Source: Butyrivibrio fibrisolvens 16/4 (GTDB lineage: Bacteria; Bacillota; Clostridia; Lachnospirales; Lachnospiraceae). Taken from it: a DNA stretch of 64,000 nucleotides. Shown one piece after another: positions 1-64,000 of this stretch. Where the stretch lies: assembly GCA_000209815.1 (NCBI GenBank), contig FP929036.1, positions 2,136,056 through 2,200,055 on the forward strand, given 5' to 3'. The notes under the pieces were generated by a model. That model saw only the letters and a list, made by a program, of their open reading frames with translations, had not been told where the DNA came from and did no database searches. Numbering within the stretch: position 1 is the stretch's first letter; every line of letters starts with the position of its first letter. The translations under genes were made by a program, and so were the position numbers.

Positions 1-81
1 TGCTTCAACTGTACCAGATGAAATAATTCCTCCCATCATGGAACTGCCCATGTTTCCAGCACCGATAAAACCTATTTTCAT
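1..81 (-). CDS. proC: Pyrroline-5-carboxylate reductase, N-terminal fragment
   Basis: Only the first 27 residues lie in the window; the gene continues past the left edge. They begin MKIGFIGAGNMGSSMMGG, the Rossmann beta-alpha-beta start (GxGxMG, NADPH binding) typical of ProC, which reduces pyrroline-5-carboxylate to proline in the cytoplasm. An AGGAGG site lies 5 bases before the ATG. The related NADP-binding families (F420-dependent oxidoreductase, PanG/DUF2520) share this fold, so the family call rests on the GNMG..M.GG pattern and is good but not certain. Confidence 0.75.
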   Translation of the reverse strand, partial: MKIGFIGAGNMGSSMMGGIISSGTVEA

Positions 82-98
82 GTCTATTCCTCCTAATA

Positions 99-147
99 AA
101 AGAAGCCCTCTAACAACACACTAAGTGTATCATTTTCAGGCTTCTTT
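99..147 (-). terminator. Hairpin between the DUF4349 gene and proC
   Basis: A 9-bp perfect stem (99-107 with 139-147) encloses a second 5-bp stem (118-122 with 124-128). On the minus strand it ends in a TTTTATT tract just before the proC ribosome site. It probably terminates the upstream lipoprotein transcript; an attenuator of proC is the alternative. Confidence 0.5.
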
Positions 148-213
148 GTACATTATTTATAATTAGGACCTGTATATTTTTCAGAGCTTGTCTTTTCCTT
201 TTTATCACTAGAA

Positions 214-1181
214 TCAATATCTAATTTTTATTTTCTGAAGGAGCAGATGTGCTCTTACGTTTCCTTGCAGTTCTTTTTTCTTAGTAATCAAAAGAACTAT
301 AATCAAAATTACAGCTGCAATAATTGCATAAGGCAAAATATAGATTAATGCTACAACTAACCCCTGTAAGAATGCTACAAAGGAATCAAATGAATCTTCA
401 AAAGCTTCTGCAAAACGATTCCAAGCTGTGTCCTTCTTTACCTCAGAATAGGTAACTACCTCATTTACATTTATGGTGACTGTGCAGTAGTCCACCTTGT
501 CATCATATAATCTGAGCTGTGCTGTATAGTTCTCTAAATCATACTGAACATCATTAATTCTGTCCTCTATGGCAAGCAAATCCTCTACAGTTTCTGCCTG
601 AGCCTCCAGCTCCTCTAAACGGGCAAGCTTTGTACGCAAGCTCTTTAGACGTGCCTGAACATCTACATACTGACTGGTAATATCATCTACATTTTCATCA
701 CATGAAGTTACCGAGCCAATGCCACCAAGACTATCCATAAATCCCTGATATTTATTAGCAGGAATTCTTGCAGAATAGCTGGCATATCTTCCACCATATT
801 CAGCATTACCAGAAACAGATGAGCTCTCATAATATCCACCGTTTGCCTGCACCAGCTCACGAATGGCTTTTATGTCTTCATCAAACTTTTTGTCTCGATG
901 CTCATACTTGAGGTGTATACAATTTTTCTTTCCTTGGTATACTCCTCTTCATCAGATTCAATTGGTTCTGATGGTTCCGTTCCAACAGGCTCTTCATAAT
1001 CTTCTAATGAGTTATCTTCCGCATAGAAGCTGCCTAGCTTTGCATCAAAGCCACCTGCATCTGCAACCTTCTCTGCTGCAAAATCTGCAGTACTGCTGGT
1101 TTCTGTGCCGGAACCACAACCAATCAATATAAATGAAGCAGATAATAATAAAGCTAATAATTTTAAAACCTTATTTCTCAT
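214..1181 (-). CDS. DUF4349 family lipoprotein (reading frame split by one base)
   Basis: Two frames join into one protein of about 322 residues. The first part has a signal peptide with lipobox (ILIGC, Cys near residue 22) and an acidic low-complexity stretch, then KIVYTSSMSIET. The second part has a beta-strand region, a coiled coil (LKSLRTKLARLEELEAQAET) and a C-terminal transmembrane helix followed by KKK. This order (lipoprotein, DUF4349 core, coiled coil, membrane helix) is the usual one for DUF4349 proteins, whose function is unknown. The frames break at a five-T run (887-891); six would join them without a stop. Likely membrane-anchored with the main domain outside the cell. Confidence 0.75.
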
Positions 1182-1238
1182 ACTACACCTCCCATTTCCC
1201 CTATATTAAAATGATACATCAAGTCAGGCCTTATTCTC

Positions 1239-1266
1239 AATATCTTTTATATTCTTGCTCCCCCAC
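1239..1266. repeat. 28-bp direct repeat, left copy
   Basis: Exact copy of 2623-2650 in the same orientation (begins AATATCTTTTATATTCTTGC and ends in GCTCCCCCAC). The two copies bracket the CBM-only gene and its terminator. Function unknown. Confidence 0.8.
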
Positions 1267-1370
1267 CCTTACTGAGCTCACTCCTATCCAAAGCGTTATG
1301 CAAAATAATTATTTCACCATTTATTCACAACTGTCCATCTTTTTTTTGCTATTATAGGAGTTGCTCGAGC

Positions 1371-1385
1371 ACGAAAACGTTTAAG
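1371..1385 (+). promoter_or_regulatory. Possible LacI/CcpA-type operator
   Basis: The centre is the palindrome AAACGTTT (1375-1382) inside ACGAAAACGTTTAAG, which resembles a catabolite-repression (cre) or LacI-family site. It sits about 40 bases before the CBM-protein start. Only sequence similarity to the consensus supports it. Confidence 0.3.
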
Positions 1386-1422
1386 TCTATTAACCGACAG
1401 AACAGGAGGTACTAAAGGTACT

Positions 1423-2514
1423 ATGAAGAAATTTATTGCAAGATTATTAAGTGCGTGTCTTATCGCAGGATTATTTTTTACATGCAGTTCAAAATTATAT
1501 GCTGCCGAGACACGAAATCCATATGAACATCTTGGATCAGCAAATGCAGATATGATAGGGGATCATACTACTTTTTCTAATCGTGACCATGTATGGATGT
1601 ATATATTTAATGGTAGCTATCTAGGATATAAGAATGTAGATTTTGGAGATGGTGCAGTTTCAGTAACAATTTGTGCAAGTACTTATAAAACTTCACCTTC
1701 TGCTCTTGATGTAAAACTTGATTCACGTGACAGCGAGCCTATAGGTCGCATAGATTTCGATACACAAGGCTCTTCGAATTTTGTAGAAAACACTTTAGAA
1801 CTTGATGAGCCAATTACTGGAATACATGATGTATATTTTACTTTCCCTGCTTCAGTTCCAAAAAAATACATACAAGTAGATTATTGGTATGCATCAAAAG
1901 CTCCTGAGCCAGAACCTACTAACGACTTAACACTTGAATACACAGTAAACAACTGGGGTTCAGGTTACAATGTAGATTTCAACGTAGTTAACAACACTGA
2001 TGAAGATATCGTAGGCTGGGCTTTAAAGATTTTAAAGTCTGATTGTCCTATCAATTCTAGTTGGAACGTAAATATAAAAGAAGACGGTGATTACTATATA
2101 ATTACTCCATTAGATTGGGATTCAATTGTTCCTGCAAATGGAAGCATCGCGTTTGGAATCAATGGTTCTGGGGAACTTGCTGAAACTATCGAGTATGTTT
2201 TTGAAGAACCTGTAGCTGTTGAGGAAGAGGAACTAGGACTAGATTACAGCATTCAGAAATGGGATTCTGGTTATAATGTAAACTTCACATTAACTAATAA
2301 TTCAAATCAGCAATTGAACGGTTGGACACTTAAGCTTAAGAAGAGCGAGGTCACAATCGATTCTAGCTGGTGCGTAAAAGTTAACGAAGACGGTGATTAC
2401 TATGTACTCACTCCTGAAAATTGGAATGCAATCATTGGTGCTAATGGTAACACCACATTTGGATTCCAGGGATCAGGTGAAATTGGCGATGTTATTGAAT
2501 ATGTTTTCCAGTAA
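1423..2514 (+). CDS. Secreted carbohydrate-binding protein, CBM6-like plus two CBM2-like modules, no catalytic domain
   Basis: A signal peptide (about residues 1-27, ending LYAAE) is followed by a jelly-roll module resembling CBM6 (about 30-165, with VSVTICASTYKTS and ITGIHDVYFTF), a PEPEPT linker and two CBM2-like modules (about 170-260 and 275-363). Each CBM2-like module has WGSGYNV or WDSGYNV, GWALK/GWTLK, SSW and FG.xGSGE. The second closely resembles the CBM2 modules ending the GH10 and GH43 proteins at 33-37 kb. No glycosidase motif or sortase signal is visible. It may coat polysaccharide or support other secreted enzymes. AGGAGG lies at 1404-1409, with a longish 13-base gap to ATG. Confidence 0.8.
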   Translation: MKKFIARLLSACLIAGLFFTCSSKLYAAETRNPYEHLGSANADMIGDHTTFSNRDHVWMYIFNGSYLGYKNVDFGDGAVSVTICASTYKTSPSALDVKLDSRDSEPIGRIDFDTQGSSNFVENTLELDEPITGIHDVYFTFPASVPKKYIQVDYWYASKAPEPEPTNDLTLEYTVNNWGSGYNVDFNVVNNTDEDIVGWALKILKSDCPINSSWNVNIKEDGDYYIITPLDWDSIVPANGSIAFGINGSGELAETIEYVFEEPVAVEEEELGLDYSIQKWDSGYNVNFTLTNNSNQQLNGWTLKLKKSEVTIDSSWCVKVNEDGDYYVLTPENWNAIIGANGNTTFGFQGSGEIGDVIEYVFQ

Positions 2515-2570
2515 AATATGACTTCTTGATTTTCTGAGGAAAATCAAAAACCTATAAATAACAATACTAA

Positions 2571-2618
2571 AAAAGTATCTCCCAAGTTTTTTTGAATCTG
2601 GGAGATACTTTTGTTTTT
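2571..2618 (+). terminator. Strong intrinsic terminator after the CBM gene
   Basis: A 14-bp stem (AAAAGTATCTCCCA with its complement) is followed by TTTTGTTTTT. It is placed 57 bases after the stop codon. Confidence 0.9.
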
Positions 2619-2622
2619 CAAT

Positions 2623-2650
2623 AATATCTTTTATATTCTTGCTCCCCCAC
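2623..2650. repeat. 28-bp direct repeat, right copy
   Basis: Identical to 1239-1266, and placed directly after the terminator of the CBM gene and before the MFS gene. Confidence 0.8.
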
Positions 2651-2729
2651 TAACACTACTTGTATTCAATCTTTTTATCAGATATAATCCAATAAATATC
2701 GTAAATACGAAGCACAAATAGGAGACAAA

Positions 2730-3962
2730 ATGAAATTATTCAGCCAATATAAGGGTTTAAATAGGGCCAACTACATATTATTCATAGGTCGAATCGTCAC
2801 AAATATGGGTGCCATGATTTGGCCTATGCTAACACTTATTCTTAATAAGAAAATTGGGTTCAATGCCACTGAAACTGCGCTTTTTACTATTTGCTCTGGC
2901 ATTTTATTTTTACCTGCAAATCTTTTGGGTGGACATGTGGCTGACAGGTTCAATAAGAAGCGTGTCATTATTTACTGTGACATTGTGTCTATTGTTTTAT
3001 TTGTCATCAGCGGTTTCCTGCCTCTTTCAATATTCTCCATCTGCATACTGTTGGTAGGCGCTTTTTTCCAGACTTTGGAAGGCCCTGCATATCAAGCGTT
3101 GGTTGCTGATATTACACCTGCAGAAAAAAGAGAAAAAGCATTTTCTTTATTATATTTAGGAGCCAATATCGGACTTATCCTCTCGCCTACATTAGCTGGA
3201 TTGCTTTTCAATAATTATCTCTGGCTATGTTTTGTAATTAGCGGATTATCAATTAGTGTTTCTACCGTATTGATTGGACTGTTCGTAAAAGATGAGCAGT
3301 TGGAAGAAGCTCCTGTAGAAGATGTTGAAGAATCTGCAGACGATGACCTAAATATCTGGAGTATCATCAGAAATAGCGGCGCATTAATCGCATTTATTGT
3401 TTCGTTGGCATTTTATCAGGGCGCTTACTCACAGTTTGGATACCTGATGCCTTTAGACATAGCAAAAGCCTTTCCGGAGAAAGGCTCTGTAATTTATGGA
3501 ACTATCACTAGTGTAAACTGCTTCTTAGTAGTTTTGTTTACACCTATTATCACTATGGTATTTGAAAAAGTAGATCTGACAAAAAAGTTTGCTTTTGGCG
3601 TGTTCCTTCAGGTAGTTAGCTTTGCTGCATTCCTATTATCATTTGGCATCATCGCCGGCTACTATGTTTCAATCGCCTTATTTACTTTTGGTGAAATTCT
3701 TACCACCATTATGATGGGCGCATTCCTTGCAGAACGTGTACCTGAAAGCCATAGAGGTCGCATCTTTGGTGTGACAAACTTCGCCGGTGCTTTTATGCAG
3801 GGCATCACACAGTTCGGCAGTGGAAGAATGTTTGACACCTTCGGCCCTGCCTACGCCTGGGCCTTCTCTATTGCAATGACAATGGTCGCTGTCATCGCAG
3901 CACTGATGCTTGTATACTTAGACAAAAAAGAGTTTAGCCAGCTGTATGTTCAGGCTGACTAA
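2730..3962 (+). CDS. MFS transporter (drug/metabolite efflux type)
   Basis: 410 residues with about 12 hydrophobic segments and the major-facilitator signature between helices 2 and 3 (GGHVADRFNKKRVI, about residues 67-80). A charged cytoplasmic loop, EDEQLEEAP...ESADDD in character (about 190-210), separates the two six-helix halves, and an RGRIFG motif lies near helix 10-11. This resembles DHA1-like multidrug or metabolite exporters, but the substrate cannot be told. AGGAGAC precedes the ATG. It is monocistronic and convergent with the AKR gene, 22 bases away, with no clear terminator between them. Confidence 0.85.
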   Translation: MKLFSQYKGLNRANYILFIGRIVTNMGAMIWPMLTLILNKKIGFNATETALFTICSGILFLPANLLGGHVADRFNKKRVIIYCDIVSIVLFVISGFLPLSIFSICILLVGAFFQTLEGPAYQALVADITPAEKREKAFSLLYLGANIGLILSPTLAGLLFNNYLWLCFVISGLSISVSTVLIGLFVKDEQLEEAPVEDVEESADDDLNIWSIIRNSGALIAFIVSLAFYQGAYSQFGYLMPLDIAKAFPEKGSVIYGTITSVNCFLVVLFTPIITMVFEKVDLTKKFAFGVFLQVVSFAAFLLSFGIIAGYYVSIALFTFGEILTTIMMGAFLAERVPESHRGRIFGVTNFAGAFMQGITQFGSGRMFDTFGPAYAWAFSIAMTMVAVIAALMLVYLDKKEFSQLYVQAD

Positions 3963-3984
3963 ACTCATCATCTTACGTATTTGA

Positions 3985-5022
3985 TTACTGCACTTTTCTA
4001 TTTCCTGCAAGAACCTCTTTATAATCCTCCAGGTTCTTTCTTAGAAGTACAGGGATATTAAGTTCATATGGGCAGTGTGTCATGCATTTTCCACATTCAA
4101 TACAGTCGTTGATTTTTTCCATTTCTGCCTGCCAGTGCTCGCTGAGCCATCCAGCGCTAGGTGCTCTTCTAAGCATCAGTATCATTCTGTTGCACTGATT
4201 AATCTGGATACCAACTGTACAAGGCATACAGTAGCCACATCCACGACAGAATTCTCCACTAAGCTCATTCTTCTCATCCGCAATAAACTTAGCTATTTCA
4301 GCATCATATTCTGGTGTATTATCCATATATGATAGCCATTCATCTAGCTCAGATTCCTTTTGTATTCCCCAGATTGGAACTGCTCCATCAAACTGGCTGA
4401 TGAAAGCCATAGCAGCCTTGGAATTTGTAATAAGGCCACCTGCCAGGCCCTTCATCCCAATGAAACCAACATTTTTTTCATTGCAAAGCCTTAGAAGCTC
4501 TATCTCCTTATCTGATGCAAGATAGCTCATAGGGTATTGAACTGTTTCATATAACCCAGACTCGATAAGCTCTTTAGCAACACCAAGCTTATGTGCGGTT
4601 CCAGCAATATGGCGTATCTTTCCCTGGCGCTTAGCCTCTTCCATACACTCATACATTCTAGTTCCATCTCCAGGCTTGTAGCACTGTCCCATCATATGAA
4701 ACTGATAAATATCAATGTAATCAGTTTTAAGATTTGTAAGGGATGTATCCAAATCCTTCCAGAATTCTTCTGGGGTCTTTGCGGTAGTTTTGGTGGCAAT
4801 AATAATATCTTCTCTTTTAACATAGCCTGTTCCAAAAGCTTCCCCCAGCTTTATCTCACTATCACTATATGCTCTGGCTGTATCGAAAAATCGCATACCT
4901 CCATCATAAGCTTTTCTGAGAATCCTTACTGCTTCTTCCACAGAAACTCTTTGGATTGGAAGTGCCCCAAAACCATTCTGTGGAACCTTAATACCTGTGC
5001 GTCCTAATGTGACTTCTTTCAT
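3985..5022 (-). CDS. Aldo/keto reductase with C-terminal 4Fe-4S domain
   Basis: 345 residues. The N-terminal TIM barrel carries the AKR catalytic pattern: Asp-Tyr in FFDTARAYSDSE (about 46-57), Lys in ATKTTAKT and His in YQFHMMG. The C-terminal part has a cysteine cluster CRGCGYCMPC and a ferredoxin-like CIECGKCMTHCP. This is the COG1453 type of predicted NAD(P)H-dependent oxidoreductase found in anaerobes; the iron-sulphur centres may pass electrons to or from the barrel. The substrate is unknown. GGAG lies about 9 bases before the ATG. Confidence 0.88.
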   Translation of the reverse strand: MKEVTLGRTGIKVPQNGFGALPIQRVSVEEAVRILRKAYDGGMRFFDTARAYSDSEIKLGEAFGTGYVKREDIIIATKTTAKTPEEFWKDLDTSLTNLKTDYIDIYQFHMMGQCYKPGDGTRMYECMEEAKRQGKIRHIAGTAHKLGVAKELIESGLYETVQYPMSYLASDKEIELLRLCNEKNVGFIGMKGLAGGLITNSKAAMAFISQFDGAVPIWGIQKESELDEWLSYMDNTPEYDAEIAKFIADEKNELSGEFCRGCGYCMPCTVGIQINQCNRMILMLRRAPSAGWLSEHWQAEMEKINDCIECGKCMTHCPYELNIPVLLRKNLEDYKEVLAGNRKVQ

Positions 5023-5064
5023 ATCTTATACTCCAATTCTCTTCTTTATTATTTTATAAATGTG

Positions 5065-5565
5065 CTACATGAATCTTTCCATAACCTCGGTTGTGTGCAT
5101 AGAAAGAATTCCTGCTCCGAAGGCTTCCATAATCTCTGTGTAGCTATCATCAATAAACATAATTTCATCCATATTAATGCCATCCCGCTCGGCTATCATC
5201 TTCATAATCAGAACTTTTTTGTGTCGACTTTCTGTAGAAATAAGATCACCATGATGCTCAAATACACCTGGGTAGCATTCTCTTAATCGATTATATTTGG
5301 AATTGTACTCAAATGAATTGCTGCATTCTGTAAGCCCATAGACTTTTACCCCATGATTAAAATGCAAATCATCAATCAGGTTTTTCACTCCTCTAGGGGC
5401 CTGGCATTTAATATAGGCATTGTGATTAATATTAAACCTTAGCCAATCCTCAGGACTCTCAAAGCCGACAACACGCTTGCCCTCCTCGTTATACATCTTC
5501 AAACAAAGCAACGTGTTATCTACATCACCAAAAAGAACTTTAATCTTTTTCAATTTCTCTTTCAT
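5065..5565 (-). CDS. HAD-superfamily hydrolase
   Basis: About 166 residues from the ATG that follows AGGAGGACTGGG; an upstream in-frame ATG has no ribosome site. HAD motifs: DVDNT (motif I, nucleophile and general acid Asp), a Thr/Ser in GLTECSNS (motif II), a Lys in the RHKK region (motif III) and FIDDS (motif IV). It is a small cytoplasmic phosphatase-like protein with a short cap. The substrate cannot be inferred, and its neighbours do not help. Confidence 0.75.
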   Translation of the reverse strand: MKEKLKKIKVLFGDVDNTLLCLKMYNEEGKRVVGFESPEDWLRFNINHNAYIKCQAPRGVKNLIDDLHFNHGVKVYGLTECSNSFEYNSKYNRLRECYPGVFEHHGDLISTESRHKKVLIMKMIAERDGINMDEIMFIDDSYTEIMEAFGAGILSMHTTEVMERFM

Positions 5566-5614
5566 CCCAGTCCTCCTATATACCGGCCACATTTTCATTT
5601 TTACAACAACTATG

Positions 5615-6162
5615 TCAACCTAATATCTCATTTATATGTTCAATAATATAAGATTGTGCTTTTTCTGTATATAATGTAGCAATGTAAGGCTTGCCTGATG
5701 TGGATGTTCTTTCTTCAGAAATAATGCCTATAGCATTTCCTTTTTCTGTAGCTCTATTGTTAGTCTTTCCATCAGGCATATCCACAACCATAAGATATCC
5801 ATTTTCTTTTAGATAATCTGATATTACCTTGTAACTAATTTTCTGATAAATATTTGAATCAACTAATTCATTCATTTGCTCAACAAATTTAGTAATTGGT
5901 TTGTCTGCTCTATATAAATAGTCCTTTAATACATCTGTCGGAAATGGTAGCAAATCTTTTTTGAAAATTTCTTTCCAATATTTCCGCCATTCCTTTTAAC
6001 CTCCTCCAAAATCTCTTTTGTAAAATACATGCATCTAATTACATTAGGGTTATTCAAGACAGAATCACTTTCAGCTGGCATATTATTCACTGGATTTTTA
6101 CCATCCGCAATTCGTTGTAAATATAGGATTGCAGTATCTAACTTATTAATATCTATCTCCAT
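5615..6162 (-). CDS. Conserved hypothetical protein coupled to the helicase (frame split)
   Basis: About 182 residues when one base is restored in the T run at 5957-5962. The N-terminal part contains LDTAILYLQRIADGKNPV and NNPNVIRCMYF; the C-terminal part resembles a small winged-helix or alpha-beta domain. I do not recognise the family. The start ATG overlaps the end of the helicase gene by 10 bases behind a GGAGG, so the two are translationally coupled and the product may be a helicase partner. Confidence 0.6.
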
Positions 6163-9100
6163 AATACAACCTCCTGTTCAAGATATTTTTTTAACTCTAA
6201 TATCTTACTCTTAGTAATTATCTCTGAATAATGTAATCCCTCATATGTAGAGTGAATAACTGGAACATTTTCCCTTGTTTTAAGGAGAAGATTTTCCTTA
6301 AGCATCCACTCTAGTATAACTTGTACATTTTCTTCACCTAACTCTTTTAATTTGCCAAAATGTTCAAGCATATGAAGTTTATCATCAAACATTACTTTTG
6401 ATTCAAACCCAATTAAATAATCACATAAAGTTTCTAAGGAATAGAACTTTTTGTCACTAATTTCTTGATTCGCATTTACGATAATATAAATTACTTCATT
6501 TAAGTCAAACCCTTGATAAGCTACTAAATCTGTTTCTAGTTTTTTATCTTAACATATTCAGATGGGAACGTCTTAGCCTGCTTATCAATACAACTTGCGT
6601 AGGTTTTCATCCTCTGAACTGAATGTTGCCTTATATCCCCCTCATCTAGAGAATAGCCCATACCCCTATAATAATACTCCTTAGACATCATTCGATTACA
6701 ACCAGTACCGTCCTTTTTGTAATTAGTACAGCCCAGGAAATATTCATTATTTGCTCGTCTAGCAATCAAATAGCCATCTCTGCATTGATCACATTTTTGG
6801 ATTGCTAGTTTGCCAGCTTTAAGATCATTTGTCATAAAGCCACACACTTCTGGCTCGTTTGTACAAATATATAAAGGCAATCCATATGCAGGTTTATACT
6901 TTAACTGCATTGGATATCCACAAATTGGACAAGCCTTACGATTGGTTTTAGCAACATAGTTTTCATCCCAATTACCATTTAATCGAACACTCTTATAATC
7001 ATGTTTTAATTCGAGTAAAAACTCAGAAGGATTTTGCTCTGGTGCAACAACAAATACTCTATTTTTTGTTCTTGTCATCGCAACATAAAATAATCTTCGT
7101 TCCTCGGCATAATCTATACTATTATCGCCTTTTAGGACAAATGATAAAACAGGATCATCCTCTACCTTTGATGGAAAGCCATATGTTTCATTTTTACCAT
7201 TAATGATTATAACATCATCATATCCCAGTCCTTTTGATGAATGGGCAGTCATAAATGTAATATTTAAATTAGGATATTTTACACTTTTCACCTTGCTGGT
7301 TTTATATTGAAATTCAAATAATCCGGTTCGTTCCAAATTATTTCCATCAAATCCATATCTCCCTAACAGTAAAATAGTGCCAACTTTCTTTCCTTCTTTC
7401 TTTTTATATTTAATTAATTCCTGAATACAAGTCTGAACAGCATATGCTAGAGCATAATTTGAACCACTCCTTCTTTCATTGTTCTTAGCTTTAGCTTTAC
7501 CATCATATGTATATATTAATACTGGGTCTTCAATTGTTTTTGGAGAAATTAATCTCTTTGAAATCTGTGATGTATTCTTCTGAATAAAACCACCAGCTAT
7601 ATCTATTACATCCTGAGAATTACGATAAGTTTTTATTATTTTTAGTTGCTTAGCATATCCCATTTTTTCTGCGAATTTAGTAAACAATGTGATATCTGAG
7701 CCACTAAATGCATAAATAGATTGCCAATCATCACCTACAGCTATGATTTTAGCATCAGTTACATCTGCTAATGCCTTAGTTAAATCAAATCGTTGGCGAG
7801 ATATATCCTGATATTCATCAACAATAATGTATTTAAAATCTAGCTTCTGCTTCATATCCTTAACTTCCTTAAGAATACGAGCAGACTCGTTTATCATGTC
7901 TTCAAAATCAACAGCTTTATTTTCTTTGAGCCATCGTTCATATTCCAAGTAACAATCATTGCATATATCCAAGAAAAGTCTGCTTCTAACATTCTGAGTG
8001 GAATGATACATTCTATTGAATTCATCTGCATTATAACCATTCACCTTAAAGTTTGATATAAAACGACAAATTAGTGTAATAAGTCTTCTTGTATACCTAT
8101 TCTCTTCTCCAGCCACTAATAATTCCATTACCTCTTTATTTGGACGAGGCTTTATAATAAATCCCTGGTCTTCCAACTGTTCCTTAAGATGAATAACTAG
8201 TGGTCTATTATCGTTATACTTTGAAAAAGTATAAATCAACAATGTATTATGCTGGCGGTGTTGTAATATTTTATCGTTTATTTGTTTTTGTATCGTTCAA
8301 TTTCTGCTTCACTATATCTGTCATTTTTTCCATCCTCTGATATTCCGAAATGCTCTATATAAGCTGTTTTTCCATTTTGATGAATTACAAAATCAGGTGT
8401 ATATGGCTTACGAGAATACAAGATGTCATATGGATATAATGGTTCATATTCATAATCTATATTATTTAAATAAAGAAAGTTAGCGATTTCCACTTCTTGA
8501 TGAGAGCGTAGAAATTCATTTTGAATAGTGACTGATTTTTGGTTCTTGCATCAATTACGTTACGCTTAAACTCTTCCAAATCACTTCTCATTGTTGAATA
8601 ATTAGCCTTAGCAATATTATTAAAGAAACCATTAAAATCCTCTCCAACATATGGCGCATCAAAATATGAAGCAAAAAACATAATCAGATTATTTACAACT
8701 GATTCATTTCGCATAATGGAATTTCTAAAATAATCCCTTATTACAAAATAAAGCTTTGTATTATCTACTATATTAAGTTTCTCGTCTGGAGAATTCTTAT
8801 GAATTATTGCATTACCCGTAGAATGAAAGGTTGCAATAGGGCATTGAATACCTAGCTGTCCTTGAATCTTTTCTTTCAACTCATTGACAGCTTTATTAGT
8901 AAAAGATACAACTAGAATTTGTGATGGATTAACACCTTGCTTATCTACTAAATACTTAACCTTAGCAGCTACTGTGGTTGTTTTACCTGCACCAGCGCCA
9001 GCGATTACCAATGTATAGTCTTCATCAGATAAAACCACACGTCTTTGATCATCATCAAGTATTATTGCTTCATCTATTGGTTTTAAAACATTATCGAGAT

Positions 9101-9452
9101 ATTGCTTTTCTGAATCCAAAGAATTAACAATAAACTCCTCATTGTGCTCATCTATAAGCTTATCTATTTCCGAATATGTATGTATCGCTTTATTTACATA
9201 AATAGAATCTTCCGCATTTTTAACACAGAATTGCTCTACCATATTACCTGATTTAATGGCATCAAAAAAATGAATTGTATTCACATAATTATTTATTAAA
9301 GGCACATACTCACGTTTTGAAATATATCGGTTACATTCCAACAAATCACTTAATGCATCATACAATTCATGTAACTTTATTAAATTCTCGTTCTGTGCCA
9401 CCTCTTTCTTATTCTTAATTCCACGTGGCAATAGTTTATCTAGTAGGCTCAA
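6153..9452 (-). CDS. UvrD/Rep-type DNA helicase with nuclease-like insert, zinc ribbons and RQC-like tail (frame split at three sites)
   Basis: Four frames assemble into about 1100 residues if one base is restored in each T run at 8519-8522, 8285-8289 and 6540-6545. SF1 motifs appear in order: Walker A AGAGAGKTTTVA, SFTNKAVNEL (Ia), VDEYQDISRQRF (II), VGDDWQSIYAFSG (III), TYRNSQDV (IV), TAHSSKGLGYDDV (V) and YVAMTRTKNR (VI). Between Ia and II sits an insert with YTPDFVI and TAYIEHFG, like the PD-(D/E)XK-type segment of helicase-IV relatives. After motif VI come two topoisomerase-type C4 zinc ribbons (CPICGY, CDQC) and a winged-helix-like segment reminiscent of RecQ RQC. Start is TTG with GAGGAAG upstream. 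It is probably a repair or defence helicase. Confidence 0.75.
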
Positions 9453-9615
9453 TACTAATACTTCCTCATAAGTTTTCTATTATTTAAAATTATAGCATCA
9501 AACGGCTGACAAAATAACTATTGTCACAAAAATTACAATAACATACAGTTGTGGATTTGTACTTTATAAAATACGCGGAATTATGGGATGTTCGATTGAG
9601 AAGACAGAACAAGCG

Positions 9616-9670
9616 AAAAAAAAGACCTCTCTCGTCGGAAAACGAAAGAGGCAGCTCTCACTGAGAGCTA
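9616..9670 (-). terminator. Terminator of the aminotransferase gene
   Basis: On the minus strand an AGCTCTCA/TGAGAGCT hairpin is followed by GCCTCTTTCGT pairing with ACGAGAGAGG and then eight T residues. This is a strong intrinsic terminator just after the stop codon. Confidence 0.85.
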
Positions 9671-9679
9671 ATTAAGTCC

Positions 9680-10969
9680 TTATACAGCCTTCATATTGAT
9701 AAGCTTCTCAACATATGCGATTCTTGCACATACTGTAAATACATCTGCTGCCTGCTCAAGCTCCTCGATTGGTGGAAGGGATGGTGCAAAGCGGATGATT
9801 GAATCGTTAGGGTCCATATGATATGGGAAAGGAGCGCCTGCTGGTGTAAGAACAACACCTGCCTCCTTAGCCAAGTCTACGATACGTGTAGCTGTGCCCT
9901 TTGGTGCCTCAAATGTAATGAAATATCCACCCTTTGGTGAAATCCATCTACCACATTCTGGCTCTGTTAAATCTCTTTCCATTGTCTTGATAACGAGCTC
10001 AAACTTAGGACGAAGGATCTTAGCGTGTCTTTCCATATGCTTTTCAACAGATTCTACATCTGCAAAATATCTTGCGTGACGAAGCATATTAATCTTGTCG
10101 AAGCCGATTGTCTGAACTGTAAGTGTCTTCTTAAGCTCCTCGCGGTTGTTGTGATTGCAAGCGATAGCAGCGATTCCACCACCTGCGAAAGTAATCTTTG
10201 AAGTAGAAGCAAACTCGAATACTAAGTCTGGATTGTCTGCCTCTTCACACTCGTGAAGTATATTTAAAATTTTCTTCTTTTCCTTGTATAAATGGTGTAC
10301 CGCATATGCGTTATCCCAGAATACTCTAAAGTCCTTAGCTGCTGGCTTAAGATTAGCCATACGTCTAACAACCTCATCAGAATATACAATACCCTGTGGA
10401 TTAGAATACTTAGGTACACACCAGATACCCTTGATGCTGTCGTCAGCAGCTACAAGGCCTTCTACAACATCCATATCTGGGCCGTCCTCATTCATAGGGA
10501 CATTTATCATATCAAAACCAAAGTGCTGTGTAATAGCGAAATGTCTGTCATAACCTGGAACTGGGCAAAGCCATCTAACTCTTTCAAGCTTGCACCAAGG
10601 TGTGCATCCGCCGAAACCAAACATATAGCCACGAGCAACTGCATCAAACATAAGATTAAGTGATGAGTTTCCTCCAACGATAACCTGTTCTGGCTGGCAA
10701 TCCATAATCTCTGCCATAAGATGCTGTGCTTCTACGATTCCTTCGAGCTGTCCGTAATTTCTGGTCTCTACGCCGTTCATGCACTTCATTAAAGACTTTC
10801 CATCGAGAATATCAAAAAGAGGCATAGAAAGATTAAGCTGCTCAACTGATGGCTTACCTCTGCTCATATCAAGCTTAAGCCCTCTGCGCTGCCAATCTTT
10901 ATACTGGCTAAAGAGCTGCTCCTTTTCTGCTTCTAATTCCTGTAATGACATTTCGCTGTACTTTTTCAT
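9680..10969 (-). CDS. Aspartate aminotransferase-like PLP enzyme (class I, subgroup Ic type)
   Basis: 429 residues. The PLP-binding lysine lies in FASTSKITFAGGG (about residues 257-269), with the aspartate and tyrosine of the cofactor pocket in FWDNAYAVHHL. The N-terminal KLDMSRGKPSVEQL, long central WCVPKYSNPQGIVY and C-terminal IRFAPSLPP fit the Pfam Asp_aminotransf family common in clostridia and actinobacteria. It likely transfers an amino group between aspartate or alanine and 2-oxoglutarate. It has its own terminator and lies 81 bases after rarA, from which it is separated by a double-hairpin element. Confidence 0.85.
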   Translation of the reverse strand: MKKYSEMSLQELEAEKEQLFSQYKDWQRRGLKLDMSRGKPSVEQLNLSMPLFDILDGKSLMKCMNGVETRNYGQLEGIVEAQHLMAEIMDCQPEQVIVGGNSSLNLMFDAVARGYMFGFGGCTPWCKLERVRWLCPVPGYDRHFAITQHFGFDMINVPMNEDGPDMDVVEGLVAADDSIKGIWCVPKYSNPQGIVYSDEVVRRMANLKPAAKDFRVFWDNAYAVHHLYKEKKKILNILHECEEADNPDLVFEFASTSKITFAGGGIAAIACNHNNREELKKTLTVQTIGFDKINMLRHARYFADVESVEKHMERHAKILRPKFELVIKTMERDLTEPECGRWISPKGGYFITFEAPKGTATRIVDLAKEAGVVLTPAGAPFPYHMDPNDSIIRFAPSLPPIEELEQAADVFTVCARIAYVEKLINMKAV

Positions 10970-11009
10970 TGCATGGTCCTTCCTTTATATATCTATTTCC
11001 ACCTCATCC

Positions 11010-11048
11010 ACCGCTAACGCGGTCCCCCTTCCCCTAGATAGGGGAAGG
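11010..11048. repeat. REP-like double hairpin
   Basis: Two adjacent perfect hairpins fill the rarA-aminotransferase gap: ACCGC-TAAC-GCGGT (11010-11023) and CCTTCCCC-TAGATA-GGGGAAGG (11027-11048). The GC-rich arms stand out against the AT-rich surroundings and look like a dispersed palindromic element. It could also act as a transcript end for rarA. Confidence 0.6.
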
Positions 11049-11049
11049 C

Positions 11050-12369
11050 TTATTCTGAGCGGATTTTACTTAGGTAATCCTTAATATTTTTTTCATACCC
11101 CAAATCCCCTGGGCGATAGAAATCACCGATTTCCAAACCGTCAGGTAAGTAGCGCTGATGTGAAAAGTGATTTGGAAAATCGTGTGCATATTCATAGCCT
11201 ATGCCGTGCCCCAGCTTTCCAGCTGATTTGTAGTGAGCATCCTGAAGGTGAGTAGGTATTGGTCGCGTGGTATTATTTCTCACCTCTGCCAAAGCCAGAT
11301 CAATAGCTCCGTAGGCTGAATTTGACTTTGGTGCGCAGGCTACATATGTGGCTGCGTGTGAAAGAATAATCCGTGATTCTGGCATACCTATCCTTTCTAC
11401 AGCTAAGAATGCATTGGTGGCAACTACAAGTGCCATAGGATCTGCATTTCCAACATCCTCTGATGCACAGATACAGATACGTCTTGCGATGAATTTTGGG
11501 TCTTCACCAGCATACAGCATTCTGGCTAAATAATAAACAGCTGCATCAGGGTCTGAGCCTCTCATACTCTTAATGAAAGCAGAGATGGTGTCATAATGGT
11601 TATCGCCATCTTTGTCGTATTTGATAACTCTTCGCTGAATACATTCGCTAGCCACATCTATTGTAATATGAATTTTTCCATCTTCGGCTCTGTCTGTAGT
11701 AAGCACACCAAGCTCGATTGCTGTAAGGGCGCTTCTGGCATCGCCATTGGCAATGTCCGCCAGGAAATCCAGTGCATCATCATCGATGACGGCATCATAG
11801 CTTCCCAATCCCTTTTCGCTATCTGTGATGGCTCGCATTATCAAAGTCTTAATGTCTGCTGCCTCAAGTGGCTTTAGCTCGAAGATGATAGACCTTGATA
11901 GAAGAGCTCCATTAACCTCGAAATAAGGGTTTTCTGTGGTGGCACCAATAAGGATGATGGTGCCATCTTCAACAAATGGAAGCAGGTAGTCCTGCTGCCC
12001 CTTGTTGAATCTATGAATCTCATCTATAAACAAGATAGTCTTTTTGCCGTAAGCCCCGAGCGTTTGCTTTGCGGCCTCCACCACGGCCTCCATGTCCTTC
12101 TTCCCCGATGTGGTGGCATTTATAGATGTAAATTCCGCTGCTGTAGTATGGGCAATAACCTGGGCTAGAGTGGTCTTACCTGTGCCAGGAGGCCCATAAA
12201 ATATGATAGAAGAAAGCTTGTCTGCCTTTATGGCGCGATAAAGGAGCTTGTCCTTGCCAATGATGTGCTGCTGTCCAACAACCTCATCCAAGGTGGTAGG
12301 ACGAAGACGAGCTGCAAGTGGAGATTCCTTTTTCTTGGCTTCCTGCCTCATATAATCAAAAAGATCCAT
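11050..12369 (-). CDS. rarA: Replication-associated recombination ATPase RarA (MgsA)
   Basis: 439 residues, the usual length. N-terminal PLAARLRPTTLDEVVGQ, Walker A FYGPPGTGKTTLA, Walker B ILFIDEIHRFNK, sensor LIGATTENPYFEVN and an arginine finger in ALLSRS define the clamp-loader-like AAA+ domain. The C-terminal helical tetramerisation domain has GSDPDAAVYYLARML and the conserved histidine-rich end YEYAHDFPNHF. RarA acts at stalled replication forks in the cytoplasm. It is probably monocistronic. Confidence 0.95.
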   Translation of the reverse strand: MDLFDYMRQEAKKKESPLAARLRPTTLDEVVGQQHIIGKDKLLYRAIKADKLSSIIFYGPPGTGKTTLAQVIAHTTAAEFTSINATTSGKKDMEAVVEAAKQTLGAYGKKTILFIDEIHRFNKGQQDYLLPFVEDGTIILIGATTENPYFEVNGALLSRSIIFELKPLEAADIKTLIMRAITDSEKGLGSYDAVIDDDALDFLADIANGDARSALTAIELGVLTTDRAEDGKIHITIDVASECIQRRVIKYDKDGDNHYDTISAFIKSMRGSDPDAAVYYLARMLYAGEDPKFIARRICICASEDVGNADPMALVVATNAFLAVERIGMPESRIILSHAATYVACAPKSNSAYGAIDLALAEVRNNTTRPIPTHLQDAHYKSAGKLGHGIGYEYAHDFPNHFSHQRYLPDGLEIGDFYRPGDLGYEKNIKDYLSKIRSE

Positions 12370-12431
12370 GTGATACCTTCCTATTTTTTCGAATTATTAG
12401 CACAAACATTATAGCACAAACGTTCTATTCT

Positions 12432-12495
12432 TAAAATAAAAATAGTATCAAAAGCTTTCACTTTAGTAAGCTAAAGTAATCACCTTTGATACTAT
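12432..12495 (-). terminator. Terminator of the transporter-GH32-fructokinase operon
   Basis: An 11-bp outer stem (12442-12452 with 12485-12495) and an inner stem CTTTAG/CTAAAG are followed on the minus strand by ATTTTTATTTT. It lies about 85 bases after the fructokinase stop. Confidence 0.8.
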
Positions 12496-12580
12496 ACTAT
12501 AATTCAATCCATATTACAATAAAAAGTTTGTCCCCGGGAGACATTTGTCCGTAGTGCACAAATTTTCATCTCTAATAATC

Positions 12581-13540
12581 CTATTTTGCAGCTTTTATAT
12601 AGTTATGTATTTCCTCTACTGAAGGCATAACCCTAAGAGCTCCACGTCGCGTAGTAATAAGAGAAGCAGCTGCATTTGCTGTTGTTAACATCTCTTTAAG
12701 AGAAGCCTCATCATAATTGTCTATTCCAACCTCAAGAACAGAATTGATAACTGACCCCATGAATGTATCTCCTGCACCTGTTGTTTCAATAGTATTAGGA
12801 TTTAAAAATGGAGCACACTCAACAACAGTATCACCATACAAGGCATAGCTGCCATCTTTACCAAGTGTGGCACATACAAGCTTTATTCCATATTTTTCCT
12901 TAATAATCTGAGCCCCTTTAAGGATATCTGTCTCTCCAGTAAAGAACTCTATTTCATTATCAGAGATTTTAAGAATATCGCATTTACGGAATCCAAAATC
13001 CATTTTTTCTTTAGCGATTTCTAAATCTGACCAAAGTGGTGGTCTAAGATTAGGATCAAAGCTTACTAAGATACCGCTTTCTTTTGCAGTATCCAAAGCC
13101 TTAATAGTTGCTTCCTCGACAGTTTTGTGTGTCATTGAAAGTGTACCGAAATGGAAAATCTTTGCCTTCTTAATAAGGTCAGTATCCACTTCATCAGCTG
13201 AAAGCATAACATCTGCTCCAGGATTTCTATAGAAAGAAAAATCTCTGTCACCATCCTCATAGGTATGAACAAATGCAAGAGTAGTATGAATATCCTTGTC
13301 ATACTTTAATCCACTTACATTAATGCCAAGACCTGCAACGGTGTCTGAAAGCATATGTCCAAAATTATCATCTCCAACCTTACCTATAAAGGCTGTGGAC
13401 TTACCATAATTCTGGAGCATTGCAAGCACATTACAAGGAGCTCCACCTGGATTTGCCTCCAACAGTGGATTTCCATGCTCACTTATGCCATTTTCAGTAA
13501 AATCTATTAATAGCTCTCCTAATGCAACTACATCAACCAT
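12581..13540 (-). CDS. scrK: Fructokinase (PfkB family)
   Basis: 319 residues. PfkB signatures: N-terminal VDVVALGELLIDFTE, the glycine-rich GGAPCNVLAML and the C-terminal TTGAGDTFMGSVI with the catalytic Asp. The phrase NPGGAPCNVA-like is typical of ScrK/fructokinases, and adjacency to GH32 supports fructose as substrate. It makes fructose-6-phosphate in the cytoplasm as the last step of the locus. GGGAGATTATTAA precedes the ATG. It is the final gene of the operon that starts at 18725. Confidence 0.88.
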   Translation of the reverse strand: MVDVVALGELLIDFTENGISEHGNPLLEANPGGAPCNVLAMLQNYGKSTAFIGKVGDDNFGHMLSDTVAGLGINVSGLKYDKDIHTTLAFVHTYEDGDRDFSFYRNPGADVMLSADEVDTDLIKKAKIFHFGTLSMTHKTVEEATIKALDTAKESGILVSFDPNLRPPLWSDLEIAKEKMDFGFRKCDILKISDNEIEFFTGETDILKGAQIIKEKYGIKLVCATLGKDGSYALYGDTVVECAPFLNPNTIETTGAGDTFMGSVINSVLEVGIDNYDEASLKEMLTTANAAASLITTRRGALRVMPSVEEIHNYIKAAK

Positions 13541-13562
13541 TTAATAATCTCCCTAAGCGCTT

Positions 13563-15086
13563 TTATAAATCGTATTTAACAATGTTAAGAATTGCATCTT
13601 CATTTGTATTGAAGAAGATTCCATCGCATGATACATCTGTAGGAAGTGAAGCTGTCATTACATAAAGACCATCCTCAAAGAATACTTCCATACTGTATCT
13701 ATCCATAACAATTCTAAGCTTGATAGAATCCTTATTCCAAGGAATATGAGCTCTACGCTGGTGCACTATTGCTCGTCTGCTACCGGAGAACTTTCTATCG
13801 ATTTTAGCGATATTCTCCTTAGGTCTAAGAACAATATCGGTATGATATTTTTCATCTGCTGCAATAGAAATGACAAACTTGTCAAACATTGCATCAACAT
13901 CCTTTGGTCTTACTTCAAGCTCTAAATCTAAGCAACGACCATTAATTCCCTCGAGAGAAATTGCTCCATCAATTGACTCGCTATCTCTGTCCTTTAAATC
14001 TGTTGTTGCGGAAATTTCAAAGTCTTTGTACGCAACCTTGCCGCTTCTCATGTCCTCTAATTCTTTGATTGGCCACTGGCGTAATCTTCCATCTTTGATA
14101 GAGATTTCTCTTGGAAGAGCCATCTGTCCAAACCAAGGCTCTCTGGCGTCGTGAGCACCTGCTGTATCCCAGTTCTGCATCCAACCAATCATTACACGTC
14201 TGCCATCTACCATTTCAACAGTCTGCATAGCGTAATAATCGATACCATAATCTACAGCCTGAACCTTTTCCTCTGTAAAGGAATCGGTAGCATCATCATA
14301 TCCACCAATAATACAGATATTACCATTTCCATTATGGAACTCGAAGCCTTCTGGAAGCATATCCTGTGGGCTTGTAAGAAGAACACCCTTGCCATCTAAT
14401 TCAAAGAAATCAGGGCACTCCCACATAAGACCATATCTGCCTTTATTAGAAGCGAAAACCTTTTCAAATTCCCATTTAAAGCAATCGTTACTCTTGAATA
14501 ATAAGAGCTGACCGCTGCCATCTGCTGCACGGTTAGCAACTAATACTCTGTATGTGCCATCCTTTTTCTTCCAAATCTTTGGATCTCTGAAATCAGTTTT
14601 GCTAGATCCCTCTGGAATCAAATCAGCATTAATAACTGGGTTGTTTTCGTATTTTTCATAATCAATTCCATCACCAACAGCAACACACTGTGTCTGGAAT
14701 TCTTTCATCTGTCCATTTTCTACTGTGCGCTTCATAACACCTGTGTACATAAGAAGATGTCTACCATCCTCAAGTGTAATAGCGCTTCCAGAAAATACTC
14801 CATCCTTATCATAGAATTCGTCTGGAGCTAAAGCTGCAGGAAGGAACTCCCAATGAAGTAAATCAGTACTTACTGCGTGTCCCCAATGCATTGGGCCCCA
14901 GTGAGCATCATATGGATGATACTGATAAAACATGTGATATTTGCCTTCATAATAGCAAAGACCATTTGGATCATTCATCCAACCAACACGTGGTGTTAAA
15001 TGAAACTTTGGTCGGGTTTCTTTTGCAATAAGTTTTTCCTGTGCTTCTTCGTATTTTCTTGCTTCGCGAAGAGTCTGACTGTTCAT
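13563..15086 (-). CDS. Cytoplasmic GH32 beta-fructosidase (sucrose/fructo-oligosaccharide hydrolase)
   Basis: 507 residues without signal peptide. The GH32 five-bladed propeller begins at about residue 27 with FHLTPRVGWMNDPNG (nucleophile Asp), followed by FSGSA, the transition-state motif FRDPKIW and the acid/base Glu in WECPDFF. A C-terminal beta-sandwich module follows. It probably hydrolyses imported inulin-type or levan oligosaccharides or sucrose to fructose. It lies downstream of the binding-protein gene across a hairpin and 22 bases before the fructokinase. Confidence 0.92.
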   Translation of the reverse strand: MNSQTLREARKYEEAQEKLIAKETRPKFHLTPRVGWMNDPNGLCYYEGKYHMFYQYHPYDAHWGPMHWGHAVSTDLLHWEFLPAALAPDEFYDKDGVFSGSAITLEDGRHLLMYTGVMKRTVENGQMKEFQTQCVAVGDGIDYEKYENNPVINADLIPEGSSKTDFRDPKIWKKKDGTYRVLVANRAADGSGQLLLFKSNDCFKWEFEKVFASNKGRYGLMWECPDFFELDGKGVLLTSPQDMLPEGFEFHNGNGNICIIGGYDDATDSFTEEKVQAVDYGIDYYAMQTVEMVDGRRVMIGWMQNWDTAGAHDAREPWFGQMALPREISIKDGRLRQWPIKELEDMRSGKVAYKDFEISATTDLKDRDSESIDGAISLEGINGRCLDLELEVRPKDVDAMFDKFVISIAADEKYHTDIVLRPKENIAKIDRKFSGSRRAIVHQRRAHIPWNKDSIKLRIVMDRYSMEVFFEDGLYVMTASLPTDVSCDGIFFNTNEDAILNIVKYDL

Positions 15087-15130
15087 AGTTAATTAAATTC
15101 CTTCCTAAGTTATAGCTTGTTTATAAAAAC

Positions 15131-15161
15131 TTTGTGGGCAACTTATAAAAGCGCCCACAAA
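15131..15161 (-). terminator. Intra-operon hairpin after the binding-protein gene
   Basis: A stem TTTGTGGGC with GCCCACAAA is followed on the minus strand by GTTTTTAT. Being 7 bases after the binding-protein stop, it probably acts as a partial terminator or mRNA stabiliser and raises binding-protein levels over the downstream enzymes. Confidence 0.65.
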
Positions 15162-15167
15162 ATACTT

Positions 15168-16829
15168 TTAGTTAGCGTAGAAATCGTCAAAGTACTTCTG
15201 ATAAATATCAAGGTACTCTGCTACACCATAATCATCTACCTGCTTGAGGTAAGCATTCCAAGAATCATCTGTGATACCATCTCTGATGAACTCAGCCTTG
15301 CTTGAGTTAAGGTAGCTTACTAAGTCTGCCTGGATTGCTGAAAGCTTCTCTGTATCTTCAGAGTTCATAAATACACGTGGGTATACATACTTGCCGTGCA
15401 TATCATCTGTATAGTAATCCTTGATCCAATCAAGACGATACTGAGCATCATCTGGGCAAGTTACATACTTTCCATAGTACTCATCTAAGATTGCAAGAGG
15501 ACCACCAACACACTCAGCCTCACGTACTTCTACTGGAGAAGCATCGCCAAGTGGTGCATGCTTAAGCATCTTCTCGCCATCAGCGTTCTCGCCTAATTCA
15601 AAGATATCAAAATCATCGTCCTCACCATATGTTCCCCAGTTGTTCTGTGGAGACTGGAATGGATCGTACATCTTGTCAAGCCAAGCGCAAACGAATGCAG
15701 GATTCTTACATACACTTGTGATTACGCAACGACCTCTGTCGAAACCTGATGTGAATGAACCGTTCTGTGGTGTAACGTTTACTGTATCAGCCTTAAGAGC
15801 CTTAAGTGGAACGTAATCCTGAATGTTATCGATGTTAGCTACATCCCAAGAGAAGCAAACACCATATCTGTGTGACTTACCCTTTGCTACGTATGTAGCC
15901 CAGTCCTGAGTAAAGCACTCTGGGTCAATAAGGCCTTCAGCGTAAAGCTTGTGGAGCCATTCTGTACCCTTTCTGAAACCATCAGTTGTTGCTGTACAAA
16001 TAACCTTCTTGTCATCTGTTACTGCAATATGCTGACCCATATCTACATCACCGATACCATCGCCGAAACCGTTTGTAAGAAGGTTTGGATCCTGATCGTT
16101 TACGATGCAAGACATAGGAATGATGTCACCATCAATACCGAATTCCTTCTTAAGATCTGAAGCGTGCTCCTGGAATGCTAAAAGTACCTGCTCGAACTCA
16201 TCAACTGTTGTAGGTGTCTCAAGTCCAAGGAAGTCAAGCCACTTCTGATTGATGAATGTCATATTGTTACCAACTGTCTGGATAGCTGTCTTTTCGCTAC
16301 CAAGCTGCTCGATCCAAGGAAGTGCCCAAATGTGTCCATCCTCGTCCTCGCACATTGTTCTGTACTCTGGGTACTTATCAAATACTGCCTTAAGATTTGG
16401 CATGTTGTTATCGATGTACTCTTCAACTGGAACGATAACGCCCTGATCTGCATATCTGATTAAGTCGTTGTCGCCAAAACTAGCGTTAAATACCATATCT
16501 GTAAGTGTGTTTACATTTGACATATTGAGGGAAATCTTATCTCCCCACTGATCAGATGAGATTGCTGTCCAATCAACATGTACGTTTGTCTCTTCCTCAA
16601 GTCTCTTGAAGATTGTACGGTTGTTAGGATTCTCCTCTGTTCCTACAGGATAGCTGATTGTTCCTGTGATTGTTACCTGCTCTGCAAGTGGCCAAGTGAT
16701 GTTGCTTGCATCTACCTTGTCTGCATTGCTGGCATTGTTGCCACCCTTGCCACAGCCGACAAACATTGATGAAGCCATTGTCATCGCAAGAGCTGCAGCT
16801 ACAATACGTTTTGCATTTCTCTTCTTCAT
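15168..16829 (-). CDS. ABC transporter oligosaccharide-binding lipoprotein (LplA type)
   Basis: 553 residues, the long form of family-1 solute-binding proteins. A lipoprotein signal peptide ends SSMFVGCGKGG (Cys about residue 26). The body begins VTITGTISYP...ERLEEETNVHVDW, as in the CUT1/LplA group that binds larger oligosaccharides, and has many Trp and Tyr residues suited to sugar stacking. It works with the two permeases just upstream. The genetic context points to fructo-oligosaccharides as ligand, which is inference. Confidence 0.88.
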   Translation of the reverse strand: MKKRNAKRIVAAALAMTMASSMFVGCGKGGNNASNADKVDASNITWPLAEQVTITGTISYPVGTEENPNNRTIFKRLEEETNVHVDWTAISSDQWGDKISLNMSNVNTLTDMVFNASFGDNDLIRYADQGVIVPVEEYIDNNMPNLKAVFDKYPEYRTMCEDEDGHIWALPWIEQLGSEKTAIQTVGNNMTFINQKWLDFLGLETPTTVDEFEQVLLAFQEHASDLKKEFGIDGDIIPMSCIVNDQDPNLLTNGFGDGIGDVDMGQHIAVTDDKKVICTATTDGFRKGTEWLHKLYAEGLIDPECFTQDWATYVAKGKSHRYGVCFSWDVANIDNIQDYVPLKALKADTVNVTPQNGSFTSGFDRGRCVITSVCKNPAFVCAWLDKMYDPFQSPQNNWGTYGEDDDFDIFELGENADGEKMLKHAPLGDASPVEVREAECVGGPLAILDEYYGKYVTCPDDAQYRLDWIKDYYTDDMHGKYVYPRVFMNSEDTEKLSAIQADLVSYLNSSKAEFIRDGITDDSWNAYLKQVDDYGVAEYLDIYQKYFDDFYAN

Positions 16830-16890
16830 TTCTTTTTTCTCCTCCTAATTTATATAACAGCTTATGCTGCTATTAACTAATTAATTATTT

Positions 16891-17801
16891 TTAACCCTTT
16901 ACTGAACCCACCATAATACCTGCATCGAAGTACTTCTGGAAGAATGGATACATTACTAAAAGTGGTAAACTTGAAATAATGATAGTTGCATACTTAAGTA
17001 ATTCTGCCAACTGTGCTCTCTGTGCTGTAGACTGCATATCTGCAATCATCCCTGGGTCTGGTTGGTTCTGAATCAAAATAGATCTAAGAACCAGCTGCAA
17101 AGGTTGCTTTGAAGCAGAATTAAGATAAATCATTGCGTCGAAATAGCTATTCCACATTCCAACAAACTGCCATAGACAAAGGACAGCAATTACAGGAGCA
17201 CAAACTGGCAAAAGTATTTTGAAGAAAAAGGTTAATTCATTAGCTCCGTCTACTTCAGCAGCTTCTCTTAACTCTGCAGGGATACCTCTATAATAAGTTC
17301 TGGCAATAATCATATTCCAAACTGAGAATGTTCCAGGAAGGATTACTGCCCACATGCTATCAAGCAAGCCCATCTTGCTTATCAACAAATATGTAGGAAT
17401 CAATCCACCACCAAAGAACATAGTAATCATAAAAATGGTGTTAAAGAATTTTCTTCCCTTGAACTCCTCCAATGACATTGGATAAGCACAAAGCATTGTG
17501 ATAAACACAGATAAAAATGTAAATAAAACTGAATAAAGAATTGAGTTTTTAAATCCAACCCAAATCTGTGCATTTGAAATAACTCTTTCGTACGCGGTTA
17601 GTGTCCACTTTTCTAAATCGAATGTAAGACCCTTGTTCTGAAGAGTGATTGGATCCATAAATGATGCGATAACGATGTAAATCATAGGTACGATAATCGC
17701 AAGAACGAATAGGCCCAAAAGTATATAACCAATAAGTAAGAATGCCTTATCGCCTAGTGAATACTTGGCGAATTTACTTTTTTCTTCTTCTTTGTTTCCA
17801 T
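16891..17801 (-). CDS. ABC sugar permease, YtcP/LplC type (frame split near start)
   Basis: About 303 residues from ATG 17801 behind GGAGG (5-base spacing) if one base is restored in the T run at 17778-17783; otherwise an internal start gives 275 residues and loses the first membrane segment. Six transmembrane segments and the EAA loop EAAEVDGANELTFFFKILLP (about 20 residues, binds the ATPase) are present, and the tail ends DAGIMVGSVKG as in LplC relatives. No ATPase gene is nearby; such CUT1 systems commonly borrow a shared MsmX-like ATPase. Confidence 0.88.
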
Positions 17802-17813
17802 CATAACCTCCAA

Positions 17814-18725
17814 TTAAAGTCCCTGTCCGTCATTCATCTTTTCAACTACCTTATTAACAACGATTAATAAGATAAGGTTGATAACAGTGTTGAACAAACC
17901 AACGGCTGTTGAATAACTATAGTTTCCATCCAGAAGACCTTTCTTATATACATAGGTAGCAATGATTTCTGATGCACCTAAGTTCAAATCTGTCTGTAAT
18001 GCGTATGCCTTTTCAAAGCCAAGGCTCATGATGTTTCCGGCCTGAAGAATAAACTGGATAACTACCATATCTTTAATTGCTGGCCACTCAACTGCTTTGA
18101 TCTGCTGGAAGATATTTGCTCCATCAATCTGGGCAGCTTCTTTAAGTTCCTGGCTTGCATTTGCAAGTGCTGCAGTGTACATAATTGATGCCCAACCTGC
18201 ACCCTGCCAGATACCAGATGTAATGTAAATTGGTCTGAACGCTTCAGGTAATGTTAGGAAATTGATTGTAGTTCCAAGTAACATATTAAGTGGTCCTGTT
18301 ACTGAAAGGAAAATTCTAACCATACCGCAAAGTACGATAACTGAGATAAAGTTTGGCATATAAAGTACCAACTGAATCTTCTGTTTGATTCGCGCGCTCT
18401 CTATTCTATTAAGTAACAGTGCTAAGATAATTGGTACTGGGAAGCCCCACAATAATCCGAACACACTAAGCTTCAAAGTGTTTACCAGATATGTCATAAA
18501 ATCTGGTGATGAAAGAAATTGCTTGAAATATTCAAAACCAACCCACTCACTATTTAAGAATCCTTTGAATGGACTGTACTTTTCAAAAGCAATTAGAATA
18601 CCACCCATTGGTAAGTATCTGAAAATTATAGTCAGTAATAATGCTGGTCCTAAAAAGAACACATATAATCTCCAATGATGCATCACATACAGCCAAGTGT
18701 TATGCATTTTCGCCTTCGTCTTCAT
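17814..18725 (-). CDS. ABC sugar permease, LplB type
   Basis: 303 residues, six membrane segments, N-terminal FLGPALLLTIIFRYLPMGG and the EAA loop ELKEAAQIDGANIFQQIKAV. It is the first gene of the fructan transporter operon. AAGGAGGAGAA lies directly before the ATG, and the stop codon lies 12 bases before the next permease start. The promoter and operators lie in 18759-18818. Confidence 0.9.
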   Translation of the reverse strand: MKTKAKMHNTWLYVMHHWRLYVFFLGPALLLTIIFRYLPMGGILIAFEKYSPFKGFLNSEWVGFEYFKQFLSSPDFMTYLVNTLKLSVFGLLWGFPVPIILALLLNRIESARIKQKIQLVLYMPNFISVIVLCGMVRIFLSVTGPLNMLLGTTINFLTLPEAFRPIYITSGIWQGAGWASIMYTAALANASQELKEAAQIDGANIFQQIKAVEWPAIKDMVVIQFILQAGNIMSLGFEKAYALQTDLNLGASEIIATYVYKKGLLDGNYSYSTAVGLFNTVINLILLIVVNKVVEKMNDGQGL

Positions 18726-18758
18726 TTCTCCTCCTTATGTTGCACTTGATTGTGCATT

Positions 18759-18818
18759 TGTGCATTTGCACAAGTTTTTCGATGTGTTAAATATAACACA
18801 TTTTTACATATGTCGCAA
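18759..18818 (-). promoter_or_regulatory. Promoter and operators of the fructan transporter operon
   Basis: On the minus strand, TTGCGA (18813-18818) and TATATT (18790-18795) are 17 bases apart. A perfect inverted repeat TGTGTTA-AATA-TAACACA (18783-18800) covers the -10 box, and a second, TGTGCA-TT-TGCACA (18759-18772), lies downstream. Both are good LacI-family operator candidates beside a divergent lacI gene. Confidence 0.65.
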
Positions 18819-18903
18819 TTGTTATTTCAGGTTTGTGTAATGTATACAGAATGGGCTATTTACTTTTGTTCAAATGTATCATAATTTTTTCACATTTTTA
18901 CAT

Positions 18904-18932
18904 TTGACAAAATGATTTTTACATTTTATGAT
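18904..18932 (+). promoter_or_regulatory. Promoter of the first lacI-type gene
   Basis: Canonical TTGACA (18904-18909), 17-base spacer and TATGAT (18927-18932). The -35 is embedded in ACATTTGACAAA, which resembles the operator-like words at the second lacI gene, suggesting autoregulation. Confidence 0.75.
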
Positions 18933-18971
18933 AGTTAGGACGATAAAATCAACTATGTTTGGGGGATTATT

Positions 18972-20027
18972 ATGGCGAATAAAGTCACCATTCAAGATAT
19001 TGCAGATGCCCTGGGGGTATCTAGAAATACAGTTTCAAAAGCTATCAATAATACCGGTATCCTTGCAGATGCCACCAGAGAAAAGGTTTTAGCAAAAGCT
19101 GTTGAGATGGGCTATAAACAATTTTCCTATGCTAATTCTATGGAAGATTTCCTAGATAAGGCTTCAGCAAAAAAACCTTTAGCAACTGGAGATATAGCTT
19201 TTTTCAGTGGTTCATTTCTAGACAATTCACATTTTGCATCTACTATGCTTGATAAATTTCAATATGAAATAACACAGCTGGGCTACGGTCTTACAATGCA
19301 GAGAATCACACCTGAGAATGTTGAGGCACTTAGTTTACCAGCTAGCTTTAATAAGGAAAGAACTCAGGGTATTATCTGCGTAGAGATGTTTAATCAAAAA
19401 TACTGCGAGATGCTTTGCGATTTAAACATTCCTATATTATTTGTAGATGCTCCCGTAGGCAGCTATAGTCATCAGCTTGCTGGGGATGTTCTTCTTATGG
19501 ACAACACCACTGGCATCTTCACTATTATCAGTGAAATGAAAAAACGTGGAATTAAGGAAATCGGCTTTATAGGAGAGTCAAACCACTGCCGTTCTTTCTT
19601 TGAAAGATATGTAGCCTTTAGAAATGCTATGTTCCTTAATGGTCTTGAGATTAACGAGGAATACTGTCTCACAGATATCCATAATCATGGACCAGAATAC
19701 TTTGCTTGTCTTTTCGAAAAGCTGGCAAAGCTCAAGAAATTGCCAGAGCTTTTCATCTGTGCAAATGATTTCGTTGCTATCGATCTTGTAAACTGTCTCA
19801 AGATTCAAAAGCATTCATACCCAGAGGATGTTATGATTTGTGGCTTCGATGATTCAGCAGAGTCAAAGGTTATGACTCCTGCTCTTACCACCTGCCACAT
19901 TCACTCACAGATTATGGGATTCACTGCTGCCAATCTCTTAGTATCAAGAATAGAGCAGCCAGATTTGAATTATCGTACCGTATATACGGAGGCAAATCTT
20001 ATTCTAAGAGGTTCCACTAAAGATTAA
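18972..20027 (+). CDS. LacI-family regulator, copy 1
   Basis: 351 residues. The N-terminal helix-turn-helix and hinge read VTIQDIADALGVSRNTVSKA and NNTGILADATREKVL, followed by a periplasmic-binding-protein-like effector domain (about 65-351) with FICANDFVAIDLV and ICGFDDSAES. It is divergent from the transporter operon and is paralogous to the regulator at 27201 (shared SRNTVS, GYKQF, ICGFDD). It presumably senses fructose or fructo-oligosaccharide. Terminator at 20041-20081. Confidence 0.92.
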   Translation: MANKVTIQDIADALGVSRNTVSKAINNTGILADATREKVLAKAVEMGYKQFSYANSMEDFLDKASAKKPLATGDIAFFSGSFLDNSHFASTMLDKFQYEITQLGYGLTMQRITPENVEALSLPASFNKERTQGIICVEMFNQKYCEMLCDLNIPILFVDAPVGSYSHQLAGDVLLMDNTTGIFTIISEMKKRGIKEIGFIGESNHCRSFFERYVAFRNAMFLNGLEINEEYCLTDIHNHGPEYFACLFEKLAKLKKLPELFICANDFVAIDLVNCLKIQKHSYPEDVMICGFDDSAESKVMTPALTTCHIHSQIMGFTAANLLVSRIEQPDLNYRTVYTEANLILRGSTKD

Positions 20028-20040
20028 AATTCACATAACA

Positions 20041-20081
20041 AAAAAGGTTGTCCACTGTAAGGTGTGCAACCTTTTTCTTTT
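20041..20081 (+). terminator. Terminator of lacI copy 1
   Basis: AAAAAGGTTG (20041-20050) pairs with CAACCTTTTT (20067-20076), followed by CTTTTT. Confidence 0.85.
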
Positions 20082-20128
20082 TGGGAACAAAATGGATTAT
20101 AGACACAAATTTTTCACATATACCATAA

Positions 20129-20157
20129 TTTACATCAGGTTGGGGAATGATTATAAT
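20129..20157 (+). promoter_or_regulatory. Promoter of the hypothetical membrane protein
   Basis: TTTACA (20129-20134), 17-base spacer and TATAAT (20152-20157). Confidence 0.6.
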
Positions 20158-20221
20158 TTGAAAAGTACGCACCTTAAACCTTTAAGGGAGTTTACTAATA
20201 TATAAGGAGAATTTGTTATTT

Positions 20222-21278
20222 ATGAGTAACAGAAAAAGAAGAAGAAAACAAAAAGAATGGCAAGTATACTGCTGATAGTAGTAGCACTTGTACTTGTGGC
20301 AGGTGTCGCTGCATATATGTTCTTGTCAAATAAAGATGATAGTGTAGATACAGCATTAGGTAGCGCCACTGAAAAGATTTCAAATGTAGCTAGCTCAGTA
20401 AAAACAGAGAATACAACCAGTACATCAAGCAACGGTGATATCTATGAAGGTTTTCTAGCTGGTAACGAGAAAATGAGCTTTTCTTATTATATGAGTGGCG
20501 ATAGCCTTAGCATTCATGAAAATTCACTTGACTATGAATTGTTTGCCAAGCTTGCTAACAAGGAATACACTCTTCCAGAGCTTGTTGATGGTATGAATAC
20601 TATCTTCACAGATCCTGATGGATTCTATGCACCACAGAAAATCAGCAAGATGTCTTATGCTTACCTTGATTGTGGAAAAGATGGCAACAAGGAACTTGCA
20701 TTGGAATTTGTATGTCCTATCGTTGAGGAAGAATCTACACTGACTATGATATTTAAAGAGATGGATGGAAAGCTTCAGCTTGTACACTCCTTTGATTCTT
20801 GGTCACGTGGAGAAGCTTCAATTAATGAATATGGTTATGTTACTTCAGGCGGTAGTGGCGGTGCTGCACTTCACTACTTCGAAGGTGGTTATATTGATGC
20901 ATCCGGAAAATACAACTTTGCCTACAGCGAAGAAGATTACAGTGGTGTAGATGCATTTGCAATGACATTTGATCATACTGATTTCAATACAGATATTGAG
21001 GCTCTTTCACTTGAGGGCATGGCAGAGATTTTTACTCTAAGAACAAAGCCTTCCACAACAGAAGATTATATGCCTGAGAAATATGCATACACCGTTGATG
21101 GCAGCACAAATCCTAATTTAGAGGATACTTACAAAGAAGTAATGAGTTGCTTCACAGATATTACTTTTATGAGCTATACAGATATGATGAAGATTGAAAC
21201 AGAAAGAAACAATGCCGTTGGTGCCACAGACGATATCATCGCTGGAAACCCAGTAGAGTTTAAGGAATTTTCTCTTAA
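20222..21278 (+). CDS. Hypothetical membrane-anchored extracellular protein (frame split)
   Basis: I do not recognise the family. ATG 20222 follows AAGGAG and gives a basic head MSNRKRRRK; restoring one base in the A run at 20250-20254 joins it to a transmembrane segment (ILLIVVALVLVAGVAAYMF) and a Ser/Thr-rich spacer. An alpha-beta extracellular domain with three blocks around YLDCGKDGNKELALEF and YYMSGDSLSIHENS follows. The visible frame reads on through a perfect terminator to 21639, which is implausible. One extra T at 21268-21271 would end it at 21278, about 350 residues, 20 bases before the hairpin. Lies between the regulator and the repeat-protein operon, so it may belong to the fructan locus. 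Confidence 0.6.
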
Positions 21279-21297
21279 AAATTTTAAAATGGCAATC

Positions 21298-21328
21298 AAA
21301 AGGGGGCTGCATTTTGCAGCCCCCTTTT
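21298..21328. terminator. Bidirectional terminator
   Basis: Perfect 14-bp stem (21298-21311 with 21315-21328) with a 3-base loop; four A on one side and four T on the other, so it works on both strands. It separates two convergent genes. Confidence 0.92.
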
Positions 21329-21364
21329 GCTATAACAATAACCTAATAGGGGAATGGTATTTGT

Positions 21365-24300
21365 CTATTCTTCCTCAGCCTTATCCTCAGAATCCTCATT
21401 GGTATTATCTTGGGATTCTTCACCAGATTCTTCCTCAGACTCTTTTTCTTCTGACTCCTCTGGTTTTACATCAGGCTCATCTGATTCATTTTCCTCAGCA
21501 GTTTTTTCCTCAGATTCTTCAGGCACATCTGCATCGTAAATCTTTACTTCCAGGCGTCCACCGTCATAGCTGTCGTTACCATCAGGGTCGATTGCAAACA
21601 TTACAGAGTCGCCCTTATGAACAGTATAAATTTCCTTGAAGGAAACTGTACGTTCCTCGCCAAAGTTACCCTGGATATCGCCACCAATCCACTTCTTTTC
21701 CTCTCCATTAATGAAGATTCTCATGCAAACACCATTTGCATTAGGATCTGCGCTGTTTGCAAATTTAGTGTAGCTTCCATCCACAACAATTTTGCCATTT
21801 TTTGCAGCCATCCACATGTAAGCCGCGTTTCTTCCATTGCCTGGCTCTACAAAATCAGGCTTGAGTTCTGGCTTTCCGTTATTGTAATAACGATTGTTTT
21901 CTTCATCGAATGGAAGTCTTTCAAAATTCTTTCCATCCCAATCGCACATACCATAGTACCAGCCGTTTTCTCCCTGAACGCCGCTAAAGTCATCTGCAAG
22001 TGTAGTCTTATTTTCTCTAACTTCCTCTTCTGGAATATCACTTGCATCGTAAATGTTTACAGATAGTCTACCAGCGTCCCAGGCATTGTTATCCTTTGCA
22101 TCAATTACAAAGGAAATCTTGTCTCCTCTTGAGACATTTACACCCTCAAGCATAAAGTTTACAGAGTTGTCATTTCCATCGCCTCTAAGGGCTTCTACAT
22201 CCTCAGTTACTACAACTGTATCATTTACATAAACAAGGACCTTTACGCCATCTGGCCAGCTTGGATTGCCATCATTTTGGCCGTACTTCACATAGTTGCC
22301 AAGTACATCGATTTTGCCATCCGCATAGACAACCCACTGATAAATAGCTGCTGCATCCTTAGCTGGATGTACGTAATCCTTCTTCATCTCCAGCCCTTCA
22401 TTCTTTGATGAAAGGAATGCTGAGCTATCATCATTTGTCTTCATCAGACATCTAGCTGAATCGATGCTCTTTCCTTCAAGGAACCACCAGCCATCCTGGC
22501 CCTGTGCAAGTGGTGTTGAAAGGGCACCAAGAGATGTATTGTTAGAGCGCTCTTCATCTCCAACTGTTACTCTAAGCTCGTCGGAATCTGCAATATCTAT
22601 ATCAAGACATCCTCCATCCCAGGCACTATTTTTATTGCAGCCAATATCAAATGTAAGAATATCTCCTGCCCTAACTGGAAGCTTAGAAAAATGAATATTC
22701 TTTATGGTTCTCTTGTCCTCACCTCGTGGACAAGTGCAAACCTCTTTATAAAGCTCATTATTATTTTTGTAGATTGAAACTACTACTCCATCTGGCCAAT
22801 CCATATTTGGATCCTCATTACCAAATTTTGCATAGCTTCCATTGATATCAATCTTTCCATCAGCAGCAACCACCCATTTGTACATTGCATGAGAATTGAG
22901 TCTAGGCTGAACATAATCTCTCTTAACCTCCAGCCATTTCTGCTTTCTAGAAACATATCCGCTTCCATCCTCTGTTTTCTTAGAAAGGATTTCAGCATTT
23001 TTGATTGAACGTCCTTCAAGGTAATACCAGCCATTGCTACCCTGCTCACCAAAATCAACCTTTAGATTTGCAAAGTTTTTCCACTTCTGTTTACCATATC
23101 GGTGGTCTTATTCACAGCATCCTCAACAACAAAGGTATAATTTCCACCGTCGTATGCTGTGTTTTCTTTTCCATCTACCAAAAGTGAGATACAATCCCCT
23201 GGCTTAACAGCAAGACCTTCATAGCTTAAATCCTTTGTAACCTCTTTTGATACCTCTGGAGCAAACTCTTCCTTCTTAAGAACAGTTTTATTTCTCATAA
23301 GATAAACTGTTGTGCCATCAGGCCATTCAGGATTCTTATCAAGATTCTTGTGCTTTGTGTATGTAGTTAAAACGTCAACACTGCCTTCTTCTTTTGCCAC
23401 CCATTTTACAATGGCAGCTCTGCCCTTATTACCAGGCATAATATAATCACGCTTAATCTCTACGCCATCTTTTGTAGTGTACTTTTCATTCTTAACATAG
23501 CTCTCCAGGTTTACTGCATACATAGGATCATTGTAATAACCTGACTGATAGCAAAGACCATTTACACCCTGTACATTAAAGTCCTCTACTGTAGAGCAAT
23601 TGTTAGATCTGCTAGGAGCATATGATACAACATTCTTTTCAGTCTTACCTGTAAGTGGAGTTATTCCCTTAATAGAGAATTCATACTTACCAGCATCATA
23701 CGCATTGTTTTCCTTTGGATTTACAACCATTGTGATGAAATCATCTTTTGCAACATCCACCTCTGCAACATCCAGGCGCTTTGTCACTTCGTTTATACGA
23801 TCTGGCTCAAAATCCTCTGAAATAAGAGGCTTGTCATTATGGAAAATAGTTACCTTTGTTCCATCTGGCCAGCTAGGATTTTTATCCTCATTCTTAAACT
23901 TTGTATAAGAAGCATCTATTTTGATTTTTCCAGTCTGAGCAACCTTCCACTTAATCACAGCGGAACGTCCCTTACCTGTATTTACAAAATCACGCTTAAT
24001 TTCAAGATAGCTTTCATCAAAATATCTTTCTTCGTCTTTTTCGAAGTTTGTCATATTCAGAGTGTCTGTTGGGTCATCCTCGTAGCCTTCCTGATAGAAC
24101 CAACCATTATTACCCTGCTCACCGAAATCGTATTTTACATCAGCAAAATTCTGTCTTGTTTCGGTTTCATCAATTGCCACATCCTTCTCGGTGGAGATGC
24201 CTTTTCTATCTAAAATGTTAATATCAAAGGCACCGCCATCATAGGATGCATTACCGTCAGCTGACACCATAAAATATAACTTATCCGCAGTCGTTACTTT

Positions 24301-25451
24301 TATGTCCTTATCACGGAACTTGATTTCATTAGTTCCTGATGAAGGAGCAGCTACTTTCTTTGTATATAAATTCTCCCCATTCTTATAAACAGAGACGGTA
24401 ACACCATCTGGATACTTAGGATTTCCATCGTTCTGCTCGAACTTTGAATATTTCATCCTAAGCTCTATATCTCCATCCACAGCTGGCTGCCAACAAAGAA
24501 TCGCATTATCATTGATAGATGGATGAATGAAGCCCTCACTCATTGTGAGATTTGGTGATGTGCTATTTAAATATTCCTTGCCATCAAATGCTGAAACAAG
24601 CTTTGCATCCTTAACACTCTTACCGTGAAGATATGTCCAACCTCTATGTCCCTCAGCACCGAAGTCCTCAAAGTTATTAGCATTATTATTTTTCTTTCAT
24701 GGTCAACAGTTGCCTGAAGTCCCTTATTATCAACATCATTTATTGATACATAAAGTGAGCCACCATCATAAGCATTATTTGCCTTTGCATCTACTACAAA
24801 ATAAAGGCTTTCAAGCTCTTTAACCTCCAGATCCTTGAGCTCCTGCTCTAGAACCTTTTCTGTTTCTGTGCTGACATCCACATCATATCTTCCCAGCATC
24901 TCGTCACCTTTATACGCATATACGGTAACACCATCTGGATATGATGGATTCTTATCACCATTTACAGATTTTACATATGTAAGACTAACATTTACTTTTC
25001 CAGCCTTTGCAGCGCGCCACTCTAAGATAGGAGCAGCAGCTTCAGAAGTATGGATGAAATTGTTTTTAACCTCAAGACCGCTTACACCACGCTGCGAATA
25101 TTTCTCTCCATCAAAATTCTCAAGTCTCTGTGAACGACTAGGAGTTTGCGCAGAGCCATATCGATAAAACCAGCCATTCTTTCCCTGCTCGCCGAAATCA
25201 CTTACGTTAAATGCGTTGTTAGTACGGTTTGGTACATCTACAAATTCAGGTTCTTCATACCCTTTTACATCAAACACCTCTGGCCATTTTGCTGATAGAA
25301 ATGTAAGACCTGTTTCCTCTACCAAGCCTCCATCACTAAGATTATTAGCAACTGTCAAAGCAGCTGCTGCACCGCCACCGATAACAGCCACGCCTGCCAG
25401 TGCAAACAATGCCTTTTTTGTGATTAGTTTTTTAACCACATTTTTTACCAT
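21365..25451 (-). CDS. Giant surface protein of seven tandem carbohydrate-binding-like modules (frame split at two sites)
   Basis: About 1362 residues once one base is restored in each T run at 24689-24693 and 23076-23080. The N-terminus has a basic stretch and a hydrophobic segment (ALFALAGVAVIGGGAAAALT), acting as signal peptide or anchor. Seven modules of about 165-185 residues follow, each with three marks: an opening FGEQGxNGWxYxxG, a middle [YW]PDGVxVxVYKN, and a closing NNAYDGGxLxVxI. The last module is degenerate (NANGV). The C-terminus is a Glu/Ser/Asp tail of about 50 residues without LPXTG. The all-beta pattern resembles non-catalytic carbohydrate-binding sandwiches, but I cannot assign a family. 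It starts 13 bases after the GH32 lipoprotein (AAGGGGGAATAAAT ribosome site), so it is probably a fructan-capture protein; this is inference. Confidence 0.75.
21530..25205 (-). repeat. Seven tandem protein-coding modules
   Basis: Approximate extent of the seven modules in the giant protein. The seven closing motifs are NNAYDGGS, NASYDGGA, NNAYDAGK, NTAYDGGN, NSAWDGGC, NNAWDAGR and NDSYDGGR. The repeat is at protein level; nucleotide identity between modules is modest, suggesting an old expansion. Confidence 0.8.
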
Positions 25452-25463
25452 ATTTATTCCCCC

Positions 25464-26969
25464 TTACTTAAATACCTTAAACTCCTCCACAGTCATCTTT
25501 GACTTAATACTAAAGATTCCCCATTCCATACCCTGTGAAAGATACATACGCTCCGTAAATGCGATATCTCCATTTACGTACATTGATACAACACCATCAG
25601 CTATAACCATCTTTACATCAAGCTGATCCATTTTTCCAAAATCATAATCCACATATGACTGTGGAACCTCTGCCATAATATTGTCTGTGTTGTAAAACTC
25701 AATACGCTTATTTGCAGCATTGAATACAATATTAAGCTTGCCTACGTTTTCACTATCAAGATTAAAGGCGAAACCAAACATTCCATTTTCATCGAAATCT
25801 TTGATTTTGGCATCCACAATATAGCTTCCAAGAAGACGCTTGAATCCTGCTACCTCATAATCTTCTCCAGAAAACTTAAGAACATCTCCATCAGCCTTTA
25901 TAGACTCTGTCAGCTTTTCAGGTGAAGCAGAAAGTTCATTTGTCATACCAGCTTCAATTTCATTTACCATTACAGGTCTAAGGCTGCCATCTTTTTCCTG
26001 AATCAGCTCGTGGGTAACCATATTGCCACCCCAGTCATATTCCGCATCATCAGCATGTCCTACCTTTGTACCGTTCCAACCAACAACAAAAAGTCTCTCG
26101 CCATCTGTTTCCATTCTTCCAGCATAGAAACCATTGCCATCAAAGAAATCTCTTGCAGGCTTTTTGAATCCTGACTTTAAATCATCTGTCACTCTGTAAT
26201 GAACAAGTCTGTTTGGCCACTGATCAGAGAATGAAAGATACCATTTATTCTTATATTTAAGAAGTGTTGGACACTCCATATTTGAATCTGTATCCATATC
26301 GTTTTCAAAGAATACGCCATCATCATTCCAGGTCTTTAAATCCTTTGAAGTGTACTTTGCAATTACACCAGTGTTGTTGCTTCTGGTAGTAACAAGCATC
26401 CAGTAGCAATCCTCATCCTCCATATATAAAACGTATGGATCTCTGAAGTCATTCTTTGCATAATTCTCGTTTGCGTAGAAAGTATCCTCAGGTACCTTCT
26501 CCCAATTTTCAAGGTCATCGCTAATGGCATGCATTACAGCTTCCTTTGGTTCATATGCATCATTATGACCTGTATAGAAAGCGTGATACTTTCCATTTTT
26601 ATCTTTGATTACACTACCTGTACCAAGTGCAATATCCTGATCTTTAATAGTCTCACCGTAATTAATTACAACTCCCTTGTCATCATAATTAACAAAATCC
26701 TTAGTCTGCATCATTGCCCAAGGATGATATCCCTGCTTACCATTTCTTTGATCTGCCAGGTAAAAAATATTGTAGGTACCATCATCATAAAATGGCATTG
26801 TATCACCTACGAATCCCTCGACTGATGCAGGGAAAACTACATGGTTATCTATGCTCTCTCCCAAATACTGTTCCTCCGCTTCCTGTTTAGCTTCTGATGT
26901 CCCTGCAGAACAGCCAATACAGCTTAGGCTAAGGGCGCCAAGCAAAAGCATAACGATTATTCTCCTCAT
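25464..26969 (-). CDS. Secreted GH32-type lipoprotein (fructan hydrolase)
   Basis: About 501 residues from the ATG behind AAGGAGGGTAT; a longer frame upstream lacks a ribosome site. Lipoprotein signal with SLSCIGC. The propeller has PFYDDGTYNIFYL (position of the usual WMNDPNG, with the nucleophile-equivalent Asp in FYDDG), FRDPYVLY (transition-state RDP) and MECPTLLKY (acid/base Glu), then a C-terminal beta-sandwich. It is a divergent GH32 anchored outside the membrane, likely trimming levan or inulin. It is the first gene of the operon with the seven-module protein. Because the first-blade motif is not canonical, activity should not be assumed. Confidence 0.82.
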   Translation of the reverse strand: MRRIIVMLLLGALSLSCIGCSAGTSEAKQEAEEQYLGESIDNHVVFPASVEGFVGDTMPFYDDGTYNIFYLADQRNGKQGYHPWAMMQTKDFVNYDDKGVVINYGETIKDQDIALGTGSVIKDKNGKYHAFYTGHNDAYEPKEAVMHAISDDLENWEKVPEDTFYANENYAKNDFRDPYVLYMEDEDCYWMLVTTRSNNTGVIAKYTSKDLKTWNDDGVFFENDMDTDSNMECPTLLKYKNKWYLSFSDQWPNRLVHYRVTDDLKSGFKKPARDFFDGNGFYAGRMETDGERLFVVGWNGTKVGHADDAEYDWGGNMVTHELIQEKDGSLRPVMVNEIEAGMTNELSASPEKLTESIKADGDVLKFSGEDYEVAGFKRLLGSYIVDAKIKDFDENGMFGFAFNLDSENVGKLNIVFNAANKRIEFYNTDNIMAEVPQSYVDYDFGKMDQLDVKMVIADGVVSMYVNGDIAFTERMYLSQGMEWGIFSIKSKMTVEEFKVFK

Positions 26970-27012
26970 ATACCCTCCTTTTGGTGCTACTGCACCTTCG
27001 AATGTTACATTT

Positions 27013-27065
27013 ATACTATCATTATGGTGCATATGTATCAATTAGTTTGTGCAAATGTATCACAA
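27013..27065 (-). promoter_or_regulatory. Promoter and operator-like repeats of the GH32 lipoprotein operon
   Basis: On the minus strand, TTGATA (27036-27041) and TAGTAT (27013-27018) are 17 bases apart. The plus strand reads GGTGCATATGTATCAA across the -35 and TTGTGCAAATGTATCACAA at 27047-27065. These match words in the 18759-18932 region, implying a shared LacI-type regulator. Confidence 0.6.
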
Positions 27066-27140
27066 TTTTGTAGAAACCATTGATTTTTCAATGTTTGATT
27101 TTGTACAAAATGCACACTAGTATTTTTTAGAATGGTGCAT

Positions 27141-27169
27141 TTGACACATTTTTGATATTCCTGTACTAT
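27141..27169 (+). promoter_or_regulatory. Promoter of the second lacI-type gene
   Basis: TTGACA (27141-27146), 17-base spacer, TACTAT (27164-27169). The -35 lies within GTGCATTTGACACA, an operator-like word. Confidence 0.7.
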
Positions 27170-27200
27170 AAATGTAACTAAAAATACTTAGGAGAATATA

Positions 27201-28247
27201 ATGAGTAACCGCGTTACCCTTCAGGAAATTGCAGACTCTCTTGGACTTTCAAGAAATACTGTTTCAAGAGCTTTAAATAACACAGGAAATGTTTCTGCCA
27301 GCACCAGAAATAAAATCTGCCAGGCCGCACTTGCTATGGGCTACAAGCAGTTTGTATCAGCTGATTCAATTGCACCACTTTCAGAATCACCAAGCCTTAC
27401 ACCTGGTGCCAAATCTGAAATTGCTTTATTCACACAGGCATTTCCAGGTAATTCCCATTCTGGAACAAAAATGCTAGAAGCCTTCCATCACAAAATTGAT
27501 GCATTAGGCTACAAGCTTTCTATAAACATAATTCGTGATTACGAAATAAATAACCTATGCTTTCCAGCAAATATAAATTTAGAAAACATCGCAGGCATAA
27601 TCTGTATGGAATTATTTTCTATCCCATACTGCGAATTTCTGTGCAAGCAGGGTATTCCGCTACTTTTTGTGGATACACCAATCACACAAAAGAGCTCTAT
27701 CGATGCAGATGTTTTGCTCATGGAAAATCTTTCAAGTGTTTACCATATGTTGGATTCCTTGGTGGAAGCAGGCAACAAAAAAATATCCTTTGTAGGTGAT
27801 CGTTTCCACTGCCAATCCTTCTATGAAAGATGGCAGGCATATGTTTCAGTCCTTGCAGACAGAGGGCTTACATTAGATACTGATTGTTGCATTCTTGCTG
27901 AAGACAGCGCGCCATATTCCGATGCCAATTGGCTAAGCGAACAGATTGCAGCCCTGCCTTCTATGCCAGATTTATTTTTCTGTGCCAACGATTTCCTTGC
28001 TATGTCAGTGCTTAAGGCATTACGATTACTTGGTAAAAATGTTCCAGAGGAAGTTCGTATATGCGGATTTGACGATGCACCAGAATCTACTCTTACAGAG
28101 CCTAGCCTTACTACTGTAAAAATCCACAGTAGCTCTATGGGATACACTGCTGCAGAGCTACTACTTTCACGTATTGCCAATCCACATATTCCTTTTAAGA
28201 AAACTTATATCGAAACAGATATTATTTACAGGGATTCATCTAGATAA
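27201..28247 (+). CDS. LacI-family regulator, copy 2
   Basis: 348 residues; HTH VTLQEIADSLGLSRNTVSRA followed by NNTGNVSASTRNKI and an effector domain with FFCANDFLAMSVL and ICGFDDAPES. It is divergent from the GH32-lipoprotein operon. Its close likeness to copy 1 (18972) and the similar intergenic layout indicate duplication of a regulator-plus-promoter unit. Confidence 0.92.
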   Translation: MSNRVTLQEIADSLGLSRNTVSRALNNTGNVSASTRNKICQAALAMGYKQFVSADSIAPLSESPSLTPGAKSEIALFTQAFPGNSHSGTKMLEAFHHKIDALGYKLSINIIRDYEINNLCFPANINLENIAGIICMELFSIPYCEFLCKQGIPLLFVDTPITQKSSIDADVLLMENLSSVYHMLDSLVEAGNKKISFVGDRFHCQSFYERWQAYVSVLADRGLTLDTDCCILAEDSAPYSDANWLSEQIAALPSMPDLFFCANDFLAMSVLKALRLLGKNVPEEVRICGFDDAPESTLTEPSLTTVKIHSSSMGYTAAELLLSRIANPHIPFKKTYIETDIIYRDSSR

Positions 28248-28332
28248 TTATGTGATACAATGGAAGAACTGTTTTTTGTAGTCTGGTTTTCTACCGACTC
28301 ACAAAAACTTAATGATAATAGGAGCTTTACTT

Positions 28333-29193
28333 ATGTTTGATTCAATAGAAGATATTTGCAAAATTGAAGAGGAATCTCATATTCCTTTTTGGAAAATAGT
28401 TCAGGAGGATGATTGCAAGGAGCGTGCCGTTTCCTTGGAGGAATCTTTTCAGGCTATGAAGGCTATGTATACAGCCATGAAGGAATCTGCCTTAAATTAT
28501 GATTCGCATATACGAAGTAACAGCGGACTCGTTGGCGGGGAAGCTGGACTTCTTAGAAAATATTTAGATGAAGGTCAGCCTTTAGTTGGAGAATTCACTG
28601 GGCGTGTTATGGAGCTTGCACTTCGTGTAGCCGAGGGCAATGCCTGTATGAAGCGTATCGTTGCTGCACCAACAGCAGGTTCCTGCGGTGTTGTACCTGC
28701 TGTATTCATTGCCGCTCAGGAAAAGCTTGGACTATCAGATGAAAAAATGACAGAGGCTCTTTTTGTTACAGCAGGAGTAGGTGCAGTCATTGCAAAACGC
28801 GCATCCCTTGCAGGTGCGGAAAGCGGCTGTCAGGCCGAAATTGGCTCAGCTTCTGCTATGGCTGCTGCCGGTCTTGTTTATCTAAAGGGAGGCACAGGAC
28901 GACAGAGTGCCAATGCCGCCTCACTTGCCCTTAAGAATCTTTTGGGACTTGCCTGCGATCCAGTTGCAGGTCTTGTTGAGGTTCCTTGCGTTAAAAGAAA
29001 TGTATGCGGTGCCATGAATGCAGTGACATCTGCAGAGCTTACTATGGCTGGAATCGAAAGCCGCATTCCTGCGGACGAAGTTTTCGACGCCATGAGCGCC
29101 ATCGGGAAAAATATGAATCCAAATATAAAAGAAACCGGCACAGGTGGCGTTGCCGCCACACCTACCGGTTTAAAAATAGCTAATTCAATCTAG
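28333..29193 (+). CDS. sdaAA: L-serine ammonia-lyase, iron-sulphur dependent, alpha subunit
   Basis: About 286 residues from ATG 28333 behind GGAG; an ATG 21 bases earlier has no ribosome site. Family marks: RSNSGLVGGEAG, AAPTAGSCGVVPAV, ESGCQAEIGSASAMAAAG and PVAGLVEVPCVKRN with cysteines that would hold the 4Fe-4S cluster. With SdaAB it converts serine to pyruvate and ammonia in the cytoplasm. Unusually its partner gene is 3.2 kb away on the other strand. Confidence 0.93.
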   Translation: MFDSIEDICKIEEESHIPFWKIVQEDDCKERAVSLEESFQAMKAMYTAMKESALNYDSHIRSNSGLVGGEAGLLRKYLDEGQPLVGEFTGRVMELALRVAEGNACMKRIVAAPTAGSCGVVPAVFIAAQEKLGLSDEKMTEALFVTAGVGAVIAKRASLAGAESGCQAEIGSASAMAAAGLVYLKGGTGRQSANAASLALKNLLGLACDPVAGLVEVPCVKRNVCGAMNAVTSAELTMAGIESRIPADEVFDAMSAIGKNMNPNIKETGTGGVAATPTGLKIANSI

Positions 29194-29201
29194 TATATGA
29201 A

Positions 29202-29591
29202 TTACTGCTCACCAAGTTTTCCGTGCTTCTCGTAGTTTGTAATGCGAGAAGCCTTATTTTTGTCGTCTACAAAAACAACCTTTGGCTTGTGCTCCTTGGC
29301 TTCAGCGGCGTCTACGCTGCAATAGCACATGATGATTACATGGTCGTTTACTGATACGCAACGAGCTGCTGCACCATTAAGGCAAATCACACCGCTTCCA
29401 CGCTCGCCTGCTATTGTGTATGTTTCAAAACGGTTTCCATTCTCCACATCAACAATCTGCACCATCTCGTATTCAAGGATGCCTGCAGCATCCAACAAAT
29501 CCTCGTCAATGGTGATACTTCCAACATAATCAAGCTCTGCCTGTGTTACTGTTGCTCTGTGTATTTTGCCTTTAAGCATTGTTAAATTCAT
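29202..29591 (-). CDS. panD: Aspartate 1-decarboxylase proenzyme
   Basis: 129 residues. [20 protein letters not shown] is followed by Ser25; self-cleavage between Gly24 and Ser25 makes the pyruvoyl cofactor, and this numbering matches the E. coli enzyme, supporting ATG 29591. NGAAAR and VIIMCY are conserved. It makes beta-alanine for pantothenate and is the last gene of the panG-panB-panC-panD operon, 15 bases after panC. Convergent with sdaAA. Confidence 0.95.
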
Positions 29592-29606
29592 TTCTTTATA
29601 CCTTTC

Positions 29607-30464
29607 TTACTTTACTGCGTCTTCAACGATGAAGTTATCAATTAATCGCACCTTGTCTCCAAAATAAACAGCCACTGCTGTAAGGATAGGACCATCAATC
29701 TTATCCACCTTTTGAAGCTCGTTCCAGTCTACTATTTCCACATAATCAACTCTTGCAAGTGGCTCAGACTCGATGATATCTGTAACAGCCTTCTTTACCA
29801 CATTTGCATCCTTCTCACCTGAGCGAACCATCTCTTCACCTACTGTAAGTGCCTTGTGAAGAACAAGAGCCTTTTCACGCTCTTCCTCAGAAAGATAAGT
29901 ATTACGTGAACTCTTTGCAAGACCGCTTTCCTCGCGGATGATTGGGCAGCCAATGATTTCAATGTTGAAATTTAAGTCGCGAACCATACGTTTAACGATT
30001 GCAAGCTGCTGCGCATCCTTCTGACCAAAGTATGCCTTGTCAGCCTCTGTAATATTGAAAAGCTTGCTAACAACAGTGCATACTCCGTTAAAGTGGATAG
30101 GACGGCTCTTTCCGCAAAGCTCTGTTGATAAAGTATCCACACCAACATAAGAATGGAATCCCTCGAGATACATCTCAGATGGCTCTGGATGGAAAATCAA
30201 ATCAGTACCAAGACCCTCGCATAATTCACAATCAGCGTCGAAGTCCCTAGGATATGTAGCTAAATCTTCCTTTGGTCCAAACTGTATCGGATTTACGAAG
30301 TCAGAAACTATTACCTTGTCACACTCCCCACGTGCGCGCTTAATAAGGCTTGCGTGCCCCTCATGTAAATACCCCATTGTAGGAACAAGACCAATTGTAA
30401 GCCCCTGCTTTTTCCACTCTCTTACATTCTCTTTAACTTCTTTTATAGTTGTAGCCTTTATCAT
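29607..30464 (-). CDS. panC: Pantothenate synthetase
   Basis: 285 residues, normal length. ATP-binding GLVPTMGYLHEGHASL (HxGH type), FVNPIQFGPKEDLATYPR, KAYFGQKDAQQL and SSRNTYLS are all typical. It joins pantoate and beta-alanine. It begins 2 bases after the panB stop region. Confidence 0.96.
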   Translation of the reverse strand: MIKATTIKEVKENVREWKKQGLTIGLVPTMGYLHEGHASLIKRARGECDKVIVSDFVNPIQFGPKEDLATYPRDFDADCELCEGLGTDLIFHPEPSEMYLEGFHSYVGVDTLSTELCGKSRPIHFNGVCTVVSKLFNITEADKAYFGQKDAQQLAIVKRMVRDLNFNIEIIGCPIIREESGLAKSSRNTYLSEEEREKALVLHKALTVGEEMVRSGEKDANVVKKAVTDIIESEPLARVDYVEIVDWNELQKVDKIDGPILTAVAVYFGDKVRLIDNFIVEDAVK

Positions 30465-30466
30465 AA

Positions 30467-31350
30467 CTATGCCTCTACCCTTTCGTCTTCAAGTGTTACT
30501 GTAAATTCCTTTGTGGCTGCAGCCTTGCGAACCTCTTCCATAACCTCTGAATCAATTTTGAAATTGTGCTCTGCAGCAGGGAAAGCCTTTGACTTAACCT
30601 CTGAATCATACTCCTTGAATGCACGCTTCATTTCCTCACCGATATTTGCAAAATGCTTTACAAACTTTGGCTTGAATCCAGAGAACATTCCAAGCATATC
30701 CTGATATACAAGAACCTGACCATCGCAGCCATTTCCAGCACCAATACCGATTGTAGGAATTGTAAGCTCCTGAGAAATAAGAGTAGCAAGTTCCTCTGGA
30801 ACACACTCAAGTGTAACCATAAATGCGCCAGCTTCCTCAACAGCCTTTGCATCCTTGAGAATCTGGATAGCACGCTCCACGTTCTTTCCCTGAACCTTAA
30901 AACCACCAAAGGCATTGATAGACTGTGGTGTAAGACCAATATGTGCAACTACTGGAATATCCGCATTTACGATAGCACGAATCTGCTCACAAACTGATGC
31001 ACCGCCCTCAAGCTTTACAGCCTGTGCATGGCCTTCCTTTATAAGACGTCCTGCATTTTTTACTGCATCATAAACTGATGTCTGATAAGACATGAATGGC
31101 ATATCTGCCACAAGAAATGTATCCTTAAGACCTCTTGAAACTGATGCACAATGATGAATAATATCATCAACTGTAACAGGGAGTGTATCGCTATATCCCA
31201 TCATTGTCATTCCAAGGGAATCACCAATAAGAATTGCATTGATTCCAGACTCCTCCATAAGGCATGCTGTTGAATAGTCGTAGCAAGTAAGCATGCTGAT
31301 TTTTCCCCGTCTTTCTTCATCTGCTGAAGTGTTGTAACTGTGTTTTTCAT
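30467..31350 (-). CDS. panB: 3-methyl-2-oxobutanoate hydroxymethyltransferase (frame split near start)
   Basis: About 294 residues when one base is restored in the T run at 31300-31304. The start [17 protein letters not shown] then joins [15 protein letters not shown], as in other PanB proteins, behind AGGAG five bases from ATG 31350. Further marks: [14 protein letters not shown] (metal-binding Asp), [15 protein letters not shown] and IGIGAG. It makes ketopantoate. The later internal start at 31294 would lose the normal N-terminus. Confidence 0.93.
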
Positions 31351-31357
31351 TATTCTC

Positions 31358-32209
31358 CTAATCCTCCTGATTTTTAAGAAGAAGCTCCAATTCACTATAA
31401 TCTGTTTCTGGATGCTTTGATTTTGCAATCTCCAGTGTTTTCATTGAAAGAATTCGATAGATTTCTCTATCAAGCCCCGCAAAGGTATCCATATGTTTTT
31501 CTACAGTACCTTTGTCGTTTCTCTCAATTGGCCCAGTTAATGCCTTTTTTGTGCCAACCTCAAGAACCTTTCTCACATTTCCCATCAGTAGTGGTGCAAT
31601 TGCATCTCCCATCTGCTCCTCAGAGAATCCGCATATACGTAATTCATCCTCAGCTGCCTGAATAAGGGCAACCACCAGATTAGAGCAAAGTACCGCTGCC
31701 CCATGGTAACGGGTTTTCACATCACCACTAATCACTGAAATCTTAAGACCACTAGCCTCTAAAAGTGACTTAATTTCACCTATGTGATGCTCATTTCCTT
31801 CAATTGTAAATAGTGCTTTAGAAAGCTCCTGGTATGATCTGTATCTATCTGATACAGCCAGTAATGGATGGACCGAGAAACCGAATGCGCCAGTTTCTTC
31901 AATATCCCAAAAGACGTTCGAAGATAAAGAACCGCTGCAATGACATATCATTTTTCCAGCAATATGCATGTGTTTAATGCTATTCCATACGCTTATGATT
32001 TCATCGTCTGGAACAGTAATGAACACTGTATCACTTTCTTCAATTAATGTCTCTAAATTTTGAAAATGTTTTGATTTGGTAAATTTCGCTGCTTCTGCAG
32101 CAGATGTAGACGTGCGGCTGTAGTAGCCTGCAAGATTATGCTGGGTAATTTCAAAGAGCATTCCAAGAGAACAGCCCACTTTTCCAGCACCAACAAATCC
32201 AACCTTCAT
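31358..32209 (-). CDS. panG: Ketopantoate reductase of the PanG / DUF2520 type
   Basis: About 283 residues from the ATG behind AAGGAGGTGTTGCTT. N-terminal Rossmann motif VGFVGAGKVGCSLG, then FITVPDDEI, HCSGSLSS, HPLLAVSD and a C-terminal helical DUF2520 domain (YHGAAVLCSNLVVAL, LTGPIERND). Proteins of this kind replace PanE in Francisella (PanG) and occur in pan operons. Position at the head of panB-panC-panD supports reduction of ketopantoate to pantoate. Confidence 0.82.
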   Translation of the reverse strand: MKVGFVGAGKVGCSLGMLFEITQHNLAGYYSRTSTSAAEAAKFTKSKHFQNLETLIEESDTVFITVPDDEIISVWNSIKHMHIAGKMICHCSGSLSSNVFWDIEETGAFGFSVHPLLAVSDRYRSYQELSKALFTIEGNEHHIGEIKSLLEASGLKISVISGDVKTRYHGAAVLCSNLVVALIQAAEDELRICGFSEEQMGDAIAPLLMGNVRKVLEVGTKKALTGPIERNDKGTVEKHMDTFAGLDREIYRILSMKTLEIAKSKHPETDYSELELLLKNQED

Positions 32210-32258
32210 AAGCAACACCTCCTTCGTAATATAGAGGTGATACAGTCTCGTTCATATA

Positions 32259-32346
32259 GATACGAGCATGCCATCCGGCGTACCTTTTTAAAATTTAGAA
32301 GCTAAAAGGTATAGTTTCTTTCGAATACCATCCGAAGGACACTATA
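32259..32346 (-). ncRNA. Tandem-hairpin leader RNA upstream of the pan operon (pan-motif candidate)
   Basis: Transcribed on the minus strand. Hairpin 1 (32310-32346): outer TATAGT/ACTATA, inner CTTCG pairing with CGAAAG with one bulged A, loop GATGGTATT. Hairpin 2 (32259-32284): GGTACG/CGTATC. Both hairpins expose CGGATGG followed by [TC]AT at equivalent sites. The position before pantothenate genes, the tandem layout and the bulged A recall the published pan RNA motif; I cannot verify the consensus here. Confidence 0.55.
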
Positions 32347-32380
32347 GCATTTGTGTGGAGCAAAGTAAATACTCTCAGAA

Positions 32381-32440
32381 ACAAAAAGCGAGTCTATTCC
32401 AGCTTTATAAATCATTTATAGACTAGAATAGACTCGCTTT
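32381..32440 (-). terminator. Terminator of sdaAB
   Basis: A 15-bp stem (32385-32399 with 32426-32440), then TTTTTGTTTC on the minus strand, 3 bases after the stop codon. Confidence 0.88.
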
Positions 32441-32442
32441 AA

Positions 32443-33102
32443 TTACTTAGGTGAATAATATGATACGTTCAATATGCCTTCAAGAGTAGAAAGCTCCTGA
32501 CGGGTAGCTACTGGAACCTCGTCGTCGCATTCGATGACCATGACAGCTTCGCCACCACGATTCTTACGATGTAGCTGCATGGTAGCGATATTGATGCCCT
32601 GGGTTCCAAGAAGTCTTGTGACTTCGGTGATGTAGCCAGGCTGATCCACGTTGTGTACGATAAGTGTTGGGCTTTCCCCAGAAAAGCTGACATCCACACC
32701 ATCCAGCTGACAAACCTCGATTCGTCCACCACCAAGTGATGCAGCAATTACCTCTACCACTGCCCCGCTAGCGCCATGCATAACTATCTTGGCTGAATTA
32801 GGGTGAGCATCACCTAGATCAATTGTACTAATAGTAAAATCAAGACCATATTCCTTTGCCAGTTCGAAGCTTTCAGGAATGCGAATGTCATCTACATCCA
32901 TTCCTATAAGCCCAGCAACCAAGGCTTTATCAGTACCGTGACCCTTTCCAGTTTTGGCAAAGGAACCATGTAAATAAATCTCTGCTCTTTCTATCTTTTC
33001 CCCCATCAGCTTGTGGCACACATTGCCGATTTTGGCTGCACCTGCTGTATGAGAGCTGGATGGTCCTACCATTACTGGACCTATTATGTCGAATAAATTC
33101 AT
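32443..33102 (-). CDS. sdaAB: L-serine ammonia-lyase, iron-sulphur dependent, beta subunit
   Basis: 219 residues. N-terminal FDIIGPVMVGPSSSHTAGA, GSFAKTGKGHGTDKALVAG and HPNSAKI mark the beta domain; the C-terminal ACT domain (about 150-219) carries LIVHNVDQPGYITEVT and NIATMQLHRKNRGG. It pairs with SdaAA at 28333. ACT domains in this family usually bind serine. It is transcribed alone, away from the pan leader RNA. Confidence 0.94.
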   Translation of the reverse strand: MNLFDIIGPVMVGPSSSHTAGAAKIGNVCHKLMGEKIERAEIYLHGSFAKTGKGHGTDKALVAGLIGMDVDDIRIPESFELAKEYGLDFTISTIDLGDAHPNSAKIVMHGASGAVVEVIAASLGGGRIEVCQLDGVDVSFSGESPTLIVHNVDQPGYITEVTRLLGTQGINIATMQLHRKNRGGEAVMVIECDDEVPVATRQELSTLEGILNVSYYSPK

Positions 33103-33121
33103 ATATTTAACACCTCATCAG

Positions 33122-33155
33122 TTACAAAAAAATGGAGGAGCACTACGCTCCTCCA
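33122..33155 (-). terminator. Terminator of the GH43 gene
   Basis: TGGAGGAGC-ACTAC-GCTCCTCCA (33133-33155) followed on the minus strand by seven T residues. Confidence 0.85.
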
Positions 33156-33199
33156 CTCATTATACAATACAAATTACAATAAGTAACTATCCCTTATTT

Positions 33200-35554
33200 T
33201 TACTGAACATCAATGCTGATGCTTCCAACATTGCCTGAGCCGTTAAATCCAAATTCTACGCTTCCGCCATTTGGAATAGATGAGTTCCAATCTACTGGTG
33301 TAAGTACATATGAATCACCTGATTCCTTTACGTTAACGTTCCAGCTAGAATCCATCTTTACTTCGCTCTTCTTAAGCTTAAGTGTCCAACCATTTACAGT
33401 TTTTCCTGTATTGTTAGATACCTTAATGTTTGCTGTATAGCCGCTTCCCCAGCTGTTAACAGTAGCCTTAGCTGTAAGACCACTTTCTGTAGATGGCTGT
33501 GGAGCTGGTGTTGGTGTTGGCTTTGCTGTTGGAGCTGGAGTTGGTGTAGGTGTTGGCTGAGCCTGTGAACCACCGTTAACCTTCTCAAACTGCCACTGCT
33601 GATTTGGATTTCCATAGTATGTCCACTGGCATACGTTTGTGCCGTCAGCTGTTTTGTGCTCATAAACATCAATGTACTTTGTACCAGCTGATGTCTTTGT
33701 AGCGATTGTGTATACACCACTCTTGTTTGTATTCTTTACTACAAACTGCTGTGGGTCGTGTGCATATGCATTGTAAATCTGAAGATTTGCACCATCCTCA
33801 TCCTTACCATTTGCAACGTCAAGCATGAAATCTCCAAGTCCTGACTTAAGTGAAATGTAACCATTTCCTAAGTTCTGAACATACCACTTCTGTCCATCAA
33901 CGCCTGTACCTCTTGAAATACATACATTTGTAGCTGCCTTAGCTGAGTTGCCCTCAACTGTAAGGTACTTCTGTGAAAGTGTGTTCTTGAGATAGTACCA
34001 ACCATCTGCAATGTTTGCTGTAGTATTTGCATCTACATTCTGTGATGGTGTTGGTGTAGGTGTTGGAGTTGGTGTAGGCTGTGCTGCACTTCCACCATTG
34101 TCTGTGTTTGCCTTCCATCTATCAAATCCAAATGAACCGCGGAATACAAATACGATATCCTTTGCTCCGTTTACATTTCTTACGTTAGCTGTGAAATCCT
34201 TGAAGGAACCACTTGTATTTGAAACATTGATTGTTCCAAGTAATGTACCAGACTGTGAGCCTTCTCTTACCTCGATGCTTCCATTTCCACCACTTTGAAC
34301 TGTAGCTGTGATAGACTTAACACCCTTAGAGAACTGTACGCCCTTAACCTTTGTGAAATCACCATTGTTAATATCTGTTACCCATGCAGAACCATCGCCA
34401 TTACCGCGAACCTTGATTCCAGCCTGTGTAAACATTGTCTCAGCCTGTACCCACTCGTATGGGTTTACTGAAGGATTCATAGGAACACCAGCCATAGTCT
34501 GTTTGATAGTCTGGATTCTTCCACCAGAAACATTAACTCTGTCAATCTGAGTTGTTCTGTAGCCCAGGTTCTTCATAACTGCATTTTGAACAGTCATTGT
34601 ATGGTAAGCAATGTAGTAATTTCCCTTGAACTCAAAAATCTGATGATGATTGTTTCCCGCAGAGCCATTGAAGAATGAGCCTGGGTTTGCCATAATTTCA
34701 CCCTGATATGTGAAAGGTCCCATAGGGTTACGGCTTGTCATAACCTGAATTGTTGCATTTCTAAATCCGTTTCTGCAGTTCCAGTTTGAGCAATATGAGT
34801 AGTAGTATGTGTTGCCAATCTTGTTAATTCCTGAATCCTCGAAAAGATAAGGAGCATCAATCATAGCAGCAGTACCTACTGTACTAATCATATCGTTTCC
34901 AAGCTTGATAACTCTTGCTGTCTTTGGATTTGCATCCTGTCCTCTTGGAACACCACCACCAAAGTAGAGGTAGCCTGTTCCATCACTGTCTACTAAAACA
35001 GCTGGATCAAAAAGCCATTCTACATTACAGTTTGGAGTTGCTTTTGTAATGAAAGCATGTCCAAGTGGATCACGCCATGGACCTGTTGGGCTGTCTGCTG
35101 TAAGAACGCCTATAGAGCTTGCATTGTTTGCAAAATAAAGGAAGAACTTATCTCTACCATTAATTCTCTTGCAGCAAATTGTAGGAGCCCAAGAATTGCT
35201 AGCCCATCTAGCAGCACCATTGCTACCACCTACATTAATCTGACCATGGTCAGTCCAGTTAACCATATCTGATGAAGAATAGCAGTTTAACTGATTAATT
35301 TTTCCATATGAATTTTGTGCATGAGTAGCCTCATATTCCTGGCTATCATTTGTTGTATATACATACACTCTGTTGTTGTAAACAAGAACTGCTGGATCAG
35401 CGCCATAGTTCTGGCTCACAAGTGGATTATTCTCGTTATCTCCTTTTACGTAGCTGCCATTAACTACTGTTGCAGCTTCTGCACTTACCGCTGTGCTAAA
35501 AAGCATTGCGCCAGTAACGGCTACACAAAAGAACTTCTTGATATACTTATTCAT
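33200..35554 (-). CDS. Secreted GH43 arabinofuranosidase/xylosidase with CBM6, CBM13 and CBM2
   Basis: 784 residues. Signal peptide ending SAEAA (about 28); GH43 propeller (about 35-330) with catalytic Asp in GADPAVLVYNN, Asp in WLFDPAVLVDSDG and Glu in YLFEDSGINKIGN; a CBM6-like jelly roll (about 350-475, WVQAETMFTQAGI...FGFDRW); a PT linker; a ricin-type beta-trefoil CBM13 (about 500-645, GWYYLKNTLSQKYLTVEG, QQWQFEK); a second PT linker; CBM2 (about 685-784). It resembles arabinoxylan arabinofuranohydrolases. It acts outside the cell next to the GH10 xylanase, sharing about 290 near-identical C-terminal residues with it. Confidence 0.88.
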   Translation of the reverse strand: MNKYIKKFFCVAVTGAMLFSTAVSAEAATVVNGSYVKGDNENNPLVSQNYGADPAVLVYNNRVYVYTTNDSQEYEATHAQNSYGKINQLNCYSSSDMVNWTDHGQINVGGSNGAARWASNSWAPTICCKRINGRDKFFLYFANNASSIGVLTADSPTGPWRDPLGHAFITKATPNCNVEWLFDPAVLVDSDGTGYLYFGGGVPRGQDANPKTARVIKLGNDMISTVGTAAMIDAPYLFEDSGINKIGNTYYYSYCSNWNCRNGFRNATIQVMTSRNPMGPFTYQGEIMANPGSFFNGSAGNNHHQIFEFKGNYYIAYHTMTVQNAVMKNLGYRTTQIDRVNVSGGRIQTIKQTMAGVPMNPSVNPYEWVQAETMFTQAGIKVRGNGDGSAWVTDINNGDFTKVKGVQFSKGVKSITATVQSGGNGSIEVREGSQSGTLLGTINVSNTSGSFKDFTANVRNVNGAKDIVFVFRGSFGFDRWKANTDNGGSAAQPTPTPTPTPTPSQNVDANTTANIADGWYYLKNTLSQKYLTVEGNSAKAATNVCISRGTGVDGQKWYVQNLGNGYISLKSGLGDFMLDVANGKDEDGANLQIYNAYAHDPQQFVVKNTNKSGVYTIATKTSAGTKYIDVYEHKTADGTNVCQWTYYGNPNQQWQFEKVNGGSQAQPTPTPTPAPTAKPTPTPAPQPSTESGLTAKATVNSWGSGYTANIKVSNNTGKTVNGWTLKLKKSEVKMDSSWNVNVKESGDSYVLTPVDWNSSIPNGGSVEFGFNGSGNVGSISIDVQ

Positions 35555-35593
35555 ACATTATCCCTCGATGAAATTATTAATTTGAGTTATAAG

Positions 35594-35608
35594 TACAAGC
35601 AGGGGAGA
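35594..35608 (+). promoter_or_regulatory. Shared 15-bp element upstream of the GH43 gene
   Basis: TACAAGCAGGGGAGA; the exact reverse complement lies at 37747-37761 upstream of the GH10 gene. It sits 40-54 bases before the GH43 start. Candidate binding site of a xylan-responsive regulator. Confidence 0.45.
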
Positions 35609-35640
35609 GTCTGTATTTTTAATTACTAAGTATAATCTTC

Positions 35641-37713
35641 TTACTGAACATCAATGCTAATGCTTCCAACATTTCCTGAGCCGTTGAAGCCAAATTCTAC
35701 GCTTCCACCGTTAGGAATAGATGAGTTCCAATCAACTGGTGTAATTACATAAGAATCACCTGATTCCTTTACATTTACATTCCAGCTAGAATCCATCTTT
35801 ACTTCGCTCTTCTTAAGCTTAAGTGTCCAACCATTTACAGTCTTTCCTGTGTTGTTAGAAACCTTGATGTTTGCTGTGTAACCGCTGCCCCAGCTGTTGA
35901 TTGTAGCCTTTGCTGTAAGGCCTGCTCCTGTTGAAGGCTGTGGAGTTGGTGTTGGCTGTGGCTTTGGAGTTGGTGTAGGTGTTGGCTGAGCCTGTGATCC
36001 ACCATTTGCCTTCTCAAACTGCCACTGCTGATTTGGATTTCCATAATATGTCCACTGGCATACGTTTGTGCCATCAGCTGTCTTGTGCTCGTAAACATCA
36101 ACATACTTAGAACCATTAGATGTCTTTGTAGCGATTGTGTATACGCCGCTCTTGTTTGTATTCTTTACGATAAACTGCTGTGGATCGTGAGCATAAGCAT
36201 TGTAGATCTGAAGGTTTGCACCATCCTCATCCTTGCCATTAGCTACATCAAGCATGAAATCGCCAAGACCAGACTTAAGTGAGATGTATCCATTTCCAAG
36301 ATTCTGAACATACCACTTCTGACCATCAACGCCAGTGCCCTTTGAAATGCATACGTTTGTAGCGGCCTTAGCTGTGTTGCCTTCAACTGTAAGGTACTTC
36401 TGTGAAAGTGTATTCTTGAGGTAGTACCATCCATCTGCAATATTTGCTGTAGAGTTCTTATCTACATTCTGTGATGGAGTTGGTGTTGGTGTTGGCTGTG
36501 GCTTTGGAGTTGGTGTAGGTGTTGGTCTAGTACCTGGGTTTGAACCTGGCTGACCAATTACATCTGTGTAAGCCTTGATTACGCTGTTGTAAGACTGCTT
36601 AGCCTGACCTGGTCTAGAGAACAATAATGGAGCAGAATTGCTAATCCATGTTGTCTGATCAGAAAGTCCCCACCAAGTAATACTTGTAATCTTGCCACCG
36701 TTCTTCTTAGCTGTATTGATATTTTTGAAGAGCTGATAAGCGTAATTAGCCATATCATTATCGCCCTTGTTAGTAATATCCATCTCAGTAATCTGAACTT
36801 CGAAACCTGCTCTTAAGAATGAGTTAAGTGCTGTTGTATAGTAATCAACTGAAGGGAAGCCTGTTCCAAGGTGAGACTGCATACCTACACCTGCACAAAC
36901 CTTTCTGCCCTGGTTGATATAGTTTACAAGTGTGATTACATCATTAACTTCCATATATGTGTTGTAATCGTTGTAGAAAAGCTTTACAGAATCTGTAAGC
37001 TTGAAATACTCAAGTGTGTCGTAAGCATAGTTGAAAGCCTTCTTTACATAAGAAGCATTCTTTCTGTTATTTCCATAAACTGCTTCCCAACCTGAGTTAT
37101 TTGCATGTAAAATCTCATTTGCTACGTCCCATGCATAAACAACACTACCATACTGGTTTGTGTATACATGGTTCATAACTGTCTTTACATACATTTCAAG
37201 ACGTGCATCCATAACAGATGAATTAACAAAACCTGCTCCACCGCTATAGTTGCTACGGAAGAACCAAGAAGGTGTCTGTGAATGCCATACTAATGTATGA
37301 GCTCTCATCTTGAGACCATTCTGGTAACAGATTTTCATAACCTCATCAACTGTGCTGAAGTTAATCTGTGGTACGTACTGCTCTCTGTAATTATCTGGGA
37401 TATAGTAGCCCTGATTCTTAGCCTGTGAAACTGAGATAAGTCTTGCAGAACCGCCAAGTAATGCGTCTGGCTTCATCTCGTTTTCAAGAGTAATACTGTT
37501 GTAGTGCTGCTTTAAGAAATTAAGCTGCCCTGCATCTCTAAGCTGATAGAGATTGATACATGTTCCTGAATAACCATATGTGTTTCCATAGGTATTAAGG
37601 AGTGTTGCCTGTGCTGCGTTTGCAGTAAGGCTTGGTGCTGATGCAAGCATTGTAAATGCGCAAGCAACAGCAAGGAGTTTCGAAGCGAAACTCTTCAACA
37701 ATTTTTTCTTCAT
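35641..37713 (-). CDS. Secreted GH10 endo-xylanase with CBM13 and CBM2
   Basis: About 690 residues from the ATG behind GGGGGATAATGAA; an earlier ATG overlaps the ribosome site. Signal peptide ending LTANAA; GH10 barrel (about 40-385) with ENEMKPDAL, RAHTLVWHSQTP, acid/base Glu in AWDVANEILH and nucleophile Glu in VQITEMDI; PT/PK linker; CBM13 trefoil; PT linker; CBM2 (last about 100 residues, WGSGYTANI, FGFNGSGNVG). It cleaves xylan backbone outside the cell. GH43 lies 87 bases downstream with no terminator seen between, so partial co-transcription is possible. Confidence 0.95.
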   Translation of the reverse strand: MKKKLLKSFASKLLAVACAFTMLASAPSLTANAAQATLLNTYGNTYGYSGTCINLYQLRDAGQLNFLKQHYNSITLENEMKPDALLGGSARLISVSQAKNQGYYIPDNYREQYVPQINFSTVDEVMKICYQNGLKMRAHTLVWHSQTPSWFFRSNYSGGAGFVNSSVMDARLEMYVKTVMNHVYTNQYGSVVYAWDVANEILHANNSGWEAVYGNNRKNASYVKKAFNYAYDTLEYFKLTDSVKLFYNDYNTYMEVNDVITLVNYINQGRKVCAGVGMQSHLGTGFPSVDYYTTALNSFLRAGFEVQITEMDITNKGDNDMANYAYQLFKNINTAKKNGGKITSITWWGLSDQTTWISNSAPLLFSRPGQAKQSYNSVIKAYTDVIGQPGSNPGTRPTPTPTPKPQPTPTPTPSQNVDKNSTANIADGWYYLKNTLSQKYLTVEGNTAKAATNVCISKGTGVDGQKWYVQNLGNGYISLKSGLGDFMLDVANGKDEDGANLQIYNAYAHDPQQFIVKNTNKSGVYTIATKTSNGSKYVDVYEHKTADGTNVCQWTYYGNPNQQWQFEKANGGSQAQPTPTPTPKPQPTPTPQPSTGAGLTAKATINSWGSGYTANIKVSNNTGKTVNGWTLKLKKSEVKMDSSWNVNVKESGDSYVITPVDWNSSIPNGGSVEFGFNGSGNVGSISIDVQ

Positions 37714-37746
37714 TTCATTATCCCCCATGAAATATTATTTAACTCG

Positions 37747-37761
37747 TCTCCCCTGCTTGTA
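37747..37761 (-). promoter_or_regulatory. Shared 15-bp element upstream of the GH10 gene
   Basis: Reads TACAAGCAGGGGAGA on the minus strand, 34-48 bases before the xylanase start; inverted relative to the copy at 35594-35608. Confidence 0.45.
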
Positions 37762-37839
37762 ATAATATTGTAACTTATCTGACATAAAATCACCTTTTTA
37801 ATTCTTGCTCTATAATTACTAATTATTGCCTTATATACA

Positions 37840-37874
37840 AAATAAAAAGGCATGTGGTTAATTGCCCACATGCC
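37840..37874 (-). terminator. Terminator of clpB
   Basis: GGCATGTGG (37849-37857) pairs with CCACATGCC (37866-37874); TTTTTATTTT follows on the minus strand. Confidence 0.9.
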
Positions 37875-37897
37875 TATCTATTATTTTACCATTTTTA

Positions 37898-40480
37898 CTA
37901 TTTTGCTATCAATTTTTGACCATCGCTGTCTATTGTGATTGTAGAACCCTCGTGTATATCTCCACCAAGAATGATTTTAGCAGCCATAGTTTCTACATTT
38001 TTCTGGATGTATCTTCTAAGAGGTCTTGCTCCATAGACTGGGTCATAGCCCTGATCTATTACAAACTTTTTACCTTCTTCAGTAAGCTCAATTCGAAGCT
38101 GTCTGTCTGCTAATCTTTCGTTTAATTCCTCCATAATGAGGTCTACAATGCCGCCGATATTGTCCTTTGTAAGAGGCTTGAACATAATGATTTCATCAAG
38201 TCTGTTAAGGAACTCTGGTCGGAATGAATTTCTAAGCTCACTCATTACCATCTCATTTGTCGCGTCGGTGATCTCGCCAGTTGCTTCATCAATACCCTCA
38301 AGCAGATATTGTGAACCAAGGTTAGAGGTCATGATAATGATTGTGTTTTTGAAATCCACTGTACGTCCCTGGGAATCTGTAATTCGTCCATCATCAAGAA
38401 CCTGAAGCAGTACATTAAATACATCAGGATGTGCCTTTTCAACCTCATCAAAAAGCACTACCGAATATGGCTTGCGTCTTACTGCCTCTGTAAGCTGACC
38501 GCCCTCGTCATATCCTACATATCCTGGAGGCGCTCCGATAAGACGGCTCACGCTAAACTTTTCCATGTACTCGGACATATCAAGACGTACCATTGCGTTC
38601 TCGTCATCGAAAAGTGCCTGAGCAAGTGTCTTTGCAAGCTCTGTCTTACCTACACCAGTTGGTCCTAAGAATAGGAATGAACCGATTGGCTTTGTAGGGT
38701 CCTTGATACCTGCCTTTGAACGAATGATGGCTTCCGAAACAAGCTTTACAGCATCATCCTGTCCCATTACTCTCTTGTGTAATTCCTCGTCAAGATGAAG
38801 GGTTTTGCTGCGCTCACTCTCGTTAAGCTTTGCTACAGGAATACCTGTCCATCTTGAAATGATTCTTGCAATTTCATCCTCTGAAACATTTTCGTGAACA
38901 AGGTTTGCATCCCTACTCTTCAGTCTCTCCTCAGCATCAGCAAGCTGTGCTTCAAGCTCTGGAAGTCTACCATACTGAAGCTTTGCTGCTTCCTCAAGGT
39001 CATACTTTTGCTGAGCAATTTTGATTTGGCCTTGAACGTCATCTAATTCCTCACGAATTTTTGTAACATCCTCAACAAGCTTTTTCTCGTTATCCCATGC
39101 AGCTTTCTTTGTGTTGTACTCGTCTCTAAGCTCTGAGAGTTCTTTCTGAAGATCGGCTAATCTATCCTGAGAAAGCTTATCTGTCTCCTTTTTAAGAGCG
39201 GCCTCTTCAATCTCCAGCTGCATTACTCGTCTGTTCATTTCATCCAGCTCTGCTGGCATTGAATCAAGCTCTGTCTTAATAAGTGCACAGGCCTCATCCA
39301 CAAGGTCGATTGCCTTATCTGGAAGGAATCTGTCTGAGATGTATCTGTTTGAAAGTGTTGCTGCGGATACCAGTGCACCATCTGTAATCTTTACTCCGTG
39401 GAATACCTCATAACGTTCCTTAAGTCCACGGAGGATTGAAATAGTATCTTCCACAGTTGGCTCGTCTACCATTACTGGCTGGAAACGACGCTCTAATGCA
39501 GCATCCTTTTCTATGTATTCTCTGTATTCATCAAGTGTAGTGGCACCGATACAGTGAAGCTCACCACGAGCAAGCATTGGCTTTAGCATATTGCCAGCAT
39601 CAAGTCCACCACTGCCATTTTTTCCTGCGCCGATGATTGTATGAAGCTCATCGATAAACAGGATGATTTCACCATCAGAATTTTTGATTTCATCAAGGAC
39701 AGCCTTTAATCTTTCCTCGAATTCACCCTGATATTTTGCACCGGCAATCATCGAACCAATTTCCAGCGAAAATACCTTTTTATTCTTAAGTGCATCTGGC
39801 ACATCACCACGAACAATACGCTGAGCCAAGCCTTCTACAACTGCTGTTTTACCAACACCTGGCTCACCGATAAGCACTGGATTGTTCTTTGTCTTTCGGC
39901 TAAGGATTCGGATGACATTTCTGATTTCCTCATCACGTCCGATTACAGGATCAAGCTTGTTATCCCGGGCTCTTTCCACCAGATCATAGCCATATTTTTC
40001 AAGTGTATCGTAGGTAGCCTCAGGATTATCCGTATTTACGGTTTGATTTCCTCTGACTGTAGCAAGGACTGCAAGGAAGCTGTCTCTTGTAATACCAAAC
40101 TGTTTAAAAATATTCTTAATAGGAGTGCTAGGCTTCTTAATCATGGCAAGCATAAGATGCTCCACCGAAACATAGCTGTCTCGCATAGCCTTGGCTTCAT
40201 CCTCAGCATAGGTAAGCACATAATTCAGATGCTGACCAACACGAAGGTCGCCTCCCTGCACCTTTACTCTGGCACTAAGAGCTGCATCTATTGCATTTAC
40301 GAATTGAGTAGTGTCGATATTCATCTTGCTAATCAATGAAGGAATCAGACCATTCTCCTGACGCATCAGCGCCATCAAAAGATGCTCCTGCTCCAGCTCC
40401 TGATTACCATACTCCATTGCTATCTTTTCACAGCCATTTATGGCTTCTATTGATTTCTGTGTAAATTTCTGGATATTCAT
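37898..40480 (-). CDS. clpB: ATP-dependent chaperone ClpB
   Basis: 860 residues, full length. Double Clp N domain (1-145), AAA+ 1 with Walker [14 protein letters not shown] and [12 protein letters not shown], the coiled-coil middle domain (about 400-525), and AAA+ 2 with [12 protein letters not shown] and [14 protein letters not shown], ending with the D2-small domain ([10 protein letters not shown]). It disaggregates proteins with DnaK. A CIRCE element upstream shows HrcA control. Confidence 0.97.
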
Positions 40481-40561
40481 AAATCTTCTCCTTTCTCCCC
40501 TGAAACCGCTTTAGCGTTGGATAAGGTTTTCTCTTAATCTAATTATGTTCTAACACAAAAA

Positions 40562-40588
40562 TTAGCACTCTACAAGAGAGAGTGCTAA
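40562..40588 (-). promoter_or_regulatory. CIRCE operator of clpB
   Basis: Perfect TTAGCACTC-N9-GAGTGCTAA, the HrcA repressor site, about 80 bases before the clpB start. Confidence 0.95.
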
Positions 40589-40619
40589 TAATTTATAAAT
40601 ATTTAAGAATTACATTATC
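40571..40619. repeat. 49-bp direct repeat, clpB-promoter copy
   Basis: Identical to 47007-47055 in the same orientation. It contains the spacer and right half of the clpB CIRCE plus the AT-rich upstream promoter region. The copies bracket 6.4 kb of accessory genes. Confidence 0.85.
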
Positions 40620-40708
40620 ATAAAGTCCTATCACAAATCCATAAACATTTTCTTGATTATCTTTTTTAAATAAGTGAATAGTGAATTTCTTAACACAAGA
40701 TATTTATC

Positions 40709-40730
40709 AAGAGAGCGCATATGCTCTCTT
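40709..40730. terminator. Hairpin in the clpB/accessory-block gap
   Basis: AAGAGAGC (40709-40716) pairs with GCTCTCTT (40723-40730), then ATTTC. A weak terminator or a regulatory stem. The rest of the 353-base gap holds the CIRCE, the 49-bp repeat and a promoter. Confidence 0.4.
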
Positions 40731-40768
40731 ATTTCTTTGCCAAAATCAATCTATACCTGCCCTTGAGC

Positions 40769-40796
40769 TTGCAAAAACCTAGAATCAATGTATAAT
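40769..40796 (+). promoter_or_regulatory. Promoter of the two-gene membrane-protein unit
   Basis: TTGCAA (40769-40774), 16-base spacer, TATAAT (40791-40796), about 38 bases before the start at 40834. Confidence 0.6.
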
Positions 40797-40833
40797 GGAG
40801 CGAGTTTTTATTTAGGATTTAAAGGTGTGAAAT

Positions 40834-41648
40834 ATGCTCTATTATTTAAAATTAGATGCTTTCTTTAGAAATTTATATGTATTTGATTACATCACTATTG
40901 ATGACTTCAAAAAATATTTAAAAATAAAAGGATTATGCTATTTATCCAGCTATTACCATTTTTTATGCCATTACTAGCATGTATTATTGCCGGAGCGGCA
41001 TATCTACTTAATTTTTGTGATGCAGATTCTTCTCTATTTATTATTTTGATGTCAACAGGGCTTATGATAATTAGTTTGCCAGCAGCTCTAACTTTAGGCT
41101 TTATATGTAAGTCAGGAAGACGTATGGCTGAAATAAGACAAGTTGTTCTATCCCCAAATTATATCCAGCCAGAAAAAGCCCAGTTAATCATGAATATCTT
41201 AAACTCCTCTAATCTTGACTTGGATCTAAAATCATTGATAACGACCATAGTATGTGTAGGTTTTACTGTAATAGCACTCGTCAGTCCTTTTGCTATCAAC
41301 TTGGCGGATAATATTTCGGCTTCCAGAAATAAGTCACTCCAAAAGCATCTTGCACAGGCAGAGCTTCTCAAAGAAGCTAATAAGGAATCTGGAAATTTCG
41401 ATGCTGCATTAGATAAACTTCGTGAAGACTTTGATGATGAGAAAACCTATTACTACGTGTTCGGTGAAAAAGATTACTTAGGTGAGCCCACTCTTATCAT
41501 AGTCCTTGCCAGAGAATCTGAAGAATCAGTATATATGACACACTTTAAAGTTAGGGATACAGGTCTTTACAATCTTGATTACTGGGTATCTTCCCCAGAC
41601 AATCTTACCAATGAGAATATTATTGAGAAAGCTGATGGTATTTTGTAA
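40834..41648 (+). CDS. Hypothetical membrane protein (frame split near start)
   Basis: About 271 residues from ATG 40834 behind AAAGGTG if one base is restored in the A runs at 40919-40929. A short N-terminal region with FKKYLKIK, two hydrophobic hairpins (LLPFFMPLLACIIAGAAYLL and a second at about 70-90), a third helix near 140 and a soluble C-terminal part with YYYVFGEKDYLGEP. No family recognised. The next gene follows after 2 bases, so they form an operon. Confidence 0.55.
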
Positions 41649-41650
41649 AC

Positions 41651-42147
41651 ATGAATGAATTAACAAACAGTGAAATCAGATTAATAAAAAGATTATTATC
41701 ATATCCAACAATATACATTACACTGATTGTCGTGCCTTTAATTAATTTTTATTCGTAACCTTTTTGGATATGCTTGGCTATGTTCTTTATGAATATGAAG
41801 GACCAGACTATGCTACAGATTTTTCTATATATGTTCTGGTTTTTATTGTTATTGGCATCCTGATGATATTTATTCCTGGCATATTAATGAATACTCATAA
41901 GTGGCTTATAATCAGAAAAAAGCTTGGTGGAGGTCCACGAATCACTCTTGGAGACTTTGAATCTGGCCTTTTTTTGCCTAGATTTATTAAAGCTTTTTTT
42001 ATCAGTCTAGCAAGTGATGAAGTCTTATATGTAGCCAAAAGAACTGGTGTAAAACCAATTAATCCTGGAATCATTTTTTGGTTTCCTATGATACTCCTCT
42101 TTGCATTCAATCTTAGTTTAAGTATATATTGTTGGAATTACTTTTAA
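41651..42147 (+). CDS. Hypothetical membrane protein (frame split)
   Basis: About 165 residues from ATG 41651 if one T is restored at 41746-41750. Three membrane segments (around 20-40, 60-80 and 140-160) and a basic loop MNTHKWLIIRKKLGGGPR. Function unknown; partner of the preceding gene. Confidence 0.55.
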
Positions 42148-42243
42148 GTTTACTTGGTAGTTAATTTCTTAACATATAGTAAGCCACTAGCTCCACAGAG
42201 AGTTAGTAGCTTTCCCACAAGAAATATATGAGCTAGATCTCAA

Positions 42244-42293
42244 CAAAGTGCCTTTTCGTGGGAAAAGAGATATTTTCAAAGTGCCTTTTCGTG
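42244..42293. repeat. Pair of 17-bp direct repeats
   Basis: CAAAGTGCCTTTTCGTG occurs at 42244-42260 and 42277-42293, with 16 bases between. They lie at the broken 5' edge of the ATPase remnant. Confidence 0.7.
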
Positions 42294-42294
42294 A

Positions 42295-43133
42295 TATCCC
42301 AGCATTGAAAAACGTAAACCACTTGGACAGGCACTACATCGAAATATTATGAAGCTGTTCCGCCAATATATGCTAGTAGGTGGAATGCCTCAGGTAGTAG
42401 AAACTTTTGCCGAGACTCATGATTTTGAAGCTGCAGACAGAATTAAAAGACGTATTCTTAAACTCTATCGAGATGACATATCTAAATTTGCCGAAGGGTA
42501 TGAAAGCAAGGTTTATGCCATTTTCGATGATATTCCTGGTCAGCTTTCAAGGAAAGAAAAGAAATATAAATTGTCGTCCATAAAAAAAGTGCTCGTATGA
42601 GAGAATACGAGGATGCATTTGTATGGCTCGATGAAGCTATGATTGTCAGCCCTTGCCTAAATGCTACTGATCCTACGGTTGGATTAAAACTGAGTGAAGA
42701 ATATACTACTCAAAAACTATATATGGCTGATACAGGTCTTTTAGTAACATTGGCATTCCAGGATGATTCCTACATGGATAATCAACTATACAGAGACATA
42801 TTATTTGATAGAATAAACGTAAATGAAGGAATGCTCACCGAAAACGTCGCTTCCCAGATGATACGAGCTGCAGGACATGAACTATTCTTCTACTCTCGTA
42901 GTGATACAAATAACAGAGCCAACAATATGGAAATTGACTTTCTTATTAAGCGTGGCAGAAAAATTAGTCCAGTCGAAGTAAAATCATCAGCTTATAGAAA
43001 ACACTCATCGCTGAACAAATTTATGGATAAATTTGATTTGAGACTAGGTGACAGATATATTCTTTATGGAAAAGATTACATGGAAAAAGATGGCGTAATT
43101 CATTGCCCTCTTTACATGGCTGGATTGCTATAA
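42295..43133 (+). pseudogene. Remnant of a DUF4143-type AAA ATPase
   Basis: Only the C-terminal two-thirds survive. KPLGQALHRNIMKLFRQYML leads into VGGMPQVVETF, KLYRDDISKF, YMADTGLLVTLAF and the nuclease-like DUF4143 end NNMEIDFLIKRGRKISPVEVKSS. The N-terminal AAA domain with Walker motifs is missing and no start codon with a ribosome site is seen. A further break lies at the A run 42582-42588 (one base short). Such ATPases are frequently found in multiple degraded copies in clostridia. Confidence 0.8.
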
Positions 43134-43140
43134 AATTATA

Positions 43141-43176
43141 AAAACGGATAGTTGCAAAACTACCCGTTTTTCTTTT
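43141..43176. terminator. Bidirectional terminator
   Basis: AAAACGGATAGTT pairs with AACTACCCGTTTT, followed by TCTTTT; serves the ATPase remnant on one strand and the lipoprotein genes on the other. Confidence 0.85.
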
Positions 43177-43259
43177 CTTTAAATCCCTCACTATTCAATT
43201 AAATCAGTGTTAAGTTGACCTTCTTTGTCATAGTTTATTGAGCCTCCATCATCATTGTC

Positions 43260-43796
43260 CTAATCTGCTATTCTTATATTTCCTAAACCAACCAGCTCAA
43301 CACCATCCCACTGATATAATTTTGAAAGCTCCCTCGTATCTGGGAAATACTGATACAAAACACAAGGTAATTGCCAATTTACATTATGCTTTTCGAATAC
43401 AAAGATATTTCCATCTACATTAAGTATTTTTACACCATAAATATCGTGATCCGCATTTTCTGCCACATCATCAATGATTCTTCTCAGGTTACCATCAGCC
43501 TCATAACTGCTTCCATATTCATCCTCTATCTCATATTCATTTACGATGACAGAAATCTTATTACCGTTAATCTCGGAAGAAAAGTCATTATCTGGTACAT
43601 TTAATACTTTAATGTTTACTGGCTGGAATTCTTCTGCTTTTTCAGCTTTATTATTATCATAAATGGTCCAATACTGAACATCTCCTAATTCTGTATTGGA
43701 TGTTATAACATCTATGACGGGGCTAGAGCTTTTTCCACACCCCAACAAAGAAATTGCTAAAATCGATAATAATATAATTGAACCCCTCTTCATCAT
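43260..43796 (-). CDS. Small lipoprotein of unknown function
   Basis: 178 residues; signal peptide with lipobox SLLGC (Cys about 20), then a compact alpha-beta domain (VQYWTIYDNN, IYGVKILNVDG). GGAGGG precedes two adjacent ATG codons; either may be used. After the TAG at 43260-43262 the frame stays open for 22 further codons (DNDDGGSINYDKEG...) to a second TAG at 43191, just before the terminator, so the first TAG may be a mutated Gln codon. Probably in an operon with the larger lipoprotein upstream. Confidence 0.65.
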   Translation of the reverse strand: MMKRGSIILLSILAISLLGCGKSSSPVIDVITSNTELGDVQYWTIYDNNKAEKAEEFQPVNIKVLNVPDNDFSSEINGNKISVIVNEYEIEDEYGSSYEADGNLRRIIDDVAENADHDIYGVKILNVDGNIFVFEKHNVNWQLPCVLYQYFPDTRELSKLYQWDGVELVGLGNIRIAD

Positions 43797-43840
43797 ATAC
43801 CCTCCCCATGGTATTGCTACGGTGCATATGAAATCCCTCT

Positions 43841-44917
43841 TTATAAAGCCTTTTTATCTAATACAAACTCAGGTGTCATTATCCACTGGTTTTTCCCATC
43901 CAAAGTCAAATGAAGAACTCCATAGCCCAAAGCATCAAAATGGCCATAGGCTCCTTGTATAAGATATTTTACTAGCATTTCTCCATCATCAGTAACTACA
44001 AACCCGCTAGCACAGTCTGCCATTGTATCATAAGCATGCATAATTTCTTCTTCCAACGAAGACAAATCTTCTCCCTCAGTTGCTGCTTTATTAAAATATA
44101 TGTCTTTTACATTTTCCTTCGTTAATTCAAGCAAAACATCGTCTAAGTAATATATGGTTACAGCCCCGTTATTCCACTTTATTTCAAATGGACTATCATA
44201 TACATCTTCTTGATATTTCAACTCGTCTCCATTAGATGAATATACATGAGGAAAGTAACCACCATCACCACCATTTGCAACTAACTTTTCCACTGTTATT
44301 TTTTCATTTTTACCGTCATAATTCAGATCAGTTTCTTTAGTGTAACCATCGTCGCAGCTCTCATGCTCATGAGGATTGTCAAAATATTCATCTATAGAGT
44401 TTAAATTCGGGATTTTCTTAGTGTATTGTTCAAAATATATTTTTTCATCTAAAGTTTCAAATTGAAGTTTTCTCTGTTCTAGACCAAATTCATCTTCATA
44501 GCATTCTCTACAAGATACGACCTCTATTCCAGTCTGCCATAAAAGATCACTCAATGACGTTGCCTCTAATTCTTCAATAGGCTTTTCGATTATTATATCT
44601 TTAATAGTGAAAGTATACGGTCTATTCTGCTCTAACTCATCGCCAACATTTTCATAATACGGAATTGTATATGGATAGCTTTGAAAATCTGAAACAATCA
44701 TAGCTACATTTGTTTCGCCATTAGTATTTTTATCTGGAATTAATCCTTCATAAAATACAGTAAATGCCCCATAGACTCTTGTTCTTGCTACTGATTCCTC
44801 CACTTCTTCTGTTATGGGATTTATGAAATCTTCTCCAGTTGTATTCTCTGAGACTGTTTGAGTACAGCCAGTGCAAAGCATTGCTATTACTAAAACTGCA
44901 CAATAGATTCTTTTCAT
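43841..44917 (-). CDS. Lipoprotein of unknown function
   Basis: 358 residues; signal peptide and lipobox MLCTGC (Cys about 18). The extracellular part includes YGAFTVFYEG, a segment DLNYDGKNEKITVEKL that looks like an FG-GAP/VCBS or dockerin-like calcium loop, and a C-terminal YGHFDALGYGVLHLTLDGK. Family not recognised. It lies 45 bases upstream of the smaller lipoprotein within the accessory block. Confidence 0.7.
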   Translation of the reverse strand: MKRIYCAVLVIAMLCTGCTQTVSENTTGEDFINPITEEVEESVARTRVYGAFTVFYEGLIPDKNTNGETNVAMIVSDFQSYPYTIPYYENVGDELEQNRPYTFTIKDIIIEKPIEELEATSLSDLLWQTGIEVVSCRECYEDEFGLEQRKLQFETLDEKIYFEQYTKKIPNLNSIDEYFDNPHEHESCDDGYTKETDLNYDGKNEKITVEKLVANGGDGGYFPHVYSSNGDELKYQEDVYDSPFEIKWNNGAVTIYYLDDVLLELTKENVKDIYFNKAATEGEDLSSLEEEIMHAYDTMADCASGFVVTDDGEMLVKYLIQGAYGHFDALGYGVLHLTLDGKNQWIMTPEFVLDKKAL

Positions 44918-45104
44918 TATTTTTCCCCCACTATATTAATCTTAATCTTTATTTAAATATAACACCATTTTATAAACATTGTCCATTTAATGTAGCCGAT
45001 AATGTTTCCCAATTTTTAAAAATAACTTGCTAGTTAACTTTTTGACATACCGTTAATTAAGCATAAGCAGAGCCACCAATTCATGCATTCACCACTCCTA
45101 TGTT

Positions 45105-45848
45105 TTATAAATATAGCTGCTTATATATATCCAGCACTTCAACCATAGACAATTCTACGCCAAGTTGTTCCAGTCTGATATTCTCATCCTTTATAACATC
45201 AAGAAACTCCTGAACACTCTCTTTTACAAGCCCTTCTGTAAGAATCTTCTCCTCATCATTAATTATAGGTAACAATCTGAATACGTCATTCTTGTGTTTC
45301 TTGAAATCTTTTTCATTTACGTGCTCACCTCTGCTCTTCCTTGCTCGCAGATCCAACCATGCATACATTTTGAAGGGAATAATATACTCAGCACCAAGTA
45401 CACTTATTCCATTTACTACTCTTCTACCTGCAAGCATGAAATTATAGAAATCATCGTTCAACAGAATTGCTGATAAACTTGATGTGTCCTCATCAATATG
45501 AATAGGGATAATTCCCTCATCAATTTCAAGATGATAGCCTGGCTTTCTGGAGAATAATTCTATCATTACAGGATAACCCGCCTTAGGCTCTGTAAACCTA
45601 TAGAAATGCATATCATCATTATTTTTCCAGCCACACTTATATTCACCTTCTTTTATGAATGACCAAAATGTCTTTGCAAACTCTACCTTCTTGTCCTCAA
45701 GGATAAGAATCATATCTATATCTTTTGTAAGACGAAAATCATAATCAGCATCCGACATCAATATATCGCATGCAGCTCCGCCTATAACTGTATAACAGTC
45801 TTCAAAACCTGCAAACTTCTCTTTAAATGCTTCTATTCCACTTACCAC
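45105..45848 (-). CDS. Nucleotidyltransferase-fold protein, AbiEii-like toxin candidate
   Basis: 247 residues with GTG start behind GGAGG and a 7-base overlap with the preceding gene. The N-terminal nucleotidyltransferase motif reads YTVIGGAACDILMS...RLTKDIDMIL (GG then DxD), followed by a helical domain with KMYAWLDLRARKS. Overlap with an AbiEi-like regulator suggests a type IV toxin-antitoxin pair acting in phage defence; a plain nucleotidyltransferase of other function is possible. Confidence 0.65.
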   Translation of the reverse strand: MVSGIEAFKEKFAGFEDCYTVIGGAACDILMSDADYDFRLTKDIDMILILEDKKVEFAKTFWSFIKEGEYKCGWKNNDDMHFYRFTEPKAGYPVMIELFSRKPGYHLEIDEGIIPIHIDEDTSSLSAILLNDDFYNFMLAGRRVVNGISVLGAEYIIPFKMYAWLDLRARKSRGEHVNEKDFKKHKNDVFRLLPIINDEEKILTEGLVKESVQEFLDVIKDENIRLEQLGVELSMVEVLDIYKQLYL

Positions 45849-46800
45849 GAGTATTCCTCCAATAGTTCTTCTAATTCTCCCTGAACACGTTCATCTTCAT
45901 TATCTGAAAGAGACATGGCCAGTGAAACAATATCAACGGTAGACTGTCCAGCTATTAGCTTTGGATTATATTTCCAAAGTTCTATTTCGTAATAACCATT
46001 TTCACCTTCCCATTGTTGATTTATAGAGCTAAGTGATTCTACAATCTCATCGCCTTTATAAATAGCGTAAATATCATGCTTTGGAGCCGCCAGCATAGAT
46101 TGCATGCTTAACGCACTCTCTCCCGCCACAAGCATCTTTTCGACATCCTTCACATCAGTTACTTGAATTCGAGACTGAACTGGATTAATTAAATACTTCC
46201 TAGCCATTTCAAACAATTCTTTTCCCTTGGCCAAAGTAGTCATCCTTATCTCTCGTCCAAAATTCTCTTCCTTTATCAGACCCATAGCTTTAAGCTGTGC
46301 TGATGCTCTGGTAATGGATGTCTTTGTCAATCCCAGCCTCTCGGCAGCTTCTTTTTTATCACAAATTCAGAATCTGCGTACAACATATAAAGGAACAGCA
46401 ACTGAGTGGCAGGCATCATCCTTTCATTGGAAATCTTTTCCTCTTTGGAAAAATTATTTCGAAGAACCATACCTAGGAATGGCAAGTACAACTGTCCTGA
46501 TTTCCAAATAAATGCCTGTCTGTGTTTTATCAAAGAATCACGCTGTGGCTTTGAAAGGTCATTAAATAAATATGCCACTTCCATATTTGTCTTTCCACTA
46601 TACTGGGCGGCCTGTTTTTGAAGGGCAATAACACCAAAGCCATCTTTTGAAGACAATTCAACAACAAGAAATGAATATCCCTCAACTGTAACAGAAAAAA
46701 ATTTTCTGCCTGTTTTCATGTACAAAGGAAGGCCCTTAATATTTATATCTTCTATTTTTGCATCAATACCAAATTCTGAATTAAAGAGTTCCTTAAGCAT
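45842..46800 (-). CDS. Winged-helix regulator, AbiEi-like antitoxin candidate (frame split)
   Basis: About 319 residues from the ATG behind GAGGTG if one base is restored in the T run at 46352-46357. Residues 1-130 form an alpha-beta domain (FFSVTVEGYSFLVVELSSK); the middle is a MarR-like winged helix (KEAAERLGLTKTSITRASAQ then LKAMGLI), and the C-terminal third (MLVAGESALSMQSMLAAP) resembles the AbiEi antitoxin region. Palindromes just upstream fit autoregulation. Confidence 0.65.
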
Positions 46801-46834
46801 ATCAATCACCTCGGTAACATCTTTTTCTATATAG

Positions 46835-46877
46835 TAACATTATTTATGTTACTATTCAATATTTTATGTTACTATTG
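46835..46877 (-). promoter_or_regulatory. Operator repeats of the toxin-antitoxin pair
   Basis: AGTAACA-N7-TGTTACT (46835-46855) is a perfect inverted repeat, and TATGTTACTATT recurs at 46865-46876; GGTAACAT also occurs at 46815. Likely bound by the winged-helix regulator. Confidence 0.65.
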
Positions 46878-46925
46878 GCAGCGTAAATATTCCGCACAAA
46901 TTGACACAATCAGACAAACCCTGAT

Positions 46926-46975
46926 AAAAATATAAAAGTCCCACAAAGCCCTATTTTATAAGCTCTGTGGGACTT
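46926..46975 (-). terminator. Terminator below the dehydratase operon
   Basis: AAGTCCCACA (46936-46945) pairs with TGTGGGACTT (46966-46975); TTTTATATTTTTA follows on the minus strand. Confidence 0.8.
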
Positions 46976-47006
46976 GATAACATCAGACAAAGTTCACCAA
47001 TTTATT

Positions 47007-47055
47007 TACAAGAGAGAGTGCTAATAATTTATAAATATTTAAGAATTACATTATC
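47007..47055. repeat. 49-bp direct repeat, distal copy
   Basis: Identical to 40571-40619. Here only the GAGTGCTAA half of CIRCE is kept; the other half is replaced by AAATAAATTGG-type sequence, so it is a truncated heat-shock promoter. Confidence 0.85.
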
Positions 47056-47077
47056 CTTGACAAAAGTTTACCTTTTC

Positions 47078-48619
47078 CTACCAGCTAAGCGAATCATCAA
47101 AGTCCTCCAGGCTTGGGTCCACAGGCTCTTCCTTGAGAATGGTGCGCATGTAGCGATTTACCTCTGTGCGCATGTCACGTCGGGTGCCGTCATAAGGTAC
47201 CATCAGATTGTGATTTACCCAAATCCAGTGAATGCCGCGCTTTCTAGCTTCCTCTTCAAAAAGGCCGTGGTAGCCTGCCATGGACTTGCAACCAATGTGC
47301 ACATACATAATGACCATATCTGCGTTCATTTGCTCACAGATTCTGAAAAGGTCCTCCACTCCAGTTTCGTAGCCACCATTAGAGCGGCTTCTCATAATCA
47401 TGTTTTCATAGAGATAGCCCAAATCTAAAAGCGCCTGATGCTTGTCTGTGGTACTGACCATCTCTGTAGAGACACAGCAAAGCATGTCATTGATTGGCAC
47501 GATTCCCCAGCAGTTCATAAGCCAATTCGGAAATGCGGTATAGTACGCAGCCTGCACACCCCAAAGGATTGCACGATGACGATACTCTTTGCAAGCCATC
47601 TCCTTATTCCTATAAGCCTCAGTTGCAAGTTTTGTAATCTTCTTACTTGTCTCTAAAAAGAGCGGACTGCGTCCTCCTGCTGCCATATATTCACCATATC
47701 TATAGAAACCAAGTGTGGCTCCAAGCAGCTGTGGATATGGTGTCTTATTGATTTCAAGCCACTCTAAAAATTCCTTTGTTTCATCATTGAAGCGAGCCAT
47801 ATTTTCAAAAAGATAATCCCAGTCGAATTTCTCCCCTGTCTGCTCCTCGATAAAGTGAATGGCATTTAAAATTTCCTCACCTGCGTATTCCTGCACGCTC
47901 TCCTGGCGATGACGGATTGGCGATGCCAATTGGAATGTAGGTATACCCATACTTCTTGCCATAAGACCACCGCCCATAAGACTGCCGTCACAGGTAGTGT
48001 TACACTGAACTGCACATGCACCTATCTTTGGTAAATCATCATCAATGGCTGCTCCAAGCTCCGCAGCAGGCATTGGGCAAACATCTGTAGGAACTCCATA
48101 TTCGTGAGTCTTGTCCACGTAATGCATTACGCCTTCCTGACACATAAAGGAGCTGGCATAGATGGCAGGTACCTCATAGCTGACCCACTTAAGATTGCGG
48201 AAGCCACCCATAAGAGTACTCATCATATTTTCATCGAAGATAACCATCTTCTTTGAAAGCTCTGTATCATTTCCAATTTCTGGATCAGCCTTAAACATAT
48301 CTGTAAGAGATAATGTCATATCGATAACAATCAGACCGATTCCTTCGTGTGCAAGACGAAGTGCTGTTCCACGAAGTCCTTCTGTATGGCGGTCCATAAA
48401 ATCTGGAACCGCAAGATAATTGCTCATCCAGCGATATCTAAAGAAGCCCTTGAAATTATTTGGCTTCATCATAAATCTGGCTAGTACAGATAAGTAGTAA
48501 AGCCAACGAGTGTAATCGTACCAGGTATCTTTAAACCCACGCCATTCTCTGCGGCGGCGAGGGCGACGTCCTGAATAAAGCACTTTGCCAAGTGGCTCAC
48601 TTCCATATTCTTTTCCCAT
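47078..48619 (-). CDS. 2-hydroxyacyl-CoA dehydratase/benzoyl-CoA reductase family subunit (second gene)
   Basis: 513 residues. The body carries AVQCNTTCDGSLMGGGLMAR, FQLASPIRHRQES, a long helical region and a late YVHIGCKSMAGYHG with cysteine positions like those that hold the 4Fe-4S cluster in HgdB/BcrC proteins. The N-terminus is very basic (GRRPRRRREWRG). Start overlaps the upstream gene's stop as TAATG. The substrate is unknown and no HgdC-type ATP-driven activator is seen nearby. Confidence 0.8.
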   Translation of the reverse strand: MGKEYGSEPLGKVLYSGRRPRRRREWRGFKDTWYDYTRWLYYLSVLARFMMKPNNFKGFFRYRWMSNYLAVPDFMDRHTEGLRGTALRLAHEGIGLIVIDMTLSLTDMFKADPEIGNDTELSKKMVIFDENMMSTLMGGFRNLKWVSYEVPAIYASSFMCQEGVMHYVDKTHEYGVPTDVCPMPAAELGAAIDDDLPKIGACAVQCNTTCDGSLMGGGLMARSMGIPTFQLASPIRHRQESVQEYAGEEILNAIHFIEEQTGEKFDWDYLFENMARFNDETKEFLEWLEINKTPYPQLLGATLGFYRYGEYMAAGGRSPLFLETSKKITKLATEAYRNKEMACKEYRHRAILWGVQAAYYTAFPNWLMNCWGIVPINDMLCCVSTEMVSTTDKHQALLDLGYLYENMIMRSRSNGGYETGVEDLFRICEQMNADMVIMYVHIGCKSMAGYHGLFEEEARKRGIHWIWVNHNLMVPYDGTRRDMRTEVNRYMRTILKEEPVDPSLEDFDDSLSW

Positions 48620-49838
48620 TAGTTCGCCCTCCTTTCAGCCTTTTTCTCTGCAATCTTTTTCATTTCCACACGCTCTACAAAAGCCTGAATTCGTGTGCGA
48701 AGCTGACCGGAAGAACGGACTGAATATGGTCTGTCCACGGAAAGTACAGGCCAGCCATACTCCTCCTGCATAACGTGAAAAGCTGAAGCTCGCTCGTAGC
48801 CCCAGTAATCACAGAATTTTATCTGCTCATAAATCAAACCATCAGCGTGATATTCCTTTGCAAGAGCATCCACATAATCACGTCTTTCGAAAATCTTGTC
48901 CTGATTGAAAAAGCGAGGGCACTTGCCCCACTGTAAATAGGTGCGACAAATCTGAGTGAGGACATCCTCCTCATCATTTAGCTCTATCACCTGTCTGCCA
49001 GGAAGAGAGCCAAAACAATATCTGTCAGCCACTACAAGAGCACCACATTCCTCTGCAAGCTTAATAAATTCCGGATCATCCACCTCAGAACCAACCACTA
49101 CTACCCTGATGCGATATTTATCAGGTGTATCTGGCTCACGAGTCTTTAGCTCCTCTAAAGTCTCCTGTAGCTTTTCTATAAGAAGATATTTAGGACAGCA
49201 GTATGTAGCAAGACACAGCACAGCAAACTCATATCCTGTAATAACAGGATTATCGCATTTACGATAATCACCAATCGCTGTAATCAATCTGCTAATCTCA
49301 TTTTGCTCCTCTACTGCCTTGCGAAGTGCAGCATCAGAAATATCAATTCCAAAATTCTTTTGTAGTGGCTCGAGCACACGAATACGCATCTGCTTTACAT
49401 AGTGTCTTAGAGCAGTTTCATCAGATTTCATAGGAACATCTGCATATGTAACAAAAACGAATCCTTTGGATTAGTTCCAAGCTTTTCTATATTTTCCACG
49501 CAACGATTCATCTGAGCGCATGCATCTGGCGCCAAAATGCAATCTAGGAAATTGAATCCACCCTCAAGAGCACGTTCAAGATATGCACGGCAAGCCTCAC
49601 ATAATGTGGAGCTCATATAATATGTACCCATTTCAATGGAGCCAGTGCGAGGTGCACGAAGACGTGTAGAAAAACAACCTGGCAAATTTAAAAGAGGTTC
49701 AGGGATTTGAAAGCACACGTGACCTATGGCCCGGTTGCCATCTGCCTGTCCCTGACGGCATAAATCGTTATAGGATTCCTCCAATAACTTTTCAAAAAAA
49801 TATAAATGTTTTAAATCTTTCAAAATATACTCTCCCAA
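48619..49838 (-). CDS. 2-hydroxyacyl-CoA dehydratase/benzoyl-CoA reductase family subunit (first gene, frame split)
   Basis: About 406 residues when one base is restored in the A run at 49453-49457 (a T run in the gene). Cysteine-bearing TLCEACRAYLERA and DCILAPDACAQMNRC precede a long helical part, then VVVGSEVDDPEFIKLAEECG, VADRYCFGS and YEQIKFCDYWGYERA. These are the usual marks of the D-subunit family. It forms a tight operon with the next gene. Confidence 0.78.
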
Positions 49839-49945
49839 TTAAGTCGACTTTGGATTAACTAATAAAATCACTAGAAAATCCTGCTAGGTATCTGTATTTT
49901 ACCAATTCTACGAGCTTCGCACAATCAAGAAAGTTTTCTCCAATT

Positions 49946-49981
49946 AAAAAGACCCACAAGCTTTTACGCTTGCAGGTCTTT
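49946..49981 (-). terminator. Terminator of the small TPR-like gene
   Basis: AAAGACC...AAGC pairing with GCTT...GGTCTTT, followed by TTTTTAATTG on the minus strand. Confidence 0.85.
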
Positions 49982-49985
49982 GAAA

Positions 49986-50294
49986 CTACACAGAATATTT
50001 CACGGCAGGTATATCTACAGAATTCTTGTCTTCTACCGCTAAGGAATTGATATCAGATGCGATATCCACCAATTCTCTTGCATTTTCAACTTTTCCCTGG
50101 AGTAACAGAACCTTTGCCATACTCAAAAGAGTAAGCCCGCAGTTCCTCTCCATCTTCAAGGCCTCATAGGCCTTTAGAATTTCTCGGTAGATTTTAAGTG
50201 CATCATCATAATTTGCTTCCCCAATAGCAATAGATGCTCTTTCTTCTAATTCATCTACCATTTCCAAAATCATGTTCTTTTCCTCAATGCTCAT
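49986..50294 (-). CDS. Small helical (TPR-like) protein
   Basis: About 102 residues from the ATG ten bases after GGAGGG. Two or three amphipathic helix pairs (ASIAIGEANYDDALKIYREI, LTLLSMAKVLLLQGKVENAREL) fit a tetratricopeptide-type scaffold. Monocistronic with its own terminator; function unknown. Confidence 0.7.
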   Translation of the reverse strand: MSIEEKNMILEMVDELEERASIAIGEANYDDALKIYREILKAYEALKMERNCGLTLLSMAKVLLLQGKVENARELVDIASDINSLAVEDKNSVDIPAVKYSV

Positions 50295-50578
50295 AAAAAC
50301 CATTCCCTCCGTTTATTTTCTCCTGCTACATTCCTCCCTTTAAAAAATGTGTGTTGTCTTGCTGAAAAACTAATACGAACCTCTTCAGCAAGTAGTTATG
50401 GGACTATAATACACTAAAAATCCATTAGTGTGCATTATTTCACACTTATTTCACAAAATCTGCATAACTTGGATTATCCGAATTTAGTATATTTTAATAA
50501 AAATAACTAAATGTTGTGATATTGCTATTCCTCCCATACAATATATGCTATTATTCACTTAAGGTGGAGGATAAATGT

Positions 50579-51396
50579 ATGGTTATTAATGATATTATGT
50601 TCAAAACACACTTAAACTACCAAATTCAGGCAAATACAATTGAATCAGAGGACACTTCCTTGGATCTTAAGGATGTCCAGCATATCGATTTGCACAGATG
50701 CTATTTCAGCGAATTCAAAAAGGCTATGGAGTACATCCGTGAACACAACAGCGATTATGATTTCAGCGATTTCACCATCAATGCTGTAAAACCAGCTCCA
50801 GCTGATTTCTCTGAAAACAAAAATACGATTTTGTTGAGCTTACAGATTATGCCAAGCATACAGCCATAACTATTGGTAATATGAGCCTTTTCAGCGAACT
50901 TCAGAAAATAGCAAGTGCCGCAGAGACCTTTAACTATCAGGTCTACAAAGCTTCTGCTACTCCTGAAAAGAAGATTGGAAATGTCATTTCTTTCCAGGAC
51001 TACAGCAACTATTTTCTTGCTGATGAAACCAATACATTTCAAGAATTAGGTAGCTGTGTAATCGGTGGCGGAAATGAAGAAGCAATAAAACTTACTGCAA
51101 CTCTTCATGCAAGTAGCACTGCAGAAAAACCCATTATATCTATCAGAGCATTTTCACTGAACACTAATTCATATCTTGCTAATCAAGATATAATTGATTT
51201 GGATACAATATTCAAAACAAATGCATCCCTTATGGAAGTTTTTGCCTACATGAGTTACTACGATTATCAGAATAACGATTTTAATAAATCCTTTGATAAA
51301 CTGCTGTTTAGTGGTACTTTTCAGGTGGAATCCCTTGAAGATATGTATGCTCAGCACTATAGCCTAGGAACCTTTGATTATATCAACAATATGTAA
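50579..51396 (+). CDS. Hypothetical protein (frame split)
   Basis: About 272 residues from ATG 50579 behind AGGTGGAGG if one T is restored at 50829-50832. Without it a 5' part and a part starting at 50881 appear separately. Soluble, with a phrase LDLKDVQHIDLHRCYFSEFK early and IGGGNEEAIKLTATLHASS later. No signal peptide, membrane segment or known family seen. Confidence 0.55.
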
Positions 51397-51522
51397 AATT
51401 GTTACAAAACTGTGTCTTAATTACGTTATTTCTATGAAATATAACTATTGAACATTTCTTGTATACCTTGTATTATTATCGACGTTGCAAACGTGTATGT
51501 TTTTAATAGGAGAAATCAAGAA

Positions 51523-51728
51523 ATGTTAAATATTATTACATTAGTAGTTTTTCAGCAGTTACATTATTTTTCGTATCTTTTATCGCTTCAAATGTTAGCT
51601 ATGCAAAGCGTTCAATCGCTATCGCAGATACACACTGCATTATCAGAGCAATTGGCGCCATCATCGTAAGCGTTAGCGTTCTTGTAGCACTTTGGGCACA
51701 GGCATGCTATTTATTCTTATTTGCTTAA
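51523..51728 (+). CDS. Small two-helix membrane protein (frame split)
   Basis: About 68 residues, MLNIITLVVFSAVTLFFVS onward, if one T is restored at 51548-51552. Two hydrophobic helices separated by a short segment with SYAKRSIAIADTHCIIR. AGGAG lies 8-13 bases upstream and a terminator follows at 51757. Function unknown. Confidence 0.55.
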
Positions 51729-51756
51729 TAACTTTTAATACTAGAAAATAAGCAAA

Positions 51757-51782
51757 GGCACCGCAAATCGCGGTGCCTTTTT
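51757..51782 (+). terminator. Terminator of the small membrane protein gene
   Basis: GGCACCGC-AAATC-GCGGTGCC followed by TTTTT; 28 bases after the stop. Confidence 0.88.
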
Positions 51783-51806
51783 CGTGCCTATTTATAGGGG
51801 AAATGA

Positions 51807-52247
51807 TTAACCTTCAATTGCAATATATCTGGTCTCATCTTTCTGAGGAATTGCTTCTTTCTTTGGAATATTCAGGGTAAGTACGCCATCCTTAAATGCT
51901 GCGTGAATATCTTCCTGAGTTACATTATCTCCAACATAGAAGCTTCTAGAGCAAGATCCTGTGTAACGCTCACGACGGATGTACTTGCCATCATCATCCT
52001 GCTCATCATTATTCTGATTTGTCTCAGCCTTGATTGTAAGGTAACCATCCTTCAACTCAGCCTTGATATCTTCCTTTGAAAATCCTGGAAGGTTCATATC
52101 TACCTGATAATCATTTTCGTTTTCCTTAACATCTGTAGTCATCATTCTGGCAAAATCACTGTCCATTCTTTGACCGAAACCTGTCATACGTGGTACTCCG
52201 AAGAAATCATCCATAAAATCATTTGATAAAATACTAGGCATTAACAT
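51807..52247 (-). CDS. Hsp20 small heat-shock protein
   Basis: 146 residues. Alpha-crystallin domain (about 40-140) with YQVDMNLPGFSKEDIKAELK, the SFYVGDNVTQEDIHAAFKDG turn and GVLTLNIPKK; an N-terminal DDFFG segment and a C-terminal tail. ATP-independent holdase for unfolded proteins. The perfect CIRCE at 52394-52420 indicates HrcA control, shared with clpB. Confidence 0.95.
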   Translation of the reverse strand: MLMPSILSNDFMDDFFGVPRMTGFGQRMDSDFARMMTTDVKENENDYQVDMNLPGFSKEDIKAELKDGYLTIKAETNQNNDEQDDDGKYIRRERYTGSCSRSFYVGDNVTQEDIHAAFKDGVLTLNIPKKEAIPQKDETRYIAIEG

Positions 52248-52393
52248 AATTACTACCTCCTCTTATATATGAAATATAGTTTTAATCCCGGTTACGTTGC
52301 TGCCACAGTTCTTAAAATTTACTGCTCAGCCAGGTTGGTTTGGGAAGCTTTTCTTTTTCCTTCCCTTGTTGTAACTATGTTATACACCCTCAA

Positions 52394-52420
52394 TTAGCAC
52401 TCGTCAATAGAGAGTGCTAA
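52394..52420 (-). promoter_or_regulatory. CIRCE operator of hsp20
   Basis: TTAGCACTC-N9-GAGTGCTAA, followed by AT-rich sequence similar to that beside the clpB CIRCE. Confidence 0.95.
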
Positions 52421-52462
52421 TAATTTATAATTATTTAAGATTTATTTTATAATTATCTGATA

Positions 52463-53007
52463 TTAATCCTCTAGCAGTTGAGAATCTCTCATAGTTAAAT
52501 ACTGATTTCCATTCTCCTCATAGGTATCAAAAGTACCTTTTATAACAATCTCATCCCCAGCCTTAGGATAGTCTTCCTTCTGATACTGGTCCTCATCTAA
52601 AACAAACTCCAGGCCCTGAGAACAGCATTGTGTAGCATCCTGAACTATGCAGGCATAATATATGTTGCCAGTATTCTCATCTTCATAAATGCTGCACACT
52701 CCATCCATTTTTACAGTCTTGCCTACATATTCAAGAGGCTCCATCATCATATTAAACACTTCAGAATATATTAAGGTTGATGAAAGGGCTGTCAAATCAA
52801 TGTCCACAGATGGGTCTGCTAAAGTTTCGTTTTTTCAGCAACTGATTCTTCCGATGATGTCAGGTCATCCACAGTAACTGTTTCTTCTGGTACCTCAGAT
52901 TCATTAATAGCGGCACTCTGAGATGGACTGCCTTCTGTCTGTGATCCACAAGCCACCAAACCAGCCGCCATTATTCCTACGACAATTAATATTTTTATTC
53001 TTTTCAT
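52463..53007 (-). CDS. Lipoprotein with OB-like domain at the end of the metal-transport operon (frame split)
   Basis: About 181 residues when one base is restored in the T run at 52830-52835. Signal peptide with lipobox GLVACG, a Ser/Glu-rich spacer, then a beta-rich domain with YVGKTVKMDGVCSIYEDE, ACIVQDATQCCSQGLEF and DEIVIKGTFDTYEENG, which looks like an OB fold. It starts 2 bases after the permease gene, so it likely helps extracellular metal handling; this is inference from context. Confidence 0.65.
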
Positions 53008-53009
53008 AT

Positions 53010-53843
53010 TTAACCCTTAATCTTTCCAACTATAAAACAAATCAAAAACAACACCACATCAACAGCCACAATAGTGGAACCTACAGGAGTTCCTGCAAGT
53101 ATAGAAATTATAATTCCAATAAAAGCACAAACCACAGATGATGCTGCAGAAAAAATAGTTACAGCTCTAAAGCTTTTAAGGACACTCATTGCTGATAAAG
53201 CTGGGAAAATTACAAGGGCCGAAATAAGCAGTGAGCCCACCAGATTCATAGCTAAAACTATTATTATTGCAGTGATGGTTGCAATGAGAAGGTTATAAAA
53301 ATCCACCTTAGTTCCTACCGCATTTGCGAAATTCTCATCAAAAGTGACCGCAAAAATCCTGTTATATAAAAGTACAAATATTACTAGCACTACTATTGAT
53401 AGGATTCCACTTATCCATACCTCTTCTTTTGTGAGAGTAAGTATTGAGGTGGAACCAAACAAAGTAGAACAAACATCCCCTGAAACATTTGATGAAGTAG
53501 GAAAAAGGTTCATCAATAAATAACCGAAAGCCAATGCCCCTACAGAAATCATAGCAAGGGCGGCATCTCCCTTTACCTTTGTGTTCTTGCGATTCTTTAA
53601 TAGAAGAATTGCGCTAAGAATTGTCAAAGGAAGAATAATTAACATCTTATTTGTAAGATTCAGCACAGTGGCAATGGCAAGCGCCCCAAAAGCAACATGG
53701 GACAAGCCATCACCGATAAATGAATATCTTTTTAGCACAAGTGTAACTCCAAGCAAAGATGAGCAAAGAGCTATAAGCACTCCAACAATCAGCGCGTAAC
53801 GGACGAATGGGAATGCCATATACATCATTAATTTATCAAGCAT
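53010..53843 (-). CDS. znuB: Zinc/manganese ABC transporter permease
   Basis: 277 residues with eight or nine hydrophobic segments. ABC-3 family marks: VLKRYSFIGDGLSHVAFGALA near the N-terminus and LVGSLLISALVIFPALSA in the middle. Start overlaps the ATPase stop as TAATG. The metal (Zn or Mn) cannot be fixed from this subunit. Confidence 0.88.
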   Translation of the reverse strand: MLDKLMMYMAFPFVRYALIVGVLIALCSSLLGVTLVLKRYSFIGDGLSHVAFGALAIATVLNLTNKMLIILPLTILSAILLLKNRKNTKVKGDAALAMISVGALAFGYLLMNLFPTSSNVSGDVCSTLFGSTSILTLTKEEVWISGILSIVVLVIFVLLYNRIFAVTFDENFANAVGTKVDFYNLLIATITAIIIVLAMNLVGSLLISALVIFPALSAMSVLKSFRAVTIFSAASSVVCAFIGIIISILAGTPVGSTIVAVDVVLFLICFIVGKIKG

Positions 53844-54475
53844 TATTCCACCTCCGTAACATCAAAGATTTTTGTAGCGTATTTTTTAACATTTTCTATA
53901 TCATGACTAATCATAATAATAGTAAGTCCCTGCTTGTTTAAATCATCAATAAGCTCGTACATTTCCGCAGTAACCTGAGGATCCAAACCTGCCACCGGCT
54001 CATCTAAAAGTAAGATTCTGCTGGTAGCACAAAGAGCTCGTGCAAGAAGCACTCTCTGCTGCTGACCACCTGAAAGTTCTCTATAGCATCTATTCTTTAA
54101 GCCATTAATCCCCATCTTTTTTATGTTTTCCAAAGCAAGAGCTTTCTGCTCCTTGCTATAGAAAAATCTCTTTCCAAGGCTATTCTGAAAGCCTGAGAGA
54201 ACTATCTCATATACTGTAGCTGGAAAGTCCCTTTGAACATCAGACTGCTGTGGCAAATAGCCAATCTGATTTTTCTCTACTCCTTCTCCAAACTCTACTG
54301 TTCCTGACACTGGGTTCTGAAGTCCTAAGATTGTTTTCATTAGTGTAGATTTTCCCGAACCGTTCTCCCCTACTATGCAGAAGTAATCCCCTGCTTCGAT
54401 TGTAAAATTAATGTTTTTAAGAACTGGCTGTCTATCATAGCCAACAGCCAAATCACTTGCGCGTAATACACACAT
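53843..54475 (-). CDS. znuC: Zinc/manganese ABC transporter ATPase
   Basis: 210 residues. Walker A VGENGSGKSTLMK, Q-loop GYLPQQSDVQRDFP, signature ELSGGQQQRVLLARAL, Walker B ILLLDEPVAGLDP and switch His ISHDI. Slightly short, as usual for this group. Lies 13 bases after the binding-protein gene. Confidence 0.92.
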   Translation of the reverse strand: MCVLRASDLAVGYDRQPVLKNINFTIEAGDYFCIVGENGSGKSTLMKTILGLQNPVSGTVEFGEGVEKNQIGYLPQQSDVQRDFPATVYEIVLSGFQNSLGKRFFYSKEQKALALENIKKMGINGLKNRCYRELSGGQQQRVLLARALCATSRILLLDEPVAGLDPQVTAEMYELIDDLNKQGLTIIMISHDIENVKKYATKIFDVTEVE

Positions 54476-54487
54476 TCTAACTGCTCC

Positions 54488-55522
54488 TTACTTTAATGCT
54501 TCCTCAAGCACTTTTAAATTCTCTTCCATTATTCCAAGGTATGTTGCACCAGCAGCCACATCCTCAGAGGTTGTTGATTGCATAGAATCCAATGATAATA
54601 TCTTTGCATCCTTTGAATCCGTATTTGCGATAATTGTTTCTGCTATTTTCTGGTCAGAATTTTCAATTGTAAATACTGTTTTTAAACCAAGCTCATCAAC
54701 CTTGGCTGAAAGAAACTGGATAGTTTCAAAGCTAGCCTCTGTTTCTGCAGAGCATCCTACAAATGCAGCATAATAATTTAAGCCATAATCATCCACTAAA
54801 TATCTAAATGGGAAACGGTCTCCAAAAAGAATTGTGTTAACAGATGCCCCATCAACTGTAGCTTTATATTGTTCATCCAGTGCCTTAAGTTTTTCATTGT
54901 AGGCTAAAGCGTTTGATGTGTAAGTATCTGCATTAGCGGTATCTACAGTTCCAAGAGCTTTTGCAATAGCCTCCACAAGAAGCTGTGAGTTTTCTAAAGA
55001 AAGCCATACATGTTCATCATACTCTGGCCCTTCCGCTTCTTCCTCGCCTTCTTCAGCTTCTTCCTCTTCACCTTCCATACCTTCAACAAGCTCTTCTTCT
55101 CTAACCTTATCACCGAGAGTATCTAAAAGGTTGATTACCTGCATATCACTATTAACTGCCTCTGCTAAGGCATCCTCAACCCATTCGTCAGATTCTCCAC
55201 CTACATAAATAAATACATCGCAGGTAGCAATTTTCATAATGTCCTCTGCTGTTGGCTGATAGCTGTGAAGATCAACACCATTATCTAAAAGCATAGTAAT
55301 GTCCACATTAGCATTATCGCCAGCTATCTGACGTACCCAATCATATTCTGGGAAAATAGTAGTAACAACAGAGATAGATTCTCCATTTACGTCTGTAGCT
55401 GTACTTTCAACTGCTGGAGTCTCTTCTGCCACATCAGTAGGTGCCTTAGAGGTCTGGCCACAACCAGTAAAGAGACTGATAGTAATAACCATAGCTGCCA
55501 TTATTAAGTTTTTAGTTTTCAT
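54488..55522 (-). CDS. znuA: Zinc/manganese-binding lipoprotein of the ABC transporter
   Basis: 344 residues. Lipobox FTGCG (Cys about 21). Cluster A-I fold with metal ligands visible as His in GVDLHSYQP, His in YDEHVWLS, and a late Glu/Asp in FTIENSDQ. Before the second histidine there is a Glu-rich loop (about residues 140-170) in place of the histidine-rich loop of ZnuA. ILFGDRFPFRYL is conserved. Binds the metal outside the membrane and delivers it to the permease. Confidence 0.88.
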   Translation of the reverse strand: MKTKNLIMAAMVITISLFTGCGQTSKAPTDVAEETPAVESTATDVNGESISVVTTIFPEYDWVRQIAGDNANVDITMLLDNGVDLHSYQPTAEDIMKIATCDVFIYVGGESDEWVEDALAEAVNSDMQVINLLDTLGDKVREEELVEGMEGEEEEAEEGEEEAEGPEYDEHVWLSLENSQLLVEAIAKALGTVDTANADTYTSNALAYNEKLKALDEQYKATVDGASVNTILFGDRFPFRYLVDDYGLNYYAAFVGCSAETEASFETIQFLSAKVDELGLKTVFTIENSDQKIAETIIANTDSKDAKILSLDSMQSTTSEDVAAGATYLGIMEENLKVLEEALK

Positions 55523-55566
55523 GATTAGATCCTTTCTTATTTAAAAAATGAGTACAACAAATAAAC

Positions 55567-55583
55567 CTGCTAAATAGCAGGGC
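55567..55583 (-). terminator. Weak hairpin between the small membrane protein and the binding-protein gene
   Basis: CCTGC-TATTTA-GCAGG followed by TTTATTTG on the minus strand, extendable by AAAATG/CATTTT arms. May give partial termination upstream of znuA. Confidence 0.4.
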
Positions 55584-55595
55584 AAATACCCATTT

Positions 55596-55904
55596 TCAAG
55601 AATCTAATCTAACCTTTTGGGAAACTAGTGTAGTCTGAACAGACTGATATGTATAGCAAGCAACTGTATCGACCATTACTTTGATAATCATGGCCGATAC
55701 AACTGCAAGTATTAATCCTGAACCTATAGTCTTGATATTTTGTTCGCACTGAAGAATGATGGCGCATACTGGACAATGCTCCTCATCATTACAGTGGTGA
55801 TTAACATTTTCGGAAATTACGGTCACAGAAAAGAATACAACAAGTATAGTAGCTAAAATAGCTACTGCAGAAAGTATTCTATTAAAAATGCTTTTATTGC
55901 TCAT
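55596..55904 (-). CDS. Small membrane protein with His/Cys metal-binding loop
   Basis: 102 residues. Two transmembrane helices; between them the extracytoplasmic loop reads NVNHHCNDEEHCPVCAI, with four histidine/cysteine pairs well suited to bind Zn. Overlaps the preceding gene by 11 bases. Position directly upstream of a Zn/Mn transporter suggests a sensing or buffering role. Family name not known to me. Confidence 0.7.
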   Translation of the reverse strand: MSNKSIFNRILSAVAILATILVVFFSVTVISENVNHHCNDEEHCPVCAIILQCEQNIKTIGSGLILAVVSAMIIKVMVDTVACYTYQSVQTTLVSQKVRLDS

Positions 55905-56154
55905 TTTGCATTTCCTCTATCACTTTACTAAGCTGACCGGTAATTTCACTGTAGTTTTCTTTGATATGTGGGCGCAGACAATCTACACAGGATTTAATTC
56001 CTTTTGCAGTGTATTTAAAATTGCCTCCGCATTTATTTCCTAGACAGTATAATGGACAATAACAAAATAAGCAATTAAAATTCTCTGGATTGTCCGTTTT
56101 GTGACATGGGAAATATTCGCATTCTTTATTTTGAAAAAATTTATAATTCTCCAT
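55894..56154 (-). CDS. Cysteine-rich small domain protein
   Basis: 86 residues with nine or more cysteines in the first 60: CEYFPCHKT, NCLFCYCPLYCLGNKCGG and CVDCLRPH. This matches the Cys-rich small domain family found near metal and cobalamin genes in anaerobes. Its start codon lies in a hairpin (56152-56176). First gene of the metal-transport operon, 31 bases after thiC. Confidence 0.75.
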   Translation of the reverse strand: MENYKFFQNKECEYFPCHKTDNPENFNCLFCYCPLYCLGNKCGGNFKYTAKGIKSCVDCLRPHIKENYSEITGQLSKVIEEMQNEQ

Positions 56155-56176
56155 TGGGATCCCCTCTTTCCCAATG
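56152..56176 (-). promoter_or_regulatory. Hairpin masking the start of the cysteine-rich gene
   Basis: CATTGGG (minus strand, 56176-56170) pairs with CCCAATG (56158-56152). The loop holds the GAGGGG ribosome site and the 3' arm holds the ATG, so folding would block translation. Confidence 0.5.
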
Positions 56177-56185
56177 ATAGCAAGA

Positions 56186-57493
56186 TTATCCTAAAATATC
56201 AATGTATTCCCCAGACAATGCCTTGTTCATACTTCTTACTGCGCAGAATTTTCCGCACATAGAACAGGTATCATCAAACTCTGGGGAGCGATCTGCACGG
56301 ATAGCTTTTGCGGTCTCAGGGTCAAGGGAGCAATCCCACTGTGCGTCCCAATCAAAACACTGACGTGCCTCAGCCATCTTATTATCTATATCCATAGCAT
56401 GTGGAATCTTCTTTGCAATATCAGCTGCATGTGCTGCAATCTTTGAAGCAATAATACCCTGCTTTACATCATCCACATTTGGAAGTGCAAGATGCTCTGC
56501 TGGTGTAACATAGCAAAGGAACGCTGCACCATTTTCAGCTGCGATAGCACCACCGATTGCTGATGTAATGTGGTCGTAGCCAGGTGCAATATCTGTAACA
56601 ATAGGTCCAAGTACATAGAAAGGTGCACCCATACAAATCTTCTGCTGAATCTTCATGTTTGCTGCAATTTCATCCATTGGCATATGGCCTGGGCCTTCTA
56701 CCATTACCTGAACATCCTTCTCCCAAGCGCGTTTTGTAAGTTCTCCAAGTCGCACAAGCTCCTCAATCTGACATACATCACTGGCGTCTGCAAGACAGCC
56801 TGGACGGCATGCATCACCTAAAGAAATTGTCACATCGTGCTCACGGCAAATCTCAAGAATCTCATCATAATATTCATAGAAAGGATTTTCCTCTCCTGTC
56901 ATTGTCATCCATGCGAAAACAAGTGAACCTCCACGGCTTACAATATTCATCTTACGCTTGTGCTTTTTGATTTGCTCGATTGTCTTTCTAGTGATTCCAC
57001 AATGAAGAGTAACAAAATCCACGCCATCCTCAGCGTGAAGACGAACCACATCTATGAAATCCTTTGCTGTAAGTGTGGCAAGGTCTCGCTGATAATGAAT
57101 AACACTATCGTAGATTGGCACTGTACCAAGCATAGCTGGACATTCTGCAACAAGCTTCTGTCTAAATGGCTGTGTATTTCCATGGCTGGATAAATCCATA
57201 ATTGCCTCTGCACCCATATCAACAGCTGCCATTACCTTTTCCATCTCTATATTATAATCCTTACAATCGCGACTTACGCCTAAGTTTACATTGATTTTTG
57301 TACGAAGCATGCTGCCTACGCCCTCTGGATTAAGACACTTATGATTTTTGTTTGCAGGGATTGCAACCTGGCCCTTTGCTACTAATTCTCTAATCTCCTC
57401 TGGTGTGCGATATTCCTTTAGGGCCACCTGCTTCATTTCTGGTGTAATAATCCCCTGTCTTGCTGCATCCATCTGTGTTGTGTAATTGCTCAT
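56186..57493 (-). CDS. thiC: Phosphomethylpyrimidine synthase
   Basis: 435 residues, the short clostridial form lacking the N-terminal extension. Marks: [41 protein letters not shown] and C-terminal CSMCGKFC, whose three cysteines bind the 4Fe-4S cluster for radical SAM chemistry. It turns aminoimidazole ribotide into HMP phosphate for thiamine. Last gene of the thi operon. Confidence 0.97.
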
Positions 57494-57517
57494 TATAATC
57501 TCCTCTTATCTATATTT

Positions 57518-58771
57518 TTATCCTACGTATACATAATCATTAAAGACTGGCTGAAGCCCCTCTGCTGATATGTCTGAGTACATACTGTTAAGGCTTCTTC
57601 CATCTGATATTTCAAACTGCTCGTCACCTGTTTCTTCATCCTGCTTGCCAGTGTATTTTTCTTCGTGATCACCAATTCCTGTTGATACACCTGCTGACAC
57701 CTTTGTTGCAGCGATTTTTACAATGCCATTTCTAAATTCTGCAGTCTCTCTGGAAGACACAGTAATTCCACAGTATGGCAGGAAAATTCTATAGGCACAT
57801 ATAACCTGACAAAGCTGCTTTTCCCCAACATCTAAAGGATTAATAGTGTCGTTATTGATTATTGGGCGAAGTCTAGGGCAAGAAAGCGACATCTCTGCAT
57901 GTGGGTATTTTCTCTGAAGGAAATACACATGAAGAGCTGAAGCAAGAGCATCCTTTCTAAAATCAGATAGACCCAGAAGGGCTGAAAAGGCTACGCCTCT
58001 CATTCCACCCATAAGAGCTCTTTCCTGAGAATCAAATCTGTATGGCCATACTCTCTTATTTCCCATAAGATGAAGGGTCTCATATTTATCAGAATCATAG
58101 GTTTCCTGGAATACTGTCACGTAATCCACGCCACATTCATGTAGATATTTGTAATCCTCCACATTTACAGGGTAGATTTCGATGCCTACCATCTTGAAAT
58201 ATTTTCGAGCAATCTTACAGGCCTCTCCTATATATTTCACATCTGATTTTGAAGGGCTTTCACCAGTTAATATCAGAATTTCCTCCATACCACTGTCAGA
58301 AATAACCTTCATCTCGTGCTCTATCTGCTCATAATCAAGCTTTAATCTTTTTATCTTGTTGTAGCAATTAAAGCCGCAGTATACACAGTAATTCTCGCAG
58401 TAATTTGCAATATAAAGTGGTGTGAAAAGATATACCGTATTTCCGAAGTGCTTGCTGGTTTCCTTCTGGGCCTTTGCAGCCATTTGCTCTAAGAAAGGTT
58501 CCGCAGCTGGTGAAAGTAACGCCTTGAAATCTTCTATTGTACATCTGTCACTTTCTAATGCCCTGCGGACGTCCTTTGCTGTGTATTTGCTGTAGTCGTA
58601 CGAATCAAAATGCTCCATTACGCATTTACGAATATCAGAATCAATTACATCCATTCCTGGAAGATACTCCATATGATTAATTCTGCAGGATGGGTCTGTT
58701 TCTATCTGATGCTTTCTTTTTAATCCTGTTTCTGTCAGCAGGTCTGAATCAAATAAAAAATTGTTCTCCAT
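57518..58771 (-). CDS. thiH: 2-iminoacetate synthase
   Basis: 417 residues. Radical SAM motif CENYCVYCGFNC (Cx3Cx2C), GGEsP-like LTGESPSKS, and TVFQETYD. It cleaves tyrosine to give dehydroglycine for the thiazole ring. Usual length. Located between thiG and thiC with short gaps. Confidence 0.95.
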   Translation of the reverse strand: MENNFLFDSDLLTETGLKRKHQIETDPSCRINHMEYLPGMDVIDSDIRKCVMEHFDSYDYSKYTAKDVRRALESDRCTIEDFKALLSPAAEPFLEQMAAKAQKETSKHFGNTVYLFTPLYIANYCENYCVYCGFNCYNKIKRLKLDYEQIEHEMKVISDSGMEEILILTGESPSKSDVKYIGEACKIARKYFKMVGIEIYPVNVEDYKYLHECGVDYVTVFQETYDSDKYETLHLMGNKRVWPYRFDSQERALMGGMRGVAFSALLGLSDFRKDALASALHVYFLQRKYPHAEMSLSCPRLRPIINNDTINPLDVGEKQLCQVICAYRIFLPYCGITVSSRETAEFRNGIVKIAATKVSAGVSTGIGDHEEKYTGKQDEETGDEQFEISDGRSLNSMYSDISAEGLQPVFNDYVYVG

Positions 58772-58780
58772 GACTGCCTC

Positions 58781-59548
58781 CTAATGCAAGAAACCTGTAA
58801 GTGGATCCGATGCTGCTGCACCTCTTGTAAGCACTCTTCCAAGACCTGCAAGATATGCCTTTCTACCTGCTGCAATAGCATCCTTAAAGGCTGATGCCAT
58901 CATGGTCAAATCACCTGCTGTGGCAAGGGCTGTATTTGCCATAATAGCAGCTGCACCCATCTCCATAGCCTCGCAGGCCTGAGATGGCTTTCCAATACCT
59001 GCATCCACAATGATTGGAAGATCAATCTCATCTATCAAAATCTGAATAAATTCCTTAGTGGCAAGACCTTTATTAGAACCGATTGGAGAAGCAAGCGGCA
59101 TAATTGTAGCGGCACCAACATTTTGAAGTTCTCTTGCCACATTTAAATCTGGATACATATATGGCATTACCACAAAGCCTTCCTTTGCAAGTATTTCTGT
59201 GGCCTTGATAGTCTCATAATTATCTGGAAGGAGATATTTGCTATCTCTCATAATTTCAATTTTTACAAAATCACCGCAGCCTAGTTCTCTTGCAAGTCGG
59301 GCGATTCTAACTGCCTCTTTTGCATCTCTAGCACCGCTAGTGTTTGGTAGGAGAGTTACCCCTTCTGGAATATAATCCAAAATGTTTTCCTCGTCCTTTG
59401 TATTTGTACGTCTTACAGCAAGAGTAATAATCTGTGCTCCTGCATCCTTCACTGCAGCTTCAATAAGCTTCATTGAATACTTTCCTGAACCAAGAATGAA
59501 TCTTGAGTCAAATTCTTTTCCACCGATTACCAGTTTGTCGTTTTCCAT
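58781..59548 (-). CDS. thiG: Thiazole synthase
   Basis: About 255 residues from the ATG behind AAAGGATTAGAA; an upstream GTG is less likely. TIM barrel with [11 protein letters not shown], the Schiff-base lysine in [32 protein letters not shown] and [11 protein letters not shown]. It assembles the thiazole phosphate from DXP, dehydroglycine and ThiS thiocarboxylate. Confidence 0.96.
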
Positions 59549-59570
59549 TTCTAATCCTTTCACATTTTAA

Positions 59571-60203
59571 CTATGGGTTTATTTCTCCCATTAATAATCT
59601 AATTACCATATGTGCCTCGTGACCAGCACAGACCATAACCCTGGTTGCAACAAGTCCTGTTCCAGCATTTACATCGCTTACTCCATCACCCGATATGAAA
59701 AAGTGGGATGTGATTTTTCTAGTGACAATGTCATTTGCTGATGACAGGCCAGCCATACCTGAGCCTGATACTAAATATTTTTCAGGATAATTCGTAAATA
59801 CGATATCCGTTAACATTGCTTTACATTCAGCATTATCAAATGCTTCACAGATTACATCAGCATCCTTTATAAGTGAGGATGTATTTTCATCTGTGAGCTT
59901 TACCTGATGAGTCTCTATTTTTATGAAGGGATTTATCTCCAAGAGATTTTCCTTTAGAGCATCTGTTTTTGGCATTCCCACCTGATTAAATTTGTATTGT
60001 TGTCTATGAAGATTTGTTACATCCACGGTATCAAAATCTATTAAAATCAATTTCCCGATACCCACTCTAGCCAGACATATTGCGATGTTTGAGCCCAATC
60101 CTCCAAGCCCGCATATTGCCACAGTAGCATCATCAAATTTCTTTTGATTTTCTGCTCCATGCCGCTTTACCAATGCCTGATAAAATGCCTCTTTTGTACC
60201 CAC
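59571..60203 (-). CDS. thiF: ThiS adenylyltransferase
   Basis: 210 residues with a GTG start. E1-like ATP site CGLGGLGSNIAI, LIDFDTVDVTNLHRQQY and CEAFDNAECK. It is the short clostridial ThiF, which adenylates the C-terminal glycine of ThiS. Three bases separate it from thiS. Confidence 0.94.
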   Translation of the reverse strand: MGTKEAFYQALVKRHGAENQKKFDDATVAICGLGGLGSNIAICLARVGIGKLILIDFDTVDVTNLHRQQYKFNQVGMPKTDALKENLLEINPFIKIETHQVKLTDENTSSLIKDADVICEAFDNAECKAMLTDIVFTNYPEKYLVSGSGMAGLSSANDIVTRKITSHFFISGDGVSDVNAGTGLVATRVMVCAGHEAHMVIRLLMGEINP

Positions 60204-60206
60204 TAA

Positions 60207-60401
60207 TCAGCCACCTCCTACAAAGCTGACTACTTCCATTACATCCCCTTCCTTCAGGGTCACCTGATTAAGGGTTGCCTTAGGAATGATTTCTTCATTG
60301 AGCTCCACAGCTATAGTCCTCACATCATACTCCAATTCCTGTATTACGCTCCCTACTGTTTTGCCCGCTGCTTCGTATGCCTTTCCATTTATCTGTACCA
60401 T
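60207..60401 (-). CDS. thiS: Sulphur carrier protein ThiS
   Basis: 64 residues of beta-grasp fold ending VSFVGGG; the Gly-Gly tail is the site of thiocarboxylation. AAAGGAGAAGAAA precedes the ATG. Overlaps the 3' end of thiD. Confidence 0.94.
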   Translation of the reverse strand: MVQINGKAYEAAGKTVGSVIQELEYDVRTIAVELNEEIIPKATLNQVTLKEGDVMEVVSFVGGG

Positions 60402-61199
60402 TTTCTTCTCCTTTATGAACTGCTATTCCTACCATATGATTTAGTGGACCAGAGCCCTGTCCTATATCAAGCCCAGCAGAAATTGCAGCACTGATATAAT
60501 CCTTTGCTCTGGCAATGGAATCCTTCAAGGAATATCCAAGAGCCAAATTTGATGCTATAGCACTTGATAGCGTGCAGCCTGTTCCATGGGTGTTGTCATT
60601 ATCTATTTTTTCCCTTCAAACCATGTAATTTCACCATTTTCATAGAGAACGTCACAAGCATCCTCCACGCTATGTCCGCCTTTGATAAGCACGCCGCAGC
60701 CATACTCATTTCCTAATTCTTTTGCAGCCTTTTCCATCCCTGCCTTATCAAAAATCTTGCACTCTACCAGACATTCTGCCTCCGGAATATTCGGAGTAAT
60801 TACAGTGGCTATACCAAAAAGATTTTCCGCCATAACCTGCGATGTATTTTCTTCCATGAGTCTGCTTCCGCTTGTTGCCACCATTACAGGGTCTACGACG
60901 ATATTTGAGACTCCGTACTCTTTTAGCTTTTTAGCTACCAGTCTCACCTGCTCTGGTGATGGAAGCATTCCGATTTTTACTGCATCGGCAGGGATATCTG
61001 TAAGGCAGGCATCGATCTGCTTTCCAAGGAATTCTGGGCTTGATTCCACAATGGCACTGACCCCTGTAGTGTTCTGGGCAGTCATGGCTGTGATTGCCGT
61101 CATACCGAACACGCCGTGGGCTGTCATTGTTTTTAGATCCGCCTGAATTCCTGCTCCACCGCTGCTATCACTACCTGCGATAGATAAAACAACTTTCAT
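60389..61199 (-). CDS. thiD: HMP/HMP-phosphate kinase (frame split)
   Basis: Start MKVVLSIAGSDSSGGAGIQ at 61199; the open frame upstream is not coding-like. VVDPVMVATSG and GVLIKGGH are typical. The frame breaks after ITWFEGKK; one base restored in the T run at 60606-60611 continues as a normal ThiD end with ALGYSLKDSIARAKDYI and PLNHMVGIAVHKG. The visible downstream frame would run to 60325 and overlap thiS by 77 bases; a second short base in the four-T run at 60401-60404 would end it at 60389, giving about 270 residues, the normal size. Confidence 0.85.
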
Positions 61200-61210
61200 T
61201 TTTCTTCTCC

Positions 61211-61840
61211 TTATGCTCTTAATTCCACAAATTTTTTCTTCATTTCTGTGGCAGCCACCATAGGTGAATCTGCCTTCATAATTGCTGATACTGCACAAAC
61301 ACCGGCTATAGGAATTCCTGCCAAGACATCCATATTTGAAGGATTTAGTCCACCGATGGCATTTACAGGAATTGGCACCGCCTGGCAAATCTTATCCAGT
61401 GTCTCTGTGGATGTGATGATGGTCTTTACCTTTGTGGTAGTCGGATAAATAGCACCCACCCCCAAATAATCTGCGCCAGCCTCATAGGCTGCCTTTGCCA
61501 CCTCCACAGTCTTTGCAGTAGCTCCAAGTATTTTATTAGGTCCAATGATTTTTCTAGCCAAAGCAAGAGGCATATCCTCCGCACCTACATGGACGCCCTC
61601 TGCATCCACAGCCAGCATTACATCCACCCTGTCATCAATAATCAGAGGCACATTATATTTTTTTGAGATTTCATGAACTGCCTCAGCCAGCTCTATGTAT
61701 TCTCTTGTGGTTCTGTTTTTCTCTCTCAGCTGCATGAGGGTCACGCCCCCCTTCAGCGCCTCCTCGACACGAAACAAAAACTCCTTCCTATCGTATGGCG
61801 TACTATCTGTAATAAAGTACAATTCAGTATTAAATTCCAT
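61211..61840 (-). CDS. thiE: Thiamine-phosphate synthase
   Basis: About 209 residues from the ATG behind GGAGG. TIM barrel with TLMQLREKN, LIIDDRVDVMLAVDAEGVHV, LGATAKT, YLGVGAIYPTTTK and NAIGGLNPSN. Couples HMP-PP and thiazole phosphate. First gene of the operon after the TPP riboswitch. Confidence 0.96.
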   Translation of the reverse strand: MEFNTELYFITDSTPYDRKEFLFRVEEALKGGVTLMQLREKNRTTREYIELAEAVHEISKKYNVPLIIDDRVDVMLAVDAEGVHVGAEDMPLALARKIIGPNKILGATAKTVEVAKAAYEAGADYLGVGAIYPTTTKVKTIITSTETLDKICQAVPIPVNAIGGLNPSNMDVLAGIPIAGVCAVSAIMKADSPMVAATEMKKKFVELRA

Positions 61841-61870
61841 TATTCCCTCCACTCCGGCTGATTACGCATT

Positions 61871-61905
61871 AAAAAGGAGACCACCTGATTTCTCAAATGG
61901 TCTCC
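61871..61905 (-). terminator. Riboswitch terminator
   Basis: GGAGACCA pairs with TGGTCTCC (61876-61905) followed by TTTTT on the minus strand, between the TPP aptamer and thiE. Expression platform for transcription control. Confidence 0.9.
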
Positions 61906-61922
61906 ATGTAATTTACGTTACG

Positions 61923-62005
61923 CACGGCATCCCTACGTTGGCATTATCCAAATCAGGTTCTCGGTCGAAGGTCACACCTTCCTCTCAGCCTGTCTACAAG
62001 CTCCC
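61923..62005 (-). ncRNA. TPP riboswitch (THI element)
   Basis: The minus strand has GGGAGC...GGCTGAGAGGAAGG, then ACCTGATTTGGATAATGCCA and ACGTAGGGA, the conserved thi-box elements. It binds thiamine pyrophosphate and would switch the downstream terminator for the seven-gene operon. It fills most of the 357-base gap between thiE and hicA. Confidence 0.97.
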
Positions 62006-62154
62006 GTTTATTTAGTTCCTCAATATAATGCCCTATCTCTGAAGAATTTGCAACATATATTTTTAAAATGGAGAATTATCTTTACCTTAATAAACAATAT
62101 ATTGACATCATCCTAAAATTTATTATAATTACTACCGCAATGCGGCATTATATA

Positions 62155-62184
62155 TTGACACCATATATGACACCATTTTATAAT
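62155..62184 (+). promoter_or_regulatory. Promoter of hicAB
   Basis: TTGACA (62155-62160), 18-base spacer, TATAAT (62179-62184). ATTGACATCAT (62101), ATTGACACCAT (62154) and ATGACACCAT (62167) form iterated words, and CCGCAATGCGG a palindrome; these are probable HicB or HTH-protein sites. Confidence 0.7.
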
Positions 62185-62197
62185 AAAGGAGAAAAGT

Positions 62198-62452
62198 ATG
62201 TCTAAATGGGAAAAACTACTAAAAAAGATTCTTTCTTTAGATCCAGACATAAGATTTGAAGAATTACAAAAAGTATTAGAAAGCTATGGGTATGAAATGA
62301 AGGCTCCTAAATCTGGAAGTAGTCATTTTACTTTCAGAAAGAAAGGCTATCCTATCATCACTATTCCAAAGCATATTCCTATTAAGAAAGTTTATATTCA
62401 AATAGTTAAGGAACTAATAGAAAGTGAGGAATCCAAACATGAAAAAATTTGA
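62198..62452 (+). CDS. hicA: HicA-type mRNA interferase toxin
   Basis: 84 residues of double-stranded RNA-binding-like fold: LQKVLESYGYEMKAPKSGSS followed by HFTFRKKGYPIITIPKH. The histidine after GSS is the catalytic residue in HicA proteins. It would cut mRNA when free of HicB. AAGGAGAAAAGT lies before ATG; the 3' end overlaps hicB by 14 bases. Confidence 0.88.
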   Translation: MSKWEKLLKKILSLDPDIRFEELQKVLESYGYEMKAPKSGSSHFTFRKKGYPIITIPKHIPIKKVYIQIVKELIESEESKHEKI

Positions 62453-62798
62453 TGAGTACATGAAACTTCCTTACAAAATGGAAATAATCCCAGACACTGA
62501 CGAAGGGGGATTTGTTGTTTCTTTTCCTGAGCTTCCAGGCTGCCTCTCCATGGGGGAAACTATGGATGAAGCTATAGCAAATGCCATGGATGCAAAAAAG
62601 GAATGGCTACATGCAAATCTTGAGGAAGGAAATGAAATCCCTTTACCAGACTCTATTAACAATTACTCTGGTCAGTTTAAACTCAGAATTCCAAAAAGTT
62701 TGCACAAATCCCTTGCAGACCACTCTAAAGCTGAGGGCATAAGCATGAACCAATATTGCCTATACCTGCTTACTAAAAATGATGCTTTATATTCTTAA
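62439..62798 (+). CDS. hicB: HicB-type antitoxin
   Basis: 119 residues from ATG 62439 behind GAGGAATCC. N-terminal HicB domain with DEGGFVVSFPELPGCLSMGE and TMDEAIANAMDAKKEWL; C-terminal ribbon-helix-helix-like segment GQFKLRIPKSLHKSLADHSK that should bind DNA. It neutralises HicA and represses the operon. Confidence 0.9.
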   Translation: MKKFDEYMKLPYKMEIIPDTDEGGFVVSFPELPGCLSMGETMDEAIANAMDAKKEWLHANLEEGNEIPLPDSINNYSGQFKLRIPKSLHKSLADHSKAEGISMNQYCLYLLTKNDALYS

Positions 62799-62813
62799 TA
62801 TTAGGAAATTATT

Positions 62814-63068
62814 ATGGATGATAAATTAGAAAATCTTGATACACTTGCAATTGAAATCTTAAAAGCTCCATCTGACAAAGAAAAGTCAGCCCAGGCTTTT
62901 AGATTACTTAGATATTCTACTGGCATGAATAGAAAAGAATTATGTGAGTATCTTCATATCCCCTATAACACCATGAGAGATTGGGAGCAGGCCAAACGAG
63001 CTATGCCCCCCTATGTTTTTGAGCTAATTTTATACAAGCTTAAAAATGAAAATATATTTATCAAATAA
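62814..63068 (+). CDS. Helix-turn-helix protein downstream of hicAB
   Basis: 84 residues. An HTH of the XRE/YdaS-like type, LLRYSTGMNRKELCEYLHIPYNTMRDWEQ, spans about residues 28-56 (listed here in part: MNRKELCEYLHIPYNTMRDW). It follows hicB by 15 bases and is likely co-transcribed. Probably a third regulatory component or a separate small regulator. Confidence 0.75.
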   Translation: MDDKLENLDTLAIEILKAPSDKEKSAQAFRLLRYSTGMNRKELCEYLHIPYNTMRDWEQAKRAMPPYVFELILYKLKNENIFIK

Positions 63069-63104
63069 TTTTTACGCCACACTTGTCCATAATTGCCAAT
63101 TAAT

Positions 63105-63133
63105 TTGACAAAATATTGTTTTAGGTGTATTAT
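63105..63133 (+). promoter_or_regulatory. Promoter of the nitronate monooxygenase-like gene
   Basis: TTGACA (63105-63110), 17-base spacer, TATTAT (63128-63133). Confidence 0.7.
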
Positions 63134-63189
63134 CTCAAATATTTTAACTAAACATTTTTAACTAACATTTTCTGAATGGAGAATAAGTC

Positions 63190-64000
63190 ATGGAAATTAA
63201 TGGTAAAAAATTAGCCCACGGGATAATACAAGGTGGAATGGGCGTAGGTGTTTCTCTTTCAAATCTTGCTGGAAATGTGGCAAAGCAGGGATGTATGGGC
63301 GTCATCAGTTCTGTTAATATTGGCTTTAAAGAGCCAGATTTTTTACAGAATCCATTTGAAGCTAATATTAGAGCTTTGAAGGAGCATATTAGAAAAGCTA
63401 AGGAAATTGCAGGTGGCAATGGCCTTATTGGCGTAAATATTATGGTGGCAGTAAGCCACTATGAGGAAACTGTAAAGGCAGCAATCTCAGCTGGAGCAGA
63501 TGCTATTATTTCTGGCGCAGGCCTTCCTCTTAATCTTGCTGAGCTTGTGAAGGGAAGCAACACCCTTTATGCCCCTATAGTTTCAAGTGCAAAAGCTGCT
63601 ATGCTTCTTTGCAGAACCTTTGCAAAAAAAGCTCAGTCTATCCCCGATTTTATTGTTATAGAAGGTCACAAGGCTGGCGGACATTTAGGCTTTTCATCTG
63701 TGGATTTAAAAGAAGACACCTGCCAGGAAAATCTTGATATTTTAAGGGAAGTTCTAGAGGTTATTAAACCATTTGAAGAACAGTTTAAAAAGAAAATTAA
63801 AGTTTTTTAGGTGGGGGAATCTTCACAGGAAAAGACATTGCAGAAGCTATAAACACCGGGGCAGATGGTGTTCAGATTGGTACAAGATTTATAGCCACAG
63901 AGGAATGCGATGCCTCCACTGCTTTCAAGGAAATCCTGGTAGATGCCACGGAAGAAGATATTAAAATCATAAAAAGCCCCGTAGGAATGCCTGCAAGAGC
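63190..64000 (+). CDS. Nitronate monooxygenase / NPD-family flavoprotein, 5' part (frame split, runs off the edge)
   Basis: FMN TIM barrel: IIQGGMGVGVSLSNLAGNVA, GLIGVNIMVA, GADAIISGAGLPL and VIEGHKAGGHLG. The frame ends at KIKVF but continues as GGGIFTGKDIAEAINTGADG and VQIGTRFIATEECDA once one T is restored at 63803-63808. The gene then reaches the window edge without a stop. Members oxidise alkyl nitronates or, as FabK, reduce enoyl-ACP; the lack of nearby fab genes favours the NPD type. Confidence 0.85.

Follow-up and report, generated by a model that had tools for sequence, protein, structure and literature searches.

A stand-alone seven-module surface array beside an endo-levanase-like GH32 lipoprotein: a candidate fructan-capture pair in Butyrivibrio fibrisolvens

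Grass fructan supplies grazing animals with rapidly available sugar, and how a Gram-positive bacterium might hold such a polymer at its surface is the question raised by a locus of Butyrivibrio fibrisolvens 16/4. Within the 64,000-nucleotide stretch that we analysed (the window; contig FP929036.1, positions 2,136,056 to 2,200,055), a GH32 lipoprotein gene is followed by the coding region of a large protein made of tandem modules, here called the array (Table 1). An initial annotation of this DNA had proposed that the array is a surface glycan-binding protein. What, then, does the array bind, if anything, and how does it relate to the enzyme beside it?

An endo-levanase-like enzyme in a fructan locus

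The GH32 gene lies immediately upstream of the array, 12 bases from its start, confirming the adjacency that had been claimed. Its product carries the N-terminal propeller domain of the family (Pfam PF00251, GH32N, 8.8e-32), and its nearest solved structures are BT1760 and variants of that enzyme (PDB, E 1.3e-52 to 1.9e-50). The catalytic nucleophile, RDP motif and acid/base are as in BT1760, with FVGD, FRDP and ECP aligned, and the inactive BT1760 variants in the PDB (D-to-N, D-to-A and E-to-A; PMC7618045 and PMC6560043) map to FVGD and ECP. Across 58 GH32 rows from 55 loci, GDxMP[FY], RDP and ECP occur together in 56, the two rows without the full set being halves of one split gene, and a signal with a lipobox-like pattern is visible in 31. 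Judged by these sequence features, the enzyme probably cuts grass fructan (levan) in an endo-levanase-like manner. Excerpts of earlier work describe an endo-levanase of B. fibrisolvens 3071 with known biochemistry but no sequence (PMC5245892), use of timothy-grass levan by the same strain, and growth of Pseudobutyrivibrio ruminis strain 3 on inulin and levan (both PMC11382395); the GH32-array pair offers a gene candidate for this kind of rumen Butyrivibrio activity, which had been characterised without a gene.

The setting is as the initial annotation described it, with import genes, a second GH32 without a signal, a PfkB-type kinase and two LacI-family regulators nearby. At no more than one mismatch, an operator-like site occurs twice in the 3.16-Mb genome, once before the pair and once before the import operon, and a reversed-pattern control gave 0 matches. 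The endo-levanase-like GH32 and this site common to pair and import operon together strengthen the link to fructan. Exact copies of the 17-base motif are confined to three of the 56 loci, all close relatives (L091, L113 and L126); most other loci have no such motif, or 3-mismatch matches of doubtful meaning, and conservation of the site thus does not extend to the family as a whole. Only 7 of 20 relatives have the import operon within the flank that was fetched.

Table 1. Features of the window around the GH32-array pair
Feature	Position	Strand	Basis or remark
PfkB-type sugar kinase, fructokinase by context	12581..13540	(-)	Pfam PfkB 5e-59
Second GH32, cytoplasmic by absence of visible signal	13563..15086	(-)	Pfam GH32N 2.4e-101
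CUT1-type import	15168..18725	(-)	Permeases 17814-18725 and 16891-17718 (Pfam BPD_transp_1); solute-binding protein 15168-16829 (Pfam SBP)
Operator-like site TGATACATTTGAACAAA, upstream of import operon	18865..18881	(-)	
LacI-family regulator, divergent from import operon	18972..20027	(+)	Pfam LacI 5.3e-11
Hairpin and T-run after array gene, terminator-like	21298..21328	(-)	Judged by eye
Acidic C-terminal tail	21365..21520	(-)	Translation, orthologues
Array frame C, modules 5-7 and acidic tail	21365..23107	(-)	
Module M7	21521..22012	(-)	Predicted structure, pLDDT 95.2
Module M6	22034..22534	(-)	
Module M5	22574..23077	(-)	
Array frame B, modules 2-4	23062..24696	(-)	
Break 2, frame change at A-tract, between M4 and M5	about 23076..23080	(-)	
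Module M4	23107..23604	(-)	
Module M3	23653..24150	(-)	Predicted structure, pLDDT 88.2
Module M2	24196..24687	(-)	
Array frame A, anchor and module 1	24567..25451	(-)	
Break 1, at A-tract, between M1 and M2	about 24689..24693	(-)	
Module M1	24723..25220	(-)	
Array N-terminus: basic start, one hydrophobic segment (membrane anchor), linker	25221..25451	(-)	Translation
GH32 lipoprotein, endo-levanase-like	25464..26969	(-)	Pfam, PDB; open frame to 27041; ATG preceding signal peptide at 26969
Operator-like site TGATACATTTGCACAAA, upstream of GH32-array pair	27046..27062	(-)	
LacI-family regulator, divergent from GH32-array pair	27201..28247	(+)	Pfam LacI 2.5e-11

Layout of the array and its reading-frame breaks

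Seven tandem modules of 164-168 residues lie on the minus strand where the initial annotation had placed them, and their likeness is beyond chance: a profile built from the other six finds each module at E 1e-30 to 1e-56 (one-sequence search), and shuffled sequences gave 0/600 matches at E 0.01. Taken against M3, the other modules are 24-41% identical. Three motifs had been said to mark each module. In strict form this is too strong: FGEQGxNGWxY and NNA[YW]D[GA]G are each found in three of the seven, though relaxed forms of both are present in all, and [YW]PDG[VT]xV is present in six. A comparison of 432 modules from relatives shows several near-invariant residues, among them Y82, K84, N148 and D152 (numbered as in M3) and W25 and R98 (in M7), and orthologous arrays hold 7-12 modules, mainly beta. 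These arrays begin with a membrane anchor and keep an identical module order in 51/51 proteins, and the M7 type, the commonest repeated module type among relatives, is present in 1 to 6 copies at the far end of the 39 proteins uncut by a contig edge. This positional conservation weakens avidity by simple repeats as the sole role of the array; the avidity originally proposed can be part of the picture only, as the modules have position-specific identities.

A hydrophobic N-terminal segment is present in 54 of 58 array orthologue rows, the remaining four being rows without a true start, and a lipobox-like cysteine accompanies the anchor in 13. The C-terminal tail of this protein and its orthologues shows no sortase motif and no transmembrane segment, and a Pfam search of the window's array frames found no catalytic domain. 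The array protein is accordingly predicted to be exported, membrane-tethered and non-catalytic.

The single protein of about 1362 residues that had been reported is not one open frame here. The array span (21365-25451, 4087 bases) is not divisible by three and is read in three overlapping frames, whereas 17 of 20 fetched relatives have a single frame of 1302-1583 residues; among the other three, L076 is split, and L078 and L082 run off the contig. The array frames of P. ruminis CF1b and P. xylanivorans are intact. At the A-tract of break 1, two of the closest relatives (L063 and L064) carry one more A. That one gene has two breaks while most of its neighbours appear intact could mean that the array of this strain is a decaying pseudogene and not an assembly artefact. 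We regard decay as rather improbable, since the modules flanking each break remain 84-99% identical to three close relatives, the three frames hold no further internal stop, and long-read assemblies typically lose bases in A-tracts. Programmed frameshifting at both A-tracts, yielding deliberate one-, four- and seven-module forms, would fit the position of both breaks in linkers, at A5 tracts, with each needing a -1 shift. Against it stand the uninterrupted frames of relatives and the extra A in two of them, a UvrD-like gene in the window that is broken in the same manner, and the fact that neither tract, as we read it, is a tandem-slip heptamer of the classic kind; we hold such frameshifting to be highly improbable. 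The UvrD-like gene, sought in 12 other genomes as a possible test for an assembly artefact, was absent from all of them at E 1e-30.

Fold and distant kin of the modules

Searches made with single proteins and with alignments at loose cut-offs found no match of the modules to Pfam or NCBIfam that reached a curated cut-off, and module profiles gave only chance-level matches to PDB sequences, in agreement with the view that the modules belong to no named family. Loose-cut-off matches to AbrB-like, DUF5122, phage tail tube and other models were weak and scattered (E about 0.001-0.3), all below the curated cut-off, and were set aside. For CBM66 there was neither a Pfam match at cut-off nor a PDB match, and the libraries searched presumably contain a CBM66 model or structure. 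M3 and M7 are predicted as beta-sandwiches (pLDDT 88 and 95). Foldseek searches with the two models returned weak likeness (TM-score by query 0.34-0.48). Among the best 50 rows of each search, 12 and 11 name a carbohydrate-binding module (CBM), fewer than the 22 and 18 that, by our count, are C1q/TNF-type domains. Superposition on CBM6, CBM35 and CBM51 was likewise weak (TM by query at most 0.48), and C1q/TNF-type jelly rolls scored alike.

In other Lachnospiraceae, GH28-like and beta-helix proteins (L083-L088) carry homologous modules (profile E 1.4e-9 to 1.2e-13). There one or two copies are fused to another protein, in contrast with the free array of the window, and glycans other than fructan are the likely ligands. 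Other distant relatives sit on proteins that, on our reading, have no known sugar link. With kin on other-glycan proteins and on sugar-unlinked ones, the fold does not prescribe fructan. The modules may bind sugars; if they do, they would form a new binding family that lacks a Pfam entry and has relatives on pectinase-like enzymes. The same kin could speak for a general plant-material adhesin, whose modules would bind another plant glycan, pectin or hemicellulose, and keep the cell attached to fragments of grass while the fructanase merely profits. We think this quite improbable, because all true arrays with sufficient flank are tied to this fructanase and because the fructan import operon is the only other one with the operator-like site of the pair. 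Separately, the family genome G238 (L090) encodes a distant protein, esterase-like, that has several weak copies of the module and lies apart from that genome's GH32 relative; it was left out of the array counts.

Pairing across genomes, proposed role and known systems

We identified 56 array loci among 84,980 species, and the GH32 gene is directly upstream in 55 of them; the contig of the 56th begins inside the array. For true orthologues, then, homologues do not lie mostly away from fructan genes. The scan was seeded with the anchor-to-module-1 region and so finds orthologues only, being blind to arrays without that start. Whole-genome profile searches, which do not share this bias, found arrays in 21 genomes (this one included), with GH32 adjacent in 19 and the two others (G013 and G390) at contig edges. 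Across 29 genomes of the genus, 16 have both genes, 11 neither, one the array only and one the GH32 only (Fisher p 4e-6, kinship uncorrected), both single-gene genomes being at contig edges. Since the two genes are kept together in relatives, the array is a good candidate for holding fructan. A close array is absent from 28 of the 32 family genomes that encode a BT1760-like GH32 (the 31-41% ones), so a BT1760-like enzyme can do without one.

That the array is linked with a single close group of GH32 enzymes, and not with the BT1760-like clade at large, would also suit an array that binds no sugar and acts as a spacer or docking scaffold, keeping the endo-levanase or the solute-binding protein some way off the membrane. 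The fixed module order resembles a structural series more than avidity repeats, and the near-invariant residues point the same way. Such a scaffold nevertheless seems unlikely to us: the GH32 has its own signal, with its lipobox-like pattern in many rows, the distant module relatives are accessory modules on carbohydrate enzymes, and the varying number of far-end copies is odd for a fixed dock.

We favor, with a probability of roughly 0.6, a stand-alone surface glycan-binding array that holds fructan, probably levan, and works with the neighbouring endo-levanase, binding being what we infer. The surface glycan-binding counterpart that the initial annotation had proposed is supported in part, by the GH32 pairing, the endo-levanase-like GH32 and the shared operator-like site; the distant relatives on pectinase-like and beta-helix proteins count against a fructan-specific fold. 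In the favored arrangement the array would extend from the membrane through the wall, and several modules would bind fructan chains, with levan or grass phlein the first choice and mixed graminan or inulin possible. Bound polymer would stay near the tethered endo-levanase, and released oligofructosides would be handed first to the solute-binding protein and permeases and, inside the cell, to the cytoplasmic GH32 and sugar kinase. Conservation of order among the first modules points to a fixed role of the membrane-near part, which may be docking or spacing, and the variable count of module-7-type copies at the far end may set reach or avidity. More tentatively, we can picture the pair as the equivalent, in Gram-positive bacteria, of the levan utilisome. 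A free, membrane-tethered array of 7 to 12 modules from a new carbohydrate-binding family specific for grass beta-2,6-fructan would then capture polymer for the endo-levanase beside it in Butyrivibrio, Pseudobutyrivibrio and Erysipelotrichaceae, and the modules close to the membrane would serve as a dock, the repeated outer ones as a fishing line.

We found no published description of the array in the open-access literature, a weak negative. CBM38 is an inulin-binding, GH32-linked module of Gram-positive bacteria, and both it and CBM66 are fused to an enzyme, whereas the window's modules form a separate protein. CBM66 (SacC-type fructan-binding) resembles the array modules as a fructan-linked and GH32-linked accessory module of Gram-positive bacteria (sections of PMC5320581 and PMC11382395). 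The fructan locus of PMC5320581 has GH32, ABC import, a LacI regulator and fructokinase, as here, but the available text describes no stand-alone array such as the window has. Gram-positive loci (gpPULs) are viewed, in part of PMC10318527, as lacking surface glycan-binding proteins (SGBPs), which are often replaced by CBMs of endo-acting enzymes; if the favored reading is true, the array would depart from this view as a free surface binding protein encoded in a Gram-positive fructan locus. Similar in kind is Sas20, the starch adherence protein of the gut bacterium Ruminococcus bromii, a non-catalytic multi-domain surface polysaccharide binder in a Gram-positive species, which differs in binding starch, having two binding domains and being part of the amylosome (excerpt of PMC9112005). 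A close parallel is the levan utilisome of Bacteroides thetaiotaomicron, in which a surface endo-levanase that shares the GH32 type, Bt1760 (GHlev), is likewise combined with a separate membrane-tethered binding protein, Bt1761 (SGBPlev) (sections of PMC7618045). PDB profile searches, which included utilisome entries 8a9y, 8aa0 and 8aa2 and, we take it, their SGBP chain, found no sequence relation between Bt1761 and the array. According to the same sections of PMC7618045, Bt1761 is a lipoprotein of three domains (construct residues 2-438) that binds levan through one domain, built of beta-sheet and helices, and is found in a complex with SusCD, in contrast with an array of 7-12 mainly beta modules that stands without SusCD; the job that we would assign to the two is the same.

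Modules and reading frames of the array gene

The window's genome, a single contig of 3.16 Mb, belongs by kinship to the genus Pseudobutyrivibrio, and its array modules share 84–99% identity with the P. xylanivorans DSM 14809, Pseudobutyrivibrio sp. 49 and P. ruminis CF1b modules. The encoded protein has a basic, hydrophobic N-terminus, seven modules (M1 to M7) and an acidic tail. The seven tandem modules proposed in the initial annotation are real: each has 164–168 residues and, in a one-sequence search, was matched at E 1e-30 or lower by a leave-one-out profile built from the remaining six, and no match was found among 600 shuffled control sequences. The single reading frame assumed there did not hold, as the window's assembly has three frames (A, B and C) separated by two breaks.

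Coordinates of the GH32–array pair, the array frames and the operator-like sites in the window
Feature	Position	Strand	Remark
GH32 gene	ATG 26969, stop 25464	minus	
Array gene	start 25451	minus	12 bases after GH32 stop
Frame A	24567-25451	minus	anchor and M1
Frame B	23062-24696	minus	M2-M4
Frame C	21365-23107	minus	M5-M7
17-base site	27046-27062		upstream of the pair
17-base site	18865-18881		upstream of the import operon

Both breaks lie at A5 tracts within inter-module linkers. At break 1, relatives L063 and L064 carry A6 but are otherwise almost identical in sequence; at break 2, the adjoining letters differ from those of relatives, whose frame is whole. The array is a single frame of 1302–1583 residues in 17 of 20 fetched regions of relatives, the others being split (L076) or truncated by the contig end (two regions). 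Among 56 loci from a wider scan, the frame is split in L128 and L136 (the latter from the same genome as L076), and the L111 and L127 arrays are split at a run of N. The breaks are most likely assembly errors, with gene decay a possible alternative. A UvrD-like helicase gene at about 6536-9476, which we sought in 12 other genomes and found in none, has two breaks of the same manner and three frames, and its split may share a cause with those of the array.

The Butyrivibrio hungatei array at L128 9971-14887 is divided into frames of 708 and 924 residues, and a terminal stretch of the latter resembles part of another protein. In the window, a plus-strand ORF at 20257-21639 with no Pfam family runs without a stop across a terminator-like hairpin and reaches the antisense of the array; it perhaps ends before the hairpin. 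Adjacent GH43 and GH10 genes at 33200-37728, with highly similar ricin-type plus CBM2 tails, are probably a xylan-degrading pair with a common C-terminal cassette.

A single N-terminal hydrophobic segment was present in 54 of 58 orthologue rows from the 56 loci, the other four being second halves or starting inside the array. A lipobox-like cysteine occurs in 13 of the 58 and is absent from the window's array, and neither an LPXTG-like motif nor a C-terminal hydrophobic segment was seen in the 42 rows whose end lies clear of a contig edge. When 432 modules from 51 proteins were assigned by best match to the window's modules, their order was the same as the window's in all 51, and 50 begin M1-M2-M3 (L136, a second half, is the exception). 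Thirteen Butyrivibrio proteins carry a doubled M3 (manual count), and the number of M7-type copies ranges from 1 to 6 in the 39 proteins away from contig edges and from 0 to 5 in the 12 at an edge, with 7 to 12 modules in total in uncut single-frame arrays. Y82, K84, G97, N148, D152 and G154 are conserved in 97–100% of modules, and W68 in 98%.

Pairing with GH32 and distribution

By module profile search, 17 of 29 genus genomes, the window's included, carry arrays, as do four further genomes of a 397-genome family sample. GH32 lies directly upstream in 18 of the 20 regions fetched around other arrays; the remaining two are at contig edges. This GH32 was likewise present in 17 of the 29 genus genomes: 16 have both genes, 11 neither, one the array only (G013) and one a GH32 fragment only (G012), the last two both at contig edges (Fisher p 4e-6, kinship ignored). 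Scanning 84,980 species with full-length array queries yielded the 56 loci. A position mostly away from fructan genes would have counted against the proposed fructan link, and these orthologues did not show it: a GH32 homologue (46–99% identity) is directly upstream in 55, and in the 56th, L093, the contig begins within the array. In the 51 loci where it was measured, the GH32–array gap ranges from −20 to 160 bases; four more GH32 neighbours were found separately. Flanking LacI homologues were found at 30 of the 56 loci, 29 of them with an upstream, divergent arrangement.

The loci come from Pseudobutyrivibrio, Butyrivibrio, Agathobacter ruminis, other Lachnospiraceae and Clostridiales, one Oscillospiraceae-labelled MAG and MAGs labelled Erysipelotrichaceae or Solobacterium. 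Titles of eight name a ruminant gut sample, and many others are presumably of rumen origin, going by strain or RUG names. In the Erysipelotrichaceae- or Solobacterium-labelled MAGs (L109, L115, L118, L119, L123, L125, L127, L129, L131, L143 and L145), GH32 is 50–53% identical, and the pair reflects either inter-family transfer or binning error.

Of 32 family genomes with a BT1760-like GH32 at E 1e-40, 28 (all but G000, G077, G319 and G331) have only a 31–41% GH32 relative and no close array; two of these, G206 and G238, carry distant modules in other proteins. Of five such regions inspected, three (L186, L188 and L189) have import genes, two GH32 genes and a fructokinase-like gene but no array. 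The array thus represents an add-on within a single branch of an already known locus type. L188 5323-14000, a fructan-type locus with two GH32 genes, a fructokinase-like gene and permeases 69% identical to the window's, is a natural array-free comparison.

Fold and distant relatives of the modules

The initial annotation could match the modules to no named carbohydrate-binding family, and they match no family in Pfam, NCBIfam or PDB sequences. The predicted structures of M3 and M7 are beta-sandwiches, and among their best 50 Foldseek PDB matches (TM by query 0.34–0.48), 12 and 11, respectively, are named as CBMs (CBM35, CBM6, CBM51, CBM4, CBM36 and a porphyran CBM) and 22 and 18 are C1q/TNF-type domains (manual count). 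A CBM-kind jelly-roll without a nameable family is plausible from these models.

Weaker relatives within family genomes (E 1.6e-7 to 1.2e-13) occur on proteins that a Pfam scan of L083-L086 assigned to GH28 and beta-helix types, and on other large secreted proteins. At E 1e-5 distant modules were found in five others of 398 wider genomes, and manual reading placed these on, among others, a GH2-like and a beta-helix protein. The pattern FSxxQGxNGWYY...HP...DTVxxW occurs in many secreted enzymes. Beta-helix proteins at L083 6912-12536 (1874 residues; by Pfam scan also with CBM96, Big_4 and choline-binding repeats) and L087 1311-7016 (1901 residues) each carry one distant module. The 1675-residue esterase-like protein at L090 7182-12209 carries several weak module copies, ends in an LAETG-like sequence and represents a second, distant multi-copy architecture.

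The partner GH32, a shared site and the reading of the array

Among solved structures, the best relatives of the window's GH32 lipoprotein are wild-type BT1760 and its inactive variants (E 1.3e-52 to 1.9e-50), described as the endo-levanase 6R3R and its E221A form 6R3U (PMC6560043) and as inactive GHlev 7ZNR; levan utilisome work employed a D42A form (PMC7618045). The FVGD and ECP motifs of the window's GH32 contain the positions altered in the variant PDB sequences, and its RDP motif is retained. All three motifs are present in 56 of 58 GH32 rows (55 loci); the remaining two rows are the halves of a single split gene (L113). A strict lipobox expression matched 31 of the 58, and many of those failing it have a post-signal cysteine with an atypical preceding residue. 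BT1760 is described as cutting levan from timothy grass, and an endo-levanase of Butyrivibrio fibrisolvens 3071 as characterised without a gene sequence (PMC5245892); growth of Pseudobutyrivibrio ruminis strain 3 on inulin and levan is described in PMC11382395.

A 17-base site, TGATACATTTGNACAAA, has two genome matches at one mismatch or fewer, before the pair and before the import operon, and its reversed control pattern has none in the genome. At two mismatches the window holds three matches against 0.16 expected, and the exact site is found in only 3 of the 56 loci. We infer that the LacI proteins bind it, and in the window's genome the pair and fructan import apparently share one switch.

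An endo-levanase-like lipoprotein stands beside the membrane-tethered, non-catalytic array wherever the contig permits. With this neighbour and a switch apparently shared with import, the array is best read as a putative polymer-capture protein, for which levan, phlein, graminan and inulin would be candidate ligands. It putatively works like surface glycan-binding proteins; its sequence places it outside the family of Bt1761, the levan-binding SGBPlev of Bacteroides thetaiotaomicron.
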